Assembly (NCBI GenBank): GCA_030248225.1
Contig: JASANE010001549.1
Coordinates: 1-64,000 of the forward strand
Reading direction: 5' to 3'
Length of the DNA stretch: 64,000 bases
Source of the DNA: Trileptium ribeirensis
Taxonomy: Eukaryota > Nematoda > Enoplea > Enoplida > Thoracostomopsidae
In this document: piece by piece, positions 1-64,000 of the stretch
Layout: each line of letters begins with the position of its first letter
How positions within the stretch are numbered: position 1 is the stretch's first letter
Translations under genes and position numbers: made by a program
Notes under the pieces: generated by a model
The model's database searches: none
What the model saw: the letters and a program-made list of their open reading frames with translations, nothing else
Told to the model about the DNA's origin: nothing

Positions 1-1347
1 AATTATAGGAAACTGTTCCATTTTTCTACTTTATTTGCCCCCCCAATTTTCTTTGTTCGGTCAGTCGTACTATTAGGTAGGTAGGGATGCCGAACGCCAT
101 AGGGCGAAATTATGCATAGGCGCAAATGTGAATATATCTGGAGGATAAAATTCCGGAGTCGGTATTACCTTATGTAGCTCTACAACTAGGCTGTCGAGCC
201 CGTGTAGTCAGCCCCGAACACCGCTTTTCCCGCCGCCCATCTTAAGTATTCGTCGCCCAGAGCAACCGGCAGTGAGGAGCGATTTCTGAAGCACTCTAGG
301 GCCCCTGCTTAGTGCACTGCATGGCTGAGTGGCTCGCTAGTATCGAGTCGAGGCAGGGATAACCGCCCCTAGTTCGCAACTTGGCGAATATCTGCACGCT
401 CCTCCGCTGTTCTTTTTTTACGTTTCGCGCCTCCACGTTATGTCGAACTGCAACGAACCTAGCCGGACCCTACTAGGTTTACCCAAACCGCTCCGTGCTG
501 TTTAGGAACACTCGTCCCCTCCGATAACCGTTAATTCATGTAAATAAACTTTGTATCTTAACACACTGAGTGCCGCCTCATTTATACCGAGACGATAGGG
601 AGTTTTTCTTTTCTGGTTTGTCCGCATGGACGAGCAGACCCTGTTCGCCATGGCTTGTGTGCGAGAATGTAGCAAGCCCTGACGAGCATGGCCTTCTATC
701 AAATCTATTTTGTATTTCTCTGGAATCAATGAGCAAAATCTGAAAAATAACGTTGAAAAGGTTAACTCGTTCCTGGTAATGACATGAAAAATTCAATCAG
801 GATTCAGACTAATTTCGTCGAAATAGAATACATTGAAAAAAACGTAGGCCACGTCATCGATAATCCGACACTAAACACTCAGGGCTTGTCGGAACCCTGT
901 GGGGGCCACATAGGTCAATGCTCTAACATGGAGCATACCGCGATTTTAACTAGGTAACTCATTCTGAGCTTCAAATTTCTAGGGACACTTTCTCGTTTAT
1001 TTCAAAACTCACTACGCTAAAATGGAACTTAACAACTTCCGATGAGTCTAAGATAGGGAATAGCGGCTAAGCTCTATGACCTGCGAGCAGGTGTCGGTGC
1101 TAGCCTCCCTGGGGGACCTCAGAAATCATACCCGATACTAGACACGTGCGCAACCTTTCGGGCGGGGTCCGAACACACCCCGTGAAGCGCGCCTGCGGCC
1201 TGCTAAGCTGCGTAGCTTCTTGGGTCTGACCAAGAATAGGTTCAAAAATTTAGTATTCACGGTCCACCCTTGAGGTTACGATAGCCGGGGTCGTATGGGC
1301 ATGGTGTTGGGAAGTTGCGCCATGCAGCTGCGTCACCGGTTATTACA
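1..1347 (+). repeat. Divergent third copy of the big element's LTR/3' end (plus orientation)
   Basis: Read on the plus strand this segment matches the minus-strand sequence of the LTRs at 27.8 and 52.3 kb. The clearest blocks are 880-930 (CCCTGTGGGGGCCAC), 1075-1240 and 1287-1347, and it ends with the same TTATTACA terminus at 1347. Weaker but collinear similarity continues leftward to about 370, against 28285-28630 of the main element. So the LTR, or LTR plus 3' internal region, extends further than the core shared by the two main LTRs. It retains the roughly 190-bp block that is missing from the LTR at 27.75 kb. It may be a solo LTR or the right end of another provirus that lies outside the window. 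The left border is not visible. Confidence 0.7.
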
Positions 1348-1994
1348 ATTGTAACTTTTTCCACAACAAAAATACCAAATGTATTTTGCCCTATTTTATG
1401 CCATAAACGCCTGGCAAGGTGTAGCTTTGCGGTGTTGCATGATATAAATGTTAAGAACTATCTTTTACAGTACCAGGTAGCGCATTTTGCAACAGTTTAT
1501 GCCATGGGTACCCAAGATCTGGCGGCAGATAGCCTCGGCGATGAGAGGTGCGCAGCGGTAAACAAATATTTTTCTGCCTGGCACTCGATTTTTCCTCATA
1601 ATTTCCTAGATTTTGCTTTAAAAATTTTCTGATATTGCTAAGATTTCTAAAATTTCCTGCGGTCCGTCGGCGCGGATCGAGTTGTGGTAAATATGGCACA
1701 ACGGGAGTGCCCGACCGAATCTGAATTCTCGCAATTTCTTTACTCCTGCAGACGCAACAATCATTTTGTCTGGCTAATTTTTTGCGTAGCTTGCGTTTAA
1801 GGCTACGCGTATCCAAGATTATAGATTGACATATATCTACACCCATTCGAGAGCAGTTGTTAGATAACGTCATGTTTCAGACTAAAATTAGCCGAATTGT
1901 CTATCATGTCGGTTTGAATATTGTATTGCGGAAAAGGTTGCTGATGGCTTTAGTTTTTGAGTGATAGTTTGCAGTTATTGACGATTTGTGGTAC
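1348..1994. other. No recognised gene
   Basis: AT-rich sequence between the LTR copy and the sushi exon. A 140-codon open frame on the minus strand (1451-1873) shows no domain or cysteine pattern I recognise. I see nothing I can support here. Confidence 0.4.
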
Positions 1995-2180
1995 CTTTGC
2001 AAACTGGAACAACCAAATCGTAGGTGCCGTCAGACAAACATGTGAGCACAGAATTGCCGACTAAATGAAAGTTTACGTTACACGTGTAAGTAACCGCAAC
2101 ACCATCATAAATTGTAGATCCAAGCGTGGACGTTGTGGCATACGTGGAATCGGCCACAGTTGTAACTGCCGGGCATGTTT
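1995..2180 (-). CDS. Sushi/CCP-domain exon (3' exon of the set seen here)
   Basis: A 186-bp exon. The acceptor is TTTTTGCAG just above 2180; the donor (AAAG/GTACC) is at 1994-1993, and if it is not used the frame runs on about 7 codons to a stop. The encoded 62 residues have the four cysteines of a sushi (complement control protein) module: TCP near the start, YTC in the middle, LTC, and a final VCK. The conserved tryptophan before the last cysteine is not seen. The exon starts and probably ends in phase 1, as sushi exons usually do. The phase-1 end of the exon at 7034-7213 joins this one in frame to give a CKKTCP linker, a normal inter-sushi junction. The product is probably a secreted or cell-surface adhesion or complement-like protein. 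The ligand is unknown. Confidence 0.72.
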
Positions 2181-2552
2181 CTGCAAAAATATTTCAATTA
2201 GAAATATAAAAAAACAAAAGAAATTCATTATATTTATGATAGTATACTCTATTTATTGCTCATAATTTCGTTGAATTATCCATATTGGTTAACATATTTA
2301 ATCAAACGATTGATTAAGTGAATGGTTGGGCTTATTGATTGATTCATTTGATTGAGTGATTGATTGTGTGATTTGTGGATTATTTGTTAAATTCACTGAT
2401 CGATTTAAAAGTTCATAGATAACTGATTTGATTGTTAAATAATATATTTCGTCTATGTGTGGCTTACGGATAGTTCTATTAAATAAATTCTCGGTTTAAG
2501 GGTCAATTGATAGAGCAAGCGATGGACATTTGGATTGTTTTTGACTATTGGT
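2181..2552. other. Intron sequence, no feature
   Basis: AT-rich intron between the sushi exons. It has a degenerate TGATTGATT-rich stretch at 2300-2410. Nothing else is recognised. Confidence 0.4.
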
Positions 2553-2736
2553 TAAATAATAATAATGGCATTTATAAAGCGCAAAAGCGTTGCAAAATCG
2601 CAAGAGATTGTCAGAATATATAATGGTCAGAATACAGCAAGTTTGTAATATTACACTGGCGAACTGGGAAACAAGTGAGTCTTCAGTTTTGCTTTAAACG
2701 CAGTCATGTTAAGAGTGCTGTCACGCAGTGTTTGAG

Positions 2737-3969
2737 TCATACTATTTCGAGCCGATGGGCCGATGAACCAAAAGCTGTTGTTTCTAGTGATGTCAATCTT
2801 TCATTCGCCAGACCATGCGACGACGACGTATTAATCTTCTCGACAATATACGCTGGTGTTTCGTAGCGAAGTGCATTTCGAACCAGCAAGAGTATTTTGT
2901 AGTGGAAACATGGTACGAACGGTAGCCACCGTAGCTCTTGCAGTATCGGTAGTATATGCCCTAATCGACTTGTGCAGTAGAATACTCTTGCCGAATTGTA
3001 GAGTAGACGACGAAGAGGCAATAAATGAACACTTCGCACAGATGCATATAGTGCATTGCAATAATCAATACCGGACATTATTGAAGAGCCTCACAATAGG
3101 CTGCGATGTGTCGTTGTCGAAACGCCGCCGGATTCAGCTAATCTTCCGTAATTGCCATGTGCAGGAACCAGACAGAGCAGTAATGTATTTTCTGATATTC
3201 AATCGACAGTCGACGCCCAGTATTTTGACGGTTTCTGACGGTTCCATAGCGATGTCACAAATTTGCATCGATGGTGAAGGGCCTGGGCATCTGGCGAAGT
3301 AGACAAACTCGGTCTTACATGCATTGGGTTTCAGTCTGTTGTCGAAGAACCACCCCCGTAGCGAAAGGAGAAGCCGCTGCAGAGGTTCCGCCGAGGCAGG
3401 ATCGAAATGCCTGTATATATACCTGGATATCGTCGGCGTACTTGTGGACACAAAGCCCAGTTGCAGTGATTATTTGGAGTACAGGCCAATAGTAATATTA
3501 AAAATAAGCGGCCCGATCACGATTCTTTGAGGAACACCGCTGATTAGTGGTAGAGCCCTTGAGTACACAGTGCCAATTTGGATTTGTTGATATCAATCTG
3601 ATAAGTACGACACGAACCACCCAAGTGTCGAAGACGACATCACAATGTCCGACTGCCGCTTGATAATGAGAGCGTGTTCAGCTGTGTCGAACACAGCCGA
3701 TAAGTCGGTGCTAACCATCACCGTAGTTTGCTGACGCGTGAAGGCGTTTTGAACGTTACTGCTTATTTTAACCAATGCAGTTTCAGTCGAGTGTCTTTTA
3801 CGATACGCTGATTGATAGTTCGACAGGTTATTCGTTCGATTACACGTTCTATTAGCATGGAGAGGAACGATAAGTTAGAAACTGGCCGAAAATTGTTCAT
3901 ATCGTCAGCACTGAGGTTCCGTTTTTTTAGTCGCGGATGCACAATGGCTAGTTTTTCACGGGAAGACAT
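2737..3969 (-). pseudogene. Broken reverse transcriptase of the L2-like LINE
   Basis: The fragments lie in changing minus-strand frames. At 3969-3763 is the NNFRPVSNLSFLS block (RT motif 1-like). At 3775-3593 is a motif-A-like LSAVFDTAEH. At about 3540-3480 is GVPQ followed by IGPLIF (motif B). At 3440-3429 the catalytic YADD is still intact. At 3451-3134 is the thumb region with N-RLKPNACKTE and ILGV. At 3078-2737 is the C-terminal part (YNSARVFYCTSR, LRWLPF) usual for CR1/L2 LINEs. Stops and indels separate every block, so no active enzyme can be made. Confidence 0.75.
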
Positions 3970-4101
3970 GATGCTTGTCGCTATAGATTCATTGATTCAT
4001 TTATTACAGCCGTGAAATGAGGGACCAACTCATTAGCAAATCGTTTTATTACCGACGGTGACAGAGTCAGTCGATAGGGACAGCAGGAATCTCGTTCATC
4101 A

Positions 4102-4142
<41 letters not shown>

Positions 4143-4484
4143 TCTCGTCTAGACCAGCATAATCATTATGGATTAATTGTCCCTGATCTGGGCTGGCCAA
4201 GTTTTCCCTTTTTAATGAGAGGGAGCAACTCATGGTGTTTCCAGAAGAACCCAACATCCACAGCTCCCGCCGTTAAGCTAAAGGAGCTGCTTCACAAGTC
4301 AGTCCCATAGTGATGCCGCCAAATCCCTACTATCGTTTGTTTCCTGCCGTCTTTCGCGCATCTTGTACGGACATAACGGCGCTACTGAACCGGCAGTTAA
4401 GGAACGGAGTTCCCGAGTGTCATAGTCTTAAGAGAGTGATAGTTACTCCCGAAGTTTACCCGCGCTTCGTTGAATTTCTTCACT

Positions 4485-4518
<34 letters not shown>

Positions 4519-4913
4519 GGTCAGTACCGACAGACGGCTATTGTAATGGATTAAGTGAGTAGCATTTGTTCTTGCTGTTTTCGATTAGGCAGCACACTCG
4601 ATCTTCATTACTTTTCGGAGAATCATTTGCACGTTACTATTTGCTGTTGCATGCTGGGAAACAGGACTGTTATTTAAGGTGGACAGATAAAACGTGGATC
4701 CAATTGATTCAATCTTGCTCGCGAAAAATGTAGCGAAATCATATGCGCGATCCGGTGTAGGCGCAGCCTGGTTCCTCGTGTTGATAATGGAGTTGACGAC
4801 AGACCATTTTTTGCCATTTGCGACCTCGCTGAGTTGGTGTTTCCCGTATCAATTTAATCTCTTTTGACACAGTTCATGGCATATTTGCTTATGGCGTTTG
4901 TGCTGTTCTTTGT

Positions 4914-5963
4914 TCACGTGACAGGTTGATGGTCGGTAGAACCGCTCAAGCCGCCTGAGCAAAGCCTTGGTTGCATGGCATTCACTGTCAAACCAGGGCA
5001 GACTCGAATAAGCTTGGTTTTGACAAGAACTAACTTGTCGGCAATGCTCGACAGTGCAAAATAGAGGTAACTGACGCGATCACCTATCGAGTCGCTCAAA
5101 GGTTGCACAATCGAAAACAGAGTTGGTCGAAATGAGTCACTGTCCGCGGAATTCCAACATCGAAACTGTATGGAAGTTGCTCTTCTTTTGGTGTTAACGC
5201 GATGGTTAAGATTTGCGGTTATAAATGATGATCCGACACAGCACATTCGCTTACTGTCACATTCGAGACAAGATTACTGCCGGCTAATGAAATTATGACG
5301 TCTATAGTGTTTACCAAAGTTGGGTGGTGGGCCGGTAACATGCTGACTGAGACCATAAAAGTCTAGAAGTGCCGTGAGTGTTTGTGACACATCTGCGTTG
5401 TTGAAATCACCCATAATTATTCCTGATTCACAGAATAATGCGGCCATCTACTTTTTTACAAACCACAATGTTGTACGTAGCTGTGTTACATACGACATGT
5501 TGCATGTAACCCGAGCATCATCGTCCAAAATGAGGCGGCGAAATTCGATACTAGCGGGCCAAAACGACGGGTCGATCACTGATGGCTGGAATGTACGAGT
5601 GATGACCACATGGACAGCGACATGTGAGGCTTGGGTTTTCATTTTGAAAACGTGCAGCGGTGTTGCGCCTTTTTCGGACGTTATTCGGCGGACGCTTAGC
5701 TTATCGAATCCAGCAGACAAGCGACGAACGTGCTGTTGAGTGCATGGTGGCGTTTTGACTATGACATTGTGTGACGGAGATCCCGTCCCCATAACGCATC
5801 GATGACCATGTTCTCTGGTACCGTTTTGTTTGGTATTTGACAGATTCGCCGCCCGAGTTTCATTGCATGGGACTTCAGATTGCTTGCGACGACTTCGACG
5901 ATGCAACACGGTGTTACAATCGTGATTATCATTCTCGCCTTTGCTCGCGGTAGGATTGAGCAA
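4914..5963 (-). pseudogene. Broken endonuclease/linker part of the L2-like LINE
   Basis: At about 5420-5270 the minus strand reads IIMGDFNNADVS followed by GPPPNFG. This is the GDFN motif of apurinic-type (APE) LINE endonucleases and the sequence after it. The frame at 5963-5448 is open for 171 codons and probably holds earlier endonuclease sequence, but I cannot assign its motifs with certainty. The frame at 5246-4914 looks like the basic endonuclease-RT linker. Confidence 0.5.
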
Positions 5964-6240
5964 TGGCGTTTAGTTTGCACTGCTATTGTTGTAGTTGGCG
6001 CTGTTGTTGTTGTTGACGGAGTGCCACAGATGGTCGCTTAGGTTGGCGGCCGCAGTAGGATGCTGCGAACTAGGCTCCTGAGTAGCTTGACGAATGTCGC
6101 ATGCTGATGCAGTGACATGTGATAACACAATGACGACTCTCAGGGTGTTGGTATCGCTGCAGGCGGCGGAAAGAGGGGACAGGCGCCCTCGCAGAACATT
6201 CAGGTCGTCTGATGGCGTGCTTTCAACATCGAATATGTAC

Positions 6241-7033
6241 GTTGCTGGGGTCGATTGAGTACTGATTAAATATTAATAGGAACTATATTACCTGAATGTA
6301 AATCATTTGAATGCAATTTTGGGATATGCATCAAATGAATTACGGAGTGGTTGAGTAATTTATTGACTGTTTCATTAATGATAAATGATTGACCTTTGCG
6401 CGCATATGTGTGTTATTGGGTTACTCTATTTGTCCTTATCTCTCATGTGCTATTTCAAATAACTCACAAAAAGTTGAGGTAAAATATGGTCAGTTTAATT
6501 GTCTCCTGTATAACACTGATGGACGGAATACATTTGATGGCTGCTCATATAACCCAGGTTAGAGTAGTACAATAATAATGTACAAACGGAAAAAGAATTC
6601 ATTGCTAACAGCTTTATGTCAACTGGAATTTTAAAAAATAAAAGCCGATATTATGCTAGCTGAGATCAGTTCAAATTGAGTCATTCTACTTTCAGTAAAT
6701 CTCAGCGTTAATACATTCGTCTTTGCTTAAATCAATTTGATTTAGTTTGTGCGAAATTGCGTTTAAAATGATTCATTTCAGTCCATAACTGAAATCAATT
6801 TCGATTTGAGTTTATACTATATCTAGGCATACATCTTATCGCGGTAGCAGCGTATTATATTCAACTACTGATTGTTAGAAATTCTGAATGCATTTACGAG
6901 AAAAAAAATATGAAATCGATTGTGAAGTTAACATTTTTCGAATCTGTTTGTTGAGTATCACTTTCGTGAGTTCCTAACTTTCGTTTGGTTCCTGCAGATT
7001 ACTACACATCAAGAAGTAGGTACATAGACATAC
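6241..7033. other. Intron sequence, no feature
   Basis: AT-rich intron between the LINE and the upstream sushi exon. No ORF, repeat or RNA gene is recognised. Confidence 0.4.
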
Positions 7034-7213
7034 TTTTGCACGTTGTAACATCGTCATATGTCAAATCGGCCTGACACGTTACCGGATTTGTGCCTACAAC
7101 AACGTATCCTGTGTCGCAAGTGTACGAAAACGTTGTTCCAGGCGAAATACCACCAATCTGAGATTGGTAAGTGAAATGACCATATGGAGTTCCGATCGGC
7201 AGCGGACATGTTG
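7034..7213 (-). CDS. Sushi/CCP-domain exon
   Basis: A 180-bp exon, in an open frame too short to stand out by length alone. The acceptor is a CAG at 7216-7214 after an AT-rich tract, and the donor is GTATGT at 7033-7028. Translation gives one sushi module: TCPLPIGTPYG at the start, YTCDTGYVVVGTN in the middle, VTCQADLTYDD, and a terminal TTCK. It is a symmetrical phase 1-1 exon and fits in frame with the exon at 1995-2180. The conserved aromatic before the last cysteine is not a tryptophan. It belongs to the same minus-strand host gene. Confidence 0.72.
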
Positions 7214-8324
7214 CTGAAATTTTAAATAATGTTTTTTTTGTGTTTTCAACGTTTTGTGTATTATAAATTTTAAAGATTAGTAATTTTCTGTAATACGAAA
7301 AAATAAGCTTTATGAATCATTAATGCATTGCTTTCTCTGAATAAATTGCTCTTTATCTCGAACGTGTTTAAGCCAAAATTAGCCATTTTACAATGAAATT
7401 TTAAGATGAAACAGTTAATATTAATTTAAAAATTAAGTTACTAATACAGTGACTGCTTCGATACCTCCGCCACTAGGATGTGTAAGCCTCTTGGCTGCGT
7501 TTATTTTGGTGTGACAAATTAGAATAACTTCATTTTAAACGACACTCTTTGCTATCACATACATTCCTGGCAAATCAAAGCCATTCAAACCAAGAGCTCA
7601 ATTTGCAGCGATTGAAAACGCGACTCTCAAAGTTATTTGGCATACACGAAGTCTTTTCTGCCATTTATAGATCATTTCCTTTAACCTGAATATGATTGGA
7701 TAAAACATTTCCCGTAAGTTATCTGGTTTCTACATGGCACTCAGCAATTTAAAAATATTGTGGATTCTTGAAAATTTAAACACCCAGCAATTTTGTAGCT
7801 AGCGGTAGTGTAGCATAGCAGTTACTTAGTAGTTTGAATATTTATGGGTTTTAATAAATTGAACTCACTCAGCAAATTTATAGGTGCGGTCAAAACCCAG
7901 TAATTATAAATGTTTGGTGACAAATTTTATCTTTCCTCTTCAGTCATAGAGTGAACCATCTATTAAGTGCCACAAACGCGTTTGGCCCGAATTCTTTTTC
8001 ATAGCAAAGGATGTAGTTTCGAGTACGTATTTTTCAACTGTACACATCAGATCTAATTGGAAATACAAGCGACATTTTGAAATTGCACAAGGATTTTTGA
8101 ATTTTGAAACTAAACATTTCCGCCATATGGCGTAGGGAGTAAATAAAAATAGGAAAATTCCGATTAATGTGCACTAGCGCTACACTAGCAATCCAGTTTT
8201 AGCTTCACTAGACTTCAATGGCAAACTGGAACGGCTTTGACTACTAGAGACATTTTTTGGGTATATCTTATAGCTGACCCCGCATAAATCAAAATTGACA
8301 TTCTTGTTGTAGCCGTTGACATAA
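7214..8324. other. Intron, no feature
   Basis: AT-rich sequence upstream of the sushi exon on the minus strand. Nothing is recognised. Confidence 0.35.
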
Positions 8325-8811
8325 TGCGTGAGTAAACTTAAGGTGACCCCGCCAACCATCCTATTTTGTCATTACCGATATCGAATCGCAAACCCTTGTT
8401 ACGGAAAAAGGCTTAATTTCATTCGGTTTTTCGCTAACCGAAAATTGGCAAAATCAAATTCAAGTGCCAGAAATTAGACCTTGTGTTCGAACAGAATTTC
8501 GGCGATTTCAATTTGCAGAAATTCTGTTCCCTAATGCATTAGCATTTAAATTTGGATTATTCAGTGTTCGCGAACAAATTTAATGCAAAAGTGACGTCAC
8601 AATCAAATCGACAAATTTTCGTTCTCAAAAATTTGGGTAATTTTACTTGAATTTTCGCGAACACAAAATGGTCAGATTTCAATCGCGAGCGCTGTGTTCG
8701 CGAACAGTTTTACGCCGAATTTCAATTGACCAAAAAGCGTTCCGTAACAAATTTTATGCAAAAATACAAAATAGGATGGTTGGCGGGGTCACCTTAAGTT
8801 TACTCGCACAT
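8325..8811. mobile_element. MITE copy A, PIF/Harbinger type
   Basis: A 487-bp noncoding element. Terminal inverted repeats of about 44 bp begin TGCGTGAGTAAACTTAAGG on the left and TGTGCGAGTAAACTTAAGG on the right (reverse complement), and they match almost perfectly through GTGACCCCGCC and ATCCTATTTTG. It is flanked by a TAA target duplication at 8322-8324 and 8812-8814. A 3-bp TWA duplication is the mark of PIF/Harbinger transposition. There is no transposase. A 77-codon frame inside is incidental. Confidence 0.85.
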
Positions 8812-10244
8812 AAGAAATATTTACTACTACTAAGTATTGCTTATAGCATGTCTTTGAGTTTCCGTAACTTTACATCATAGGAACGTATATTGTTGGCCGC
8901 GGATCGCGAACGTTATCCCCTGTCCACATTTGCAACCCTCACAGCCTCCCCTGCTCTGTACAGGCTCAATCCTGACTCCCAAGCGAGCCGAAGGCGCGCA
9001 GAAATTTTTAGGAAATTTGGCAAAAATTTGAAAACATGGGTAAACTTTAGCAGAAATATAAGAAAATTGTCCAAAATATAGGGCAATTAGGGTGAAATTT
9101 TAAGACAATTTCAAAAATTGTGAGTTCAAAAAATTTTTAAAAATTTACACACTCCGACCTATTCTCCTCACGCGAACCCCCTGCTCAATACTGGTTGAAG
9201 CGGCTTAGTAATTATTGATTAATTGATTAATCAGTAAATTTTTTGATAAAACTCAATTTTATACCGCCAATATACAGAAATCACCAACATCTCATTGATG
9301 ATTACAAGGCAGAACCCAATTACCCAATAGTCCTCAAAACTTATCTTTTTTATACTGATGATAATTTTGTTTGGATATTACCACATGAGTTTTGTTAGTG
9401 TGTTGTGTGTAGTGACGCCAACCGTAAAATTAATTAAATGTCTGTTGTTTGTGATAAAAACAGTTTAGATCTGGCGTTTACGGTATAAAAGACCCAATAT
9501 GTGGAATCTATATCCTGTACGGTGGCCGGTAAAATAAACTATTCTAAAAAACGACAACATAAGACATACCAGGTATTATATGGTATCGTGCCCTAGATAC
9601 CCCATATTTCAGACTGTTCTGGGAAAGTAGCTAAATAAAATTTCAAATAATTTTATCGACTTCATGGTATTCCGTACACCACATCGTCTTTAAAAGAGTT
9701 GAATAGGAAGTGCATGGACAAATGTCGCAGCCCATGAACTACTTATAGCGCCAAAATAAATTATCTTTCTACATCTCAGAAATTTGACTGTTTCTACGAG
9801 ACACTGCGGGAAAGTTGACAATGCCTGAGACATCATAGGAATTATATTTCAAATAGTAACGGTGTTCCATACTATATGTCCTTAACGGTAGCGCGCAGAC
9901 AAATTTTCCGCATGACGAGGCTTTCGCCACGAAAACGATGCAATAATTTAGTATAATCAAGAGCCGAATGCAATCGATTCCACATCACACTCTTCAGATT
10001 TGCCATGTTAACGCTTGCGGTGCGTCGCGGTCGGTTTCGCCCTTATCCCTCCAGTGTTATGACAGCAAGATGAACCACCTTATCCAGACACTAGGTTCTT
10101 GGACCACCAAATTATACCCCAGCAATGTTCATGAATAACTAATTACGTTTTACTCATGTTCTTCGATCACTATTTCAAACCCCTTATCCCAGCTTTCTGG
10201 GAACGTCGGACATTTTTGAAAAAAATCGGGATGTAATATATTCA
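8812..10244. other. No recognised gene
   Basis: AT-rich sequence. Positions 8990-9150 hold a run of near-repeated AAATTT-type words (GAAATTTTTAGG, AAAAATTTGAAAA) downstream of a short GC-rich patch, a texture also seen around 1560-1670. A 63-codon minus-strand frame at 9769-9960 has no recognisable domain. Confidence 0.35.
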
Positions 10245-10520
10245 TACATGGCGGTGGTCGGTCATGCCAGGGGGGTAGAGGCCCCCACGGGGGGGGGTCG
10301 CGGCCATCCCAGGGGGTAGCCCCCCTGGCCGGCCAAATTTTCGTAGGGAGGTTGGTCGTGAGGACCTTTTTTTGGTCGCCCCTGGCTTTTCGGCTTGTTA
10401 CCCCCTGGCTTTTCGGCCTCGGGAGGGGGTATCCCCCTGGCTTGTCGGCCTCGGGGGGGGGGGGGGGGAGGGGGGGGGGGTCCGGACTTCAGGGGGGTTA
10501 CCTCCTACCCCCCTGCCGCC
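10245..10520. repeat. G/C-run tandem repeat
   Basis: An imperfect tandem repeat of CCCCCTGGCTTTTCGGCCT-like units separated by runs of 5-14 G on the plus strand, including near-continuous G at 10453-10480. Units differ in length, and no ORF across it is credible. The G runs could form quadruplexes in single-stranded DNA. Confidence 0.75.
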
Positions 10521-11123
10521 ATGTATGAATATATTGGTTTATGCACACGGGTAGGGTGAAAATTTGGTGGTCCAAGTACATGAGAGAGGTATGGTGGTCC
10601 ATGAACATTTGCGGCGTAGTCATGTTTATTGACCTACTTGCTGAGTCATAAACCTGGAGGGGGAAGGGCGGAAACGACAGCGATATACTGCAGGCGATAT
10701 TATGAAAATGCTCAAGAGTGTCATACTCTTGAAACATGATGATACATCTTTAGGACTGTTATAGATGTTTTGTCAACCATGAATATAATTTTCTTTACAC
10801 AACCGTATCCAATTTGTTCAGAAGAAAGTTGAGGTTGTTTCATGTCTATGGCATTGTGTAACCCATTTTTACCTTGCCTAACCCTAGTAATTTGCCAAAA
10901 AATGGTGCTGAGCACGAAATGTTTTTCAGCCCGTAGTTGCGGGTGAGCGTTGGTCATGTTGTCTCTCATATTATTGAACGTGTAGATGAGAGGGTTTTCC
11001 TACTGCAGATGGATTTATTTCAAAGAGGTCGATATTTTAATTAGCTTCCATTCAAATGTGTATTCGGTTTATAGTCAATTACCTGTTACGAATGGAGCTG
11101 CGCAATTGAATTATATTTAAACT
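10521..11123. other. No recognised gene
   Basis: Short open frames on the minus strand (10498-10737 and 10721-10969) have no domain or splice context that I can support. Confidence 0.35.
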
Positions 11124-11391
11124 ATGACGAATTATTTTATAGCGTTGCAATTGTCAGAGGCTGTCGACGATTCATTTGCCTATATTTGTTTGACCATGGA
11201 AATGATAATGCACTTATATATTGAAAGTAGCCAATTGGCGACTTGGATAGCGGCGATGACTTTGGTTACACATCTTTGTGATTGTGGAATTGGCGTCGTG
11301 TGCAAGAAGTCGGTTGGTTATTGGTCGATGTGCGAGGAATTGCATTCTGAATGGTCCCCAAATTGTAGCATTGGTGACTGCCCTGGACACG
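11124..11391 (+). CDS. Possible cysteine-rich exon, low support
   Basis: A plus-strand open frame with seven cysteines in its second half (CDCG, VCKK, MCEE, NCSIGDCPG). It runs exactly into a strong donor, ACACG/GTAAGATC, at 11391/11392. I see no clear acceptor and no known domain. It lies opposite the strand of the EGF/sushi gene, so it would be another gene or chance. The start codon shown is only the first ATG of the frame. Confidence 0.2.
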
Positions 11392-12117
11392 GTAAGATCT
11401 TATCTGGAGTTTTTTTTTGTAAACTGATTTGTAACCGTTGGGGTTAACCATTGGTTTGGGTGATGTATTAATACCGGAAATACTTGGGTCTCAACCCTGC
11501 AATCCCTATCTCACGACACACGAGTTAACATGACACAGCACGTTGAGCGTTCGGTCCATTCGGACCCTATGGGCTTGAAATAACTAAGTATACCTCTTGC
11601 CTCAAGGCCTAGGACGTTTACCCTACGTTCTATCACATGTAGCTTTGGAAAAATAGTTTTTTTGTTTTTTCACTTAGCATAGTCACGTATCCATCATTCT
11701 TCTATAAATTTTGCTGTATATTTGATGTTTTGTCTAAGTCGTCTAAAATGTTGTTGCTGCAGCCACTTGGATTGCCGCGTGACTCGAGATAGCAGCTTGA
11801 AACATAAAATTCTAGATAACTGTAATACAACAATCCCACGCACACACATTCGTCTCCTGTGCAGAAGTTGTGCTAATAATCTATCTTTTCAAACATCCTA
11901 AATGCCACAGCTTGATCGGAGGGATGATATTTGTATAAAACTTTGTATGTAGAAATTCTTTTACGTATCTTTAAGAAAACTGCAATTTTTTAAAGAATTA
12001 TCGCGTGTTGTTGGTTTGGTATTAGAGAAGAATTCGCTGGTTTCTTTTACTTCTTGGATTTTGGAAGACTGAACTAATTGGATCGATGAGATGCTTTTGT
12101 TGGCTACATTTCATTAC
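11392..12117. other. No recognised gene
   Basis: AT-rich sequence between the doubtful cysteine-rich frame and the laminin-EGF exon. Nothing is supported. Confidence 0.35.
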
Positions 12118-12383
12118 CGAAGATATTTCATAGTAGAGAAGACTTTTTGAACTGATGTGTGTTGGGCCAAGGACGTAGTTCGATGGCCGTCAACATTGTC
12201 TTTGCAATTACACTGGCCAGTCGTTGCATTGCACGCTGAATCCGCATTTATAACACCAGGATTACTGCATCCACACGTTTCGCAGGCGTCTGAATTGTCG
12301 CCTTGCAAAATCCAATACCCTGATTTGCAAGTATAACATGCGCGACCTGCTGCGTAAGTTTTGCATGGACTTTGCCCACCTTC
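12118..12383 (-). CDS. Laminin-type EGF-like exon
   Basis: The acceptor is TTTCGTTCAG just above 12383 and a plausible donor, CG/GTAATG, follows 12118. The exon encodes the end of one laminin-type EGF module (GRACYTCKSGYW, then a short linker to CETCGCSNPG) and the start of the next (NATTGQCNCKDNVDG). The CNCK-x-NVDG signature is diagnostic of laminin EGF repeats. After NVDG the usual RRCD-x-C continuation is absent and the frame drifts for about 20 residues. Either the true donor is earlier or the module has decayed. With the donor used here the exon ends in phase 2, which does not match the phase-1 sushi exon, so at least one exon between them would be unseen. The product is probably the same extracellular protein as the sushi exons. 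Confidence 0.6.
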
Positions 12384-15300
12384 CTGAACGAAATATATAC
12401 GTAGGTTAAACAATCCTAATGGAATCTGTAAGCAAAAGTGTCCAACAGTAAATCTGAAAGATTTTGTCATGGTGTTATGATCACGAAGATTAGTACTGTT
12501 AATTGACAAAAATATTCCAAAGCAGAACGTTTGGTAGAACATTGTTTTTCTCAGGCAATAATATATTCATGTCTATTTTATTCGATTGAAACAAAATTTC
12601 ATTCAAATTTTAATCATCTCCAGTGGACCAGACGTTTGACAGTCACGAATCTTGTTACTGAAGCTGGAGTAAAATCGCTCAAATATAAGTGCTATAGTTA
12701 AGACGATGATAACGAGACGAATTTCAATTACCTTTTCCCTCTATATTATGATTAAGTCGAGTTTACACCGCTGTAACCATCCAATTCCCTCAGAATTTTT
12801 CCCATATCGAATAAGGATTTTGCATGCCTATCAGTGATCAATTTCAATTTCGTTTTAGCCCGGAATTGAATCATTTCACCTGTGTTTAACCGTTGTATAC
12901 CTATATAATATTCATCCTAGCAAAATTTCGGACTGTAAAGGCTATGAAATAATGTCCATGTGGCCGTATTTATATATTTAACCTAAAATTGTTATTGTAC
13001 CAATGTGCGACTAAGATGCAATAATTTTTTTACACAAAAAAAATTTGAGTCAGATTTCAGATTTTTACTCTTGATTTAGTGTCTTTTTGACCAGAATGAT
13101 AAAACTTAGCGCTGACTCAATCTAAGTGAAGGTTTCAGTCACGTTTGATTCAAGTTGAGTCAAAACTTGACTCAAAAAGAGTCTCAAACATTGACTCGAG
13201 CTCAGGGTTAAAAAGGCATGAAGATCGGTACACAAAGTTTGGCTCGTTTTTTTGTAGTGCACGCTGTATTCAAATAAAGCGTTGTATGCGCACCGCATTC
13301 CGGTTTACCGTGAACATCGTATTGTTTTCCAAATATCTTGAAGGCTGTCATTGTAAACTGCATTTTGTTTGAAAACCAGCAAATATTATTACGATCGAGT
13401 CTTTCTCCTTTCAATGAAACTGGTTGTCAGCTTTCAAAAGCAATAATTTACTGCCTCTTGACTGAGCTCTATGGGGCTGTTCGCAGGGCTTCACGAGTGC
13501 CACACTTATGACAAATGAAAATTATGACAAATACTAAACTCGAACCAAATTTGGGCAATCATTAAATTTTGTACTACGTTTTAGTAATGACAAGTTGCTA
13601 GGTATTTATTGCCGAAAAATTTTATATCATCTAGGGAACGGTATTAATGCAGGCTCAACTAATATCACAGGTAGACTATCAACCCAAAGCGAAACAGCTC
13701 TGAGATTTATGTAGTGACCATAAAAATTGACACTAAAAGTCTTGCGCTTGAATAAAACCTATCAATTAGATTAGCTGTGTCTCTCGGTGCTTTTAAGTTT
13801 CAACTGTCACCTGGCCTTGACGTTATGACCTTTTGCCATGTCCCGCTTTTAGTCTTCGCCACAATTTAGAATTGTTAAGATGATATTCGATGCGGCTGCA
13901 TTTCTATCAGATCAGTATCGGATCACCTTGTGAGTTTGTTTGTGATTTTTTAGGATCCGATGTACCATAAGTGTATCAATTATCCAGGATTTTTTTTACA
14001 CCGCCAAGCTGAACAGTGAGGGTCGTCATCACGTGACATTTATATTTGCCTATTATCGCTCTACGTGATCGGTCTTGCAATCCGTGTCGGATAGCTGGTA
14101 CTTTCCTTTGGGATACGTCGACGTTGTTCAATTCCAACGCTTATTGCTGGATTTTCGTTATCTCTGTCAAGAATTTTTGTCGCATCGTTTGTTATTTTAT
14201 GGCATAAATTACAATCGGTATGTGGTATTACAATATTTTTATCATAGGGTAGGGGTTTATCCCGCTAAGGGGTGAACCCCTGAGTTCTATTTACCCACCT
14301 CCGCGCCGAGAACTAGTAATTACAAGCAAATATGCAAAATTAGGAGGAACAATTGGGCAAATGTCGTAAATGAAATGGAAAAGCTAGGGGAAATTATGAA
14401 AATGACTGGTTATCCCTGTAGCGCATTGCCGGAACCATCTCTCCCGATAAGACGGTCGACTATGAACAACTATTTTTTCTACTGTCAGACTGTGACATCC
14501 TTTTCCCTTTTTTGTCTGACTGCGCATTGCATTGCATAAATCATTCGCTATTGTGAAATTTTTTTGTTTCACAAATCCGATCTCTGGAGCGTGGAGCCTA
14601 TATAGAAAGTCCTTGCAAAACACTAAATTAATATTATAACGCACGAAAATAGTTTACATCGTCGCAGCGAGATGATAAAGCATTACACACAGATATCAGT
14701 TAGAATGTTCGAAATAGTGGTGTTTCAAGTCATAAGTCCTAAGTAGTTAATTCGTGTGTAATTAACTCGAGTTGAATTGATTTTGGTCTTTTACTTAAAA
14801 CTGTTTTTTTTTGGAAAAAAGAGACGACTATAATTTATCTTGGTTGGTGCAATTAATAAAATGGGATAACTATCTAACTTCACCAACCAAATGGGTTTTG
14901 CAAAAAAAATAGGACAGTAGCTTAATTCTGTTCAAATCAAAGCTGCCTTAGATGTACTAAGTTAAATCTACCTTCTATGCAACTCAAGCATCATGAGTCC
15001 TAAAAGTATCTCAACGGTGACATACTTTCCTAAGCACTATTCACATTAAAATGCTTGCACTCTGTTCATTGCTAAAAGTAAACAGTTTAACCATCGCTAT
15101 GCAGATAGATTTCACATGTAGCAAAGCATGTGGTACTTTTAAACTAAAATTTTACTAGTTGATTGGAGTAGCCGAGTTCATAATTTTTTTTGCTCAACTT
15201 TTAAAATCGAGATATTTATTTGAGAACTACATCAACATTTTGTAATCGCATATATCATATAATTATTTCCGTTATTGTAAGACAAAAACTCTGTAACTCA

Positions 15301-16739
15301 TTTCTGAAATAGGCAAAGTTCACCAAGTATCAAATGAAAACGACACAAGAAAAAAAACTTGCATCACCTTGCCTTGATCTGAGGATCCTTTTAGTTCGAG
15401 TTTGAGGCTTTAGTTTACGCATATTGCTTGGTGCTCGGCGATATCTGTGTCACTGGGAACTTGCTGTCTGATGTCTCTTTGGTGTCGGGTGGCTTGGTCT
15501 GTCCCATGTTCGGTTGTGCGTTTGCTACTCCCTGCAAAGGCAACCTAGGTCTGGAAACGGACCCGGTCATGTAGACTGTCGGCGCTGTTACTTCGGTAAT
15601 GGCGGCCCTGTTAATTCGTTAACAGTGTGCAAGACGAATGCTCTGCGACATAGGAGAGTCTGCATGGTTGGAGCCTACAGTTCCTTCGGGGCTGATAAAT
15701 GGGCGACGACGGGGAAGAGTGGCAGACAAACGGTCGGATGTGGGGCAGCGGTTGCCTGGCACTGGAGACTGTATGACATCAGGTTTTCCGTGATGCAGGT
15801 GTTTTTCGGGTAGTATAGCTCTAGAGATGTGTCAGATGAAGTGTTATAAACAGGGTTGAGGTTAATCGGAGCAGGGCGGGCCTGGTGTGAGCGGCGTGAA
15901 CGTTTTTAGTTGAAGTTTTCCTATTTAAGGTTAAATCCATTGAGATCAGTTTAACGGCCAGTAATATTACTCTTGGTGTTATCCAAACAAAAAAAACAGT
16001 ACACGTCCGGACCAAGTTCAGAGCTTTCACTTCCACACGTAAACTCTTTCAATTAATGTCTCAGCAACATATAATTAGCGTTTATTGAAATGAAGCACTT
16101 CGCAAGGTTGCTGCATTTTCGCAATGTTTTTATTCACTGTGTAGTAGGAAGCAACTGTGAACCTAGCTTTGTTTGTATTGCGCTAATGATTTCTACCTCA
16201 AATTATAATGAAACCGACACGAAATAGAGACCCTTTTGATGTTCTTTATATAGAGTCCCCCAACTTTTAATTCACAACCCTTTGCTTGAGCCTTGTGATG
16301 TAGAAAGGGTACTATCTTGGCAATGAAATTTTCACAAAATAATATTATGCATTTTTGTCAGCACAGCTATTTTTGAGGTTTCAGCCATGATTCAAGGTTT
16401 AAAAATACCTCAATGTGAAATTTTTAAGATTTATAAAAAAAATTTTTTTGATTGTAAAACGCCTGTTGTTGTGGCGAAGTATTACTTGTTTTTTTTAAAC
16501 AAAACATTCTTTTATTATTCCGCCGACGATAATTAAAATAGCAGGAAATTTTCGATAATGAAATAATTTTAAATCCAGCATGCAATATATTGATTTATTA
16601 GAATTATAGGTTACCGATATTTTAGTCTAGAACACTGAACATTTTTATGTAGACAACTTTTGCAAAATCATTTTAAAATCACATAAAATCGAGGCAGCAC
16701 TTTAAAATTTTGTTAGTTGGGTGGTCTTCCTAGAAGTCG
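12384..16739. other. Gene-poor AT-rich DNA
   Basis: I see no gene, RNA or transposon that I can support. There are only short open frames (13145-13414 both strands, 14075-14275, 14384-14644). A locally GC-richer patch at 15400-15900 has a 99-codon plus-strand frame without recognisable features. Confidence 0.35.
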
Positions 16740-17240
16740 TAGCTCTGGGGAAATCTAGATCTGGGGAGGGCTCTCGGGTATATAAGCGAGTCGCACAGCT
16801 CAGTCGGGGAGTTAATCTCCGAAGAAACCGCAGCTGGTAAGTAGCTCTTCGATTAATTTACACTAGCATTAAAAGTTATTGTGTGAGGAAGGACGAATTA
16901 TTCCCTTCCTATATTATAGGGTAGAGTTTTGTTGGGAGGACGCTTATCCCCTTCCTTGATTTGTGAGAATTTTAACTGTGGTTGCCCTATAGTACTATTA
17001 GACCTCACGGTCGCTCTCACCGTTTCAACTGTTGTGTATTCTTGACCATAGTAATAACCTTGGGGCAATAATAGGAGAGGTTTTAGTGAGTGTGTGTCTT
17101 AGCTTTTCTGTGTTTAAGATTGAATTAGTTAACTTAGCCGTGACTGATTTTGTTCAGGGAGTCCTGTGTCTCTGATATTTCTTGGAGGTTCATACTAAGC
17201 TTGTGTGGTGAGCTGAGTCCTAGGTCCTGAGTGCTACATT
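16740..17240 (+). promoter_or_regulatory. TATA plus initiator promoter, possibly a solo LTR
   Basis: There is a TATATAAG at 16779-16786 and an arthropod-style initiator TCAGT at 16800-16804. That spacing of about 23 bases is slightly shorter than usual. A donor-like GGTAAGTAG follows at about 16835, and a direct repeat (GGAAGGACGAATTATTCCC and GGAGGACGCTTATCCCC) lies at 16890-16960. No long ORF follows. The segment could run from TGTTAG near 16710 to CTACA near 17237 as a solo LTR, but I see no target duplication. The alternative is a promoter and first exon of an unseen gene. Confidence 0.35.
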
Positions 17241-17289
17241 ATACATAATACGGGTTCTTATTGAAACTTATTAGGACTAGCTTCGCTAC

Positions 17290-17480
17290 AAGAACAAACC
17301 ACAAACAAAAGAAACAAAAAAAACAACAAAAAAAAAAAAAACAAAATCCCCCCTCCCCCAAAAATAAAAACCAAAAAAACCAAAAACAAACCCACAAAAA
17401 AAAATAACCCAAAAAAAAACAAAACAAAAAAAAAAAAAAACCAACAAAAAAAAAAAAAAACAAAAACAAAACACACAAAA
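17290..17480. repeat. A/C-only low-complexity tract
   Basis: Almost entirely A and C on the plus strand (runs of A broken by CC, CAAA and CCCCCTCCCCC). The long Phe/Leu/Cys-rich reading frames on the minus strand are products of this bias, not genes. Confidence 0.85.
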
Positions 17481-19812
17481 CGGTCAACCAGTTGCTCATC
17501 TGAAGACGATCTCTCCCTCCCTGAAGCACCCACTGTCTCAACACCCTGAGGTTTCGGACTTCGCCCATGTATGCAAAAACATGATACAGTTTTGCTTAGT
17601 ACATATTTATACCCGATACCTTAACGAATCTACATATTATAATCGCATTTTTATCGAGAATTATACTATTACATTTCATTTAGCTATATAAGCATTAATT
17701 TCTAATATATCGTAGTTTGATCGATGGCGTTCACTATGTTCAAACTCAATATAAAATATATAAATAAACCCAATTTCCTTAAAAATTCTAAAACAATACA
17801 TCATAACCTCAATACTCTGGTGTATCTCAATGTATCTGGGACTCTGAGTGTTTATGGGCACTAAGACATATTTTCGTTTTCATTTTAATTCTTTGCGTTT
17901 GTACATTTATTTTACTTCATGAATTTCAATACATAAAGTTTATTTTATCATCAGTGAAGTTTTATCGAAGTATTACAGTTAACGCAGAATTACAAACCGT
18001 AGCTATCTATGTTATTGCCATACAATTTCAATATTACCCAAGTCTCCTCATTGAAAATGATCTAAGAACCGTGATGAAAGAAGTTCTGTTTATTTTTGCC
18101 GAAAGAGAGATAGTTTATGCATGCGTTTTTCGAGCAAAATATTGAGCGTAAAACATGTGGTGGAAATTAATGGATATTATTTTATATTAATGGGCCAAAC
18201 CGAACGCTAATAATTGGCTCTGTTCATATCATACGGCACAGAATCATAATCTATTTGAACACCTGCTTGTGTTTAAACGAAATGACCTGACAAGTGACAA
18301 GTTCTCCTGGGCTGAAATTAAAGTCATTGTATAAACACTGTCTGTTGCTTTGCTAAATTGGTACTAAACTGTTTTATAGATCAGATATTAACGCTTCAAT
18401 TTTGTGCTTTTAAATGCTATGTTCACCTGGTATTGAATTTGTTTCAGTTAATATGTGGGCCCCAGTATCTCTGTCGATGTTTATATTGAAAAGTGCAAAC
18501 CTACTTTTTACAAGTAAAATTTTTTATTGTTACAAACTGCAGATGGGAACTACATACAATGTTTAAATTTTATAAATCTAGGATTATTAAAACCGAGACG
18601 CTTAAATAAAAGGATCTCACTATGATAGTTAAATGCCTCCAGTTTAATTATTATAAGTCCCCAAATTATACCTAGGGTGCGTGAACTGATCTTCCGTTTC
18701 GTGGCAATCGCAGCCAGAGTTACCTAAGTGTCAACTTTGAAGGGATGCCAGTTCCGACATACAAACACTGTTTACTTTCCAAGCACGCTCGTACCCATTT
18801 TACAGTAAATACCTGGCGCGTCGTGACTTTAGTCTTTTTGGAAAAATATTATGAGCTGAAGAGGGATCGATACTCGGCCTCATGATTGTGAGACACGCGC
18901 CTCTGACAAATGCCTCAAAGCACTCCAAATGCATGTATAAGGAAACTAAATATTTCCCGACAGGCGTGAAATACTGTACACACTGATAACGGCTAGTTTT
19001 CATAACTTGAAAGTTTGAATTGAGAATGTCAGATATTCAAGTCATTCGTTTATGTAGCGAAATATACAGGTCTGAGATTTCTACCCGAAATAGTCAACAA
19101 TAATCCTCTGGTTTTAGCTTGTAGCGCTTTAGCTTTCAAATATATTTAAATCCCGTTGGCGTTAAAAGGTATCTTCACTTCATGGGACCCTTAGTAAGCG
19201 GAGTTGAAGTAACAATTTTCCCGTTCTAATAATATTACTATTTTGTTACTATACGAATTGCTTTTATGATTAATGCTTCTAACTCTTTGGTATTAAGTAA
19301 ATTTGTTAATTTATAAATGGATAAAGCTCGCAATCCATTTGGTATTATTAAAGTTACCAAAAATTACCAACATTTATTTTCATTTTGTTCTAACTTCGAG
19401 TATAATTTTATATAACAAAAAACCGTCAAGTGTAAAAATTCGTCTTTTACTTTAATTCTTACATTCATTCCACAAATTCTACCTTTCTTAGTTCAATTTC
19501 GAGGTATAATTCCGTAAATATTATTTAAAACAAATATATTTGTTATAACTTAACAATCGTTTAACCCAATCATTTAACTATTACACGAGTGTACAATACC
19601 AAGAAAATGAAAACACACAATGAACTAGCTGTTGCGTCGAGAAAGCTAAACTTTTGTGTCCCGTTATCTATGTTGAGATTCACTTGGAATATCCATAAAT
19701 TTGATAAGCGCCACTCTCTGATTTATAAAAGTTAATAATAATTGCACCTATAGTTTGTAACGCATCCACAACTATACCTAGTAAATTATGTGACTATTGA
19801 GGAAATATTGAG
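17481..19812. other. Gene-poor AT-rich DNA
   Basis: Only short frames without recognisable features. No transposon ends or RNA genes are seen. Confidence 0.35.
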
Positions 19813-19815
19813 TTA

Positions 19816-20224
19816 TGTGCGATGAAACTTAAGATCACCCTACTACCGATCCTATTTTGCAAAACCCGATGTGGAACCTGCATCGATTGTTACGCAACAA
19901 ATAGGAAATTGGCTTCGGTTTATTGCTAGCCAAGACTTACAGATTTCGAATAAGATAATGGCAGCTCAGCAACTTTCATAGCTTTAAAGTAAGGATTCTT
20001 CTCTGTTCGCCAACAAATTCATTGTAATTCTGACGCAATAAATGAAATGGTGCTATCGTTTGGCAGTTGCGTAAACGAAATCCTACCAATTAAAATTCTA
20101 TAAAATTTTGTTCGTGAACAGATTATCTTATTTTGGGCCGAATAGACACTAATCGGTAACTTAAATTTCTTATAAAATTACAAAATAGGATGGTCGGTGG
20201 TATCATCTTAAGTTTAGCCGTGCA
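19816..20224. mobile_element. MITE copy B, same family as copy A
   Basis: A 409-bp element flanked by a TTA duplication at 19813-19815 and 20225-20227. The termini TGTGCGATGAAACTTAAG (left) and TGCACGGCTAAACTTAAG (right, reverse complement) match the termini of copy A. The inner ATCCTATTTTG and GTTACG/GTAACT motifs occur in the same relative places. It is more divergent than copy A and noncoding. Confidence 0.75.
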
Positions 20225-20716
20225 TTAAAAGAAACTTAAAATTGCTTTTCACACATAATGCTAACACTATTTATTTATCGGTCCAACATAAATAAATCAC
20301 CGTCAGAGTCATGTAAATATACAATGCTAATAGTAAACTTTTGATAGAATGTTTATATAAGCTGTTTTTCGAATTCGAACAAACGCTATTACAATTTATA
20401 TACACTGCGTTCGAACAAGCGCTTTTTTATAATATAATGTATGAATAAACTTTATCTGCGTATATGAATAATCTTTAGACGCGGTCTCATGTATACAAAG
20501 CCAAGTTAAGTAAAACGTACATTTCCTCAATTTAAAGAAGTTTGATACTGACTTAAGAATTTCAAGTTCGCTGTTTCTATCTGTGTAATTGCGTTAAATG
20601 TTGACAGCGAACATCGTGTACCGAATATCTCCATACATAAACCGAAATTCATGATTTATACACGATCAGTTTTACGATCGTGAACGGACTCGCCAATGAA
20701 AACAACCCTGCTGTAC

Positions 20717-20738
20717 GCACCTAAACTTTACTCACGCA
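20717..20738. repeat. Single right terminus of a related MITE
   Basis: The end CTAAACTTTACTCACGCA followed by TAA matches the terminal inverted repeat of MITE copy A. I cannot find the partner end upstream, so this is a truncated element or a related family with a different inner sequence. Confidence 0.45.
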
Positions 20739-21477
20739 TAATGAGATACTGTTTTAAAAATAATATATGCTCATGTTTAATTATAAATTCTAAAGAAATA
20801 CAGCGTAATTTTGTTAATTAAGCACTACATATATTGTAAAACAAATGGTAAAAAAACTTTCATATACCTAATTTGTAAACTAAGATTTCATTCAGAAAGA
20901 CGCATTCAATACGGTCAGTACTACTGTTGAAGCATACTTCCGCCGAAAGTTTTTGTATATAAAATGTTAATGCTATTGTAAAATATAGCTTGTAAAACAG
21001 TAATAATAAATTGTGCAAAAAGATTGCAAACGACCTTTGAAGGTTTCTTCGAAAGATTTCTGCGATTTGCATTATTCCGTTGCTACCTGGAAACGTTCCA
21101 GCCATAACAAGCATCAAACTGGGCGTTCGCATCGTGAACAAATTAACTCAAGGTTAATGTTATTAAGGAATTAATTAACCCAATGTCCCTAATTTTATAA
21201 AACGCAGAATCAGATTATAGTAAACAGGCTTCTTCTCTCTTTCTGTTCGGTAGAGTCACTGTTGCACCAACGTTTATGCAGGAAAACCACGTCTGCTTTC
21301 CACACCTTTGTTGCTACATAGTTTTGGGTGTAGCACATAGATCAAAACAGGAATACACTGTTTTCCAATATGTGGGCTTTGGGGACAAAACGGTCAAAAT
21401 TTTATAATTTTGGACGTTCCTGGATTCTAAAAAATCCCTTTTTGTTGCAATGACAACAATCTGTGGTACTTAATTTT
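20739..21477. other. No recognised gene
   Basis: AT-rich sequence downstream (minus sense) of the receptor gene. No separate feature is supported. Confidence 0.35.
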
Positions 21478-22872
21478 CTATGTGTTAAACTCAATTACCA
21501 TAGGCACAGTAGTATAAACAATCTCAATGAGAAAAACTATAATGCTTGGCGAATAACTGTAAATAAATATGTGGAATAAATGTTTAACGTCTTCAACACC
21601 AAGTGGAATTATATGTTTCAAATTATTATTGCCGTTACTAACTTGATACTGTCTATCGTTGAAATATTTTTGCTTTAAATTAAAATACGTACCACTTTCA
21701 TAGATACTAGTCCAAGCACTTCGTAACTGCCGCAGTCGGGTATCGTTCTGATAGGTAATATAACCAGATATGACAAATGGACTATCTTCCAATGACACTC
21801 TCCTGATGCGTTCATTGGGTTCGACAAATTCAGTGACATAAATTGTTCCCGGTGTTGATGTAAGCATCTGCTTGATTTCCGCGGCGTTTGTAAAATCAAC
21901 AGTTTTAGTCTGATCATTACTAGATATAGTCACGTTGAGAAATTCATCCATCTTTAACCAGTTATATAAAATTTTCTTTCGCGGTGATACATATTCGTCG
22001 TGATATTTGAGGAAACGATATTGTATCTGAGGGCCAAACTTGTTACCTTCAGATGAGGATGCATAGCGAGCTAGAGCTTTTCGGCTACTAAAACGTGATG
22101 GCTGAAATTTTTCAGGTAATAACGACGTTGTTAGCTCACGCTTGGCAAATTGCAGGAGAATAAATGCATCAAATTCCCATAACATTACAATTGCAACCAT
22201 TGACCCTGCCAAGGAAGCCCAACTGCGGAGCTTTCGGCGTCCGAAATAGAATTCATATATTCCAACGGACAATAAATCAAAAATCTGAGTTATTAAATTA
22301 TTCATAGCTGTTAGCAAATCAATATTGCTATAAAAAATAGTTTTGCTGTGACGGCTGCTAATTTTATGCAATTTCTTGGTTGAAACTGACCAAAATTTAA
22401 TTTTATTTGAAATTATGGAAATACAACCAACAGTGATAATAGCAATTATAAAACTAGCAATAAATAGATATTTACCGCTTTCGATAAATTTATGAAAGCC
22501 ATGAACGCGGTCTGTTTCACGGGGATTTACTGCAACGTTATATTGAAAATATTCAGCTGGTGGATTTAAAAAATAGAGACCAGTGTTTGAAATTTTTGCA
22601 TCGTCAAGCGAAAACGACGAATCAGATATTGTTAACGATTGATTGATTAATAGATTAATAATAGAGCTTGGGCTTCGATGACTTTTGGTTGTTACAATTG
22701 TGGATATTGGTATGTGAAGATAGCGTCCGTACAACTTGTACAACTCCACCTCAAATCCTGGTCTCAGGCAATACGTGTCGTTTTCCAAGTACGCGACAGC
22801 ACAGTCGGCGTTGACTTTTTTAGGACTTCGTGTTAATTCAATGCTGACACGAAGTACATCATTGTTACTCAT
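21478..22872 (-). CDS. Divergent ionotropic-receptor-like (iGluR/IR family) protein, one exon
   Basis: 464 codons, ATG to stop, no interruption. The layout is that of a ligand-gated ion channel without the large amino-terminal domain. The first ligand-binding lobe lies at residues about 5-115 (LRVSIE at the start, LRPGFEVELYKL at about 36-47). M1 is about 134-155 (YLFIASFIIAIITVGCISII). A pore-region segment lies at about 185-210. M3 is about 218-245 (SWASLAGSMVAIVMLWEF then LTTSLL), in the place of the SYTANLAAF signature but much changed. The second lobe is about 290-420 and M4 about 428-455. In the family this makes a plasma-membrane cation channel or chemoreceptor; the ligand is unknown. 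There is no clear signal peptide at this start, so a short 5' exon may be missing. It could be a young duplicate or retrocopy because there is no intron. Confidence 0.7.
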   Translation of the reverse strand: MSNNDVLRVSIELTRSPKKVNADCAVAYLENDTYCLRPGFEVELYKLYGRYLHIPISTIVTTKSHRSPSSIINLLINQSLTISDSSFSLDDAKISNTGLYFLNPPAEYFQYNVAVNPRETDRVHGFHKFIESGKYLFIASFIIAIITVGCISIISNKIKFWSVSTKKLHKISSRHSKTIFYSNIDLLTAMNNLITQIFDLLSVGIYEFYFGRRKLRSWASLAGSMVAIVMLWEFDAFILLQFAKRELTTSLLPEKFQPSRFSSRKALARYASSSEGNKFGPQIQYRFLKYHDEYVSPRKKILYNWLKMDEFLNVTISSNDQTKTVDFTNAAEIKQMLTSTPGTIYVTEFVEPNERIRRVSLEDSPFVISGYITYQNDTRLRQLRSAWTSIYESGTYFNLKQKYFNDRQYQVSNGNNNLKHIIPLGVEDVKHLFHIFIYSYSPSIIVFLIEIVYTTVPMVIEFNT

Positions 22873-25552
22873 TTTGACGGTAAAGCAAAAAAATTAGTGA
22901 TAAGAAATTTATTAACAATTAGTACCCTTATCTACAAAATATATTGGGAACATGGATAAATGTATATTGGCACAATACAATCTGATAAATTTTGTCATTA
23001 TATAACAAAGAGGTAAAAACTAAGCGTTTGCAGTTGTCTTTGTAAACACTGTTGTTGATCTAAATTCCGCCATAATTAAAAAAAAACTGGATAAAATCTA
23101 TTCTGTTCTTTAACCTTTTTAAACTGTTACTGATATATATTTTGTATAATGCTGAACAAACTTTTGTAGAAAGGGTGAATAGAACCTAGATCGCTTTGCT
23201 GCTAGCGTTGCATACAACTATTAAGACGTTAGAAGCTGTTTCTTGTTTCCTAAAAACATCAAAAAATACGCCGATGACAACGTATGTGCAAAGGTAAGCC
23301 TCAGGACAAACTCAGTCTAGCAGCTCAGTTCGCAGCGTACGGTGTTACAGTTATGTAATCTTATGCGCGCGGGTAAATCTAGCGATAGACTTAATTTTAA
23401 TTAACGCATTATTGCAAGAATTAATACACATTTTTTCATTGTTGCATAAACTTTTTTGCAGCTATGAATTGAACCTGGGCCGCTTGGATGCGAGCCTTGT
23501 TCACTAGCCATTAAGATATTTATCAGACGCTTCAAGAACGGCCCGTACAGAAAACTAGTGGTCTAATGTACTGGATTAATTTTTTCTTCCCCAAAATTTA
23601 GGCAATTCCAAACAATGCTGGCAATTTATTGATTGAAGAAAATCTTCCACTTTACGGGGCATATCGGCTTGTACAATTTGGTAAATCTTTACAAACCTTA
23701 AGACACGCGTTTGATAATAATAATGGTTTCTTATCGACAAACGTAAGCAGATATTAAATAAGACCCAACCTACTGTTGGCCATATATTGATGTTGAAAAG
23801 TAGTACCAATCAGTGTAACCGTAATATGGCACTGACACAGTAAGGATCAAAACCATAACACTGATAAAAGACGACATCTTCACTTACACGGACTATACGT
23901 AGATATATGCAATATTGACCGGCTAAAACATTTATGACAAAATCAAATATTTCTTTAAGTAATTCTACATAAACTTAAACTGAGTTCAGATCCGATATTT
24001 CGATCACCAATTCCACCATTCTAGCTTGGAATATAAGGGACATCGATAAATTTACGAACGACAAAAACATAAAGTACGGAACTTCTTAACAATTTACGAA
24101 GTCAAAAAATTGGGTGACGGGGACTCACTCGAACAACCCACACCTGCTTATTGAAACCGAAATCAAATCCCAGATTAAAAACAACAATTTTTAGAAAATT
24201 TGTTTGCTAATTTTAGGAGGTTAAGGTATATTTTGCAACATTAATTATGTGAAAGAATAAGAAACAACTCGTATCAAATTTTGATTGATGATTCGGCAGA
24301 AAGAATTACAGTGGTATACTTAGTTATGCGAGTGCATGAGACTCCAAGAACGTTCGTTGTTTGTTTTGCATCTTGTATATTTGTGCACAGCCACACGGAC
24401 ATATCTTCGCTATTTCTGATGGATACAAAAATCAGTCTGTATTAGGTGATTTTCAGTATCCATAAAATTTATATGCACTTAACAGCTATCTCTGACGTAT
24501 ATATTCAGTTTCCATTTGTTAGATCAATATCGTTAGCATGTAAAAATGTACTAGTTATCTTTGACATTTTGATCAGCCAGGATTTTGAAATCCAGCCTCT
24601 AGCTTATAAGACTAGCGCAATACCGCAATACTAATTATTGCGATGCTCCTCTCTATCAGGTCTACAGCAGTTGTACAATAATAATAAAAACTGATAATCG
24701 AACAGTGTTGAACCTTTTTCACTATGAAAGCAACAGTAGAATTTTTGAATTAAACCATACCCATGTATCAGGTAAAATGTTTCCTTTACGTCAGCTGTAA
24801 TTACTTATATACTTTAAAGTACAATAAATTTTAAGATATAATTTCCGGAAAGACCATAATGACCTAGATTTAGGAAATTCTTAGACCAACATTTTATTGA
24901 AAAAATTACCCGTAAAAGCAATTTGTCGCCAATATAGAGTCTCTTAGTTGCGCCTTTAACTAGTTTTTACTAAGTTCAAGGCGATGGAGTGACTCCGACG
25001 ATTGAAATATCATTTTACTAAAATTCCAGTTGTCATTGAATCTTATCTTGCAACGTACACTATATATTTAAATTTGTGCGTTCAAATCTTCGAACGCACG
25101 ATATACTGTATTAAAAGTCAGTTGTAACAGAGACAGCTGGCCATTCATAGATTTGTACGTACGTCAACTCGTTCAAACTCGTGCTTTCAGACAGACAGGA
25201 AAATATGATACTCAGAACTTAGAAGCGCTGTGCTATTAGTAAAGTTTGGAATTCTCGGCGCAACGAATTACACTTGGTTGCCAGATGTTATCAGTTGAGT
25301 TGAAGCATATTAAAATAAAATTTACATATGTACCCACATATACATATGATTTAAAAAAGAAAATTTGGGTCTGGTCGGGGAGGAAAGCTCAACCCGAATT
25401 CCATCTTTAGTCGATATGTCACTGTTGTTTTATGTCATGTAGTTGCGTGCCAGCTTTTTTGTATTTTGATTTTGTGTTTCGTTTTTTGCTTATTTGTTTC
25501 TATTTTCAAATATCAGTAGTTAAATTCCAATTTTCACAGTAGTTTTGATTTC
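22873..25552. other. Gene-poor AT-rich DNA
   Basis: No gene is supported. It includes the immediate 5' side of the receptor gene, where I see no convincing TATA or initiator. Short frames at 23576-23809 (minus) and 24446-24634 (plus) lack features. Confidence 0.35.
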
Positions 25553-25554
25553 AA

Positions 25555-25815
25555 TAAAAGGCGCTTCTGGGAATTCGACAAAGGCGCTTCTAAAAATTCG
25601 ACATAGGCGCTGCTGCGAATTGACAAAGGCGCTTCTGGGAATTCGACAAAAGCGCTTCTGGGAATTCGACAAAGGCACTTCTGGGAATTCGACAAAGGCA
25701 CTTCTGGGAATTCTACAAATGTGGATCTGCGAATTCGACAAAGGTGCTTCTGCGAATTCGACAAAGGCGCTTCTGGGAATTGGACAAAGACGCTTCCGGG
25801 AATTCGACAAAGGAG
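25555..25815. repeat. 23-bp tandem repeat with a restriction-like GAATTC core
   Basis: About eleven copies of GGCGCTTCTGGGAATTCGACAA-like units, 22-23 bp each, with most copies keeping GAATTC. Because 3 x 23 = 69, all three frames stay open and give 23-residue protein repeats on both strands. These frames are artefacts of the repeat. The flanks are unrelated AT-rich DNA. Confidence 0.9.
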
Positions 25816-26459
25816 ATTCTGTATGAAAACTTTATAATTTCACGAACATACTGAAAGTTGTGCAACTAAATTCACTATATTCTTCCGAACTATATGACAT
25901 CCACAAGGCTGGTAGACACATAGAATAAATTGTAAAAAAACAATATGTAAATGTGGCTGCGATCTATATTGACAACAAGTTATTGGGATTGATAAAGGCC
26001 GGTAATAAAACTATCACAATGTTTTAATCTCAATGAGTTCTGTCCTTTTAGCATAATAAATAAGAAACTTTACAAATAAATAAATAAAATCTGAGCTGCG
26101 GTTATATAAATATATACATACTATCTGTTTGTTTAGGAACCAGTTTTTAGCGTTGAATTACATTTTCTGTTATTGATAAGCACTCAAGATTTTTGGTAAT
26201 ATTGTAAGTAAAACAAAAAATATCAATATTTAGATTAAAAAAACGCATATTGAGAACAATTATACTAATGGTATATCGTCGGTGCTGTCAGACTACTAGA
26301 TAAGATTTAATTAATAATATTACTATTACTTTAATTTTCTTAGGTTACAATATTTCGTTAGAGCAAGACTTTGGATGTGTTCACATTGCGTCCGATCCTA
26401 TATGTCATTTCGCTGTACCGAATCGTTTGATGTAATGTGAAAAAATAAATATACGAAAA
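25816..26459. other. No recognised gene
   Basis: AT-rich sequence with no ORF or transposon signature. Confidence 0.35.
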
Positions 26460-26785
26460 CGATGCCTCGACCCCCTACAGTTTCTGGGGGAGGGGGGAGG
26501 GTCGAGATGCCCCGACCCCCAGTTTCTGGGGGGGGGAGGTCGAGATGCCCCGACCCCCAGTTTCTGGGGGAGTAGCTCGGACCCCACAGTTTTTTGGGGA
26601 TCGGTCGGACCCCTTCCAAATTCTGGAGAGTGGTCGGTTTATAAGCAGCTGCCTATAAACCGAACCCCCAGAAATTGAGGAGTCCGACCTCCCCCCCAAA
26701 AACATGGGATTGGGTCCGAGCTGTACCCCGGAAACTGGGGAGAGTCGGGGCATCTAGACCCCCCCAGAAACTGGGGGTTTAGGCC
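26460..26785. repeat. Hairpin repeat with C5AG-TTT-CTG5 units
   Basis: Repeated units of CGACCCCCAGTTTCTGGGGG or close variants, each able to fold as a 7-bp G/C stem with a TTT or AAA loop. They occur at about 26465-26640 in one orientation and at about 26660-26780 in the other. Spacers share GGTCGAGATGCCCCGA. The minus-strand frames across it are repeat artefacts. Confidence 0.8.
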
Positions 26786-27334
26786 GAAAACGGCCGTATC
26801 ATCAAACACGGGCTAACATGTGAGTGCAGAAAAGTGTCATACTCTTCCCTACTGCACTCTTGGTAATATCAACGAATTAGCTAATTAATTAACTAATTAG
26901 CATGTTTTTAACTTTCTCGAATAGTAATAAACACCAGATTCACGATCACCACAGCGAGATATAGTATATGTACCAAAATAATAGCTTTACACTAATTATT
27001 CATAAAAAAATAAGCAATTTTTGTTTGAAAATGCTAAAAATTGATTAACAAGCGTAACTAATTAGGTAATTACTAATTAACTAAAGCAAATTTTGACAAA
27101 ATCTACATGTCTTGCACCTCACCAATATTAGACCTTTCAAATAAATAAAATATAAACCGGCCCAGTAGTTATTGAGGAGTTCAGCGGACGAATGGACGGA
27201 CGGACAGACAGTGCCAATTTTTCCTCTCTGACGAAAACTGAAAGGCTTCGCTTCTCACCATAAATTTAAGAAAAGAAAACCAGAGATATACAAACTGTGC
27301 TGGAATAGACAACAAAATGACCATGCTTGAACAT

Positions 27335-27450
27335 TCAACAAGCAAACAAACAAAAAATGCAACAAACAAACATACAAACGAACAAATAAACAAACAAAGA
27401 ATAAAACAAACAAACATACAAACGAACAAACAAACAAACAAACAAACAAG
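27335..27450. repeat. CAAA microsatellite
   Basis: A run of AAACAAAC/AAACATAC units. Reverse frames read Phe-Val-Cys-Leu repeats and are not genes. Confidence 0.9.
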
Positions 27451-27526
27451 TTAATCCTACTGCGTTGAATCGGTATATAATTTGTTATATTCCCTTTTCT
27501 AGAAAGAAGATCCTCCCTACCTACAC

Positions 27527-27595
27527 CACTACCCCCCCCGCCCACCGCCTCCAACCGCCCCAACAACACAAAACCCCCACCCCCCCCCCCTCTAG
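27527..27595. repeat. C-rich tract
   Basis: A run of CCCCCCC and CCACC words just outside the 3' LTR. Low complexity only. Confidence 0.7.
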
Positions 27596-27753
27596 TGAAA
27601 AGAATTTCCGATTCAAACTAAAACTGACAATGTCTGATCGGAAGCAACTTCAGCCATCAAGGCACGAGTTAAGGCGACTGTGCGTACAAAATTCTTAAGC
27701 CATACCTGGCTGTGCTACAACTGACTTGAAATACAGCTAATTTAACTAAACGT

Positions 27754-28284
27754 GTAATAACGGTGACGCAGCTGCATGGCGCAACTTCCTAACACCATGC
27801 CCTCACGACCCCGGCTAATGTTATAATGTCAAACCGATGTTCCCTGTCCTAATCTTACGGAAGTTGTTTTGTCTAGCGTAATTTGAAGTGGAAACGCGTG
27901 ATAATTTAGGTTTACCAGGGGAAATTTGAGTTACACTATGTTTGTGCCCGGTCGAACACTTTATTCTTTGTACCCTGAGTGGCCCCCACAGGGTTCCGAC
28001 ATTCCCTGAGAGCTTAATGTCGGGCTGTCTAATTGGTATCCTGATAACCTAGTTATATTAGTGTTTGGGCAATAAAGTTTTCCTAGTAAATTTTTTATCT
28101 TTTGTTTGAGTGTGACTATCACGCCAGTGAGTTGGACAGGTGATTTGGCGGAACACTCTCGCTGCAGTACCATTGCACAATTATATCAATGCTGGCGGCA
28201 GACCGCTCGTGTCAGGGCTTGGGGTATTTACGTCCGCAAGCCGTGGCACGAAGGGTCGGCCCGTCCACTTGAACATCCTTATCA
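27754..28284 (-). repeat. 3' LTR (core)
   Basis: It is almost the same sequence as 52248-52963, with TG...CA ends in both readings (TGTAATAACGG at the low end, CTTATCA at the high end). Compared with the other two copies it lacks about 190 bp near 27813-27830. In element sense it has a TATAAT-like box (about 28180) and an AATAAAG polyadenylation signal (about 27960-27968). Similarity to the copy at 1-1347 continues above 28284, so the original LTR may extend to about 29.2 kb. Confidence 0.8.
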
Positions 28285-29240
28285 CGCTAAGAGTTCAACA
28301 ACACGGGACGCGCCAGGTGATGTTCAAGAGTTTATTCAAAGTTATGTACAATGTCAGTTAACAACGGGCATCCGGTAAGGTAAATAGGTAATTACAAACG
28401 ACGACAGTAATAATCTACCCGTCCAAGCATTCGTTCCCTTGTCCAGTGCAAAAGAGAAAGGGGTGGCGCGAGCGAAGTCGTTCCCGGTAGTACCGGACCA
28501 AAATCTGCATATACCCGAGGCGTCCAACTAGGTCCGCTATAGCTCGGGTTAGGTGTTTGGCGTGCTTCGAAGTTCGCTCTTAATAGCGCGCAGCGGTGCA
28601 TGCAATTCGAGAACTATGCGAGGAAGGGAGCGAATTCGTTACAGCAATGACGGGGCATGAATCCGGGTACGAAAACCTGGATATACAGTACATGTTAGAA
28701 CGTAGTAGGATTAACGAAATCAATTATGATACAGATCATGAAACGGTAAAGTGCGAAAATTACTCGGAGTACAAGCGAGCAGATGCTGATGCTCGTAGTA
28801 CAACAAGCACGGCGCCGGCATGGCAGTCAAACGTTAAAACACTGTCTGATGTCTTCTTAATCCCGTAAATACGGTCTAGTATCCTTATCAAGTCTCTTAC
28901 AACGTTTCGTCTACAGGCCAGATCTTACTCCAATTGTTGACCGCTTTTGCTCAGTGTCTTTAGCAGACCAGACGTGAATCGAGATTTTGACTCGTGTCAT
29001 TCAAATCTGTAAATGGTGAGACTGGAACAGGGCGGCTGATTTTGATGGTGGGGGCACTGGTTGAACTACCTTAGATCGGCTGGGGACGTAGTTTTAATCA
29101 CTTTGAAAGGTCGCCCCTAGCTACGATTTCGACAGCCGAAAGGGAGAAGGGCACGAGCAATTGTCGTCTCTAGCGATTTTCTAGGCGACAAATGTCGCGC
29201 TTTCAACTGTTTGGGCGGATTGCCGTGCCCGTCCTACAAC
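28285..29240 (-). repeat. Possible upstream part of the 3' LTR
   Basis: Not present beside the 5' LTR at 52963, but collinear with positions about 370-590 of the left copy (for example ACCTAG-x2-GGAC followed by GGTTTACC/GGTATATG, then AATAAACT). Either the full LTR is about 1.5 kb and the 5' LTR is truncated, or this is 3' internal sequence. A possible LTR start, TGTAGGACGG, lies at 29236-29227 below a purine tract. Confidence 0.4.
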
Positions 29241-29282
29241 TGGGACTAGTTGGCGCCCTACGGGGTCTGGGTCTTTTCTTTT

Positions 29283-29336
29283 GGGGTGGTTTTGGTTGGT
29301 TCCTTTCTTTTCTTTTCCTTTGTTTCCTTTGTTGTT
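29283..29336 (-). promoter_or_regulatory. Candidate polypurine tract
   Basis: In element sense there is a run of about 31 purines with a single C (AAAGGAAACAAAGGAAAAG and so on) just upstream of the possible long-LTR start. A polypurine tract primes plus-strand DNA synthesis next to the 3' LTR. It is not immediately adjacent to a proven LTR border, so the role is uncertain. Confidence 0.35.
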
Positions 29337-29387
29337 GTTCTCGTCTTTTGTGTTCTCTCTCTCTAACTTATCCTATTGCCTTATAGT

Positions 29388-31800
29388 ACTGTACACGTTG
29401 TCGTTGTACAGTGACTCGACTGCACTATCGAAATTGTGCAGTCGAGTTATCACTAAAATTTTATTAAATTTGTTCAGACCTCGATGGTCGAGTGGTTAAT
29501 ACTGAAAGATCTGCAGCGGGCTTGAATTCCCCGTGCAGGATCGAAACTCAACAAGGGAAAATGAAAAAGGAGAGAGACAAAACGACAAAAATCAAGGCAA
29601 GGGCATACATAGTACATAGCCTAACGGGCAACCAGTGATAAAATGAAAAAATGCTTAAATTCAGCGATCAAGTCGCTCCAAACAGAAAACGGGGTTTTGC
29701 ACTTGCTCAGTTTGGGGTCAAAACGATTCGCGAGGGCTACGATTTTTCTTTATTGAAAATGAGAGCATTGTGGCTTCATCTCGACCATTTAGCACCCTAG
29801 CGTGCCTTTGAAAGCGTTTATTGTGACTGATTTTGGTGTTTAGCCATGCCATCGGTTCGTTCTGGTAGCAGGAGATTTCCTACGTACTACCATTGAGCTT
29901 AACCACGAGTCCGTGCCGTAATGAACCTTAGTAAACTTTATAACCTAATCGCGACAGCTTCGAAGTGAACGTTTTGAAGCAGTATCTTTCACTAGAGCTT
30001 AGGCGGTGGGGTCATCGGGGCCGTCGAGGACTCGGGCGGTCGGGTCTGGACTTCGTACAAGGCACTGATGCTTCTCTCGTGATAATCAAACAAACACTAA
30101 TCGAGGTTGAAATAGTCTGGCCACCTTTGTACGCGGCAATCATTGTGGTTAGAAAGCAAAACACCTTATGCTCACCTTGATATACTTAGATTTTTTTAGT
30201 CTTTTCCGTGTTCCCCAAATTTTCTTAACTCGTTCTGAGAAATGAAATTTTAGGGCTTCCTAAAGCCCTACAGAGGCTAGTCCTCTGTCCCTAACTGCAA
30301 CGTCAGTCCGAGCTCAAGCAGCGGCATGAGCATCGAACGGTCCACTAAGCTATAAATTTGTAAACCATAACCATAATCAGAAACAAGCAAGCAAGCAAAT
30401 CCCTAAGGCTTCATGGTGAAATTTTACCGTGGTCAGCTGAGGAAAAATTCGACAGCCCTAACTCAAGAGTAATAAGTCATGTAAATGCGCGGACGAGAGG
30501 CGTCCATTTTTGAGTTGTCTTACCTATGACCACGGGGAATCAGAACTACTTCGACTTTGGCGTCCCCAACTTAACACCTTCCGTGCATTCGCTCAGGATG
30601 CCCAAAACGGAACTCGACGGGAGGAGGTTTGTCAAAGAACCTATATGAGTGTAACAAGTCAGCATGTAAATTGGGGTGTCCATTGACGGACGTGAGGTCG
30701 ACCTATGCCGAGTCAACTAATGCTACAAATAATTGGTTTTCGCTGAACAGTCTTTTACAACCATAGCTGGGGAAAATAAACCCCCATGCTCTCGACTCTC
30801 ATCCTGACTTACTAAGTTCGATCCGGGAAAGCAACTAATAGTCCCCTTCCGTGAGACGAAAGATGTCTACACGGGTCCTCCAACGTCGAATCCCATTCCA
30901 AACCGAGAAAACAAAAGCACAAGAAAGTCAAAAATCGAGGCGAAACCATGAAATAAAACTAAAGCGTCGGAGCCGGTCAGTAAAGTCGACCGAACTCCGC
31001 GCTGCCGAAGTCGAACTGATTCTAAGAGACGACGCGGTAGTCGTAGCCTCAACATTTTCGGCTATGTTGAAGGATAGCGATTTTGTCGCTATCCAATCGG
31101 AGAAGATCTTTGAACGCCCACTTTTTTTAGTTCAAACCCGGGCGCCCAATCGAAAATTTCCCAAGATTTTATTTTTGACAGCTATCGTAAACCCTGGGTC
31201 CCCTTTAGAGAGAGTCGGCTTCAATCGAAATCGCCGACATCAAATTTGAACCCTCCGAATACTCGGAGGTCGACCATCTGTGACTTTTAGCTTACATTCC
31301 AACGAGATCTTGAACCTCGTCCATCTTTACTTTTAAATTTACGTCAGAAATTTATCCAGAGGTCATTGCTCAGATCTCTTAAAGCTCTTACCTAATCCTA
31401 AATCGACTGTTATCCCCCCAACTGTTCTACAAAAATGGTTGGATCACCTGTCAAATTCGAAATTTTGAATCTTTTTTCCCATACAAAACGCTCGGATTAA
31501 GCTGGAAATCTGTCCTCATTTCGGGACAGATTCGTCTTCTGGTCCACATTCATCAAATTCCCACCAGCTAACTCGTCGATTTAAGGTCAAATTCCAGCTA
31601 TTTAGCGAGTTAGCTTCATCATCCATCACCTAATTTAAGCTTAATGAGAGTCCATATGGGGCTAAATTTTCTACCAATCCCATGGGTAAACGTACAAACA
31701 TTGCACGTTTACATGTCGGCTTACAAGATAAAGCCAAACATTCCTAGCATTCCTAGCTGATGGCTTTTCAAATATCCCGACAGGACGTCTTTAGACGTCC
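29388..31800. other. Dense field of perfect stem-loops in the element's 3' region
   Basis: Perfect stems I can read include 29388-29412 (8 bp), 29414-29447 (12 bp, ACTCGACTGCAC), 30251-30270 (8 bp), 30271-30287 (6 bp), 30968-30999 (5+5 bp), 31072-31094 (9 bp, GGATAGCGA), 31252-31269 (7 bp), 31507-31532 (9 bp), 31566-31615 (10 bp), 31686-31712 (8 bp) and 31783-31800 (8 bp, TT loop). No credible protein is encoded on either strand; the 132-codon plus-strand frame 30851-31249 has no known domain. The region lies between the NADAR gene and the 3' LTR and would be a 3' untranslated region of the element's RNA. Confidence 0.6.
29476..29553 (+). tRNA. tRNA-like remnant (SINE head or tRNA pseudogene)
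   Basis: TGGTCGAGTGGTTAA matches an A box of a serine/leucine tRNA, and GGATCGAAACTC at 29538-29549 is a weakened B box about 53 bp later. The acceptor-stem halves do not pair and no clear anticodon loop is present, so this is not a functional tRNA. A tRNA-derived SINE is possible, but I cannot define its body. Confidence 0.35.
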
Positions 31801-34800
31801 CGGAGGAAGGAATGAGCTGATTTCGCGGTCTGGGGCGCAGCACATTCCTATGTATCCTCTGAGCTACCGGGGGTCCTATTCAGGAACTCCCAAAGCCCAC
31901 GGGAGGGTCCTAAACATACCCCCGTCCTTCCTAATCGTATGCGTCCAGTCCGTCCGTAAAACTTACAGATTTAGTAGAATTTCGTACGTCTTGTCCTCGT
32001 TCGTCCTGTTTTTTGTCATGTTCTTTCGTACTCTTTATATATATACATATATATCTATATCACTATATACATACACATATACATACAATACTCATGAGCA
32101 CATAAACACACACTACGCATGAGACACACAGGCGACCTGAGCGACAGAAAGGTCGCTCAAGTTCACACCAGAAACACGCAGAAGAACAACAACAACAACA
32201 ACACAACCACACAGCAACCACAACAACAACGACACAACACAATCACGACGACAACAACAGCGACAACCGACCAAAGAGGTCGGTTAGAGAGAGAGAAAAA
32301 GAAAAGGAAAAGCGGAAAAGAAGGGGCACGGGAAGTGAGGCGGGACAGGGAAATCCTGAGGGATTTTCGAAGGGCCGGGGCGAAATTCGGTCCCAGGACG
32401 ACGAATGGGGCCGAACGATACCAAACACGAGGGGGGTAGACGCAGTGGCCGGTCGAGACCCAATTTTGGGTTCCGACATACATTAGTATACAGGGTTTCA
32501 GCGGGCTTTCCCGCGCTAACGGTTGGGCGGAGCGACGCCCGCCGGGCATTGTTGAACTCGCCTTGGAAAGGCGATTCAAACCAGGGGTGATTTCCCTGCT
32601 TTAACGGCGGCGGTTAGAGGGTCACTAAAATCACGACAGATAGAGAGAGTGTCGATAGTGGTGCGGGCGCTTTCGTCGGCCGTCGCGGGTTAACGGGGCA
32701 ACTGACGGAGACCCGCCGGGCATCTTCGGAGATGTCTCGACGTGGTGAATACAATGAGGGCGAGTTGCCCATTTTCGAGTTAGGGATAAATTTTCGGTAA
32801 GTCTGTACCCACTTTCAGTCGGAGTTCCGAGCTGGGGGCACTTTAGCGGGTTATAGCGAACTAACGAGGAGTCGGGCGGACGCCCGCCGGATATCATTGT
32901 ACTCGCCAATAGCAGGCGAGTAAAATGAGGGGTCGCATGTGCGCATTTAGGGTCAGGGGTCGGGTACGAAGTTGGTGCAAACTGACGGAATTTAATGTTC
33001 AATTTTCGTGGTACATTATAAAACACGGAAATAAAGTAAATAGCAGCGGGATGACTGGTCAGATCGAGACCCGCCTGGCCTCGTCTGATGCCTAAATGGG
33101 TAGGCTACTTAAAAACACGCATACTTTCAATCAATGATCCGACGGTTATAAGAAAACCAGTTGCTAGGGCGCTGGTCAAGCCATTTTGGGGGTTCAAGAT
33201 GCTGTAACAAGGGAGGATTTGTCCGGTGGGGGCGGAAAAACAGAAGTATCGGGACGGGAAAATCAAGTAGCACGCATGCACACACACATATATGTATCGT
33301 TATATGTTCAAATGTATATATTTAGGTCATATCCTCGCGGAACCATGGTCACCAGCCAAACCTAGCGTAAGTATTGGCCGTTAATTTGTATTTTCACCCA
33401 CTTGTCCCTAGGATATCTCAGGAAATCTCCCAGCGATTTGTGATGTCTTGAGCTCGTTCGAAAGCCCTGGAAATTCTCTATCGAAAAGTACTCGGAGCAT
33501 TTTCGAGAAATCTGAACCGTTGGACGGTTACGGGCCGGTAAACAGGCACGAGGTCCGTTATTTCCGAATGAGCGGAAACTACCGTAACCCATTTGTTTCA
33601 GCTTACTTTAGCGACCATTATGCTATAGTTTGATCGAACCAGGTAAAATTGATAGTCCTGATTTTGATCACTTCCCAATCCCTTAAATTGTCAAAAGCCT
33701 CCTATTCCCGGACGGTCTAAATTTTGAAGTTTCAATGGGGAAACAGGGGTTGTTGGTCGAGTTCCGCTCGGGTTTTCTGTCCTGGCCAGTTGAACATTCT
33801 CCTACCTTCCTTGTCTTTCTGAGTTCGTACAGCTACCCGAAGTGAATTTCCTCTGGGCTCACATGAGCCTGTCCCAATATATAATTATACAAGAAATCAT
33901 GCAATAGCAAAATTATATCAATGGCAAACCATGGCAATGACAAAAATCATACTCATAGTAAGAATATCAGTGGTAATAAACAAAGTAATTATCCATGGCC
34001 ATGGCACCATGCAACCTATTAAAAATTTGTTCCCATATATTGTGTCTGGTGCCATTTGAGGCGCGTTCAAGTAGTTTTAACGTCGAAATCATGTCAGAGA
34101 CACGTAACGGGCCGGAACGAGCCTGTTACATCTCTTATATTTTTAAATGGAAATTTTCGGACTTAATTATTCGGGTTGGAGGCAATTTTCTCTGTTGTTC
34201 TTATGGTAAAGTTCGTGCCTATAGTGGAGTCTCCGACAACTAAGACCCCTTTTTCAATAAGTTACATGAAAATTCCGGTTTCCTAGTTTACTTAATGTTA
34301 TTGTCGAAATGTCTTATGGACCATCATTGGTCCCAGCCACACACCGTGGTCCTGGCCTACTAAAATTTAAAGTTGGTTGCTTGTTTACGAATTTCTGAAA
34401 ATGTGTTATTCGATGCCAACTTTTAGCCAAATTCCGGCGAGCCCTTCTTAGATCCTGGCAATTTCTACTCCTGAAAAGTCTTCCTCTTATATTTTTAAGG
34501 GGGTGAAAAGGACTTTGCACTACTTTTTGAAAGAATTTTCAGCATGGTTAAAAGTCGCTTTATACAATTATTTCTGCCCTGGTGCCATGATAAAGTTATG
34601 CACACAATAACATATTACACAACGAATACAAATGTAAATAAAATAGGTGATAACCTAACACATTCATAATGTTACCTATACATCGGATAATATACATATA
34701 ACATCGTTATGATACATTGGTTTCGGGCTCACCGCAAGTGCATTTGACAGTTCCTTGTGGCAAAACAACCAAAAAGCTCCTTCCATAATCAATGGACATA

Positions 34801-34830
34801 TGGTCATGTCAGAGTTTCCTTCTTATTGTC
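31801..34830 (-). other. Noncoding 3' region of the element
   Basis: No gene is supported. It contains a TA-rich microsatellite (about 32035-32090), CAA/CAACAA repeats (about 32183-32275), the hairpin-bearing repeat array at 32500-33105, and otherwise unique sequence of intermediate GC. Confidence 0.45.
32500..33105. repeat. Three to four imperfect direct repeats with GC-rich hairpins
   Basis: Units near 32505-32590, 32690-32755 and 32845-32930 share CTAACG followed by GACGCCCGCCGGGCAT-like sequence and then (in the first and third) ACTCGCC with a hairpin. A weaker fourth lies at 33060-33100. Spacing is about 160-185 bp. Units one and three contain a GGGCG...CGCCC stem, followed by a CTCGCC...GGCGA(G) stem. 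Confidence 0.55.
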
Positions 34831-35964
34831 TCACTCCCAACTATTGGGTGCTAGGTTCTGTTGAATCCACGTACGGAAATATCCGAGATAGGGTTCGGTA
34901 ATGTGTGGCTCCGCAATTTCGGCGCCGTCCGTAATACTTTCCCACGCTCCCGATTCGTTCAATTCGGGTGGGTAGTCGGGCATCGACGACTTCTGCATCC
35001 TACCGGGGAACTGCCATTTAATGTCTTGAAACATCTTGGTAAACTCGTCGTGCCATTCGACAGTATTGTCCTGTGCCATGTCCCAATGTGGAGATGGCGG
35101 AGCGATAATTGCTCGGGCCCCCTTACTGAGTAGGTAGTCGAATGAGCATATGTAACGGCGCACTCGACGCATGACTTTGCTAGGTGTATCCAGCAAACGG
35201 CCTTCGTGCGGCTTCGACCGTAGGGCCGCTTTATATCCACCAAGAATCATGATGGTTTTAGTCTGCGGCGTTGCAATGCACGTCGCCAGTCGGACCAGGA
35301 ATTGCATGGTGGCTCCTGGCCATGCTAGGGCGAACCACCCTTGAGAGGCGGCCATGCTGACCAAAGGCGACGCTAATGAGTCGCCCAGAATCAACACAGT
35401 TGGCCAGAAGGTGTCGTTATGGTGAAGGAAGGTTTGTACTTCCTCCAATAGGCGACCCATAACATTATGGCAGGGTCGCGGTCGTTTGCCGAAGGTGATG
35501 TCCTCTGGCCCTAGCCCAATGCCCCAGAAGGAATCGGACCGATTTGCCTCAAGCAATTGCGCGTGCCCTGTGGCGAGGAGGGCCTTCTGAAACTGTGGGA
35601 TTTTGAATTTTTCCAGCAGCACCGTCCGCATTTGGTGAGGGCGCACTGAGGGGAGGCGCTCCGTTGTCTCCTGGTCGAGGAACTTTTGTTTGTTCCGACG
35701 GGAGATGGCTTTGACGTCTCGAGCTCCCATTTTCAAGTCCGATATGTCTTGTTTCGCCTGTTCCTCGTCGCATAAATACGTGACGAGGAGCTGATATCCT
35801 TGCTCCGTTGAGGCATATTCGATGGGATATTGATTTACTGTTTGGCCTAACGGAGCCATGTTAGAAAGTTCCGGCCATCGTGTGCCTTTGGACAGGAACG
35901 TTTCAATCGGCGCATCATAGTTGATGGTGTAATACGGCACGCGAGGTTGCGAAAGTTGTTCCAT
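34831..35964 (-). CDS. NADAR domain fused to SGNH/GDSL-like domain
   Basis: 377 codons, intact, ATG at 35964. Residues about 28-182 follow the NADAR (YbiA/DUF1768) family in order: LSNM at 33-36, ASTEQGYQLL at 51-60 with the conserved Glu, a GARDVKAISR block at 80-89, QMR at 111-113, EKF at 118-120, LLATGHAQLLEA at 129-140, SFWGIG at 145-150, and HNVMGRLLEEV at 166-176. NADAR proteins bind ADP-ribose-type ligands, and some members remove ADP-ribose from guanine bases. Residues about 188-377 look like an SGNH hydrolase: GDSL at 194-197 (block I serine), PGAT at 216-219, ILGG at 240-243, and a late His in PHIT at 353-356. However, the block III Asn (GxND) reads GGYK and the usual Asp three before the His is not seen, so catalysis by this half is doubtful. 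It is the last gene of the element, 122 bp after the preceding ORF, and the frame is unbroken although pol is ruined. Confidence 0.82.
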   Translation of the reverse strand: MEQLSQPRVPYYTINYDAPIETFLSKGTRWPELSNMAPLGQTVNQYPIEYASTEQGYQLLVTYLCDEEQAKQDISDLKMGARDVKAISRRNKQKFLDQETTERLPSVRPHQMRTVLLEKFKIPQFQKALLATGHAQLLEANRSDSFWGIGLGPEDITFGKRPRPCHNVMGRLLEEVQTFLHHNDTFWPTVLILGDSLASPLVSMAASQGWFALAWPGATMQFLVRLATCIATPQTKTIMILGGYKAALRSKPHEGRLLDTPSKVMRRVRRYICSFDYLLSKGARAIIAPPSPHWDMAQDNTVEWHDEFTKMFQDIKWQFPGRMQKSSMPDYPPELNESGAWESITDGAEIAEPHITEPYLGYFRTWIQQNLAPNSWE

Positions 35965-36086
35965 GTCGTTGAGTCCTTTGAATTGGTGATTCCTGCAATA
36001 GTATTCATCGCCATTAGTAGCAGCTCTTGAGGGAGTTTGGTGGTGGGAGCTCGAGTTTTCGGGGTAATTCTTGGGTGGTTTAAACG

Positions 36087-36845
36087 CTACAACCGTCTCT
36101 CACGAGGCGGTTGTCTAGGAGGTTGGACCACCTCCAATCCGATATCTTCGGGTTGTAATTGTCTTTGTCCACTGTCCTCGTCAGGTTCCAAGTCCGGATG
36201 TGCCGATAGCATGTCCTCGATGTCCTGTTCGTCAAATATATCCCTGAAAGGTTCAAACATGTCGTGCCGTACACGAGCACTACCAGGTGGATAACCCATC
36301 GGCATAACAGGGTCACGATGTCGCGTCGGTGGAGCGAGGGGTATAGTCCGTCGAGTTGGTGCCGTAGTCTGGGGCTTTAAACTCCGGGGGTCGAGACGCG
36401 GTATTATGTCTCGAGCTTCTTCCCCTAGTGGTATATATTCTTCATACCAACGGCAACGGTCCCTAGCTTGTCTATGTGGCTGTCGGCGAATAGATTGAGG
36501 GGGTTCTTCTCTCTCCTTGACTTGGCGTACAGAGGGTCCCATTTCAGGAGATCCCTCGCTCTCCTCCGTTGGAGGGTCGAGTTCAAAGTGGGACCTTCGA
36601 CGAGGTCCCGGTAAAAGTTGACTAAGAGGTATCTCATCCTCGTCGTCTTCCCAACTAACTTGTGATTGGGCTCTGGCTGAGGTTTGTCTACGTGGCTTGA
36701 CGCGTGATGGTTGAGTTAGAACTCCCTTGAGGGTGGAGAAAGCGCTGCGCGGCGGCGCTCTTCCCTTCCTCCCGGTAGAGGAGCCCTTGGTCGATTCGCC
36801 AATGGTTGATGTTGTCTCCTCGTCCTTTTCTACAGTCCGTGTCAT
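36087..36845 (-). CDS. Disordered basic/acidic ORF with ATGA start overlap
   Basis: 252 codons. Its ATG (36845-36843) overlaps the stop of the integrase-tail ORF as ATGA, which suggests termination-reinitiation of translation. The composition is Pro/Arg/Glu/Ser-rich and predicted disordered: an Arg-rich start (TQPSRVKPRRQ), an acidic run (SWEDDEDEIPLSQLL), and a short ordered-looking acidic helix near residues 195-225 (FEPFRDIFDEQDIEDML). I recognise no domain. The position between integrase and the NADAR gene suggests an accessory or structural role. Confidence 0.6.
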   Translation of the reverse strand: MTRTVEKDEETTSTIGESTKGSSTGRKGRAPPRSAFSTLKGVLTQPSRVKPRRQTSARAQSQVSWEDDEDEIPLSQLLPGPRRRSHFELDPPTEESEGSPEMGPSVRQVKEREEPPQSIRRQPHRQARDRCRWYEEYIPLGEEARDIIPRLDPRSLKPQTTAPTRRTIPLAPPTRHRDPVMPMGYPPGSARVRHDMFEPFRDIFDEQDIEDMLSAHPDLEPDEDSGQRQLQPEDIGLEVVQPPRQPPRERRL

Positions 36846-38812
36846 CGTTTCGGTCGACCGCCTTCCGAAGACTCGGGAGGTCGGCGTTGTTTACTTGTGC
36901 TCTGTTTACTTGCTTCGCGTTGTCGAGCTAAGCTTTCACTGAATTCTTCTACAATCCCGTCGGCTGCTACTTGGTCTTCCGTGTGGATGTATTGTACGGG
37001 GGATCCTCTTATGTACTCCATTAGTTCAGTCGCATCCTGTATTTCTCCTCGGGCACGAGCGGCTTCCTCTAGCTTCCTCCTTATTTCTTGCATTTCCCAT
37101 TCCCATTGTGCTAGTTCATTTTGTCTTTGGGTGGTCCATCGGCCAAAAGATGGCACCTGTGGGCCCTTAGTTCCATGCTCCGCTAGGGGTGACAATAGGG
37201 GAGGGATTGTCCACCGGTGGGGTGGTGTCGGGGAATCGATTGTTTTAGGTGACGTGGTCTCCGAGCTTACGGATGATACTAGTTCATTAGTCGGTGTAGG
37301 GGGTTGGACTTGCTTTCGTCGGGGTTTAGGCTTAGGTTTTGGTGTTAGTACAGGTTTCGGAGGAGGTTGGCCATTTGTTGGGGCGGATTGTGCGGGTTGT
37401 GGTTTAGGAGGGGTATAATACGGTGTGATCCATTCGTCTGGAACGTAGTCCTCTAACGTGGCTTCGAATCCTAGTGGCATCAGGGGTGAGTGTGGGAGTG
37501 GCTTAGGTGGGGCGGAGTATGCTTGACGAGGCTTGGGATATTGTTGTTCATAAGACGCTATAGGTTCGCGGTAGGCATGGTATGGTGTCACTGGCTTGTC
37601 CGATTCAGTCACTAAGCGTTGTGTTTGGGTGCTGCGGGATGTCTGGGTAGCGATTACGGCTCGACGTTGGGTAGGCGTAAGAGGCGAGGTTTGGACAGCG
37701 TGTTCAACGGCTGACGTTGGAGATACAGTTTGCTCTGGAGTATGGGACGAGTGTTCGTCCGGGTCCTGTGAAGCGAGTAATTCCACGAGACCTAGGTCGT
37801 TAACGTTGAATGGTCGTAGCGCGCGACCGTCATCAGAGCGTTTCACCGTTAGAGGCCTTGTAGGCTCGTCAGTCCGAACGGCTCGATCCTGTTCTCGTAG
37901 GGTTATTGATGCAGTGTGTTGTCCATACTCCGGCGAGAAAGTACCAGGGGGTTTGTCAAGTGCGTAAGGTAACTTAGCGGGGTCTAGGGTTGCGAGTTCC
38001 TGTGATATAGCGGGCCATTCGGTGTCTGGGGTTCTGTCAGGGTCACAGAGGGGAAGTCTGTTTTGTTGCGGGGCTCCGGAGGAGCCCTGAGCCTGAATGG
38101 TCAGCTGTTCTACTGCAGCGCGGTGTATGTCCGCTTGCGCTTGTGTGTACTCTAGGTTAGGTTCTCCTACCTCTACACTGGCGACGTAGGATGCACCTTC
38201 AACCTCCTGGCGCAACCGGTCTACCTTTCCTGGATCTGCAGCCTGTAATTCCTTGGCGAAATATTTGTCAGCGAGGATAGTCTCTACGGGTTCCTGTAGG
38301 GCAGCCTCAATATAGGCGGGAGGGACTGCCTTGAGTAAATCAGCCATGTCAGGGAAGCTGCTTAGCGGGCGATAGCATGGTTTGGTGCGGTTTATGTGAA
38401 CGACATGATCGGAAGCATTAGGTTGTCCAGGGACCTTAACACAAATGCAAGGCAGCACTATTTTAGTAATCTGGTACGGTCCACACCACCTACGTTCTAA
38501 TTTGCGCGATAGTCCTGGTGTCGTGTAGTATCGATAGACCCATACATGGTCATTAACACGGTAGTCCGGGACCTTGATCTTACGATTACGGTAGCGTTTT
38601 CTGTATTCCCGAGCAGATTGCATAGACCGGTAGGCTCGGTCCCTGACGGTGGCTAACCAGCGTTGCACATTAGCACGATATGCTTCTGCTCCGGGGTAAC
38701 GTCCCCAGTCAGTCTGTGTTTCGATTCCACCCGGCACGCGGGGTTGGAATCCGTGCATGAGCATGACTGGGGGATAGTGCGTGGAAGCATGTACTGCTGA
38801 ATTGTAGGACAT
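36842..38812 (-). CDS. pol: Integrase C-terminal module with long Pro-rich tail
   Basis: 656 open codons from 38812. The first about 130 residues are the end of a gypsy-type integrase: HASTHYPPVMLMHG, the basic YRKRYRNRKIKVPDYRVNDHVWVY stretch (about 70-93), and the GPY/F motif RRWCGPYQITKI at about 108-119. The remaining roughly 500 residues are Pro/Gln/Ser/Thr-rich and probably disordered, much longer than the usual integrase tail. The true start of the polyprotein is far upstream. The frame just before 38812 is broken, including a stop at 38903-38905. It ends in the ATGA overlap with the next ORF. Confidence 0.75.
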   Translation of the reverse strand: MSYNSAVHASTHYPPVMLMHGFQPRVPGGIETQTDWGRYPGAEAYRANVQRWLATVRDRAYRSMQSAREYRKRYRNRKIKVPDYRVNDHVWVYRYYTTPGLSRKLERRWCGPYQITKIVLPCICVKVPGQPNASDHVVHINRTKPCYRPLSSFPDMADLLKAVPPAYIEAALQEPVETILADKYFAKELQAADPGKVDRLRQEVEGASYVASVEVGEPNLEYTQAQADIHRAAVEQLTIQAQGSSGAPQQNRLPLCDPDRTPDTEWPAISQELATLDPAKLPYALDKPPGTFSPEYGQHTASITLREQDRAVRTDEPTRPLTVKRSDDGRALRPFNVNDLGLVELLASQDPDEHSSHTPEQTVSPTSAVEHAVQTSPLTPTQRRAVIATQTSRSTQTQRLVTESDKPVTPYHAYREPIASYEQQYPKPRQAYSAPPKPLPHSPLMPLGFEATLEDYVPDEWITPYYTPPKPQPAQSAPTNGQPPPKPVLTPKPKPKPRRKQVQPPTPTNELVSSVSSETTSPKTIDSPTPPHRWTIPPLLSPLAEHGTKGPQVPSFGRWTTQRQNELAQWEWEMQEIRRKLEEAARARGEIQDATELMEYIRGSPVQYIHTEDQVAADGIVEEFSESLARQREASKQSTSKQRRPPESSEGGRPKR

Positions 38813-39470
38813 GATGCAGTACGGCAGGACTTCATCCCACGTAGTGTGGTCCTTTTCAGGTAATGCTACTCTTATGAGAAATAAAAGAGTGCGGTTAAAG
38901 CGTTAGATCTCTCCATTTGCCTTCGGATTGTAACTTAAGGTTTCACGCTTAAATGTATTTAGTCTAGCGCACAAAGCTTCCATCACTTCTGAGACGAAAC
39001 ATCCGCCTCGGTCTGAGACTAAGCTCTTCGGGTGCGCCATAGCGGCACACCATGTCCTCGACAAAAACCTTAGCTACACTCTTGGCGTCTGGTCCGGCAG
39101 AGCAGCGGCAATTACTAGTTTCGTGAACTGGTCGATAAAGGCAATTACGTACCTATTTCCGTTTCGGGATAGCACCCGAGTGTCCAATATGTCAACAAAC
39201 ATGCGGTGCATGGGTGCACTAGCCAAAGGGGTTCTCTCCGAGCGCGGCTCGAACATGTTGTGGTAAATTCCTTGAGCGTTGGCAGAGTACGCACCGCTTA
39301 ACATATTCGTCTACGTCCTTACCCATGGTTTCCCAGTAATAGAACTGTTTGAGTTTGAGTAATAGATCTCTACCTGGATGTCCACCAAACAGCGTATCGT
39401 GTTCATGCTTAAGTATTTGTCGTATTAGCAATCTTGGTACGCATAATTTGGGTCTATGGTCGTTTGGCAT
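38813..39470 (-). pseudogene. pol: Integrase zinc-finger and catalytic core, broken
   Basis: At 39470-39219 is the HHCC finger (HEHDTLFGGHPG, then YVKRCVLCQRS). At 39304-39074, in another frame, is the core with the first catalytic Asp in MHRMFVDILD. At about 39010-38890 is the SDRGGCF block with the second Asp. In the block YNPKANGEI, the codon at the catalytic Glu position (38905-38903) is TAA. At least one frameshift and this stop make the enzyme dead. The spacing otherwise fits a D,D-35-E Ty3/gypsy integrase. Confidence 0.75.
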
Positions 39471-39762
39471 GATGGGATGTAGTTATAAAATAGCGGTGTC
39501 AGGGAAGAGCCTGTAATGGTGGGCTTCTAGCTTGAGGACGGTCGCTGCCTTTTCGTCGGCTGGCGACTGTCGAGTATGCAAGTACCACCAAATAGGACCA
39601 AATTGTTTATCTCGTTGAATGTATGGTAAGTAATTGAGAAGGTTCCTCCCTTAGTATTGTTGGAAGTGGGGTAAGTATATGTATTCTCCAGTGTCATAAA
39701 CCTGTTCAGGTCGTTGTAATTGTATTCGTGGTCCGCATGCGTAAGCAACCCTAATTAGTGTA
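39471..39762 (-). pseudogene. pol: RNase H-integrase linker, broken
   Basis: A short open frame at 39527-39748 (NDLNRFMTLENTYTYPTSNNTKGG) lies out of frame with its neighbours. It is presumably linker sequence between RNase H and the integrase finger; no domain is seen. Confidence 0.4.
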
Positions 39763-40443
39763 TCAAATTACAAATACCTCGGGTAAACCTCCATATCTCT
39801 GTCTAGCATTTGTCGGTAGCGTCCGTGGTCTAGCGGGTTCAGGTGTACCAGCCGTGGCACGGGTCGAGCTCTCACTCGCCGCGCCAGGAGCAGGCGGTGT
39901 CGGAGCGGTCGGGGGTTCTTGGGGCAACGTAAGTCTAGCGGGTGGTTCGGGCGCTGAAGAGGGTCCGAGGGTCGGTTCATCAGTGGATTCTGGCGGTCCT
40001 GGGGCTGTCTTCCGTCTCCGAGGTACTTCGACTCCTTCAAGCCAGGGGTCGTCTACGTCTCCACAGAAGATTAAACGTGTTGGATCCGGTAGGGGATCAT
40101 AACCAAGTCCTCCAAACTTACGATAGAAGCGTTCCCGAACATACTCAGGTGGTAGGGTGACGGGAGCGTCCGGGGGAAGTCCCATGAGTTGTCGAGTAAG
40201 TCGTTTCCAAACTTTTTCGGTGGGAAATCGACGGGGCGGTTTAGCTGGAGCTTTGCCTTTACCACGATCCTGTCCTTTAACAGCTACAGCAACCATTCGA
40301 GGATGGTCCTGTTCGTCCTGCTCAGCTTCGTCCGAAGAGTAGGAAAATTCCACGTCATGGCGAGGGTCGCGTGAAAGTCCGTCTGCGTTGGTATTAGCCT
40401 TACCTGGTCGATATTCGATGTTGAAACCACCAAATTCTATCAA
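39763..40443 (-). CDS. pol: End of RNase H plus Pro-rich linker
   Basis: 226 open codons. The start, GGFNIEYRPGKANTNADGLSR, is the conserved end of gypsy RNase H (N-x-x-ADxLSR, holding the last catalytic Asp). It is followed by an acidic segment, a basic segment (KGQDRGKGKAPAKPPRR) and a Pro/Ala/Thr-rich run. This linker of about 200 residues between RNase H and integrase is longer than usual. The frame is separated from the preceding RNase H part by a frameshift near 40440. Confidence 0.65.
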   Translation of the reverse strand: MIEFGGFNIEYRPGKANTNADGLSRDPRHDVEFSYSSDEAEQDEQDHPRMVAVAVKGQDRGKGKAPAKPPRRFPTEKVWKRLTRQLMGLPPDAPVTLPPEYVRERFYRKFGGLGYDPLPDPTRLIFCGDVDDPWLEGVEVPRRRKTAPGPPESTDEPTLGPSSAPEPPARLTLPQEPPTAPTPPAPGAASESSTRATAGTPEPARPRTLPTNARQRYGGLPEVFVI

Positions 40444-40813
40444 TAGCTCATTTCGCCATTGGCCCGTCGCGAATTTCGCGGCGGTCTCTCGAACAGTGCC
40501 TTAAGTGGCTTATGGTCAGTCTCAACGTGGAATTCGTGTCCAAGTAGGTAGTGTCTGAAGTGTAAGGCAGCCCATCGAATGGCAAGAGCTTCGGTATCGA
40601 TGGCAGGATATCGGCGTTGATAGTCCACGAGCGATTTGCTCGCGTAGGCGATAGGCAATGTCCCTTTGTCGGTCTTTTGCGAAAGCACAGCCCTAGGGCA
40701 TATCCAGAAGCGTCCGTTTGGAATATAAAAGGTTAAGAAAAATCCGGATGGAGTAATGGTTCCTGTACTAACGCCTTACGTAGTTTTCCGAATGCTTCCT
40801 CGCATTGCGGTGT
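40440..40813 (-). pseudogene. pol: RNase H N-terminal part, broken
   Basis: The open frame 40688-40440 includes PIAYASKSLVDYQRRYPAIDTEALAI (with the catalytic Glu in DTEALA) and HVETDHKPLKAL (catalytic Asp). The first catalytic Asp block (LQTDASGYALG-like) lies above 40700 in another frame. At least two frame breaks occur between the RT thumb and this domain. Confidence 0.65.
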
Positions 40814-41206
40814 TCACTTAAATTCACTGTCCTTCCGTCTGAGTGCGTTGAGCGGCTCGCAAATTTCAGAGTAATGTGGTATAAATTTGTGATAGTATCC
40901 TACAAGTCCTAGGAAACTTTGTAACTGTTTGAGAGTTTCCGGTCGTTTGTAATTGTCTATTGCGGCGGTTTTCTCGGGGTCTGGTTTGACTCCTTCAGAA
41001 CTAATAATGTGTCCAAGGTATTTTTCCAGTTGTTTCTGTCCAAATTGGCATTTTGAAGGTTTTAACTCGAGGTTGGCCTTACGGAACCTATCAAATACAG
41101 TAATTAGGTCCGCTAGGTGTTGTTCGAATGTGGGCGAAAAGACTAGTATGTCATCTATATAGATGAGGCATCGTTCCCATTCTAAGCCCTTTAATATGAT
41201 TGACAT
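40814..41206 (-). CDS. pol: Reverse transcriptase, C-terminal part with YIDD
   Basis: 130 open codons after a frameshift. They contain the catalytic YIDD at about 41159-41148 (LIYIDDILVFSP), the SKCQFG motif, LGHIIS-x-GVKPDPEK, and the RT thumb/connection FLGLVGYYHKFIPHYS. This is typical Ty3/gypsy. A stop at 40814-40816 follows. Confidence 0.85.
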   Translation of the reverse strand: MSIILKGLEWERCLIYIDDILVFSPTFEQHLADLITVFDRFRKANLELKPSKCQFGQKQLEKYLGHIISSEGVKPDPEKTAAIDNYKRPETLKQLQSFLGLVGYYHKFIPHYSEICEPLNALRRKDSEFK

Positions 41207-41235
41207 GCACCTTTGAAAGGCGCCGGGCGAAGAAT

Positions 41236-43275
41236 TCAGTCCGAATGGCAGAACGTTGTATTCATATTGTCCGTGGACAGTGAGAAGGAAGTTTTCTCCT
41301 TGGTCTCGGGGTCCAATTCTAGTTGCCAGAAACCTTTGTTAAGATCTAAACTGGACATGAATTTGGTGTTTCTGAGACATCCCAATATGTCATCTATGCG
41401 GGGTAATGGGTATAAGTCACGTTCTGCAACTACGTTGAGCTTACGGAAGTCGACACACAACCGCAAGGTACCGTCACTTTTGGTGACGTAAACTATGGGA
41501 GAACCCCAAGGTGAATCTGATGGCGTTATTAGACCTGCTTCTACCATATTGTTTAATTCCTCATGCAAGGGCTCTCGCAATGAGTGTGCTAGGCGATAGG
41601 GTACCTGTTTAATGGGCCTTGCGTCTCCAGTAACTATCCTGTGCTGGTGCACACCACACCTTCCTAGATCAAACGGATGTACACTGAATATGTCTGCGTT
41701 CTCCGAGATAGTCGTTTTCAATTGTTTAAGCTCGAAAGGGTTAAGGGCCGTTTGTCCGAAGTCAAATTTACTCAAAACTTGTATGGATCGTTCGGTGTCA
41801 ATTGTCTTCTTCTGTTCGCTTATAATTTGTACAACATTGTCTCGTGTAACTCCAATGTTATTACATTGCTTAGTGCGCTTCGGAGGGTCGAGTTGTAGCA
41901 AACGCTTGTTGCTGTCATATAAGAACTCGACCTCGTTATCGTCAAGCATCTCAAAATGTCCTATTGTCTGTCCGGCATGTATAGCAACGGGAAAGTTCCC
42001 AAAGTTCATTAGGGCTATTGGGATCATGCGTTGGCCAGTAAGTACCAGAGAGTGGGCTATAGCAACGTCCCTAATAAATGGGTCTGGTACGAATAAAGCT
42101 TGACCAGTCGGAGGTTGAGTAATTTCCGGGATGGCGTTGATGAACAGCTCGGTGTTTGGTGGTACTTGAGTGTATTTCCTAGTTACTACGTTAATGACTG
42201 GTGGTCTATAGTCCCCTTGGTCGGCGAAAGGCGCCGAGCAGTTTTCAGTTCCATTGGATAGATCCATACAGCGGTCTTTGAAGTTTATGGCGACATATGG
42301 TAGTAATGCCATGAAGTCAGTACCTAAGATACATTCGTACGGAGTGTCGGTTGCTACCTGAAAGTCACACGGTGTGCTTAGCGATCCTATTGTGATCGGC
42401 GCTTTCACGACTCCGCTTATGTTCAACTCTTGTTGTGTAGCTGATACTATGCGGGTAGAGTTCGTATCGCGACGAACCAGTCCCAGACGGGCGGCTAGGG
42501 CTTGGGACATGATTGAAACGTCGGCTCCAGTGTCCACGACCGTCGTAACTGGGGTACCAAGTATGGTTGCGTTAATAAGCAATGGGGTGTTGCCCGCATT
42601 CATAGTGTTTAGTTGTCTAGTGAATATACCTTGACGAGGTACACGGCGTGAGTCACGAGTGGGAGCGACGAATAGTTCATCGTCCTCAATGGAAACAAGT
42701 TCTTCCTCGGATGAGTTACGTGATGTCCATAGTGTATTCGAGCGACGTGGGGCACGGCTGGACGCGACGGACACGCGCGGCGATCCCGAAAGCCCAACCG
42801 TGACCTCAGTCGGCGAAGTTCTGTCTGTATGAGGGAAGTCGTCTTCCTCGGGTGGGGCACTCGGTAATTGCTGTTTTGCTCTAATCCATCGGATTGTTTT
42901 CTTAGGCTTACGATCGGTCCTAATTAGTCGTCCACGACATGGGAACCATCGGGGGATATAGTATCCATACTTAGGTGGGACCTTGCATTTAGTCATAAAA
43001 TAAATCAGACTGAACAGTCCTACAACGACGGTAATGAGGAAGTAGGGCAAGAATCCTGTGTATTCCACAGCGGGAAGATTAACAACGCTCCGTACTTGAT
43101 CTTTAGCTATCCGCGCGACCCGCAAATTGATAGCATTGGCGTTGTCAAGTGAGTCCCAAGTCAGAGGTCTTAGCTTGATACCGGATAGCCGGTCAATAGT
43201 GATATTTGGCCAAAATTTTATTGTAATTTTCTCGGGTTTTAACATGCTAGTGAGCACTATTGACCCTACAACCAA
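41236..43275 (-). CDS. pol: Envelope membrane anchor fused to protease and RT (one open frame)
   Basis: 679 codons open. The first codon is not an ATG start: the frame continues from env across a single TGA at 43302-43300. Residues 1-73 are envelope-like extracellular sequence, 74-94 a membrane anchor (GFLPYFLITVVVGLFSLIYF), then a basic cytoplasmic-like stretch, PSAP at 138-141, and a Ser/Arg/Glu-rich linker. Protease lies at about 229-330 with the DTGAD active site at 248-252 and ILGTDF at 316-321. RT starts at about 540 (LITPSDSPWGSP, CVDFRKLN, DLNKGFWQLELD). A one-base frameshift at about 41255, just before the expected VLPFGL block, ends it at 41236. An envelope anchor directly upstream of protease in the same frame is not the normal retroviral order. 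Confidence 0.8.
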   Translation of the reverse strand: MVVGSIVLTSMLKPEKITIKFWPNITIDRLSGIKLRPLTWDSLDNANAINLRVARIAKDQVRSVVNLPAVEYTGFLPYFLITVVVGLFSLIYFMTKCKVPPKYGYYIPRWFPCRGRLIRTDRKPKKTIRWIRAKQQLPSAPPEEDDFPHTDRTSPTEVTVGLSGSPRVSVASSRAPRRSNTLWTSRNSSEEELVSIEDDELFVAPTRDSRRVPRQGIFTRQLNTMNAGNTPLLINATILGTPVTTVVDTGADVSIMSQALAARLGLVRRDTNSTRIVSATQQELNISGVVKAPITIGSLSTPCDFQVATDTPYECILGTDFMALLPYVAINFKDRCMDLSNGTENCSAPFADQGDYRPPVINVVTRKYTQVPPNTELFINAIPEITQPPTGQALFVPDPFIRDVAIAHSLVLTGQRMIPIALMNFGNFPVAIHAGQTIGHFEMLDDNEVEFLYDSNKRLLQLDPPKRTKQCNNIGVTRDNVVQIISEQKKTIDTERSIQVLSKFDFGQTALNPFELKQLKTTISENADIFSVHPFDLGRCGVHQHRIVTGDARPIKQVPYRLAHSLREPLHEELNNMVEAGLITPSDSPWGSPIVYVTKSDGTLRLCVDFRKLNVVAERDLYPLPRIDDILGCLRNTKFMSSLDLNKGFWQLELDPETKEKTSFSLSTDNMNTTFCHSD

Positions 43276-43299
43276 CTGAGTGTAGTTTCCGTGTGGGAA

Positions 43300-44067
43300 T
43301 CACAAAACTCCATTTGGCGGTACCTTTATTGGCTTACCCAACGTAACGTGATCTAGTTGTCTCCGATTTGTCAGTATAACCTCAGGTTCATTAGTCCGAA
43401 TTAATACGCCTTGTATGGTCGTGTGTACGGATGTGTCATTGGCAAGTGGGCCTATCAGGGAACGGTTGCTGCATGTATGTTTAATAGTCTCAGGCACATG
43501 TTCGCACGCAATGGTCCATTCTAAACAATTTGTACTATGATCGGTTATCAGCGCGTGTGGTTCACAAAAAGCGATTACTGGTCTTTGTTTGCATGCTCCC
43601 AAATTGAGTGATTCGAAGCGAATGTGCCCCAAACGGGCGGCGTATTGAGGTAGCGGCAGTCTCAGCTGCGTCAGCGTGGCAGGTGCGTTCCAGTTGGTGT
43701 TATAGATCCGAAAATATGTTCGAATATCATTGCGCATTGGCAGTGGTATTTGCAAAATGAATCCAAAACGGAACGCGGTTAAATCCACGCTCACAGGCAT
43801 GACGCGGCCAAACTGATAGGCGAGGCTAGGCTCGCGCATGAGGATAGTCTTGGAAATACGTGGATCCATGGAAAATAACCGTCGTAGCATGACGACGTCG
43901 ATAACGGCGGGAGATAATTCGCCGTTAAGCATGGATTCCATTATAGCTTGTACCGACGAGCGCATATTGGCTCGAAGTATGTGATCTATTAGCTGATGGT
44001 GCACGTGCGCGATCTCTTTCTGATCGGCACACCTAACCTGTTCTATCATAGAGACAACCTTTTGCAT
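43300..44067 (-). pseudogene. env: Envelope-like glycoprotein, C-terminal ectodomain
   Basis: 255 open codons, starting downstream of the MITE. The frame is in fact open from about 44110 to 43300. A helical stretch of about 40 residues comes first, then a domain with six cysteines (positions about 160-206) and N-glycosylation sequons (NRS, NDT). It ends at TGA 43302-43300, directly in frame with the membrane anchor that follows. Cysteine spacing and position resemble the C-terminal half of insect errantivirus / baculovirus-F-like or other class-I-like fusion proteins. I cannot assign the family firmly. Confidence 0.6.
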
Positions 44068-44119
44068 GCTATGGTGTAGAAACGCATAGATGTCCTCGTT
44101 TGCTCGGGTCAGTTGCTTA

Positions 44120-44629
44120 TGCGGCGTTCACGTTATAATGTCCCCAAAGTTTGGAACCTATGTACCCCACACAGTGTCAGACACACTGTTGACAACAGGG
44201 TGTCTTAGACACCCCCATGTTTTTAATAAATTTTTTCAACGGTAGCTAGTTACGCGTATTACCACTTGCCGACAGTGTCAGGCACACCGTGTCTTCTGGC
44301 AGTTTTATTGACACTGTTCGGAATTATTTGAGCAATGTTCATATGGGCTAGATACAAATATCGAGAATTTAGGAAAAACTCCACAGGACAGTTGACTAAT
44401 AAACCGCATTCGCTACAGACGGTGTCCGTTATAATTAATTCGCGCCAAATTGGTAGCTAAGGGTGTGTACGACACTGTCTAGAAAAAATTTAGTAGCTAA
44501 GGGTGTGTCGTACACCCTCGGCATTTGATTTACAGTATGGGTGCCGCCCTGACTGTCTATACGGTAGGGTCGCGACTACAGGGGGTCAAAAGTTCCAAAC
44601 AGCGGGGACATTATAACGTGAACGCCGCA
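44120..44629. mobile_element. MITE inserted in env (PIF/Harbinger type)
   Basis: A 510-bp noncoding element flanked by TTA at 44117-44119 and 44630-44632. There is a perfect 26-bp terminal inverted repeat beginning TGCGGCGTTCACGTTATAA at both ends. The inside carries several GTGTCAGACACAC / GGTGTCTTAGACACC / GGGTGTGTCGTACACCC palindromes. It splits the envelope frame, so the insertion postdates loss of, or ended, envelope function. The termini differ from those of MITE copies A and B but the target type is the same. Confidence 0.88.
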
Positions 44630-44661
44630 TTATGGCCTTAGTATTTCGAAAGGAGACATCG

Positions 44662-45066
44662 TTAGTCTTCGCGCATGAATTTATCGAGGACAGTTGCTTG
44701 CTGACGAACATTGTTAATGTGTACTCCATTGGGAAAAGCCATTCCCAGGCCTAAGAAACCTGAGACGGCACCTGCAGCAGCGGCAATCAAGCTGGCAAAA
44801 CGCTTTTCTCTTTTATTCGTAAGGTCACACAATTGTTCGTTTGCGACGCAGAAAGAATGCACAAGTAGCGAATAATAATTGGTGTCCAGTACACCGTGAT
44901 AGGCGTCATCTAATTCGCGTTCCAAAGCGCTTAGGGTTTCGTGCAACTGTGGGTATTCGGTGCAGTTGACCTTCCGGCAGCAGTCAGCGCGACATGATCC
45001 GTTCGCTTCATAAGGTGGACAGAATTTGCTCACGTAAGGATCGGACTTACGTTCCCAATCTCGAAG
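44662..45066 (-). pseudogene. env: Envelope-like glycoprotein, middle part with furin-like site
   Basis: Continues in the same frame as the upstream part after a single TAA at 45069-45067. It contains a cysteine-rich start (CRADCCRKVNC, sequon NCT), then a helical region. A furin-like KREKR lies at about 44814-44800, followed at once by a hydrophobic Ala/Gly-rich segment of about 22 residues (44799-44734), as in class I fusion peptides. It ends at TAA 44664-44662, about 30 bp before the MITE target site. Two stops and the MITE mean no full glycoprotein is made. Confidence 0.68.
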
Positions 45067-45663
45067 TTATAACTGCAATACCACTGGCAAGTGCGTTGTC
45101 TGGTCCGAGGTGACCACCAAGCCCTGTGGCTCGATGACCACTCCTACCTGACGATTGACAAAGGCACTTAATCGCGAGATCGAATCGTTAAATGGCGAAA
45201 GCGTTGCGCGTGTAGAGCTGAGCGCGGAGAGCCGAAGTAACAACAGAATTGTACATACTCTCCACATTACTGAAGGATGTCCGAGGCCATTAAGGCTCGG
45301 TGAAGAGGATCGTACCCCGTTACGATTGGTTTCCCTCATGGTCTCGTTATTTGCAAATAGTTCCGTAGGGTCGCTATTAGTCTCCCCGTCGCTCGTTTCC
45401 GTGTCACTCGACTCAATTATGCTTTCTTGCTGGGCGGAGTCGCTATTGGAGTTATCTTCCGATTCTCCGTCGGATGAGTCGAGGTAAGCGGCTAAGGCTG
45501 TGGTTAGTTGTGCGTCCAAGTTCGGGACGGAACAGTTGGTGTCATCGTCCGGAAACAAGCATAGTTCTGAAATTAAGCGGTCCCTGCCCAACTTTAGTCC
45601 GGCAGACGTGTCTCCCTCTGTCTCAAGCAGTCCAGCGATGTCGGGGCGCCGCAAAAGTCTCAA
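45067..45663 (-). pseudogene. env: Envelope-like precursor, N-terminal part
   Basis: 198 open codons, continuing upstream to a stop near 45700. It has an acidic Ser/Asp/Glu-rich leader (residues about 60-115), then a hydrophobic signal-like segment at about 133-150 (VMWRVCTILLLLRLSAL), then the start of the ectodomain. The likely initiation Met is one of those just before the hydrophobic segment (residue 109 or 133). A strong donor, AAGCG/GTAAGTAA, at about 45731 lies just upstream and could serve a spliced env RNA. It ends at a single TAA (45069-45067). Confidence 0.55.
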
Positions 45664-45693
45664 GCGTGCACTTAGCAGTACTAGTCGAGCAAG

Positions 45694-47536
45694 TCAGTGA
45701 GTTTCGTCGTCAAACTCCATATTACTTACCGCTTGGGCAACAAAGAGGTTGATCGGAACACCACGTGTATCGTGGTTCCGATAGATGAATTCGATCAAAT
45801 AGGGCGCTTCGCACAAGAGGTCGTGTAACTCAAGGTTCGCCTCGCGGAAAGTTTTTCTGCACTCGGGCCGACTGAATTCCGACATAGAAAGGCCAATGAG
45901 GTGCAACGTATCCATCCGGGAGGATGGACGCGCAAGCGGTACTCAGCGTATCATCGTAAGTCCACCTTCCTCGTTGACCGAAAAAGTAGCAACTTAATCC
46001 TATATCCCGAGAATCTTTTGTATGGCGTTCCTGGCACTGGCGACATACCGGATCCCTACTCAACTCCACCTCGAATTCTCTCTCAATAACCTGCTGGAGC
46101 GTGTGGCCATTCACGCATTGACCCACTAGTTCTATGAAAGATTCCAACGAAGCGAGAGTTACGGGACCAAGATGCATTCCAGTCATGCAATGCCCAATTG
46201 GGGAAGCCATGCCTAATATGCTGTTTAGCATGGCGGCGTCTCGCTGTAAGGTGGGGCGTGTCCTAACTTCAAAACGAAGCTCAAAAAGTCGGCTCAAATT
46301 GTTCAGCTGTTCTATTACGAGTATTACTCTCCGATAAAAGAGAGCCTGCGGTTGCAGTGCCGAAGGTTGTCCGAAGTCAGCATTAATCTCGCTAGACCTA
46401 AAATTAATTGGTATCAGTCCCTCAGCCAATTGGTTATGCGCATCCTCGGTCAATTCAATGCGAGGGAATTGATAAGCTGCGGTCTCGGTATGATTTGCGG
46501 TTATAGTGAACAGTGTGTCACACCCGAGAATTAGGTTACGTTCCTCGTCCGTCATTACTCTAACTCGTCCAAGTTCTATCGGCGTATTATTGGGAAGACA
46601 AAGTCCAGACATGTCCAACAGTTGTTCGTCAAGTCGGTGTACTCGTTCGTCGTTAACTTCCCGTATAAAGTTAAGCAAGTTCTCATGTCCCATGCACGTG
46701 TCCGAGTCCTCGCTAGTTAAGCTCACAGATTCCTCCGAATTACCCGGGGACATACATGGTCTCCCTTCGACGGATTCCTCAGTAGTCGCACCTACTTCGT
46801 TTGGGTTACCCGAATTACCCGAGGGCATACTAGGCACCTCTTCGACGGGTCCCAATATATCACTGGAGATGTCGGCCAACGTATCTGTGGAGCCACCTAA
46901 ATTACCCAGGCGCATACAAGGCGTCCCTTCGATAGGGTCTCCATGAACGTTCTCGACCAGTGGATCCGAACTCAGCTCATTCACGCTTCCTGTAGCGATA
47001 CTGCCACTATCGCTGCCTTCACTCAGATCGCTTTCTCCGGCAGCACCATCTCCTTCCTCGGAGCGGATGGACAATTGACTGGCTCGCAAGCTTAAATCAA
47101 TGCCGTCATCTGATGGTCCACGCGGTAGATCGTTATTGTGTTCGCGACGCACTTCCCACACCCCTTCATTATGCCACTCTCGTGCATCAGGGCTGGGTTC
47201 GCGTCGGTACCAGTCGGCATTCGGATCCACCCAATTGGCCCAGAATTCCTCATCATCCAGCATACGTTCCTCATCCATCTCGCTATCACTGCGCTCGTCG
47301 CAACTATCGTCAGGCTCCTCTGGCGCAACAGTCACGCCGTATTCAAGCTCATTCTCTAGTTCATTTTCACCGTGATCAATCTCCTGCTGGGTACCCTGGC
47401 TTACATTACAAACTTTCGCTTCGCTTAAATAGTTCGCATCGCTCGCTACGGATCCGTTTCGTTCAAATAGGAGTCCAACCAACTCCTTTAATTTATACGA
47501 TTCAACAAGTTCAACATACTCAGCGCTATCCTTCAC
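45694..47536 (-). pseudogene. Unassigned accessory ORF between gag and env
   Basis: 568 open codons (47536-45830), then a probable frameshift near 45905 into a further open frame (to 45694, LELHDLLCEAPYLIEFIY). The N-terminal half is acidic and disordered and holds three imperfect repeats of an EG-PCM-x2-GN-type motif (EGTPCMRLGN, EEVPSMPSGN, EGRPCMSPGN). The C-terminal half looks folded (MTDEERNLILGCDTLF to SLESFIELVGQCVNG), followed by a Cys/His group (VCRQCQERH) near residue 500. I recognise no family. A GTAAGT donor at about 45731 lies in its end. Confidence 0.5.
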
Positions 47537-47568
47537 GCTGACTTCAACACAAGTTTCATTGAAAAAAC

Positions 47569-48683
47569 TTAGCTCATTGCAGGTAAGTCGCTGCGCGCTT
47601 CAACGACGGTGGGCGCGACGGAAGCCTCACAATGCGCTGGACAGTCTTTGTTCGCCACCCTGCCATCTACATCCCCGTACCTGGGCAGACCCCGGGCAAT
47701 ACTTTCAGCCCCAACGATCATACCCGCTTCATCGGCGCAATCGGCCGCGAACCCGTCGCTACCTCTGCTTGGATACGGGTGACAAGGGCGGCCCCGGTCA
47801 GCATCAAGGAAGGACCCAATGACCGTGGAACCCCTTGCCAATGAGGTCGGGAAAGTCACCTCAACTCCATCAGTAGCATACTTTCGCCGGCTCGAAGTAG
47901 CATTCAATTACATCAATATCACTTCCATTATCATCTTCCAAGAATTCACTAAGGCTACAAGCGCGTCCTAACTTAGGCAAATCAATACACTCATACGACA
48001 CATAATTCTCATCATCACACAAGGGACGACCCGCGCGGCGGTCCGACCCGCATACTACATCATACGACCTATAATTTAGAACGGAACTAGGACTGGGCGA
48101 CTCCGAGAGGGCCCTAACATCGAACACCGCAGCCTCCATCGTTCCTGGTCGTCCGCCGACCTCTAAAAGCTCCATGGGTGCCTCACACGGCGACCCGAAT
48201 AAATCCAATTCTTCCTGAGCCAACATCATCGGCTTCCCTGCCGGAATCATCAACATCAACACTCTCGACACACGGATGGCCAGCCACAGAGGAGGAAAAT
48301 AATATCAATGGCTCTTCAAATACAACAACATCATCCTCGCTCACAATCTCTGCAGTCATCTCCAAAGAGCTGGGGGTTCCGCAATTCCCCCTTGAGGTGA
48401 TTCCCTGGGGAGTACCGGTTATAAAATCAACACTTCCTTTAAAATCACTCAACCTATAATTTTGAACGCAACCATCTTCCATTTCTTCGCAAATTTCCAT
48501 ACTACTATCACTATCCTTCACTACGGTTAACGTTCGTGGGTTCGTTCCGAACCCTCGCATGACCGGATAGTTCGATTGATCGATCCTTCGCTCGCCTCGC
48601 TGTTCGCCACTTACTTCGCTCGCAGACATATATACACGTGGATCAACACCCGCCCTAGGTGCGTCCACACATAACATAGACAA
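47569..48683 (-). pseudogene. Acidic unassigned ORF(s) after gag, frameshifted
   Basis: Three overlapping minus-strand frames (48683-48183, 48271-47870, 47907-47569) follow one another and look like one decayed acidic reading frame with two frameshifts. Short similar motifs occur in the first two (VQNYRLSDF and VLNYRSYDV). It overlaps the gag 3' end by about 70 bp in another frame. There is no known domain. Confidence 0.4.
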
Positions 48684-50740
48684 TCCTCTCCCAGGTATCC
48701 CTCTTTTTGGTGTTTTATATTTTCTTTGCTATATACAGTGTTAGCGTGCTCAATTCCGTGTGGCTCATCGCCCAAGTCCCTAGGGCACGATTCCATAAGT
48801 CCGGGGCTGTCCATACCCTGAACTAGATCACGGCTCCGTGGAAGACGCGCGGCATCAGCCCACGAAGTGGACGTGATCACGTTCAGGTGTCTCTCAACAA
48901 GTCCTTCCATCATCTCAAAGTCGTCCAAGTCATCGTGTCTGTTTATCAAGTATCCGTCGTCATCGTACAATGGTTCGTCCGTAGTCGCGATAGCGTTCAC
49001 CTGTCCAGTCGGTTCACTATGCCCTAGTTTGCCTTGAATCATACCGAGTTCGCGACTGAGCACTTCTAGGCGATGACTAGTAGCTGGGCTTGGTTCTCTA
49101 TTTCCATTGCCTTGCGATGCGCTACAATTCAATTGGTAGCGCCGGCGCGGTACAGCGCCATTGTTCCGGTTACTGTCGTCCCGTGAGTAAAATCGGCCAG
49201 ACTGCTGCTGATGGGGGCCCATGCCTCTGTTAGGGTGGGGTCGTTCGCTTTGGGCCCGTTGATACCCGTAGGCCTGTGCCAGCCGGTTGTTATAGTTATC
49301 AACTGGGCGGTTGGCGGCATGTTCTCCATTTCCGCGATTATTATTAGCGAATCCCGGCGGTGGTCGGCCATATTGCGGTCCCACTTGATTTGGTCCGCTC
49401 GGTCGCATTCCAGCATTGGGCGGATTGTTCCATCCGGAATTACTCCGATATCCGTTTCCGTTGTCAGCTCGCCGAAACTGTGGCGGTGGGCCTCCTCGGC
49501 CCGAATTATAGTTATCGTTTCGTGGGTATGTACCCACACCATTTTTTGGTCCTGGCTGCCCTGGCTCTCGACGCGCGGCTCCAGATGCGTATGCTGGGGC
49601 TGGATCGACATTGCGCGGCGCGCCATTCACGGCAGCTGGCGGATAGCGCACGTTATATGGGCATTCGCGCATAACGTGTCCTGGTTCTCCGCAGCGATAA
49701 CAAATAATATGCGGTATCGGCAAGCACGGTGGCGCAGCAGGTGGGCCAGGCACAAACGGCGGCGCGAGAGCGTTAAGCTGGCGCGGGTTCTCGACCCTTT
49801 TATCAATTACATCCAGCAACCGACTTATTGTATCGCTGTTATTATTATTCGCCTTGCGATGTTCCTCCATCATATTTTGAAGCTGTGTGATCAGGCCTTC
49901 ACCTACTTCCTCAAGCAAAGAGTTTACAGTTTCAGCGCGAGGCTTACTGGCGACAGGCGCGTCCGGGTCGGGGCAAGCAGCGCTAGCGCCCTCGTATCGC
50001 TTAATAACACCCACGGTGTCCCGAAATGTCTCACACTCATGGATCTGGTTGAGAACCTGCCTACGCACCTCCGGGCGGAAGCCTCTTTGGAAAAACATTC
50101 GGAGCATGGTGTCTCTCTGTTCGTCTTCCATGTCTGGAAAAGCGCGATCACACAACTTCTGCAACTCTAAACCGTACATCGCTACTGGCTCGTTAGCCCC
50201 TTGTTGTCGCGTGCACAGTCCTGACAATGGTTTCTCAGGACGGCGGGACGACGAAAATAAAAAGCGCAAGTTGGCAACTAGCCCTAGGAAGCTTTGGCGT
50301 TTTCCCGATGGAAGGCCCTCGAAGGCCTCCCTTGCCGGTCCACGCAAGAGAGCCGGAACGCAAATCAATTTCCGACGATCGTCCCAACCATTGGCGTTGG
50401 CGAGACGATTATACATCCGAACCCAGTCTTCGAAATCTTGGCCTCCGGGTTTCCTATCAAAAGTTGGCATGTCCCTTAGCGGGATCATAGGAGGGCCAGC
50501 CGCTTGTGTAGTCAGGTGGTGCAGGATAGCGTTAGCAGTATTTTTATCCAATCCAGGTGACTCAGATGGTTCTCCTCTACGGAGTTATCCAGGGGGTCGG
50601 GGCGGGGGCATGAGCGGTCGCTCACCAGTGTTGGTGGTACGTCGGGGCCTGGCACGTAAGTCATCCTCCCTATGTCCATCAATCCAGCCAAGGAAGTCGT
50701 TGGTTTCCAAGTCTCCGTTATGATCGGCGTTGGGCTCCAT
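48611..50740 (-). pseudogene. gag: gag with CCHC zinc knuckle
   Basis: ATG at 50740-50738, a single in-frame TAA at 50587-50585 after about 50 codons, then 646 open codons. The Retrotrans_gag-type capsid region is FDRKPGGQDFEDWVRMYN through GFRPEVRRQVLNQI. A short coiled-coil-like region and one CCHC knuckle (ICYRCGEPGHVMRECP, codons about 284-297 counted from 50551) follow. Then comes a long Gly/Arg/Asn/Pro-rich RNA-binding-like tail. Gag forms the particle shell and binds the element RNA. The single stop makes this copy a pseudogene unless it is read through. Confidence 0.85.
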
Positions 50741-52225
50741 TTACTCGATTATCGTCCTTCTGTTTCTACGTATAACAAGTTGATCCCAATTTAGGTACAA
50801 GCTAGAATTAATGGTCAAACGAGCGCTCACGTTTCACAAGGCTTGGCGGGGGTAACAAGTAGGGACCAGTCTTTCAGTCAGTTAAATTCGGGTAGCCCAA
50901 ACTTCACTCTCCCAATGGAAATAAAAAGGCAGACCACAGGAGCTAATTACATGTGAGAAACTCAACGGTTCTAGTCAGCACTGTGATAGTCAACCGAATA
51001 GTCAGAGTGCTGCACGCGATTATAATGAGCGAACCAAATAATGAGGTGTCAAACACTATATGCGTAGATATATATATAGGTAAAAAGCATAAACAATTTA
51101 GGTTATCGATCAGCAAAATATTACCAGCCACTAGATAGCCGAGTAAAACACGGATAGGCGTCCGCAAGTTAGGTTGTCAAACAATAAACTGTTATTTATA
51201 ACAATATAAACCAAAACTAGTTACAATGTCCAACAGGCAATGTTCTGCTATCTTCCAAAATCGACGTCAGCTGAACCAGATCGTTCCCCAGCACGTCTTG
51301 GACGATCAGGATATTGCAAATGTCCGGCTACCCTGCGGCAACAACAATGAACCAGTCCCTGGAGTCACTGAGTGATTAAGCGAAGACCACGACGGCGCTT
51401 AGCGTTCAGCAGTTATCACCGAAACGAAAAGTCACGATGTCGATGACGATGTTCTATGAAACAGTTCCAGATGCCTCCGATAATCGTCCGGTGGTATGCG
51501 GTACGTTGATAGGTCCCGAGAGTACATCGCAAAATCGATTGGCCGTCCACACGTAAGCACGTCAACCAATAGCCTTGTATGTCCCTCGATGAAACAGGGC
51601 AAAACAGTCGGATTATCGTATTACGATGAGTGTTGATGATAGCACGACGAATGCAGGCCGAATAATGATATGTCGGGCCGGGTAAAATAATGTCGACAAT
51701 TACGACGAGAATACGAATAGTATATCAGTGATACTCGATTAGCCGAATTATTAATTAGATAACGAAGATGCAATTACTTTAAGAGCAATTCTGAAAAAGT
51801 GCCCGTTACTATGCCAGTGCTAAACCGGTTTGTACGCCGCCGCCGCAAAGGCAGCACCCAAAAGTAACGACTTACACCACACTCGCCAGTTCCGAAAGAG
51901 GTATGAATAAGGGCACAAAAATACAACGAGACATGCAAAGACATTACACAGCTGATACACAAACATAGTCCAAGAGTTGCGTGTTACGGAGCAGCGTGAC
52001 AAGCCCAAATTGCGAGAGGTCCACATAAAGATAAAATTTAAACCTACGTAAGATTTACAACCTCCCAAATCCTTACAGGCAGGTGCCACCGTTACGAGCC
52101 CTACAACAAGATAACGAGAGAAAACTCCCGCCGGGAGGGTTAGACGAACAAGGCACGCGTCACGGCGTGAGGGTTGAATGAAAAATTTAGACTCACTTCA
52201 TGGGGTTGAACGAAAATTTTAAAGC
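50741..52225 (-). other. Leader between primer site and gag
   Basis: About 1.5 kb of untranslated leader with only short hydrophobic frames (51167-50943 and 52089-51774), neither with a good ATG. It may carry packaging signals and a splice donor, but I cannot point to one with confidence. Confidence 0.45.
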
Positions 52226-52243
52226 CTCACGGCGTAGCCCCCA
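52226..52243 (-). promoter_or_regulatory. Candidate primer-binding site (tRNA-Pro-like)
   Basis: Four bases after the LTR end, the element sense reads TGGGGGCTACGCCGTGAG. The first eight bases (TGGGGGCT) equal the start of the tRNA-Pro primer site of gammaretroviruses. The rest does not match that tRNA, so the primer is uncertain. Confidence 0.45.
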
Positions 52244-52247
52244 ACGA

Positions 52248-52963
52248 TGTAACAACGGTGACGCAGCTGTATGGCGCAACTTCCTAACACCATGCCCTTA
52301 CGACCCCGGCTATCATAACCTAAGTTTCGCAATTTAGTCACTTTTCTTGGTCAGACCCAAGAAGCTATGGAGCTTAGCAGGCCGCAGACGCGCTTCACGG
52401 GTGTGTTCGGACCCCGCCCGATTGGTTGCGCACGTGTCTAGTATCGAGGTATGATTGCAGAGGTCCCCCAGGGAGGTTGACACCGAAACCTGCTCACAGG
52501 TCATGATGTCAAACCGATATTCCCTATCCTAATCTAAAGGAAGTTGTTTTGTCTAGCATGATTCAAGGCAAAACGCGTGATAGTTTAAGTTTGCTAGGTA
52601 AACTTTGAGTTCCACTGAGTTTATTCTTGGATGAACACTTTATTATTTGTAGCCTAGGTGGCCCCCACAGGGTTCCGACATTCCCTGAGAGTTTAATGTC
52701 GGGCTGTTTAATTGGTATCCTGATAACCTAGTTATATTAGTGTTTGGGCAATAAAGTTTTCCTAGTAAATTTTTTATCTTTTGTTTGAGCGTGACTATCA
52801 CGCCAGTGAGTTGGACAGGTGATTTGGCGGAACACTCTCGCTGCAGTACCATTGCACAATTATATCAATGCTGGCGGCAGACCGCTCGTGTCAGGGCTTG
52901 GAGTATTTACGTCCGCAAGCCGTGGCACGAAGGGTCGGCCCGTCCACTTGAACATCCTTATCA
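52248..52963 (-). repeat. 5' LTR
   Basis: A direct repeat of 27754-28284 plus the roughly 190-bp block (about 52311-52503) that the 3' copy lacks. In element sense it has a TATAAT-like box at about 52850 and AATAAAG at about 52640, and it ends TTGTTACA. The sequence beyond 52963 does not match that beyond 28284, so this is either the true LTR start or a truncation. Scattered substitutions between the two LTRs show the insertion is old. Confidence 0.8.
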
Positions 52964-55900
52964 CGTGGCTCGATAATCCTAGTATTGGAGTTTAAACAAA
53001 GCAGCTTACTTACGAACACAATAAGTAGTTCTTTGTCTGATCTGTTTGGATAGCTGTAGATGCCGTGTGGAATTTCGGCAGCTTAAACTTTCGAGTTTTG
53101 GAATAAAACACGCAAATGGTTATGGATAAGTAAACTTGTTTAACAAAAGAAAAATTGCCTAAGGGAGTTTGTAAAAATTCTGGGATTATGAAAACTGTTT
53201 TCGTGTTCATATTCAGCACTGAATTCCCTGAGACAACAACTAACGTTGTCGGGCAATGTAACTTTTAGGGGCGGAAGTGATATGCATGATATGCTGTTCT
53301 CAATATACTAAGCCTAAGCCTTAGTCTTAGCTTAAGCTAAGGTTCCTTCATGACCATGTATTAAACCTAAGCCTTGGTCGGCGGTTGCCGCGACCTGAAA
53401 TCTCGCTCTAAGCTGTTCTTTTTTCTAACGTTAGACCGTCCGGCTCGTAAACGTGACATGGGCCACAAAGTCAAGCGGCGCCGCCACCTGCGTGGGATTG
53501 CGCCCCATAATTTTTAAGAGAAGGATGGAATCTCGCCCTCCCAATCCCACCAGATGTTTCACATATTGACATGAAAAAGGATTTTTGCTTTCGGTCGCAC
53601 TCAATGTATAACACAAATCCGCACCAGCTTCCTAGAGTGAAAAGTCAACCACGCCTCCCTAAATACCAAAGCATAAAACAGACCCCATGTGCCCCCGTCA
53701 GTGAAAATTGTGGCGCCCCATCTGACATATTTGTGCTCGAAAGCAAGATCAATGTGTTTGGGCGCGATGAATTTGGTAGGCCAATAAATCACAAATCACA
53801 TTTTGAGGTTACTAAGAGTAAAATCTCTAATACTGATTTCTCTATTATGTTAGTATTAAAATTTGAATCAGTCTAATATTGACTCGACTATTGACAGATT
53901 ACCTTGGTGGTGTGGGTCTAACCCCTTCCTTTATGTTTTTCAAATTTTTTCTGAAAACATACATAATTTGTGTCACATGTATGAATAACTCATTGAACCT
54001 AAATTGTATTTATTTTATGTTTCTCTTTCGATTTTTGGCAATATAAAAAGATTTTGTTAGAGTAAACTTAGAAATATAAGTTTTGAAAAAATAGAGATGA
54101 AATTCAATAATTCTACACAAGTTTCATAATATTGTTTGCTTGTTTTTTAGTAAAATAAGCTTAAATTATAGTGAATTTTCTAGAATTATATGTATATTTT
54201 GTTCGAACGAAATTTTGGAAACCCACTTATTCAACTACAAATTTTTTAAGATATCACTTTGCCTCATATCATCTGTAATAAAAGTCTATCTCTTAACGAT
54301 AATGTTCTAAACTAGACTATCTTACGGTGAGGCTATGGCAATCTTTCATTAATACATTTCCATCTTATAGGTGGCCCAGGTAACTCTGAGGGGCAATACG
54401 TTATATTCGCAGGAAAAGTAACAGCTGAGAGCCAGAGGTTCGCGGGACGGCAGCCTGCCGACTTAAGCTTAGTGTATGTTTCATATAAGAACTTAGGCTT
54501 AGTATATAGAAAACGGTATAGCATGCATTACACGTTGGCCCCTCAAGGTTACCTAGGCCTCAAAGGTTATAAAGTGTTGTAAATTTAGATTGCATCACTG
54601 CATATCGCGGGCGAGCATTCCGTCTTTCCACTTTATAGTTGGGGGCTGGCCACTCTGTCTAATCCGTTTATTAAGAGGATTGTTATAGATTCCTTGTGTT
54701 TAGCCGCCTGGCCACGCCAAATTGACCCTCTATTTGTATTGGGGTCCCTTCTATTTATTTACTTGGGGCCACATGGTCCATTCCATGCAATTTCTGGTAA
54801 GTAGTCTATATTTCAGACTTTCGCAAAATTTCAAAAAGCACTTTATTTACTCGAAAACCTTCAGTGTGAAATTTCAGTCTTTTCATGAAACGCGTTCTAA
54901 CTAATGGAAAACAGAAAACCGGACGACAAACATATTTTCTATTTATTATAAGGCTGTGTCTCAAATTCTATTATTTATGCCGGGCTCTTCTAACTTGTAG
55001 TTATATTATCATTTATTACCGCATATATATTTTATATATATAATCATATATATATTTATATATATATGAAAAGATACATCAACTGTTGATAATAGAAAAT
55101 AATTATTGTAATATGTGTTGTGTTTATATACATGTAATGTAGAGATATCTATATCTGATCAGTAGAAAAATCCATAATTTCTAAAAGCCAAAACCATTGT
55201 GATTTGTTCTAAACATTTTCAAACAATGACCCGAAATTGGGGTACTACCTGACACAGATGTGTAACGGGAACAGGAACATGGTTTTGTCGAACGATCAGG
55301 AAACACTGGACGATAGACAAGGAGCATTGAAGCTTTTCTTTCCATCATCAAACAAACAGTGATAATGAGTGACAGTGGCACTGATAAAGTTCCGTGGCTA
55401 CGGCATTTGTGTAGGAATTGAGATATGTCCTGGTTCGTGGCCCGCTGTACCGAAACCAAACCTGAATTTCATGACCATCATGGGCGAAGTGATGAGATAC
55501 TGCGATTTTATCATTTCCATTGATTTCAAATTTAAATTGGCACAATGATAGATCTAAAAATTCGTTTTAGGCTAAGAAACTTAGATGTTCCAAAGACCAT
55601 CTAAGTATTTATTAAGCAGACCATGGCTGGAGTGAATGCGCGTGGGGAGGGGGGTAGTATGTGATGACGCAGTCACTGCGTTGACCCCGATTGTTGTACC
55701 TGTCGCACAGCGAATGCACCTAAGTATATGCTAGCATAGATCGTGATTGATTTTTGGAACCCGGCGAAATTATTCTCCGATGCGTCTTCTATTTTTTCAT
55801 CTTTCAGCGCCAATAATTGCCACTATCCTTACTGTCTAGGCTACCCCGGTCCTCGTGGTCTCGCACGAAATAGTTCACAAATCTCAAAACATACTTAAGC

Positions 55901-56756
55901 GAATTAGTCAGTTGGAACAAGCCAATCCCGGTTTTTAGAATTTATGTTGCAATCTAGGTTATCGTAGCGATTAAGCCATGCACAAGACATAATAATGAAC
56001 ATGAAGAGGAGCTAATTAGTTCCATCACAAACTTTTTATCATTTATCAATCAGACATACTTTGTTTTATCTTTTAGTTCCCGAAGACCGTCCAGTGACCC
56101 AACCTAACTAGTCTGCGTATGGCACAAACCGATTTTTAGAGCACTGGAAAAACTTGGCTTGAAAGTTTGAAAGGTTACAGATAATCTAAAGGGCTTCAAT
56201 CTTTTTTTGCAATTTCAAGAAACGCAATTTTGGGATAAATAGGTATCAGTACCTTATTTGTGCTTAAGGCGTAAAAAATTATTATATGTTTAGAAGTTCT
56301 GAATTTTATATTTTTGCTTGCGAAGCAGTTGGGGGAAGCACGTACACAGCTGCCCCTATCTATATTGCGTCACGCACAAAGTACACATTCGGCCGCAGAA
56401 GCAAATGTATATTGCATAAAGTAGGCAATGAATAAGGTCACACTTTCGTTTTAGACACAAATTACAAACGAATATACGATCGAGCCCTTTTTAAAACACA
56501 AAGAGTGGCTTAAAAACTTCAACAGAAAGCCTTTTGGCTATATAAAAATTAATAAAAACGTAGATTTTATCTATCTGGGTCTTTCCATGGAAACTAGACA
56601 AATCAACATGATCTTCTACAGTTTTTAACATAAACTAACCATTTGTCTTTAAATTACTTACAAAAACAGACGGTAATACTTAAGATAACGAAGTTCTTAA
56701 CCCATGAAAGCGCTGCTATAATTGTCTCTTCTAAGTCACGGTAAGAAATAGCATAT
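52964..56756. other. Gene-poor AT-rich DNA
   Basis: No gene is supported. It includes a small inverted-repeat cluster of CCTAAGCC/CTTAGCTTAAGCTAAGG words (53305-53380), a TA microsatellite at 55022-55070, and overlapping minus-strand frames at 55181-55545 that could be an exon but show no domain or good splice sites. Confidence 0.35.
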
Positions 56757-56976
56757 AACAACAACAAATAACAACAAATATTTATTGAAAAATTAATTGT
56801 ACATGTAAAACTTCATAATAAGCAATAAAACAGTGAAATGCAAAAGAAAAGAATAGTTGCCAAGTTGCATGTATAATAATTTTGTCAATAAAAGAAAGTT
56901 AGAAAGAGCTAAATTCCTACTTACATCTAACCTATATTATACGAAATAGGAGGGGGATTGTTTCCTGAGCATCTAT

Positions 56977-58580
56977 TTAAAGGTTTCTGTTGTAATGTAA
57001 AAAGCTACCCAGGTAGACTTGTTTCAGAAGATTTTTGAATGACCTACAGCTTTTCGCTGCAATAAGTGGTTGGTTGTCAACTATTTCTGGCAATGAATTC
57101 CATGCATCCACTACTCTTGTACTAAACGAGTATTTTAATATATTGGTCTTGAATTTCTTTTTGCGCAATTTCATCGAATGTCCTCTAGTTTGAGTAACAT
57201 ATGATAATTCAAATAAGTTACTACATGCATCAACATTATAGTTTAAACAATTATATACTGTCACAAGATCGAAATACATACGACGTAGCTCGAGGGATTC
57301 AAGATTTAATATTTTGAGACGTTCATCATAAGACACTATTTCCCAGCCCAAACGAGTAAATAAACGACGCGTAAAATAACGCTGAACTCTTTCGATCATA
57401 TCAATATCTCCTAAATAACACGGTGACCAAACTTGTGAAGCATATTCGAGTACCGGCCTAACATATGTTAAGTAAGATTTTAAAAGAACGTCTTTATCAT
57501 TTGTTAAAAAACAGCGAAATAAAATATTGATTGCTTGATATGAGCGTTTGGATATAGTTTTGCAATGAAGGTTACTTTTAAGATCGCGACTGACGTGAAC
57601 ACCTAGGTCTTTACAGTCATTAACAGCAGGAAGAATCTGACCATTCAAAGAATAGTTAATATTTGACGTTAATTTTCCCAGGCGTAATAAAGTACATTTT
57701 GGTACGGATACAGAAAGTTGCCATTTTGTGGCCCAATTTTCAACGTTAGATAGTGCATTTTGCAAAGAAAGTGATGCTTGCACGTTATTCTCTGGAGAAA
57801 AATGAATATATAGTTTTACATCATCAGCGAAAATTTTACAATTAACAAAAGGTAAATCATTGACAATATCATTGATATACAATAAGAACAAAGAAGGACC
57901 TAGTACGCTACCTTGAGGAACGCCAGAGGTTACTAAATGATAATCTGAAAAACATCCATTAATTTTAACACGGAACTGTCTATTATTTAAGAATGCACCT
58001 ATCCATGTTTTTAGATGACCTGAAATACCGTAAGAAGAAAGTTTATGAATTAACTTTTTATGTGAAACAGTATCAAACGCTTTGGCGAAGTCAATGTAAA
58101 TAACATCAACATTATTTCCAGAATCAAGTGAAACCGACCAATCTTCAAAACATTCCAAAAGTTGTGTACATGTCGAGCGTTTTGATAGAAAGCCATGTTG
58201 GTTTTTTGATATAAAGTTATTAGATGAAATATATGTTAACAGCTGTTCATTAATAATCGATTCCATAAGCTTACAACAATTTGACAGCAATGATACAGGG
58301 CGGTAATTTGAAGGGTTACAAGATGTTCCTTTTTTGTATATAGCAACAACATCCGACTTGGACCACATACAAGGTATAATACCATTAATAAATGATTGTT
58401 CATATAAATGTGAGAGAGGATAACAAATAACATCTCGAAGTTCTTTTAAGAAAAATTGTGAAAAGCCATCAGGGGAATGGCTGTGTTTGTTTTTCAATTT
58501 TTTCAAAAATTTATGAACTATCGCAGGTGTATATGTTACCCATGAAAAACTCGAGGTAAGGTTTGAAACCTCAATTGGGG
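56977..58580 (-). pseudogene. CR1-like LINE reverse transcriptase and C-terminus
   Basis: 509 open codons plus about 25 upstream in the same frame. The RT blocks are all present: NYRPVSLLSNCCKLMES, YIDFAKAFDTVSH, SGVPQGSVLGPSLFLLYIND, FADD (the catalytic motif), and KWQLSVSVPKC. The conserved CR1 C-terminal region follows (RVQRYFTRRLF, SLELRRMYFDL, DAWNSLPE). It is joined to the endonuclease by a single frameshift at about 58550-58580. Confidence 0.85.
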
Positions 58581-59880
58581 AAGGTTACCATCATCTATAG
58601 TGAATACACTAGAAAAAGTTTCAGCTAATATATTTGAGCGTAAATAATCATCTGTAACTAGGTCTCCTTCAGAGTTTTTTAAGGCGCTAATACCATTTTT
58701 TGCAAAGCACTTATTATTCACGTACTTAAAAAGCTTATTTTTGTCACCAGAGTTCAAGATTTTATGCTCTTGATTTTTATGGTGTGCGAAAATTGCTTTA
58801 GAGCATTTTTTATTATATAATTTATACGGAGCAAAATTACCTGATATTTTACACTGTCTCCACAAAGATAGTTTTAGAGATAACATCTTTTTAATGTGCT
58901 TAGGATACTTAGTTTTTGAAAAGTTTACCGGGCAGGATTTTTTCGGAACATACAATGTACAAGCAGTATTCAAGATATTGTAAAAACAAACCCATTTATC
59001 TTCCACAGTAAAAAGATTGTGCATATGTGAATCCCAATCAATATTCGCTAAATACGATTTGATAGCAGAAAAGTTGGCTTTTTTAAAGTTAAATCCATGG
59101 TCAATATTTGGCAATGTTTCTGAAAAGTTACCAGTTATTGTAAAGTCAACAGAAAAATGATCAGAATTTACAAAAGTTTCGCTACATTCTACAAGGGGTA
59201 CATTTAAAGCACAAGTCGTTAAAACAATATCCAAAGTATGTTTTCCGCGGGTGGGAAAGTAAACGAGTTGCTCTAGACCGGATTCACATATGCCGTTCAT
59301 AAATGTCTCGCATAGGCTATTCTTAGGCCATGAATTACTTAACCAGTCAATGTCTGGAAGATTGAAGTCACCAACTATTGTAACAGGCCATGAAACATCC
59401 GATAAATATTTGATAATATTAACAATAGCGGTACAATAGTCCAGATCATTATTAGGGGCGCGATATCCACAAATGAGTCTATGTTTCGTAGGAATTTCAA
59501 GATCAACAGCCACAATTTCCGGATTTGTTTGGGATATTATAGTGTCGTTTATCGTGGTGAACGCCAACGTTGTCTTTATAAACAAGGCAACGCCTCCACC
59601 CCGACAGTGTTCCCTGTCCTTACGAACAATATTGTATCGGTGCGAAGCATCTAACATGGAATCAGGAATAGAGTTATTTAGCCAGGTTTCAGAAACTGCT
59701 ATTATGTCATATCGTTCAGAATCTAAGAGTGCATAAAGGTCTGTAAGTTTATTGCACAAGCTCCGGGCGTTAAAATGTTTGCACTTAATAGTATCTTTAT
59801 GATTGAAATTATCTTTACAAGTGTTTTGGTCAGCTTGAGAGTTGTTTTTAATTGGGCACTCAACGTCTTCAGGTTCAATC
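58536..59880 (-). pseudogene. CR1-like LINE APE endonuclease (ORF2 N-terminus)
   Basis: An open frame from at least 59880. It starts about HFNARSLCNKLTDL (the N-terminal NARSL block) and contains AVSETWLN (catalytic Glu), RGGGVALFIK, VGDFNLPDIDW (GDFN), HTLDIVLT and NSDHFSV (SDH). All key endonuclease motifs are intact. The frame extends upstream past the end of ORF1, so the ORFs overlap or abut. ORF2 in this copy is broken only by the frameshift before RT. Confidence 0.82.
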
Positions 59881-59887
59881 CCCGCAT

Positions 59888-60947
59888 TCAGTTTAAAGTC
59901 ACTGATAGTTTGCCGTTGAGCGATTGAATCGAGTAGGTTAACTCTGTGTACTTGCCTTTAACGAGGCGATCGTTTACACGACTACTGTTTTTAAAAAGTA
60001 CGAGTTTCTCTTTGACAACAACATATTTATCTGTATTATTAGCGTCAGCATTTAGTTCGCGGTTTAGTGAAAACGCCTTGGAGTTGCGAGCTGCTAGTTG
60101 TTTCCTATCGTGATCTGTCATTGAGCGTCTGATAAATACGTGTTTGAATTGAGGGTGGTTGCGGAGCTGGCGCACTTAGCTTAGTACAGACTTTGCAACG
60201 CTGGAGGAATGAAAGCATACTTTAAGGAGTCGTGGGCGACTGGTATCACGGTTAGACTTGTGGAAGTGGCCCATGCGAAAAGCCTTCTCAACAGTTGCCG
60301 ATGGGTCGAGAAGCCTTACCACCTCCTGCGCAGCTGCTGTTTCATTTGATGACTCTGCGAGCCCACGAAAAACGAGCGATCGGCGGTGTTTTGCCTCTTC
60401 GTCATCAGGTGGAGCGTAAGAAACGCGACGACTGGGCCTCAAATCACGGGTAGCAATAGTGGCCCAGGACTCACTTTCTGTAGACTGTAGATCATTGGAC
60501 GTATCCGTATTGTCGCAGCTCGAAGAGGTGAGACCACGGACTGCTTCATTTGTAGCCCGTATTTGCGATGACAGGGAAGCGAGATCTTCCTGTAGCTTGA
60601 GCAAGAGATCGTAGTCAGGACCCCATTCCAGATGGTTGGCGTTCACTGCATCGGATGCTGTGCGTTGGCGGGATTTGCGACGTTGGAGGCTGGCCGTCAA
60701 GCATTTTCCGCAAAGCACCAGGACGCGGTCGAGCACATCAATGCTGGTCGCCAGACCAACAGGAATCGCGGCAGGCGTAATGGACCCAGTTATGGCATTC
60801 GTCACATGCAAAGCAGTTGTCACCGCCGTCTTGATTGCAGTGAACACATTGCGATGGCACATCTTTCTCGTTCGGAGTGTTTGGGGAATAAGTAGTTAGA
60901 GAAGACGACCAGTGGCCATTCCGATTACCGATTGGCGTATGAATCAT
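59888..60947 (-). pseudogene. CR1-like LINE ORF1 with PHD-type zinc finger
   Basis: ORF1 protein in three pieces. At 60947 onward is a PHD-like finger (CVHCNQDGGDNCFACDECHNWVHYAC), completed after a frameshift near 60745 by LCGKC. Then come a helical region (LLLKLQEDLASLSSQIRATNEAV) and an RRM-like part (RSLVFRGLAESSNE to AFRMGHFH). A single in-frame TAA at 60176-60178 is followed by the rest (RSMTDHDRKQLAARNSKAF) to 59888. ORF1 proteins bind LINE RNA, and PHD fingers are known in ORF1 of some Jockey/CR1 relatives. Confidence 0.7.
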
Positions 60948-61189
60948 TTTACGCTAATGCGCTATGGAGAGTAGTTTTAGTTTATAGTACGAACAAAGTA
61001 TTATTCCGAGTCTATTAGTAGGTAGTCTGGTGCAACGCACCAGCACGTCTATTCACCTTTGTTCTTCCACCTAAAACTGAATGCAATTGTGTTAAAACCT
61101 GTTAAAACGCTGTTCAATTTTATTTTTTTAAATTTTGTATTCCTAAGTTGGTACCGAACACTGGTTATTTTATGGTCGTTTTATATATT

Positions 61190-61690
61190 ATTAGTAACTT
61201 GGACCGATACGTGGCAACTCTCTATTTCTGTCCCTAAATGTAATATTTTGCACTTGGGCAAAAATATCCCCAATTTCCGTTACAACATTGGTGCTGAAAT
61301 TCCTTCTGTTTCCCAATTTAGTGACATAGGTGTTACGATAAGCAGTGTTCTAAAATACGAAACTCACTCGAGTAATTAATTTTATTTCGTTGTTCTTTAA
61401 ACAGTGATCAGGAATCTATAAGGAATTCCTATTAGTCATACGTCCGCCCGATTATAGAATACACTAGCCAAGTCTGGTTACCATGCTGTTTGTTCGAAAT
61501 TGGCAAGCTGGAAAAGGTTCAGCGGTATTTCACACGTAGATTAGACATTCAGGAAATGTGTTATAGTGAAAGATTGGCATGTTTTCGATTAGAACCTCAT
61601 GAGCTACGTCATTTGAAACGCTACCCAATACTGATATTTAAATGACTTAACAATGAAATTAGTTACTGTAAAAATATATTGTCATATATT
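61190..61690 (+). pseudogene. Inverted fragment of a related CR1-like LINE RT
   Basis: The plus strand reads WQLSISVPKCNILHLGK at about 61210-61260, then IIEYTSQVW and KVQRYFTRRL near 61450-61540, and SERLACFRLEPHELR at about 61570-61610. These are the same blocks as the C-terminal RT of the neighbouring LINE but diverged and full of frame changes. It is an older, truncated copy in opposite orientation. Confidence 0.75.
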
Positions 61691-61958
61691 TCGGGCGTTC
61701 GGATCAGCTGTGAAGAATTATATCTCCACGAGAAATCTATCGCTTAAGCCTCTACTTGCAATAACATCTTACGATTTTATATTTGTACATTGAAATGTTA
61801 AATTTACAACATTATATACATTTTGTGCTAAAGTATTAATACAGATGCTTATAATGTTCGTTGTTTTCAGCAAAACAAATTACGTTTTCATTGTTGCCGC
61901 ATTAGCTCAGCATACAGTTTTTGCGGCCATATGCTTTGTGACAAAAATTTTACAAAAG

Positions 61959-62154
61959 ATGAAGGTTCGACCGACAACACTCAGTGAAACCAGAATGTTG
62001 TGTGTCTTGGCGTTATTATTGGATGTACTGTTGGTTAGCACGAAACCATTAAAGGATAGCGGAGAAGATATGGTAATACAAACCGATCGTCAGGAAGACA
62101 TAAAATTGAGATCATTACGATCAGAAGAAATCTATGACGATAGCAAATGCAAAA
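61959..62154 (+). CDS. Small signal-peptide exon ending at a GTAAGT donor
   Basis: The frame is open from 61845, and the Met at about 61959 gives MKVRPTTLSETRMLCVLALLLDVLLVST: a basic n-region, a hydrophobic core and a likely cleavage after VST. A charged segment of about 35 residues (KPLKDSGEDMV to YDDSKCK) follows, up to the donor AAAA/GTAAGT at 62155. An upstream TTGTTTTCAG at about 61869 could be an acceptor. It resembles the first coding exon of a short secreted peptide or peptide precursor; the identity is unknown. If the donor is not used, the frame continues into the 88-bp repeat to 62306. Confidence 0.4.
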
Positions 62155-62600
62155 GTAAGTCTGCAGTAAAGGATGTCACAAAAGCGGGTCGGGTGAGGAA
62201 GACTCCCACTTTTTATAGACACGTCAAAAAAATAAGTCAAAAGAAAGTCTGCAGAGAAGGACGACGCAAAAGCGGGTCTAGTGATGAAGACTCCCATTTT
62301 TTATAGACACGTCAAAAAATTAACTCAAAAGTAAGTCTGCAGTCAAGGACGTCGCAAAAGCGGGTCGAGTGAGGAAGACTCCCACTTTTAATAGACACGT
62401 CAGGAAATTAACTCAAAAGTAAGTCTGCAGTCAAGGATGTCGCAAAAGCGGGTCGGATGAGGAAGACTCCCACGTTTTATAGACATGTCAAAAAATTAAC
62501 TCAAAAGTAAATCTGCAGTCAAGGATGTCGCAAAAGCGGATCGAGTGAGGAAGACTCACACTTTTTATAGACACGTCAAAAAATTAACTCATGGGGTTAT
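62155..62600 (+). repeat. 88-bp tandem array, each unit with a GTAAGT-CTGCAG junction
   Basis: Five copies with CTGCAG at 62161, 62249, 62337, 62425 and 62513, so the period is exactly 88 bp. Four of the units start AAAAGTAAGTCTGCAG or nearly so: a perfect donor-like GTAAGT is followed at once by an acceptor-like CTGCAG. The body contains GCAAAAGCGGGTC and CACTTTTTATAGACACGTC. A period of 88 is not a multiple of three, so no protein repeat is maintained. Confidence 0.85.
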
Positions 62601-62819
62601 AACATACGAAGTAAACACACTTCATAGAAAAACGAATGTAAACGACATGCCTCTTCCACTTTTTACCCGTCCCCTCCACTTTTGCAGAGCTTGGAACGCC
62701 CCTGTATGCAGTTTATTGTATTGTTGCTCTTAGGTGTTTAATTTTTAAAGAACTACTTTGCTGACGCCAAAATCTTAACAAATTTTGGGAAAAAAATTCA
62801 GCAGCATTTATCCAAACGA

Positions 62820-63240
62820 AATAAAGACATGACATGCCTGTCATTAACTCTCAGGTAGAGCCTGTCATTTGCAAAATTCACATAATTTTAATGCTGCAGA
62901 GCGAAGATCGTAGCTGCAAATTTTTAGGCTCTGCGTACGTTAAACCTGACAATTGCTCGGCCTGGATGATTTCAAAAAAATTGTTTGCCTGATTGTTTGA
63001 AAGACATGGCATGCCTGTCATTAGCTCTCAGGTTACAAAATTCACATAAATTTAATGCTACACAGTTGACATTGATATATATATAATTGTAAATTGAAAA
63101 GTACCAAATTATATTTTTCAGTTAATCAATAAAGTGTAATAAATCATTAACGTATTCACAAAATATATATAGCTAAAAGATCATTGCTGCAAATTTTTAG
63201 GCTCTGCGTACGTTAAGCCTGAAAAATTACCTGGCTTGGA
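62820..63240. repeat. Dispersed/direct repeats flanking the satellite
   Basis: Blocks GACATG(A/G)CATGCCTGTCATTA at 62826 and 63003, TTTTTAGGCTCTGCGTACGTTAA at about 62920 and 63197, and GGATGATTT near 62962 and 63239 repeat at 180-280 bp spacing. They form a degraded transition into the satellite. Confidence 0.6.
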
Positions 63241-64000
63241 TGATTTTAAAAATTTGTTTGCCGGATTGTGGTCCTAAATTGTCTATCCACCTTTCGTTGG
63301 GTGGATTTCAAATTATTGCGATCCGTCCGATCTGATCTGCACGCTTATTGCGAAGTGTTCACATTGCAATCGTATAGAGCGTGCCCTATTTGATCGGAGA
63401 TGATTTTAAAAATTTGTTTGCCGGATTGTGGTCCTAAATTGTCTAGCCACCTTTTGTAGGGTGGATTTCAAATTATTGCCTCCGTCCGATCTGATCTGCA
63501 CGCTTATTGCAAAGTGTTCACATTGCAATCGTATAGAGCGTGCCCTATTTGATCGGAGATGATTTTAAAAATTTGTTTGCCGGATTGTGGTCCTTAATTG
63601 TCTAGCCACCTTTTGTAGGGTGGATTTCAAATTATTGCCTCCGTCCGATCTGATCTGCACGCTTATTGCGAAGTGTTCACATTGCAATCGTATAGAGCGT
63701 GCCCTATTTGATCGGAGATGATTTTAAAAATTTGTTTGCCGGATTGTGGTCCTAAATTGTCTAGCCACCTTTTGTAGGGTGGATTTCAAATTATTGCCTC
63801 CGTCCGATCTGATCTGCACGCTTATTGCGAAGTGTTCACATTGCAATCGTATAGAGCGTGCCCTATTTGATCGGAGATGATTTTAAAAATTTGTTTGCCG
63901 GATTGTGGTCCTAAATTGTCTAGCCACCTTTTGTAGGGTGGATTTCAAATTATTGCCTCCGTCCGATCTGATCTGCACGCTTATTGCGAAGTGTTCACAT
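63241..64000. repeat. 159-bp satellite, continues beyond the window
   Basis: Units start TGATTTTAAAAATTTGTTTG at 63241, 63401, 63560, 63719 and 63878, so the period is 159-160 bp with very few differences between copies. Four full units and part of a fifth are visible. Each contains a small palindromic CCACCTTTTGTAGGGTGG. There is no coding potential. Confidence 0.93.

What the first reader, a model, noticed from the sequence alone, without database searches (positions are those of the whole stretch)
34831..35964. NADAR-SGNH fusion gene carried by an enveloped LTR retroelement
Seen: an intact 377-codon ORF whose first half reproduces the NADAR block order (LSNM, STEQGYQ, QMR, EKF, FWGIG, HNVMGRLL) and whose second half begins with a GDSL block and ends with a His block. 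It lies inside the provirus, after integrase, on the same strand. Known: NADAR (YbiA/DUF1768) proteins act on ADP-ribose compounds and some reverse guanine ADP-ribosylation; SGNH proteins are esterases. Inference: the element carries an eraser of ADP-ribosylation that could blunt PARP-type or DNA/RNA ADP-ribosylating host defence, or helps in NAD metabolism. The frame is intact while gag, env, RT and integrase are broken, so it may be kept by selection or simply be lucky. I do not know of a described LTR retroelement with this fusion, but I cannot search.
Basis: partly seen in the sequence, partly recalled or inferred. Interest (0 to 1): 0.93.

Follow-up and report, generated by a model that had tools for sequence, protein, structure and literature searches.

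The report
ADP-ribose-domain gene in giant retroelement
A very large retrovirus-like jumping element in an animal genome carries an extra, selectively preserved gene that joins an ADP-ribose-handling (NADAR) domain to a worn-out esterase-like domain, which hints that such elements may interfere with ADP-ribose-based cell defences, though this has not been tested.

Summary

The interpretation needs correction. The SGNH half is no conserved esterase: Ser196 is Asn in 8 of 8 sister copies, block III has no Asn, no His is invariant. The NADAR half keeps both catalytic Glu, but has Val in 35 of 35 copies where an essential Lys is expected. An ADP-ribose eraser or reader is plausible, not shown.

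NADAR in Gypsy elements and SGNH ORF3s in rotifer LTR elements are published; the fusion, and an env-like region inside one long gag-pol frame, were not found in the papers searched. New variant of a known kind.

The parts
34831..35964 (-). Accessory ORF, 377 codons, NADAR + SGNH-like fold
35425..35877 (-). NADAR domain, residues 30-180
   Evidence: PF08719 57.8 bits, cut-off 35.1
34834..35418 (-). C-terminal half, residues 183-377: SGNH-like fold without conserved catalytic residues
   Evidence: structure model and fold search; residues
52247..52965 (-). 5' LTR of the element
   Evidence: matches the end of the 3' flanks of three other copies; 92% identical over 467 bp to the 3' LTR
27753..28286 (-). 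3' LTR, about 187 bp shorter than the 5' LTR
28287..34830 (-). Long 3' region between ORF and 3' LTR, alike between copies, no codon-position signal
48611..50584 (-). gag-like frame with CCHC zinc knuckle
   Evidence: zf-CCHC 30.2 bits, cut-off 20.8
43300..45693 (-). env-like region between gag and protease, in broken frames: basic RxKR site and hydrophobic stretch; a membrane-spanning stretch follows near 43000
   Evidence: by eye; no Pfam match; in phase with gag and RT in 18 other copies
42310..42576 (-). Aspartyl protease
   Evidence: PF13975 51.1 bits, cut-off 28.2
41003..41484 (-). Reverse transcriptase, in two frames
   Evidence: PF00078, 77.3 bits for the larger piece, cut-off 29.6
40467..40694 (-). 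RNase H
   Evidence: PF17917 81.9 bits, cut-off 24.8
39270..39440 (-). Integrase zinc-binding domain
   Evidence: PF17921 65.6 bits, cut-off 25.5

Best explanation
The ORF is an accessory gene of a ~25 kb Ty3-type LTR retroelement family with an env-like region (shown, the env part by features only). It is translated from its own ATG after pol (inferred). Its NADAR half forms an ADP-ribose pocket in which both catalytic acids are kept (residues shown, pocket inferred). Its SGNH-fold half is no longer a conserved esterase and probably serves as a binding or assembly module (loss shown, role inferred). Most likely the protein recognises, and may hydrolyse, ADP-ribose that host ADP-ribosyltransferases attach to the element's RNA, cDNA or particle proteins, and so blunts host restriction (inferred, untested).
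For: NADAR by profile and by likeness to 8bau. Linkage: 42 of 109 listed copies have a listed RT upstream on the same strand, 40 at 5341-5371 bp; 10 of 13 stretches taken downstream of further RTs hold the ORF. Purifying selection on both halves. E54, E139, D144 and W147 kept in 35 of 35 copies; R90, F95 and D97 invariant in 24 of 24. The ATG is kept while the frame before it is not. Viral NADARs are argued to act on host ADP-ribosylation (PMC9503650, passages); ZAP/PARP13 restricts LINE-1 (PMC4441479, abstract).
Against: Val61 stands where K50 of 8bau (K95 of E. coli C7, essential) is expected, in 35 of 35 copies. No activity was measured. A DarT-family search of the genome gave 0 matches; a PARP search did not complete. 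3 of 13 stretches held no match. Copies were taken from the best-scoring end of the list, which favours intact frames.
Confidence: 0.45

Rival explanations
1. A non-catalytic ADP-ribose reader or tether: with the Lys lost and the esterase half dead, the protein only binds ADP-ribosylated chromatin, RNA or proteins, for example to bring the pre-integration complex to PARP-marked DNA.
For: Val at the Lys position in 35 of 35 copies; SGNH catalytic residues not conserved; most other mapped pocket residues kept.
Against: Both catalytic Glu are kept in 35 of 35 copies, which a mere reader need not do.
Confidence: 0.27
2. An N-glycosidase on another substrate (for example RNA ends, NAD-capped RNA or small metabolites), used in processing the element's own RNA rather than against host defence.
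For: Weak match to the riboflavin-intermediate N-glycosidase family, 48.6 bits against a cut-off of 73.7; RNA processing was suggested for the Ectocarpus elements (PMC12477816, passages).
Against: Below that family's cut-off; no substrate evidence.
Confidence: 0.18
3. An active SGNH esterase that helps the element cross or attach to membranes, with NADAR as a lesser part.
For: SGNH-like fold; GDS block in 27 of 28 main copies; membrane roles proposed for the GDSL ORFs of other retroelements (PMC5408684, passages).
Against: GDN in 8 of 8 sister copies, no Asn in block III, no invariant His; NADAR is the more conserved half.
Confidence: 0.06
4. A passenger gene without function, open in the window by luck.
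For: The window copy alone could not exclude it.
Against: dN/dS near 0.1 over deep divergence, fixed position, two subfamilies.
Confidence: 0.03

Closest known systems
Ectocarpus Gypsy lineage with a YbiA-type NADAR, e.g. Gypsy-12_Ec32 (PMC12477816, passages)
   Same: Gypsy LTR element with a NADAR domain conserved within a lineage.
   Different: There the NADAR is at the N-terminus of Pol; here it is a separate ORF after integrase, fused to an SGNH-like fold.
Bdelloid rotifer LTR elements with a GDSL ORF3, e.g. Vesta (PMC5408684, abstract and passages)
   Same: SGNH-type ORF3 after pol in an LTR element.
   Different: No NADAR is mentioned there (0 occurrences); those ORFs keep intact catalytic residues, while Athena-L derivatives, which are Penelope-like, lack them as here.
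Tx1 LINEs of the Pacific oyster with NADAR-like ORF1 (PMC12477816, passages)
   Same: NADAR-type domain in an animal retroelement.
   Different: Non-LTR element, NADAR in ORF1 before pol.
DarT1-linked and YbiA-type NADAR hydrolases (PMC11543638, passages and section 12; PMC11125620, passages)
   Same: Same domain family; both catalytic Glu positions, Asp and Trp kept.
   Different: Essential Lys replaced by Val; no DarT found in this genome.

Membership tests
NADAR superfamily (PF08719) | Profile match above the curated cut-off | tested here: met
   57.8 bits against 35.1; 24 of 24 copies match
NADAR superfamily (PF08719) | Catalytic acids equivalent to E43 and E125 of the Phytophthora protein | tested here: met
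   E54 and E139 in 35 of 35 copies; mapping
Guanine-ADPr hydrolase of the characterised NADAR type | Lys equivalent to K50 (8bau) or K95 (E. coli C7) | tested here: not met
   Val61 in 35 of 35 copies, Lys in 8bau and in 17 of 17 other NADARs aligned. The stretch is gapless, but HMMER's confidence there is low.
Guanine-ADPr hydrolase of the characterised NADAR type | De-ADP-ribosylation activity | not testable with these tools
   needs an assay
SGNH hydrolase | SGNH fold | tested here: met
SGNH hydrolase | Nucleophile Ser in block I | tested here: not met
   Ser in 27 of 28 main copies, but Asn in 8 of 8 sister copies
SGNH hydrolase | Asn in block III and catalytic His in the last block | tested here: not met
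   GGYK/GGYR and no invariant His in 23 sequences
Ty3/gypsy-type LTR element | Order protease, RT, RNase H, integrase, and LTRs | tested here: met
   for order; for LTRs. No RT tree was built.
Ty3/gypsy-type LTR element | Target-site duplication | tested here: inconclusive
   no clear duplication at the window LTR ends
Env glycoprotein carrier | Match to a known fusion glycoprotein family | tested here: inconclusive
   no Pfam match for the pieces; cleavage site and hydrophobic stretches by eye only
Ectocarpus NADAR Gypsy lineage | NADAR at the N-terminus of Pol | tested here: not met
   separate ORF after integrase

The most novel reading that the evidence does not exclude
A ~25 kb retrovirus-like lineage of animals with an env-like region built into one frame of up to ~4,700 codons between gag and protease, and a dedicated ADP-ribose counter-defence protein in which a dead SGNH fold has been recruited as the targeting module. 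Together with the NADARs of unrelated mobile elements in the same genome it would mean that ADP-ribosylation is a general battleground between this host and its mobile DNA.
Probability: 0.3. Interest if true: 0.88.

Novelty: new variant of a known kind. Interest (0 to 1): 0.72.

Why it matters
ADP-ribose erasers are discussed as viral counter-measures in RNA viruses and phages (PMC9503650, passages), but the role of NADAR in retroelements is called unclear in the one paper found on it (PMC12477816, passages). A high-copy element with a separate, conserved NADAR gene gives a single soluble protein to assay, and the natural Lys-to-Val change together with the dead esterase half makes the question of eraser versus reader directly testable. 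The env-like region inside the gag-pol frame is a second oddity, since retroelement env usually lies after pol (recalled).

Tried and rejected
Homologues outside this genome: full protein against 5.8 billion proteins, none at E<=0.001; C half as alignment, none at E<=0.1; NADAR half as alignment, none at E<=0.01; viral contigs, no relatives. These collections may hold few animals, so the spread among animals is open.

DarT partner in the genome: 0 matches (six frames, introns not modelled). COX1 to name the host gave only a broken nuclear copy. The host is taken as an animal from a laminin-EGF exon but was not identified. The full-length structure model was too poor to use (mean pLDDT 36.6). 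The NADAR half was not modelled alone. The 3' region was tested for further genes and showed no codon signal. Reading the open frame before the ATG as part of the protein was rejected: 8 of 27 copies with room have a stop there and several change frame. Neutral passenger and active esterase were marked down (see rivals).

Results against my reading: 3 of 13 stretches taken at the expected place held no match. 108 of 150 RT places have no listed NADAR; 13 of them were looked at. The Foldseek list also holds unrelated folds from rank 16 on, at weaker E-values. Single pairs of very close copies have higher dN/dS (up to 0.45 over the whole ORF).

Rows dropped: alignment A1 uses 24 of 28 main copies (four with odd length or a stop left out), A2 and A3 use 16 of these, A4 uses 16 main and 7 of 8 sister copies (a damaged one left out). 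The dN/dS uses 28 main and 7 sister copies.

Full report

The element. Upstream on the same strand, in order, are a gag frame with a CCHC knuckle, an env-like region, aspartyl protease, RT, RNase H and the integrase zinc domain. The env label rests on a basic cleavage-like site, hydrophobic stretches and a membrane-spanning stretch seen by eye; no Pfam family matched. The LTRs were found by following three other copies past the ORF: likeness continues for about 7.2-7.4 kb and ends in a ~710-730 bp stretch that matches 52247-52965 and, with a gap, 27753-28286 of the window. The window LTRs are 92% identical over 467 bp, so this insertion is not recent, in keeping with its broken gag-pol. The element spans about 25.2 kb. 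I found no clear target-site duplication. The ~6.5 kb between the ORF and the 3' LTR shows no codon-position signal.

Copies. In the window's own genome (687 Mb, 20,229 contigs; an animal, judging by a laminin-EGF exon) the ORF has 109 scored copies of 2,831 first-look candidates, 101 of 109 without a stop; 10 more came from 13 stretches downstream of listed RTs, so at least 119. Of the 109, 42 (the window's own included) have a listed RT upstream on the same strand, 40 of them at 5341-5371 bp. In 8 copies read the ORF is of a sister kind, 66-77% identical to the window's; 6 of these 8 have a listed gag piece, 89% identical to the window's. In 18 copies the gag, env and RT pieces report one and the same open frame, in phase and at nearly constant spacing (5487-5502 and 3222-3231 bp), with frames of 3,370 to 4,749 codons. 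So the env-like region lies inside the gag-pol frame, before protease.

Selection. Over 28 main copies (378 pairs) mean dN is 0.053 and mean dS 0.564, ratio 0.094. By half: NADAR 0.071 within main, 0.070 within sister, 0.051 between; C half 0.104, 0.097 and 0.110. Between subfamilies dS is near saturation: 9 of 196 NADAR values and 94 of 196 C-half values could not be computed, so those two ratios are rough. Both halves are under purifying selection, NADAR more strongly. The start is most likely the ATG: M1 is kept (28 of 28 main; 7 of 7 sister) while 8 of 27 copies with room have a stop in the 41 codons before it and several change frame.

Residues. Against 8bau, E43, E125, D130 and W133 correspond to E54, E139, D144 and W147, kept in 35 of 35 copies. 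R79, Y84 and D86 correspond to R90, F95 and D97, invariant in the 24 copies of alignment A1 (the aromatic is Phe). The numbering offset of two between the printed chain and the paper is my inference; these positions fall in place with it. K50, whose E. coli C7 equivalent K95 is essential for guanine-ADPr hydrolysis (PMC11543638, section 12 read), is V61 in 35 of 35, while 8bau and 17 of 17 other NADARs aligned from this genome have Lys (these 17 remained of 30 loci after near-duplicates and loci without a clean frame were dropped). In the C half Ser196 of the GDS block is Ser in 27 of 28 main copies (Ala in one) but Asn in 8 of 8 sister copies; block III reads GGYK or GGYR; H305 is Ala or Thr in the sister copies (7 of 7); no His is invariant in the 23 sequences aligned. 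So this half keeps an SGNH-like fold but not its chemistry.

How it probably works. I think the protein recognises ADP-ribose on element or host macromolecules and may remove it, with the SGNH fold as a docking or assembly part. The NADAR pocket is supported by residue mapping; activity is not shown, and the lost Lys is a real reason for doubt, so a pure reader is the main rival. [quoted passage not shown] A DarT-family search of the genome gave 0 matches; a PARP search did not complete.

What is known. NADAR in Gypsy elements is published for Ectocarpus, at the N-terminus of Pol, with further NADAR-like ORF1s in oyster Tx1 LINEs (PMC12477816, passages). GDSL/SGNH ORF3s are published for bdelloid LTR elements (PMC5408684, abstract and passages). 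Paper searches for NADAR with retrotransposon (104 papers, 20 listed), NADAR domain (15 listed of 15), YbiA with Gypsy and retrotransposon (1), SGNH with Gypsy and retrotransposon (5) and two broader ones (searches listed of many) listed no description of the fusion, judged from titles, abstract starts and the passages read; one search for the phrase 'env between gag' with other terms listed nothing, and three later searches failed. The library lacks most subscription papers, so novelty is provisional.

Verdict. New variant of a known kind, interest 0.72.

Noticed in passing
L009-L038 (e.g. L012:1-663 and L012:1408-1935): The genome holds at least 150 further NADAR ORFs of other kinds, all over the cut-off. 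Some sit beside a packaging-ATPase-like ORF (L012: Pox_A32 26.3 bits, cut-off 22.8; L009, L010 and L034 alike by eye), as in Polinton- or adintovirus-like elements.
   Followed up: partly
L037:2-1213 and 1330-2052: A NADAR ORF (134.2 bits) lies next to a long ORF that looks like an SF1 helicase by eye.
   Followed up: no
43300-45693: An env-like region lies between gag and protease; in 18 other copies it is in one open frame with gag and RT. Retroelement env usually lies after pol (recalled).
   Followed up: partly
28287-34830: A ~6.5 kb region between the accessory ORF and the 3' LTR is alike between copies but shows no codon signal.
   Followed up: partly
865-1353: A further piece of the same LTR on the opposite strand, perhaps a solo LTR.
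   Followed up: no
56980-59957: A LINE-like element with RT and endonuclease domains.
   Followed up: partly
12114-12542: A laminin-EGF-like exon (37.2 bits, cut-off 21), which points to an animal host.
   Followed up: partly
25534-25827; 62150-62591; 63239-64000: Tandem repeat arrays, the first with a unit of about 23 bp.
   Followed up: no
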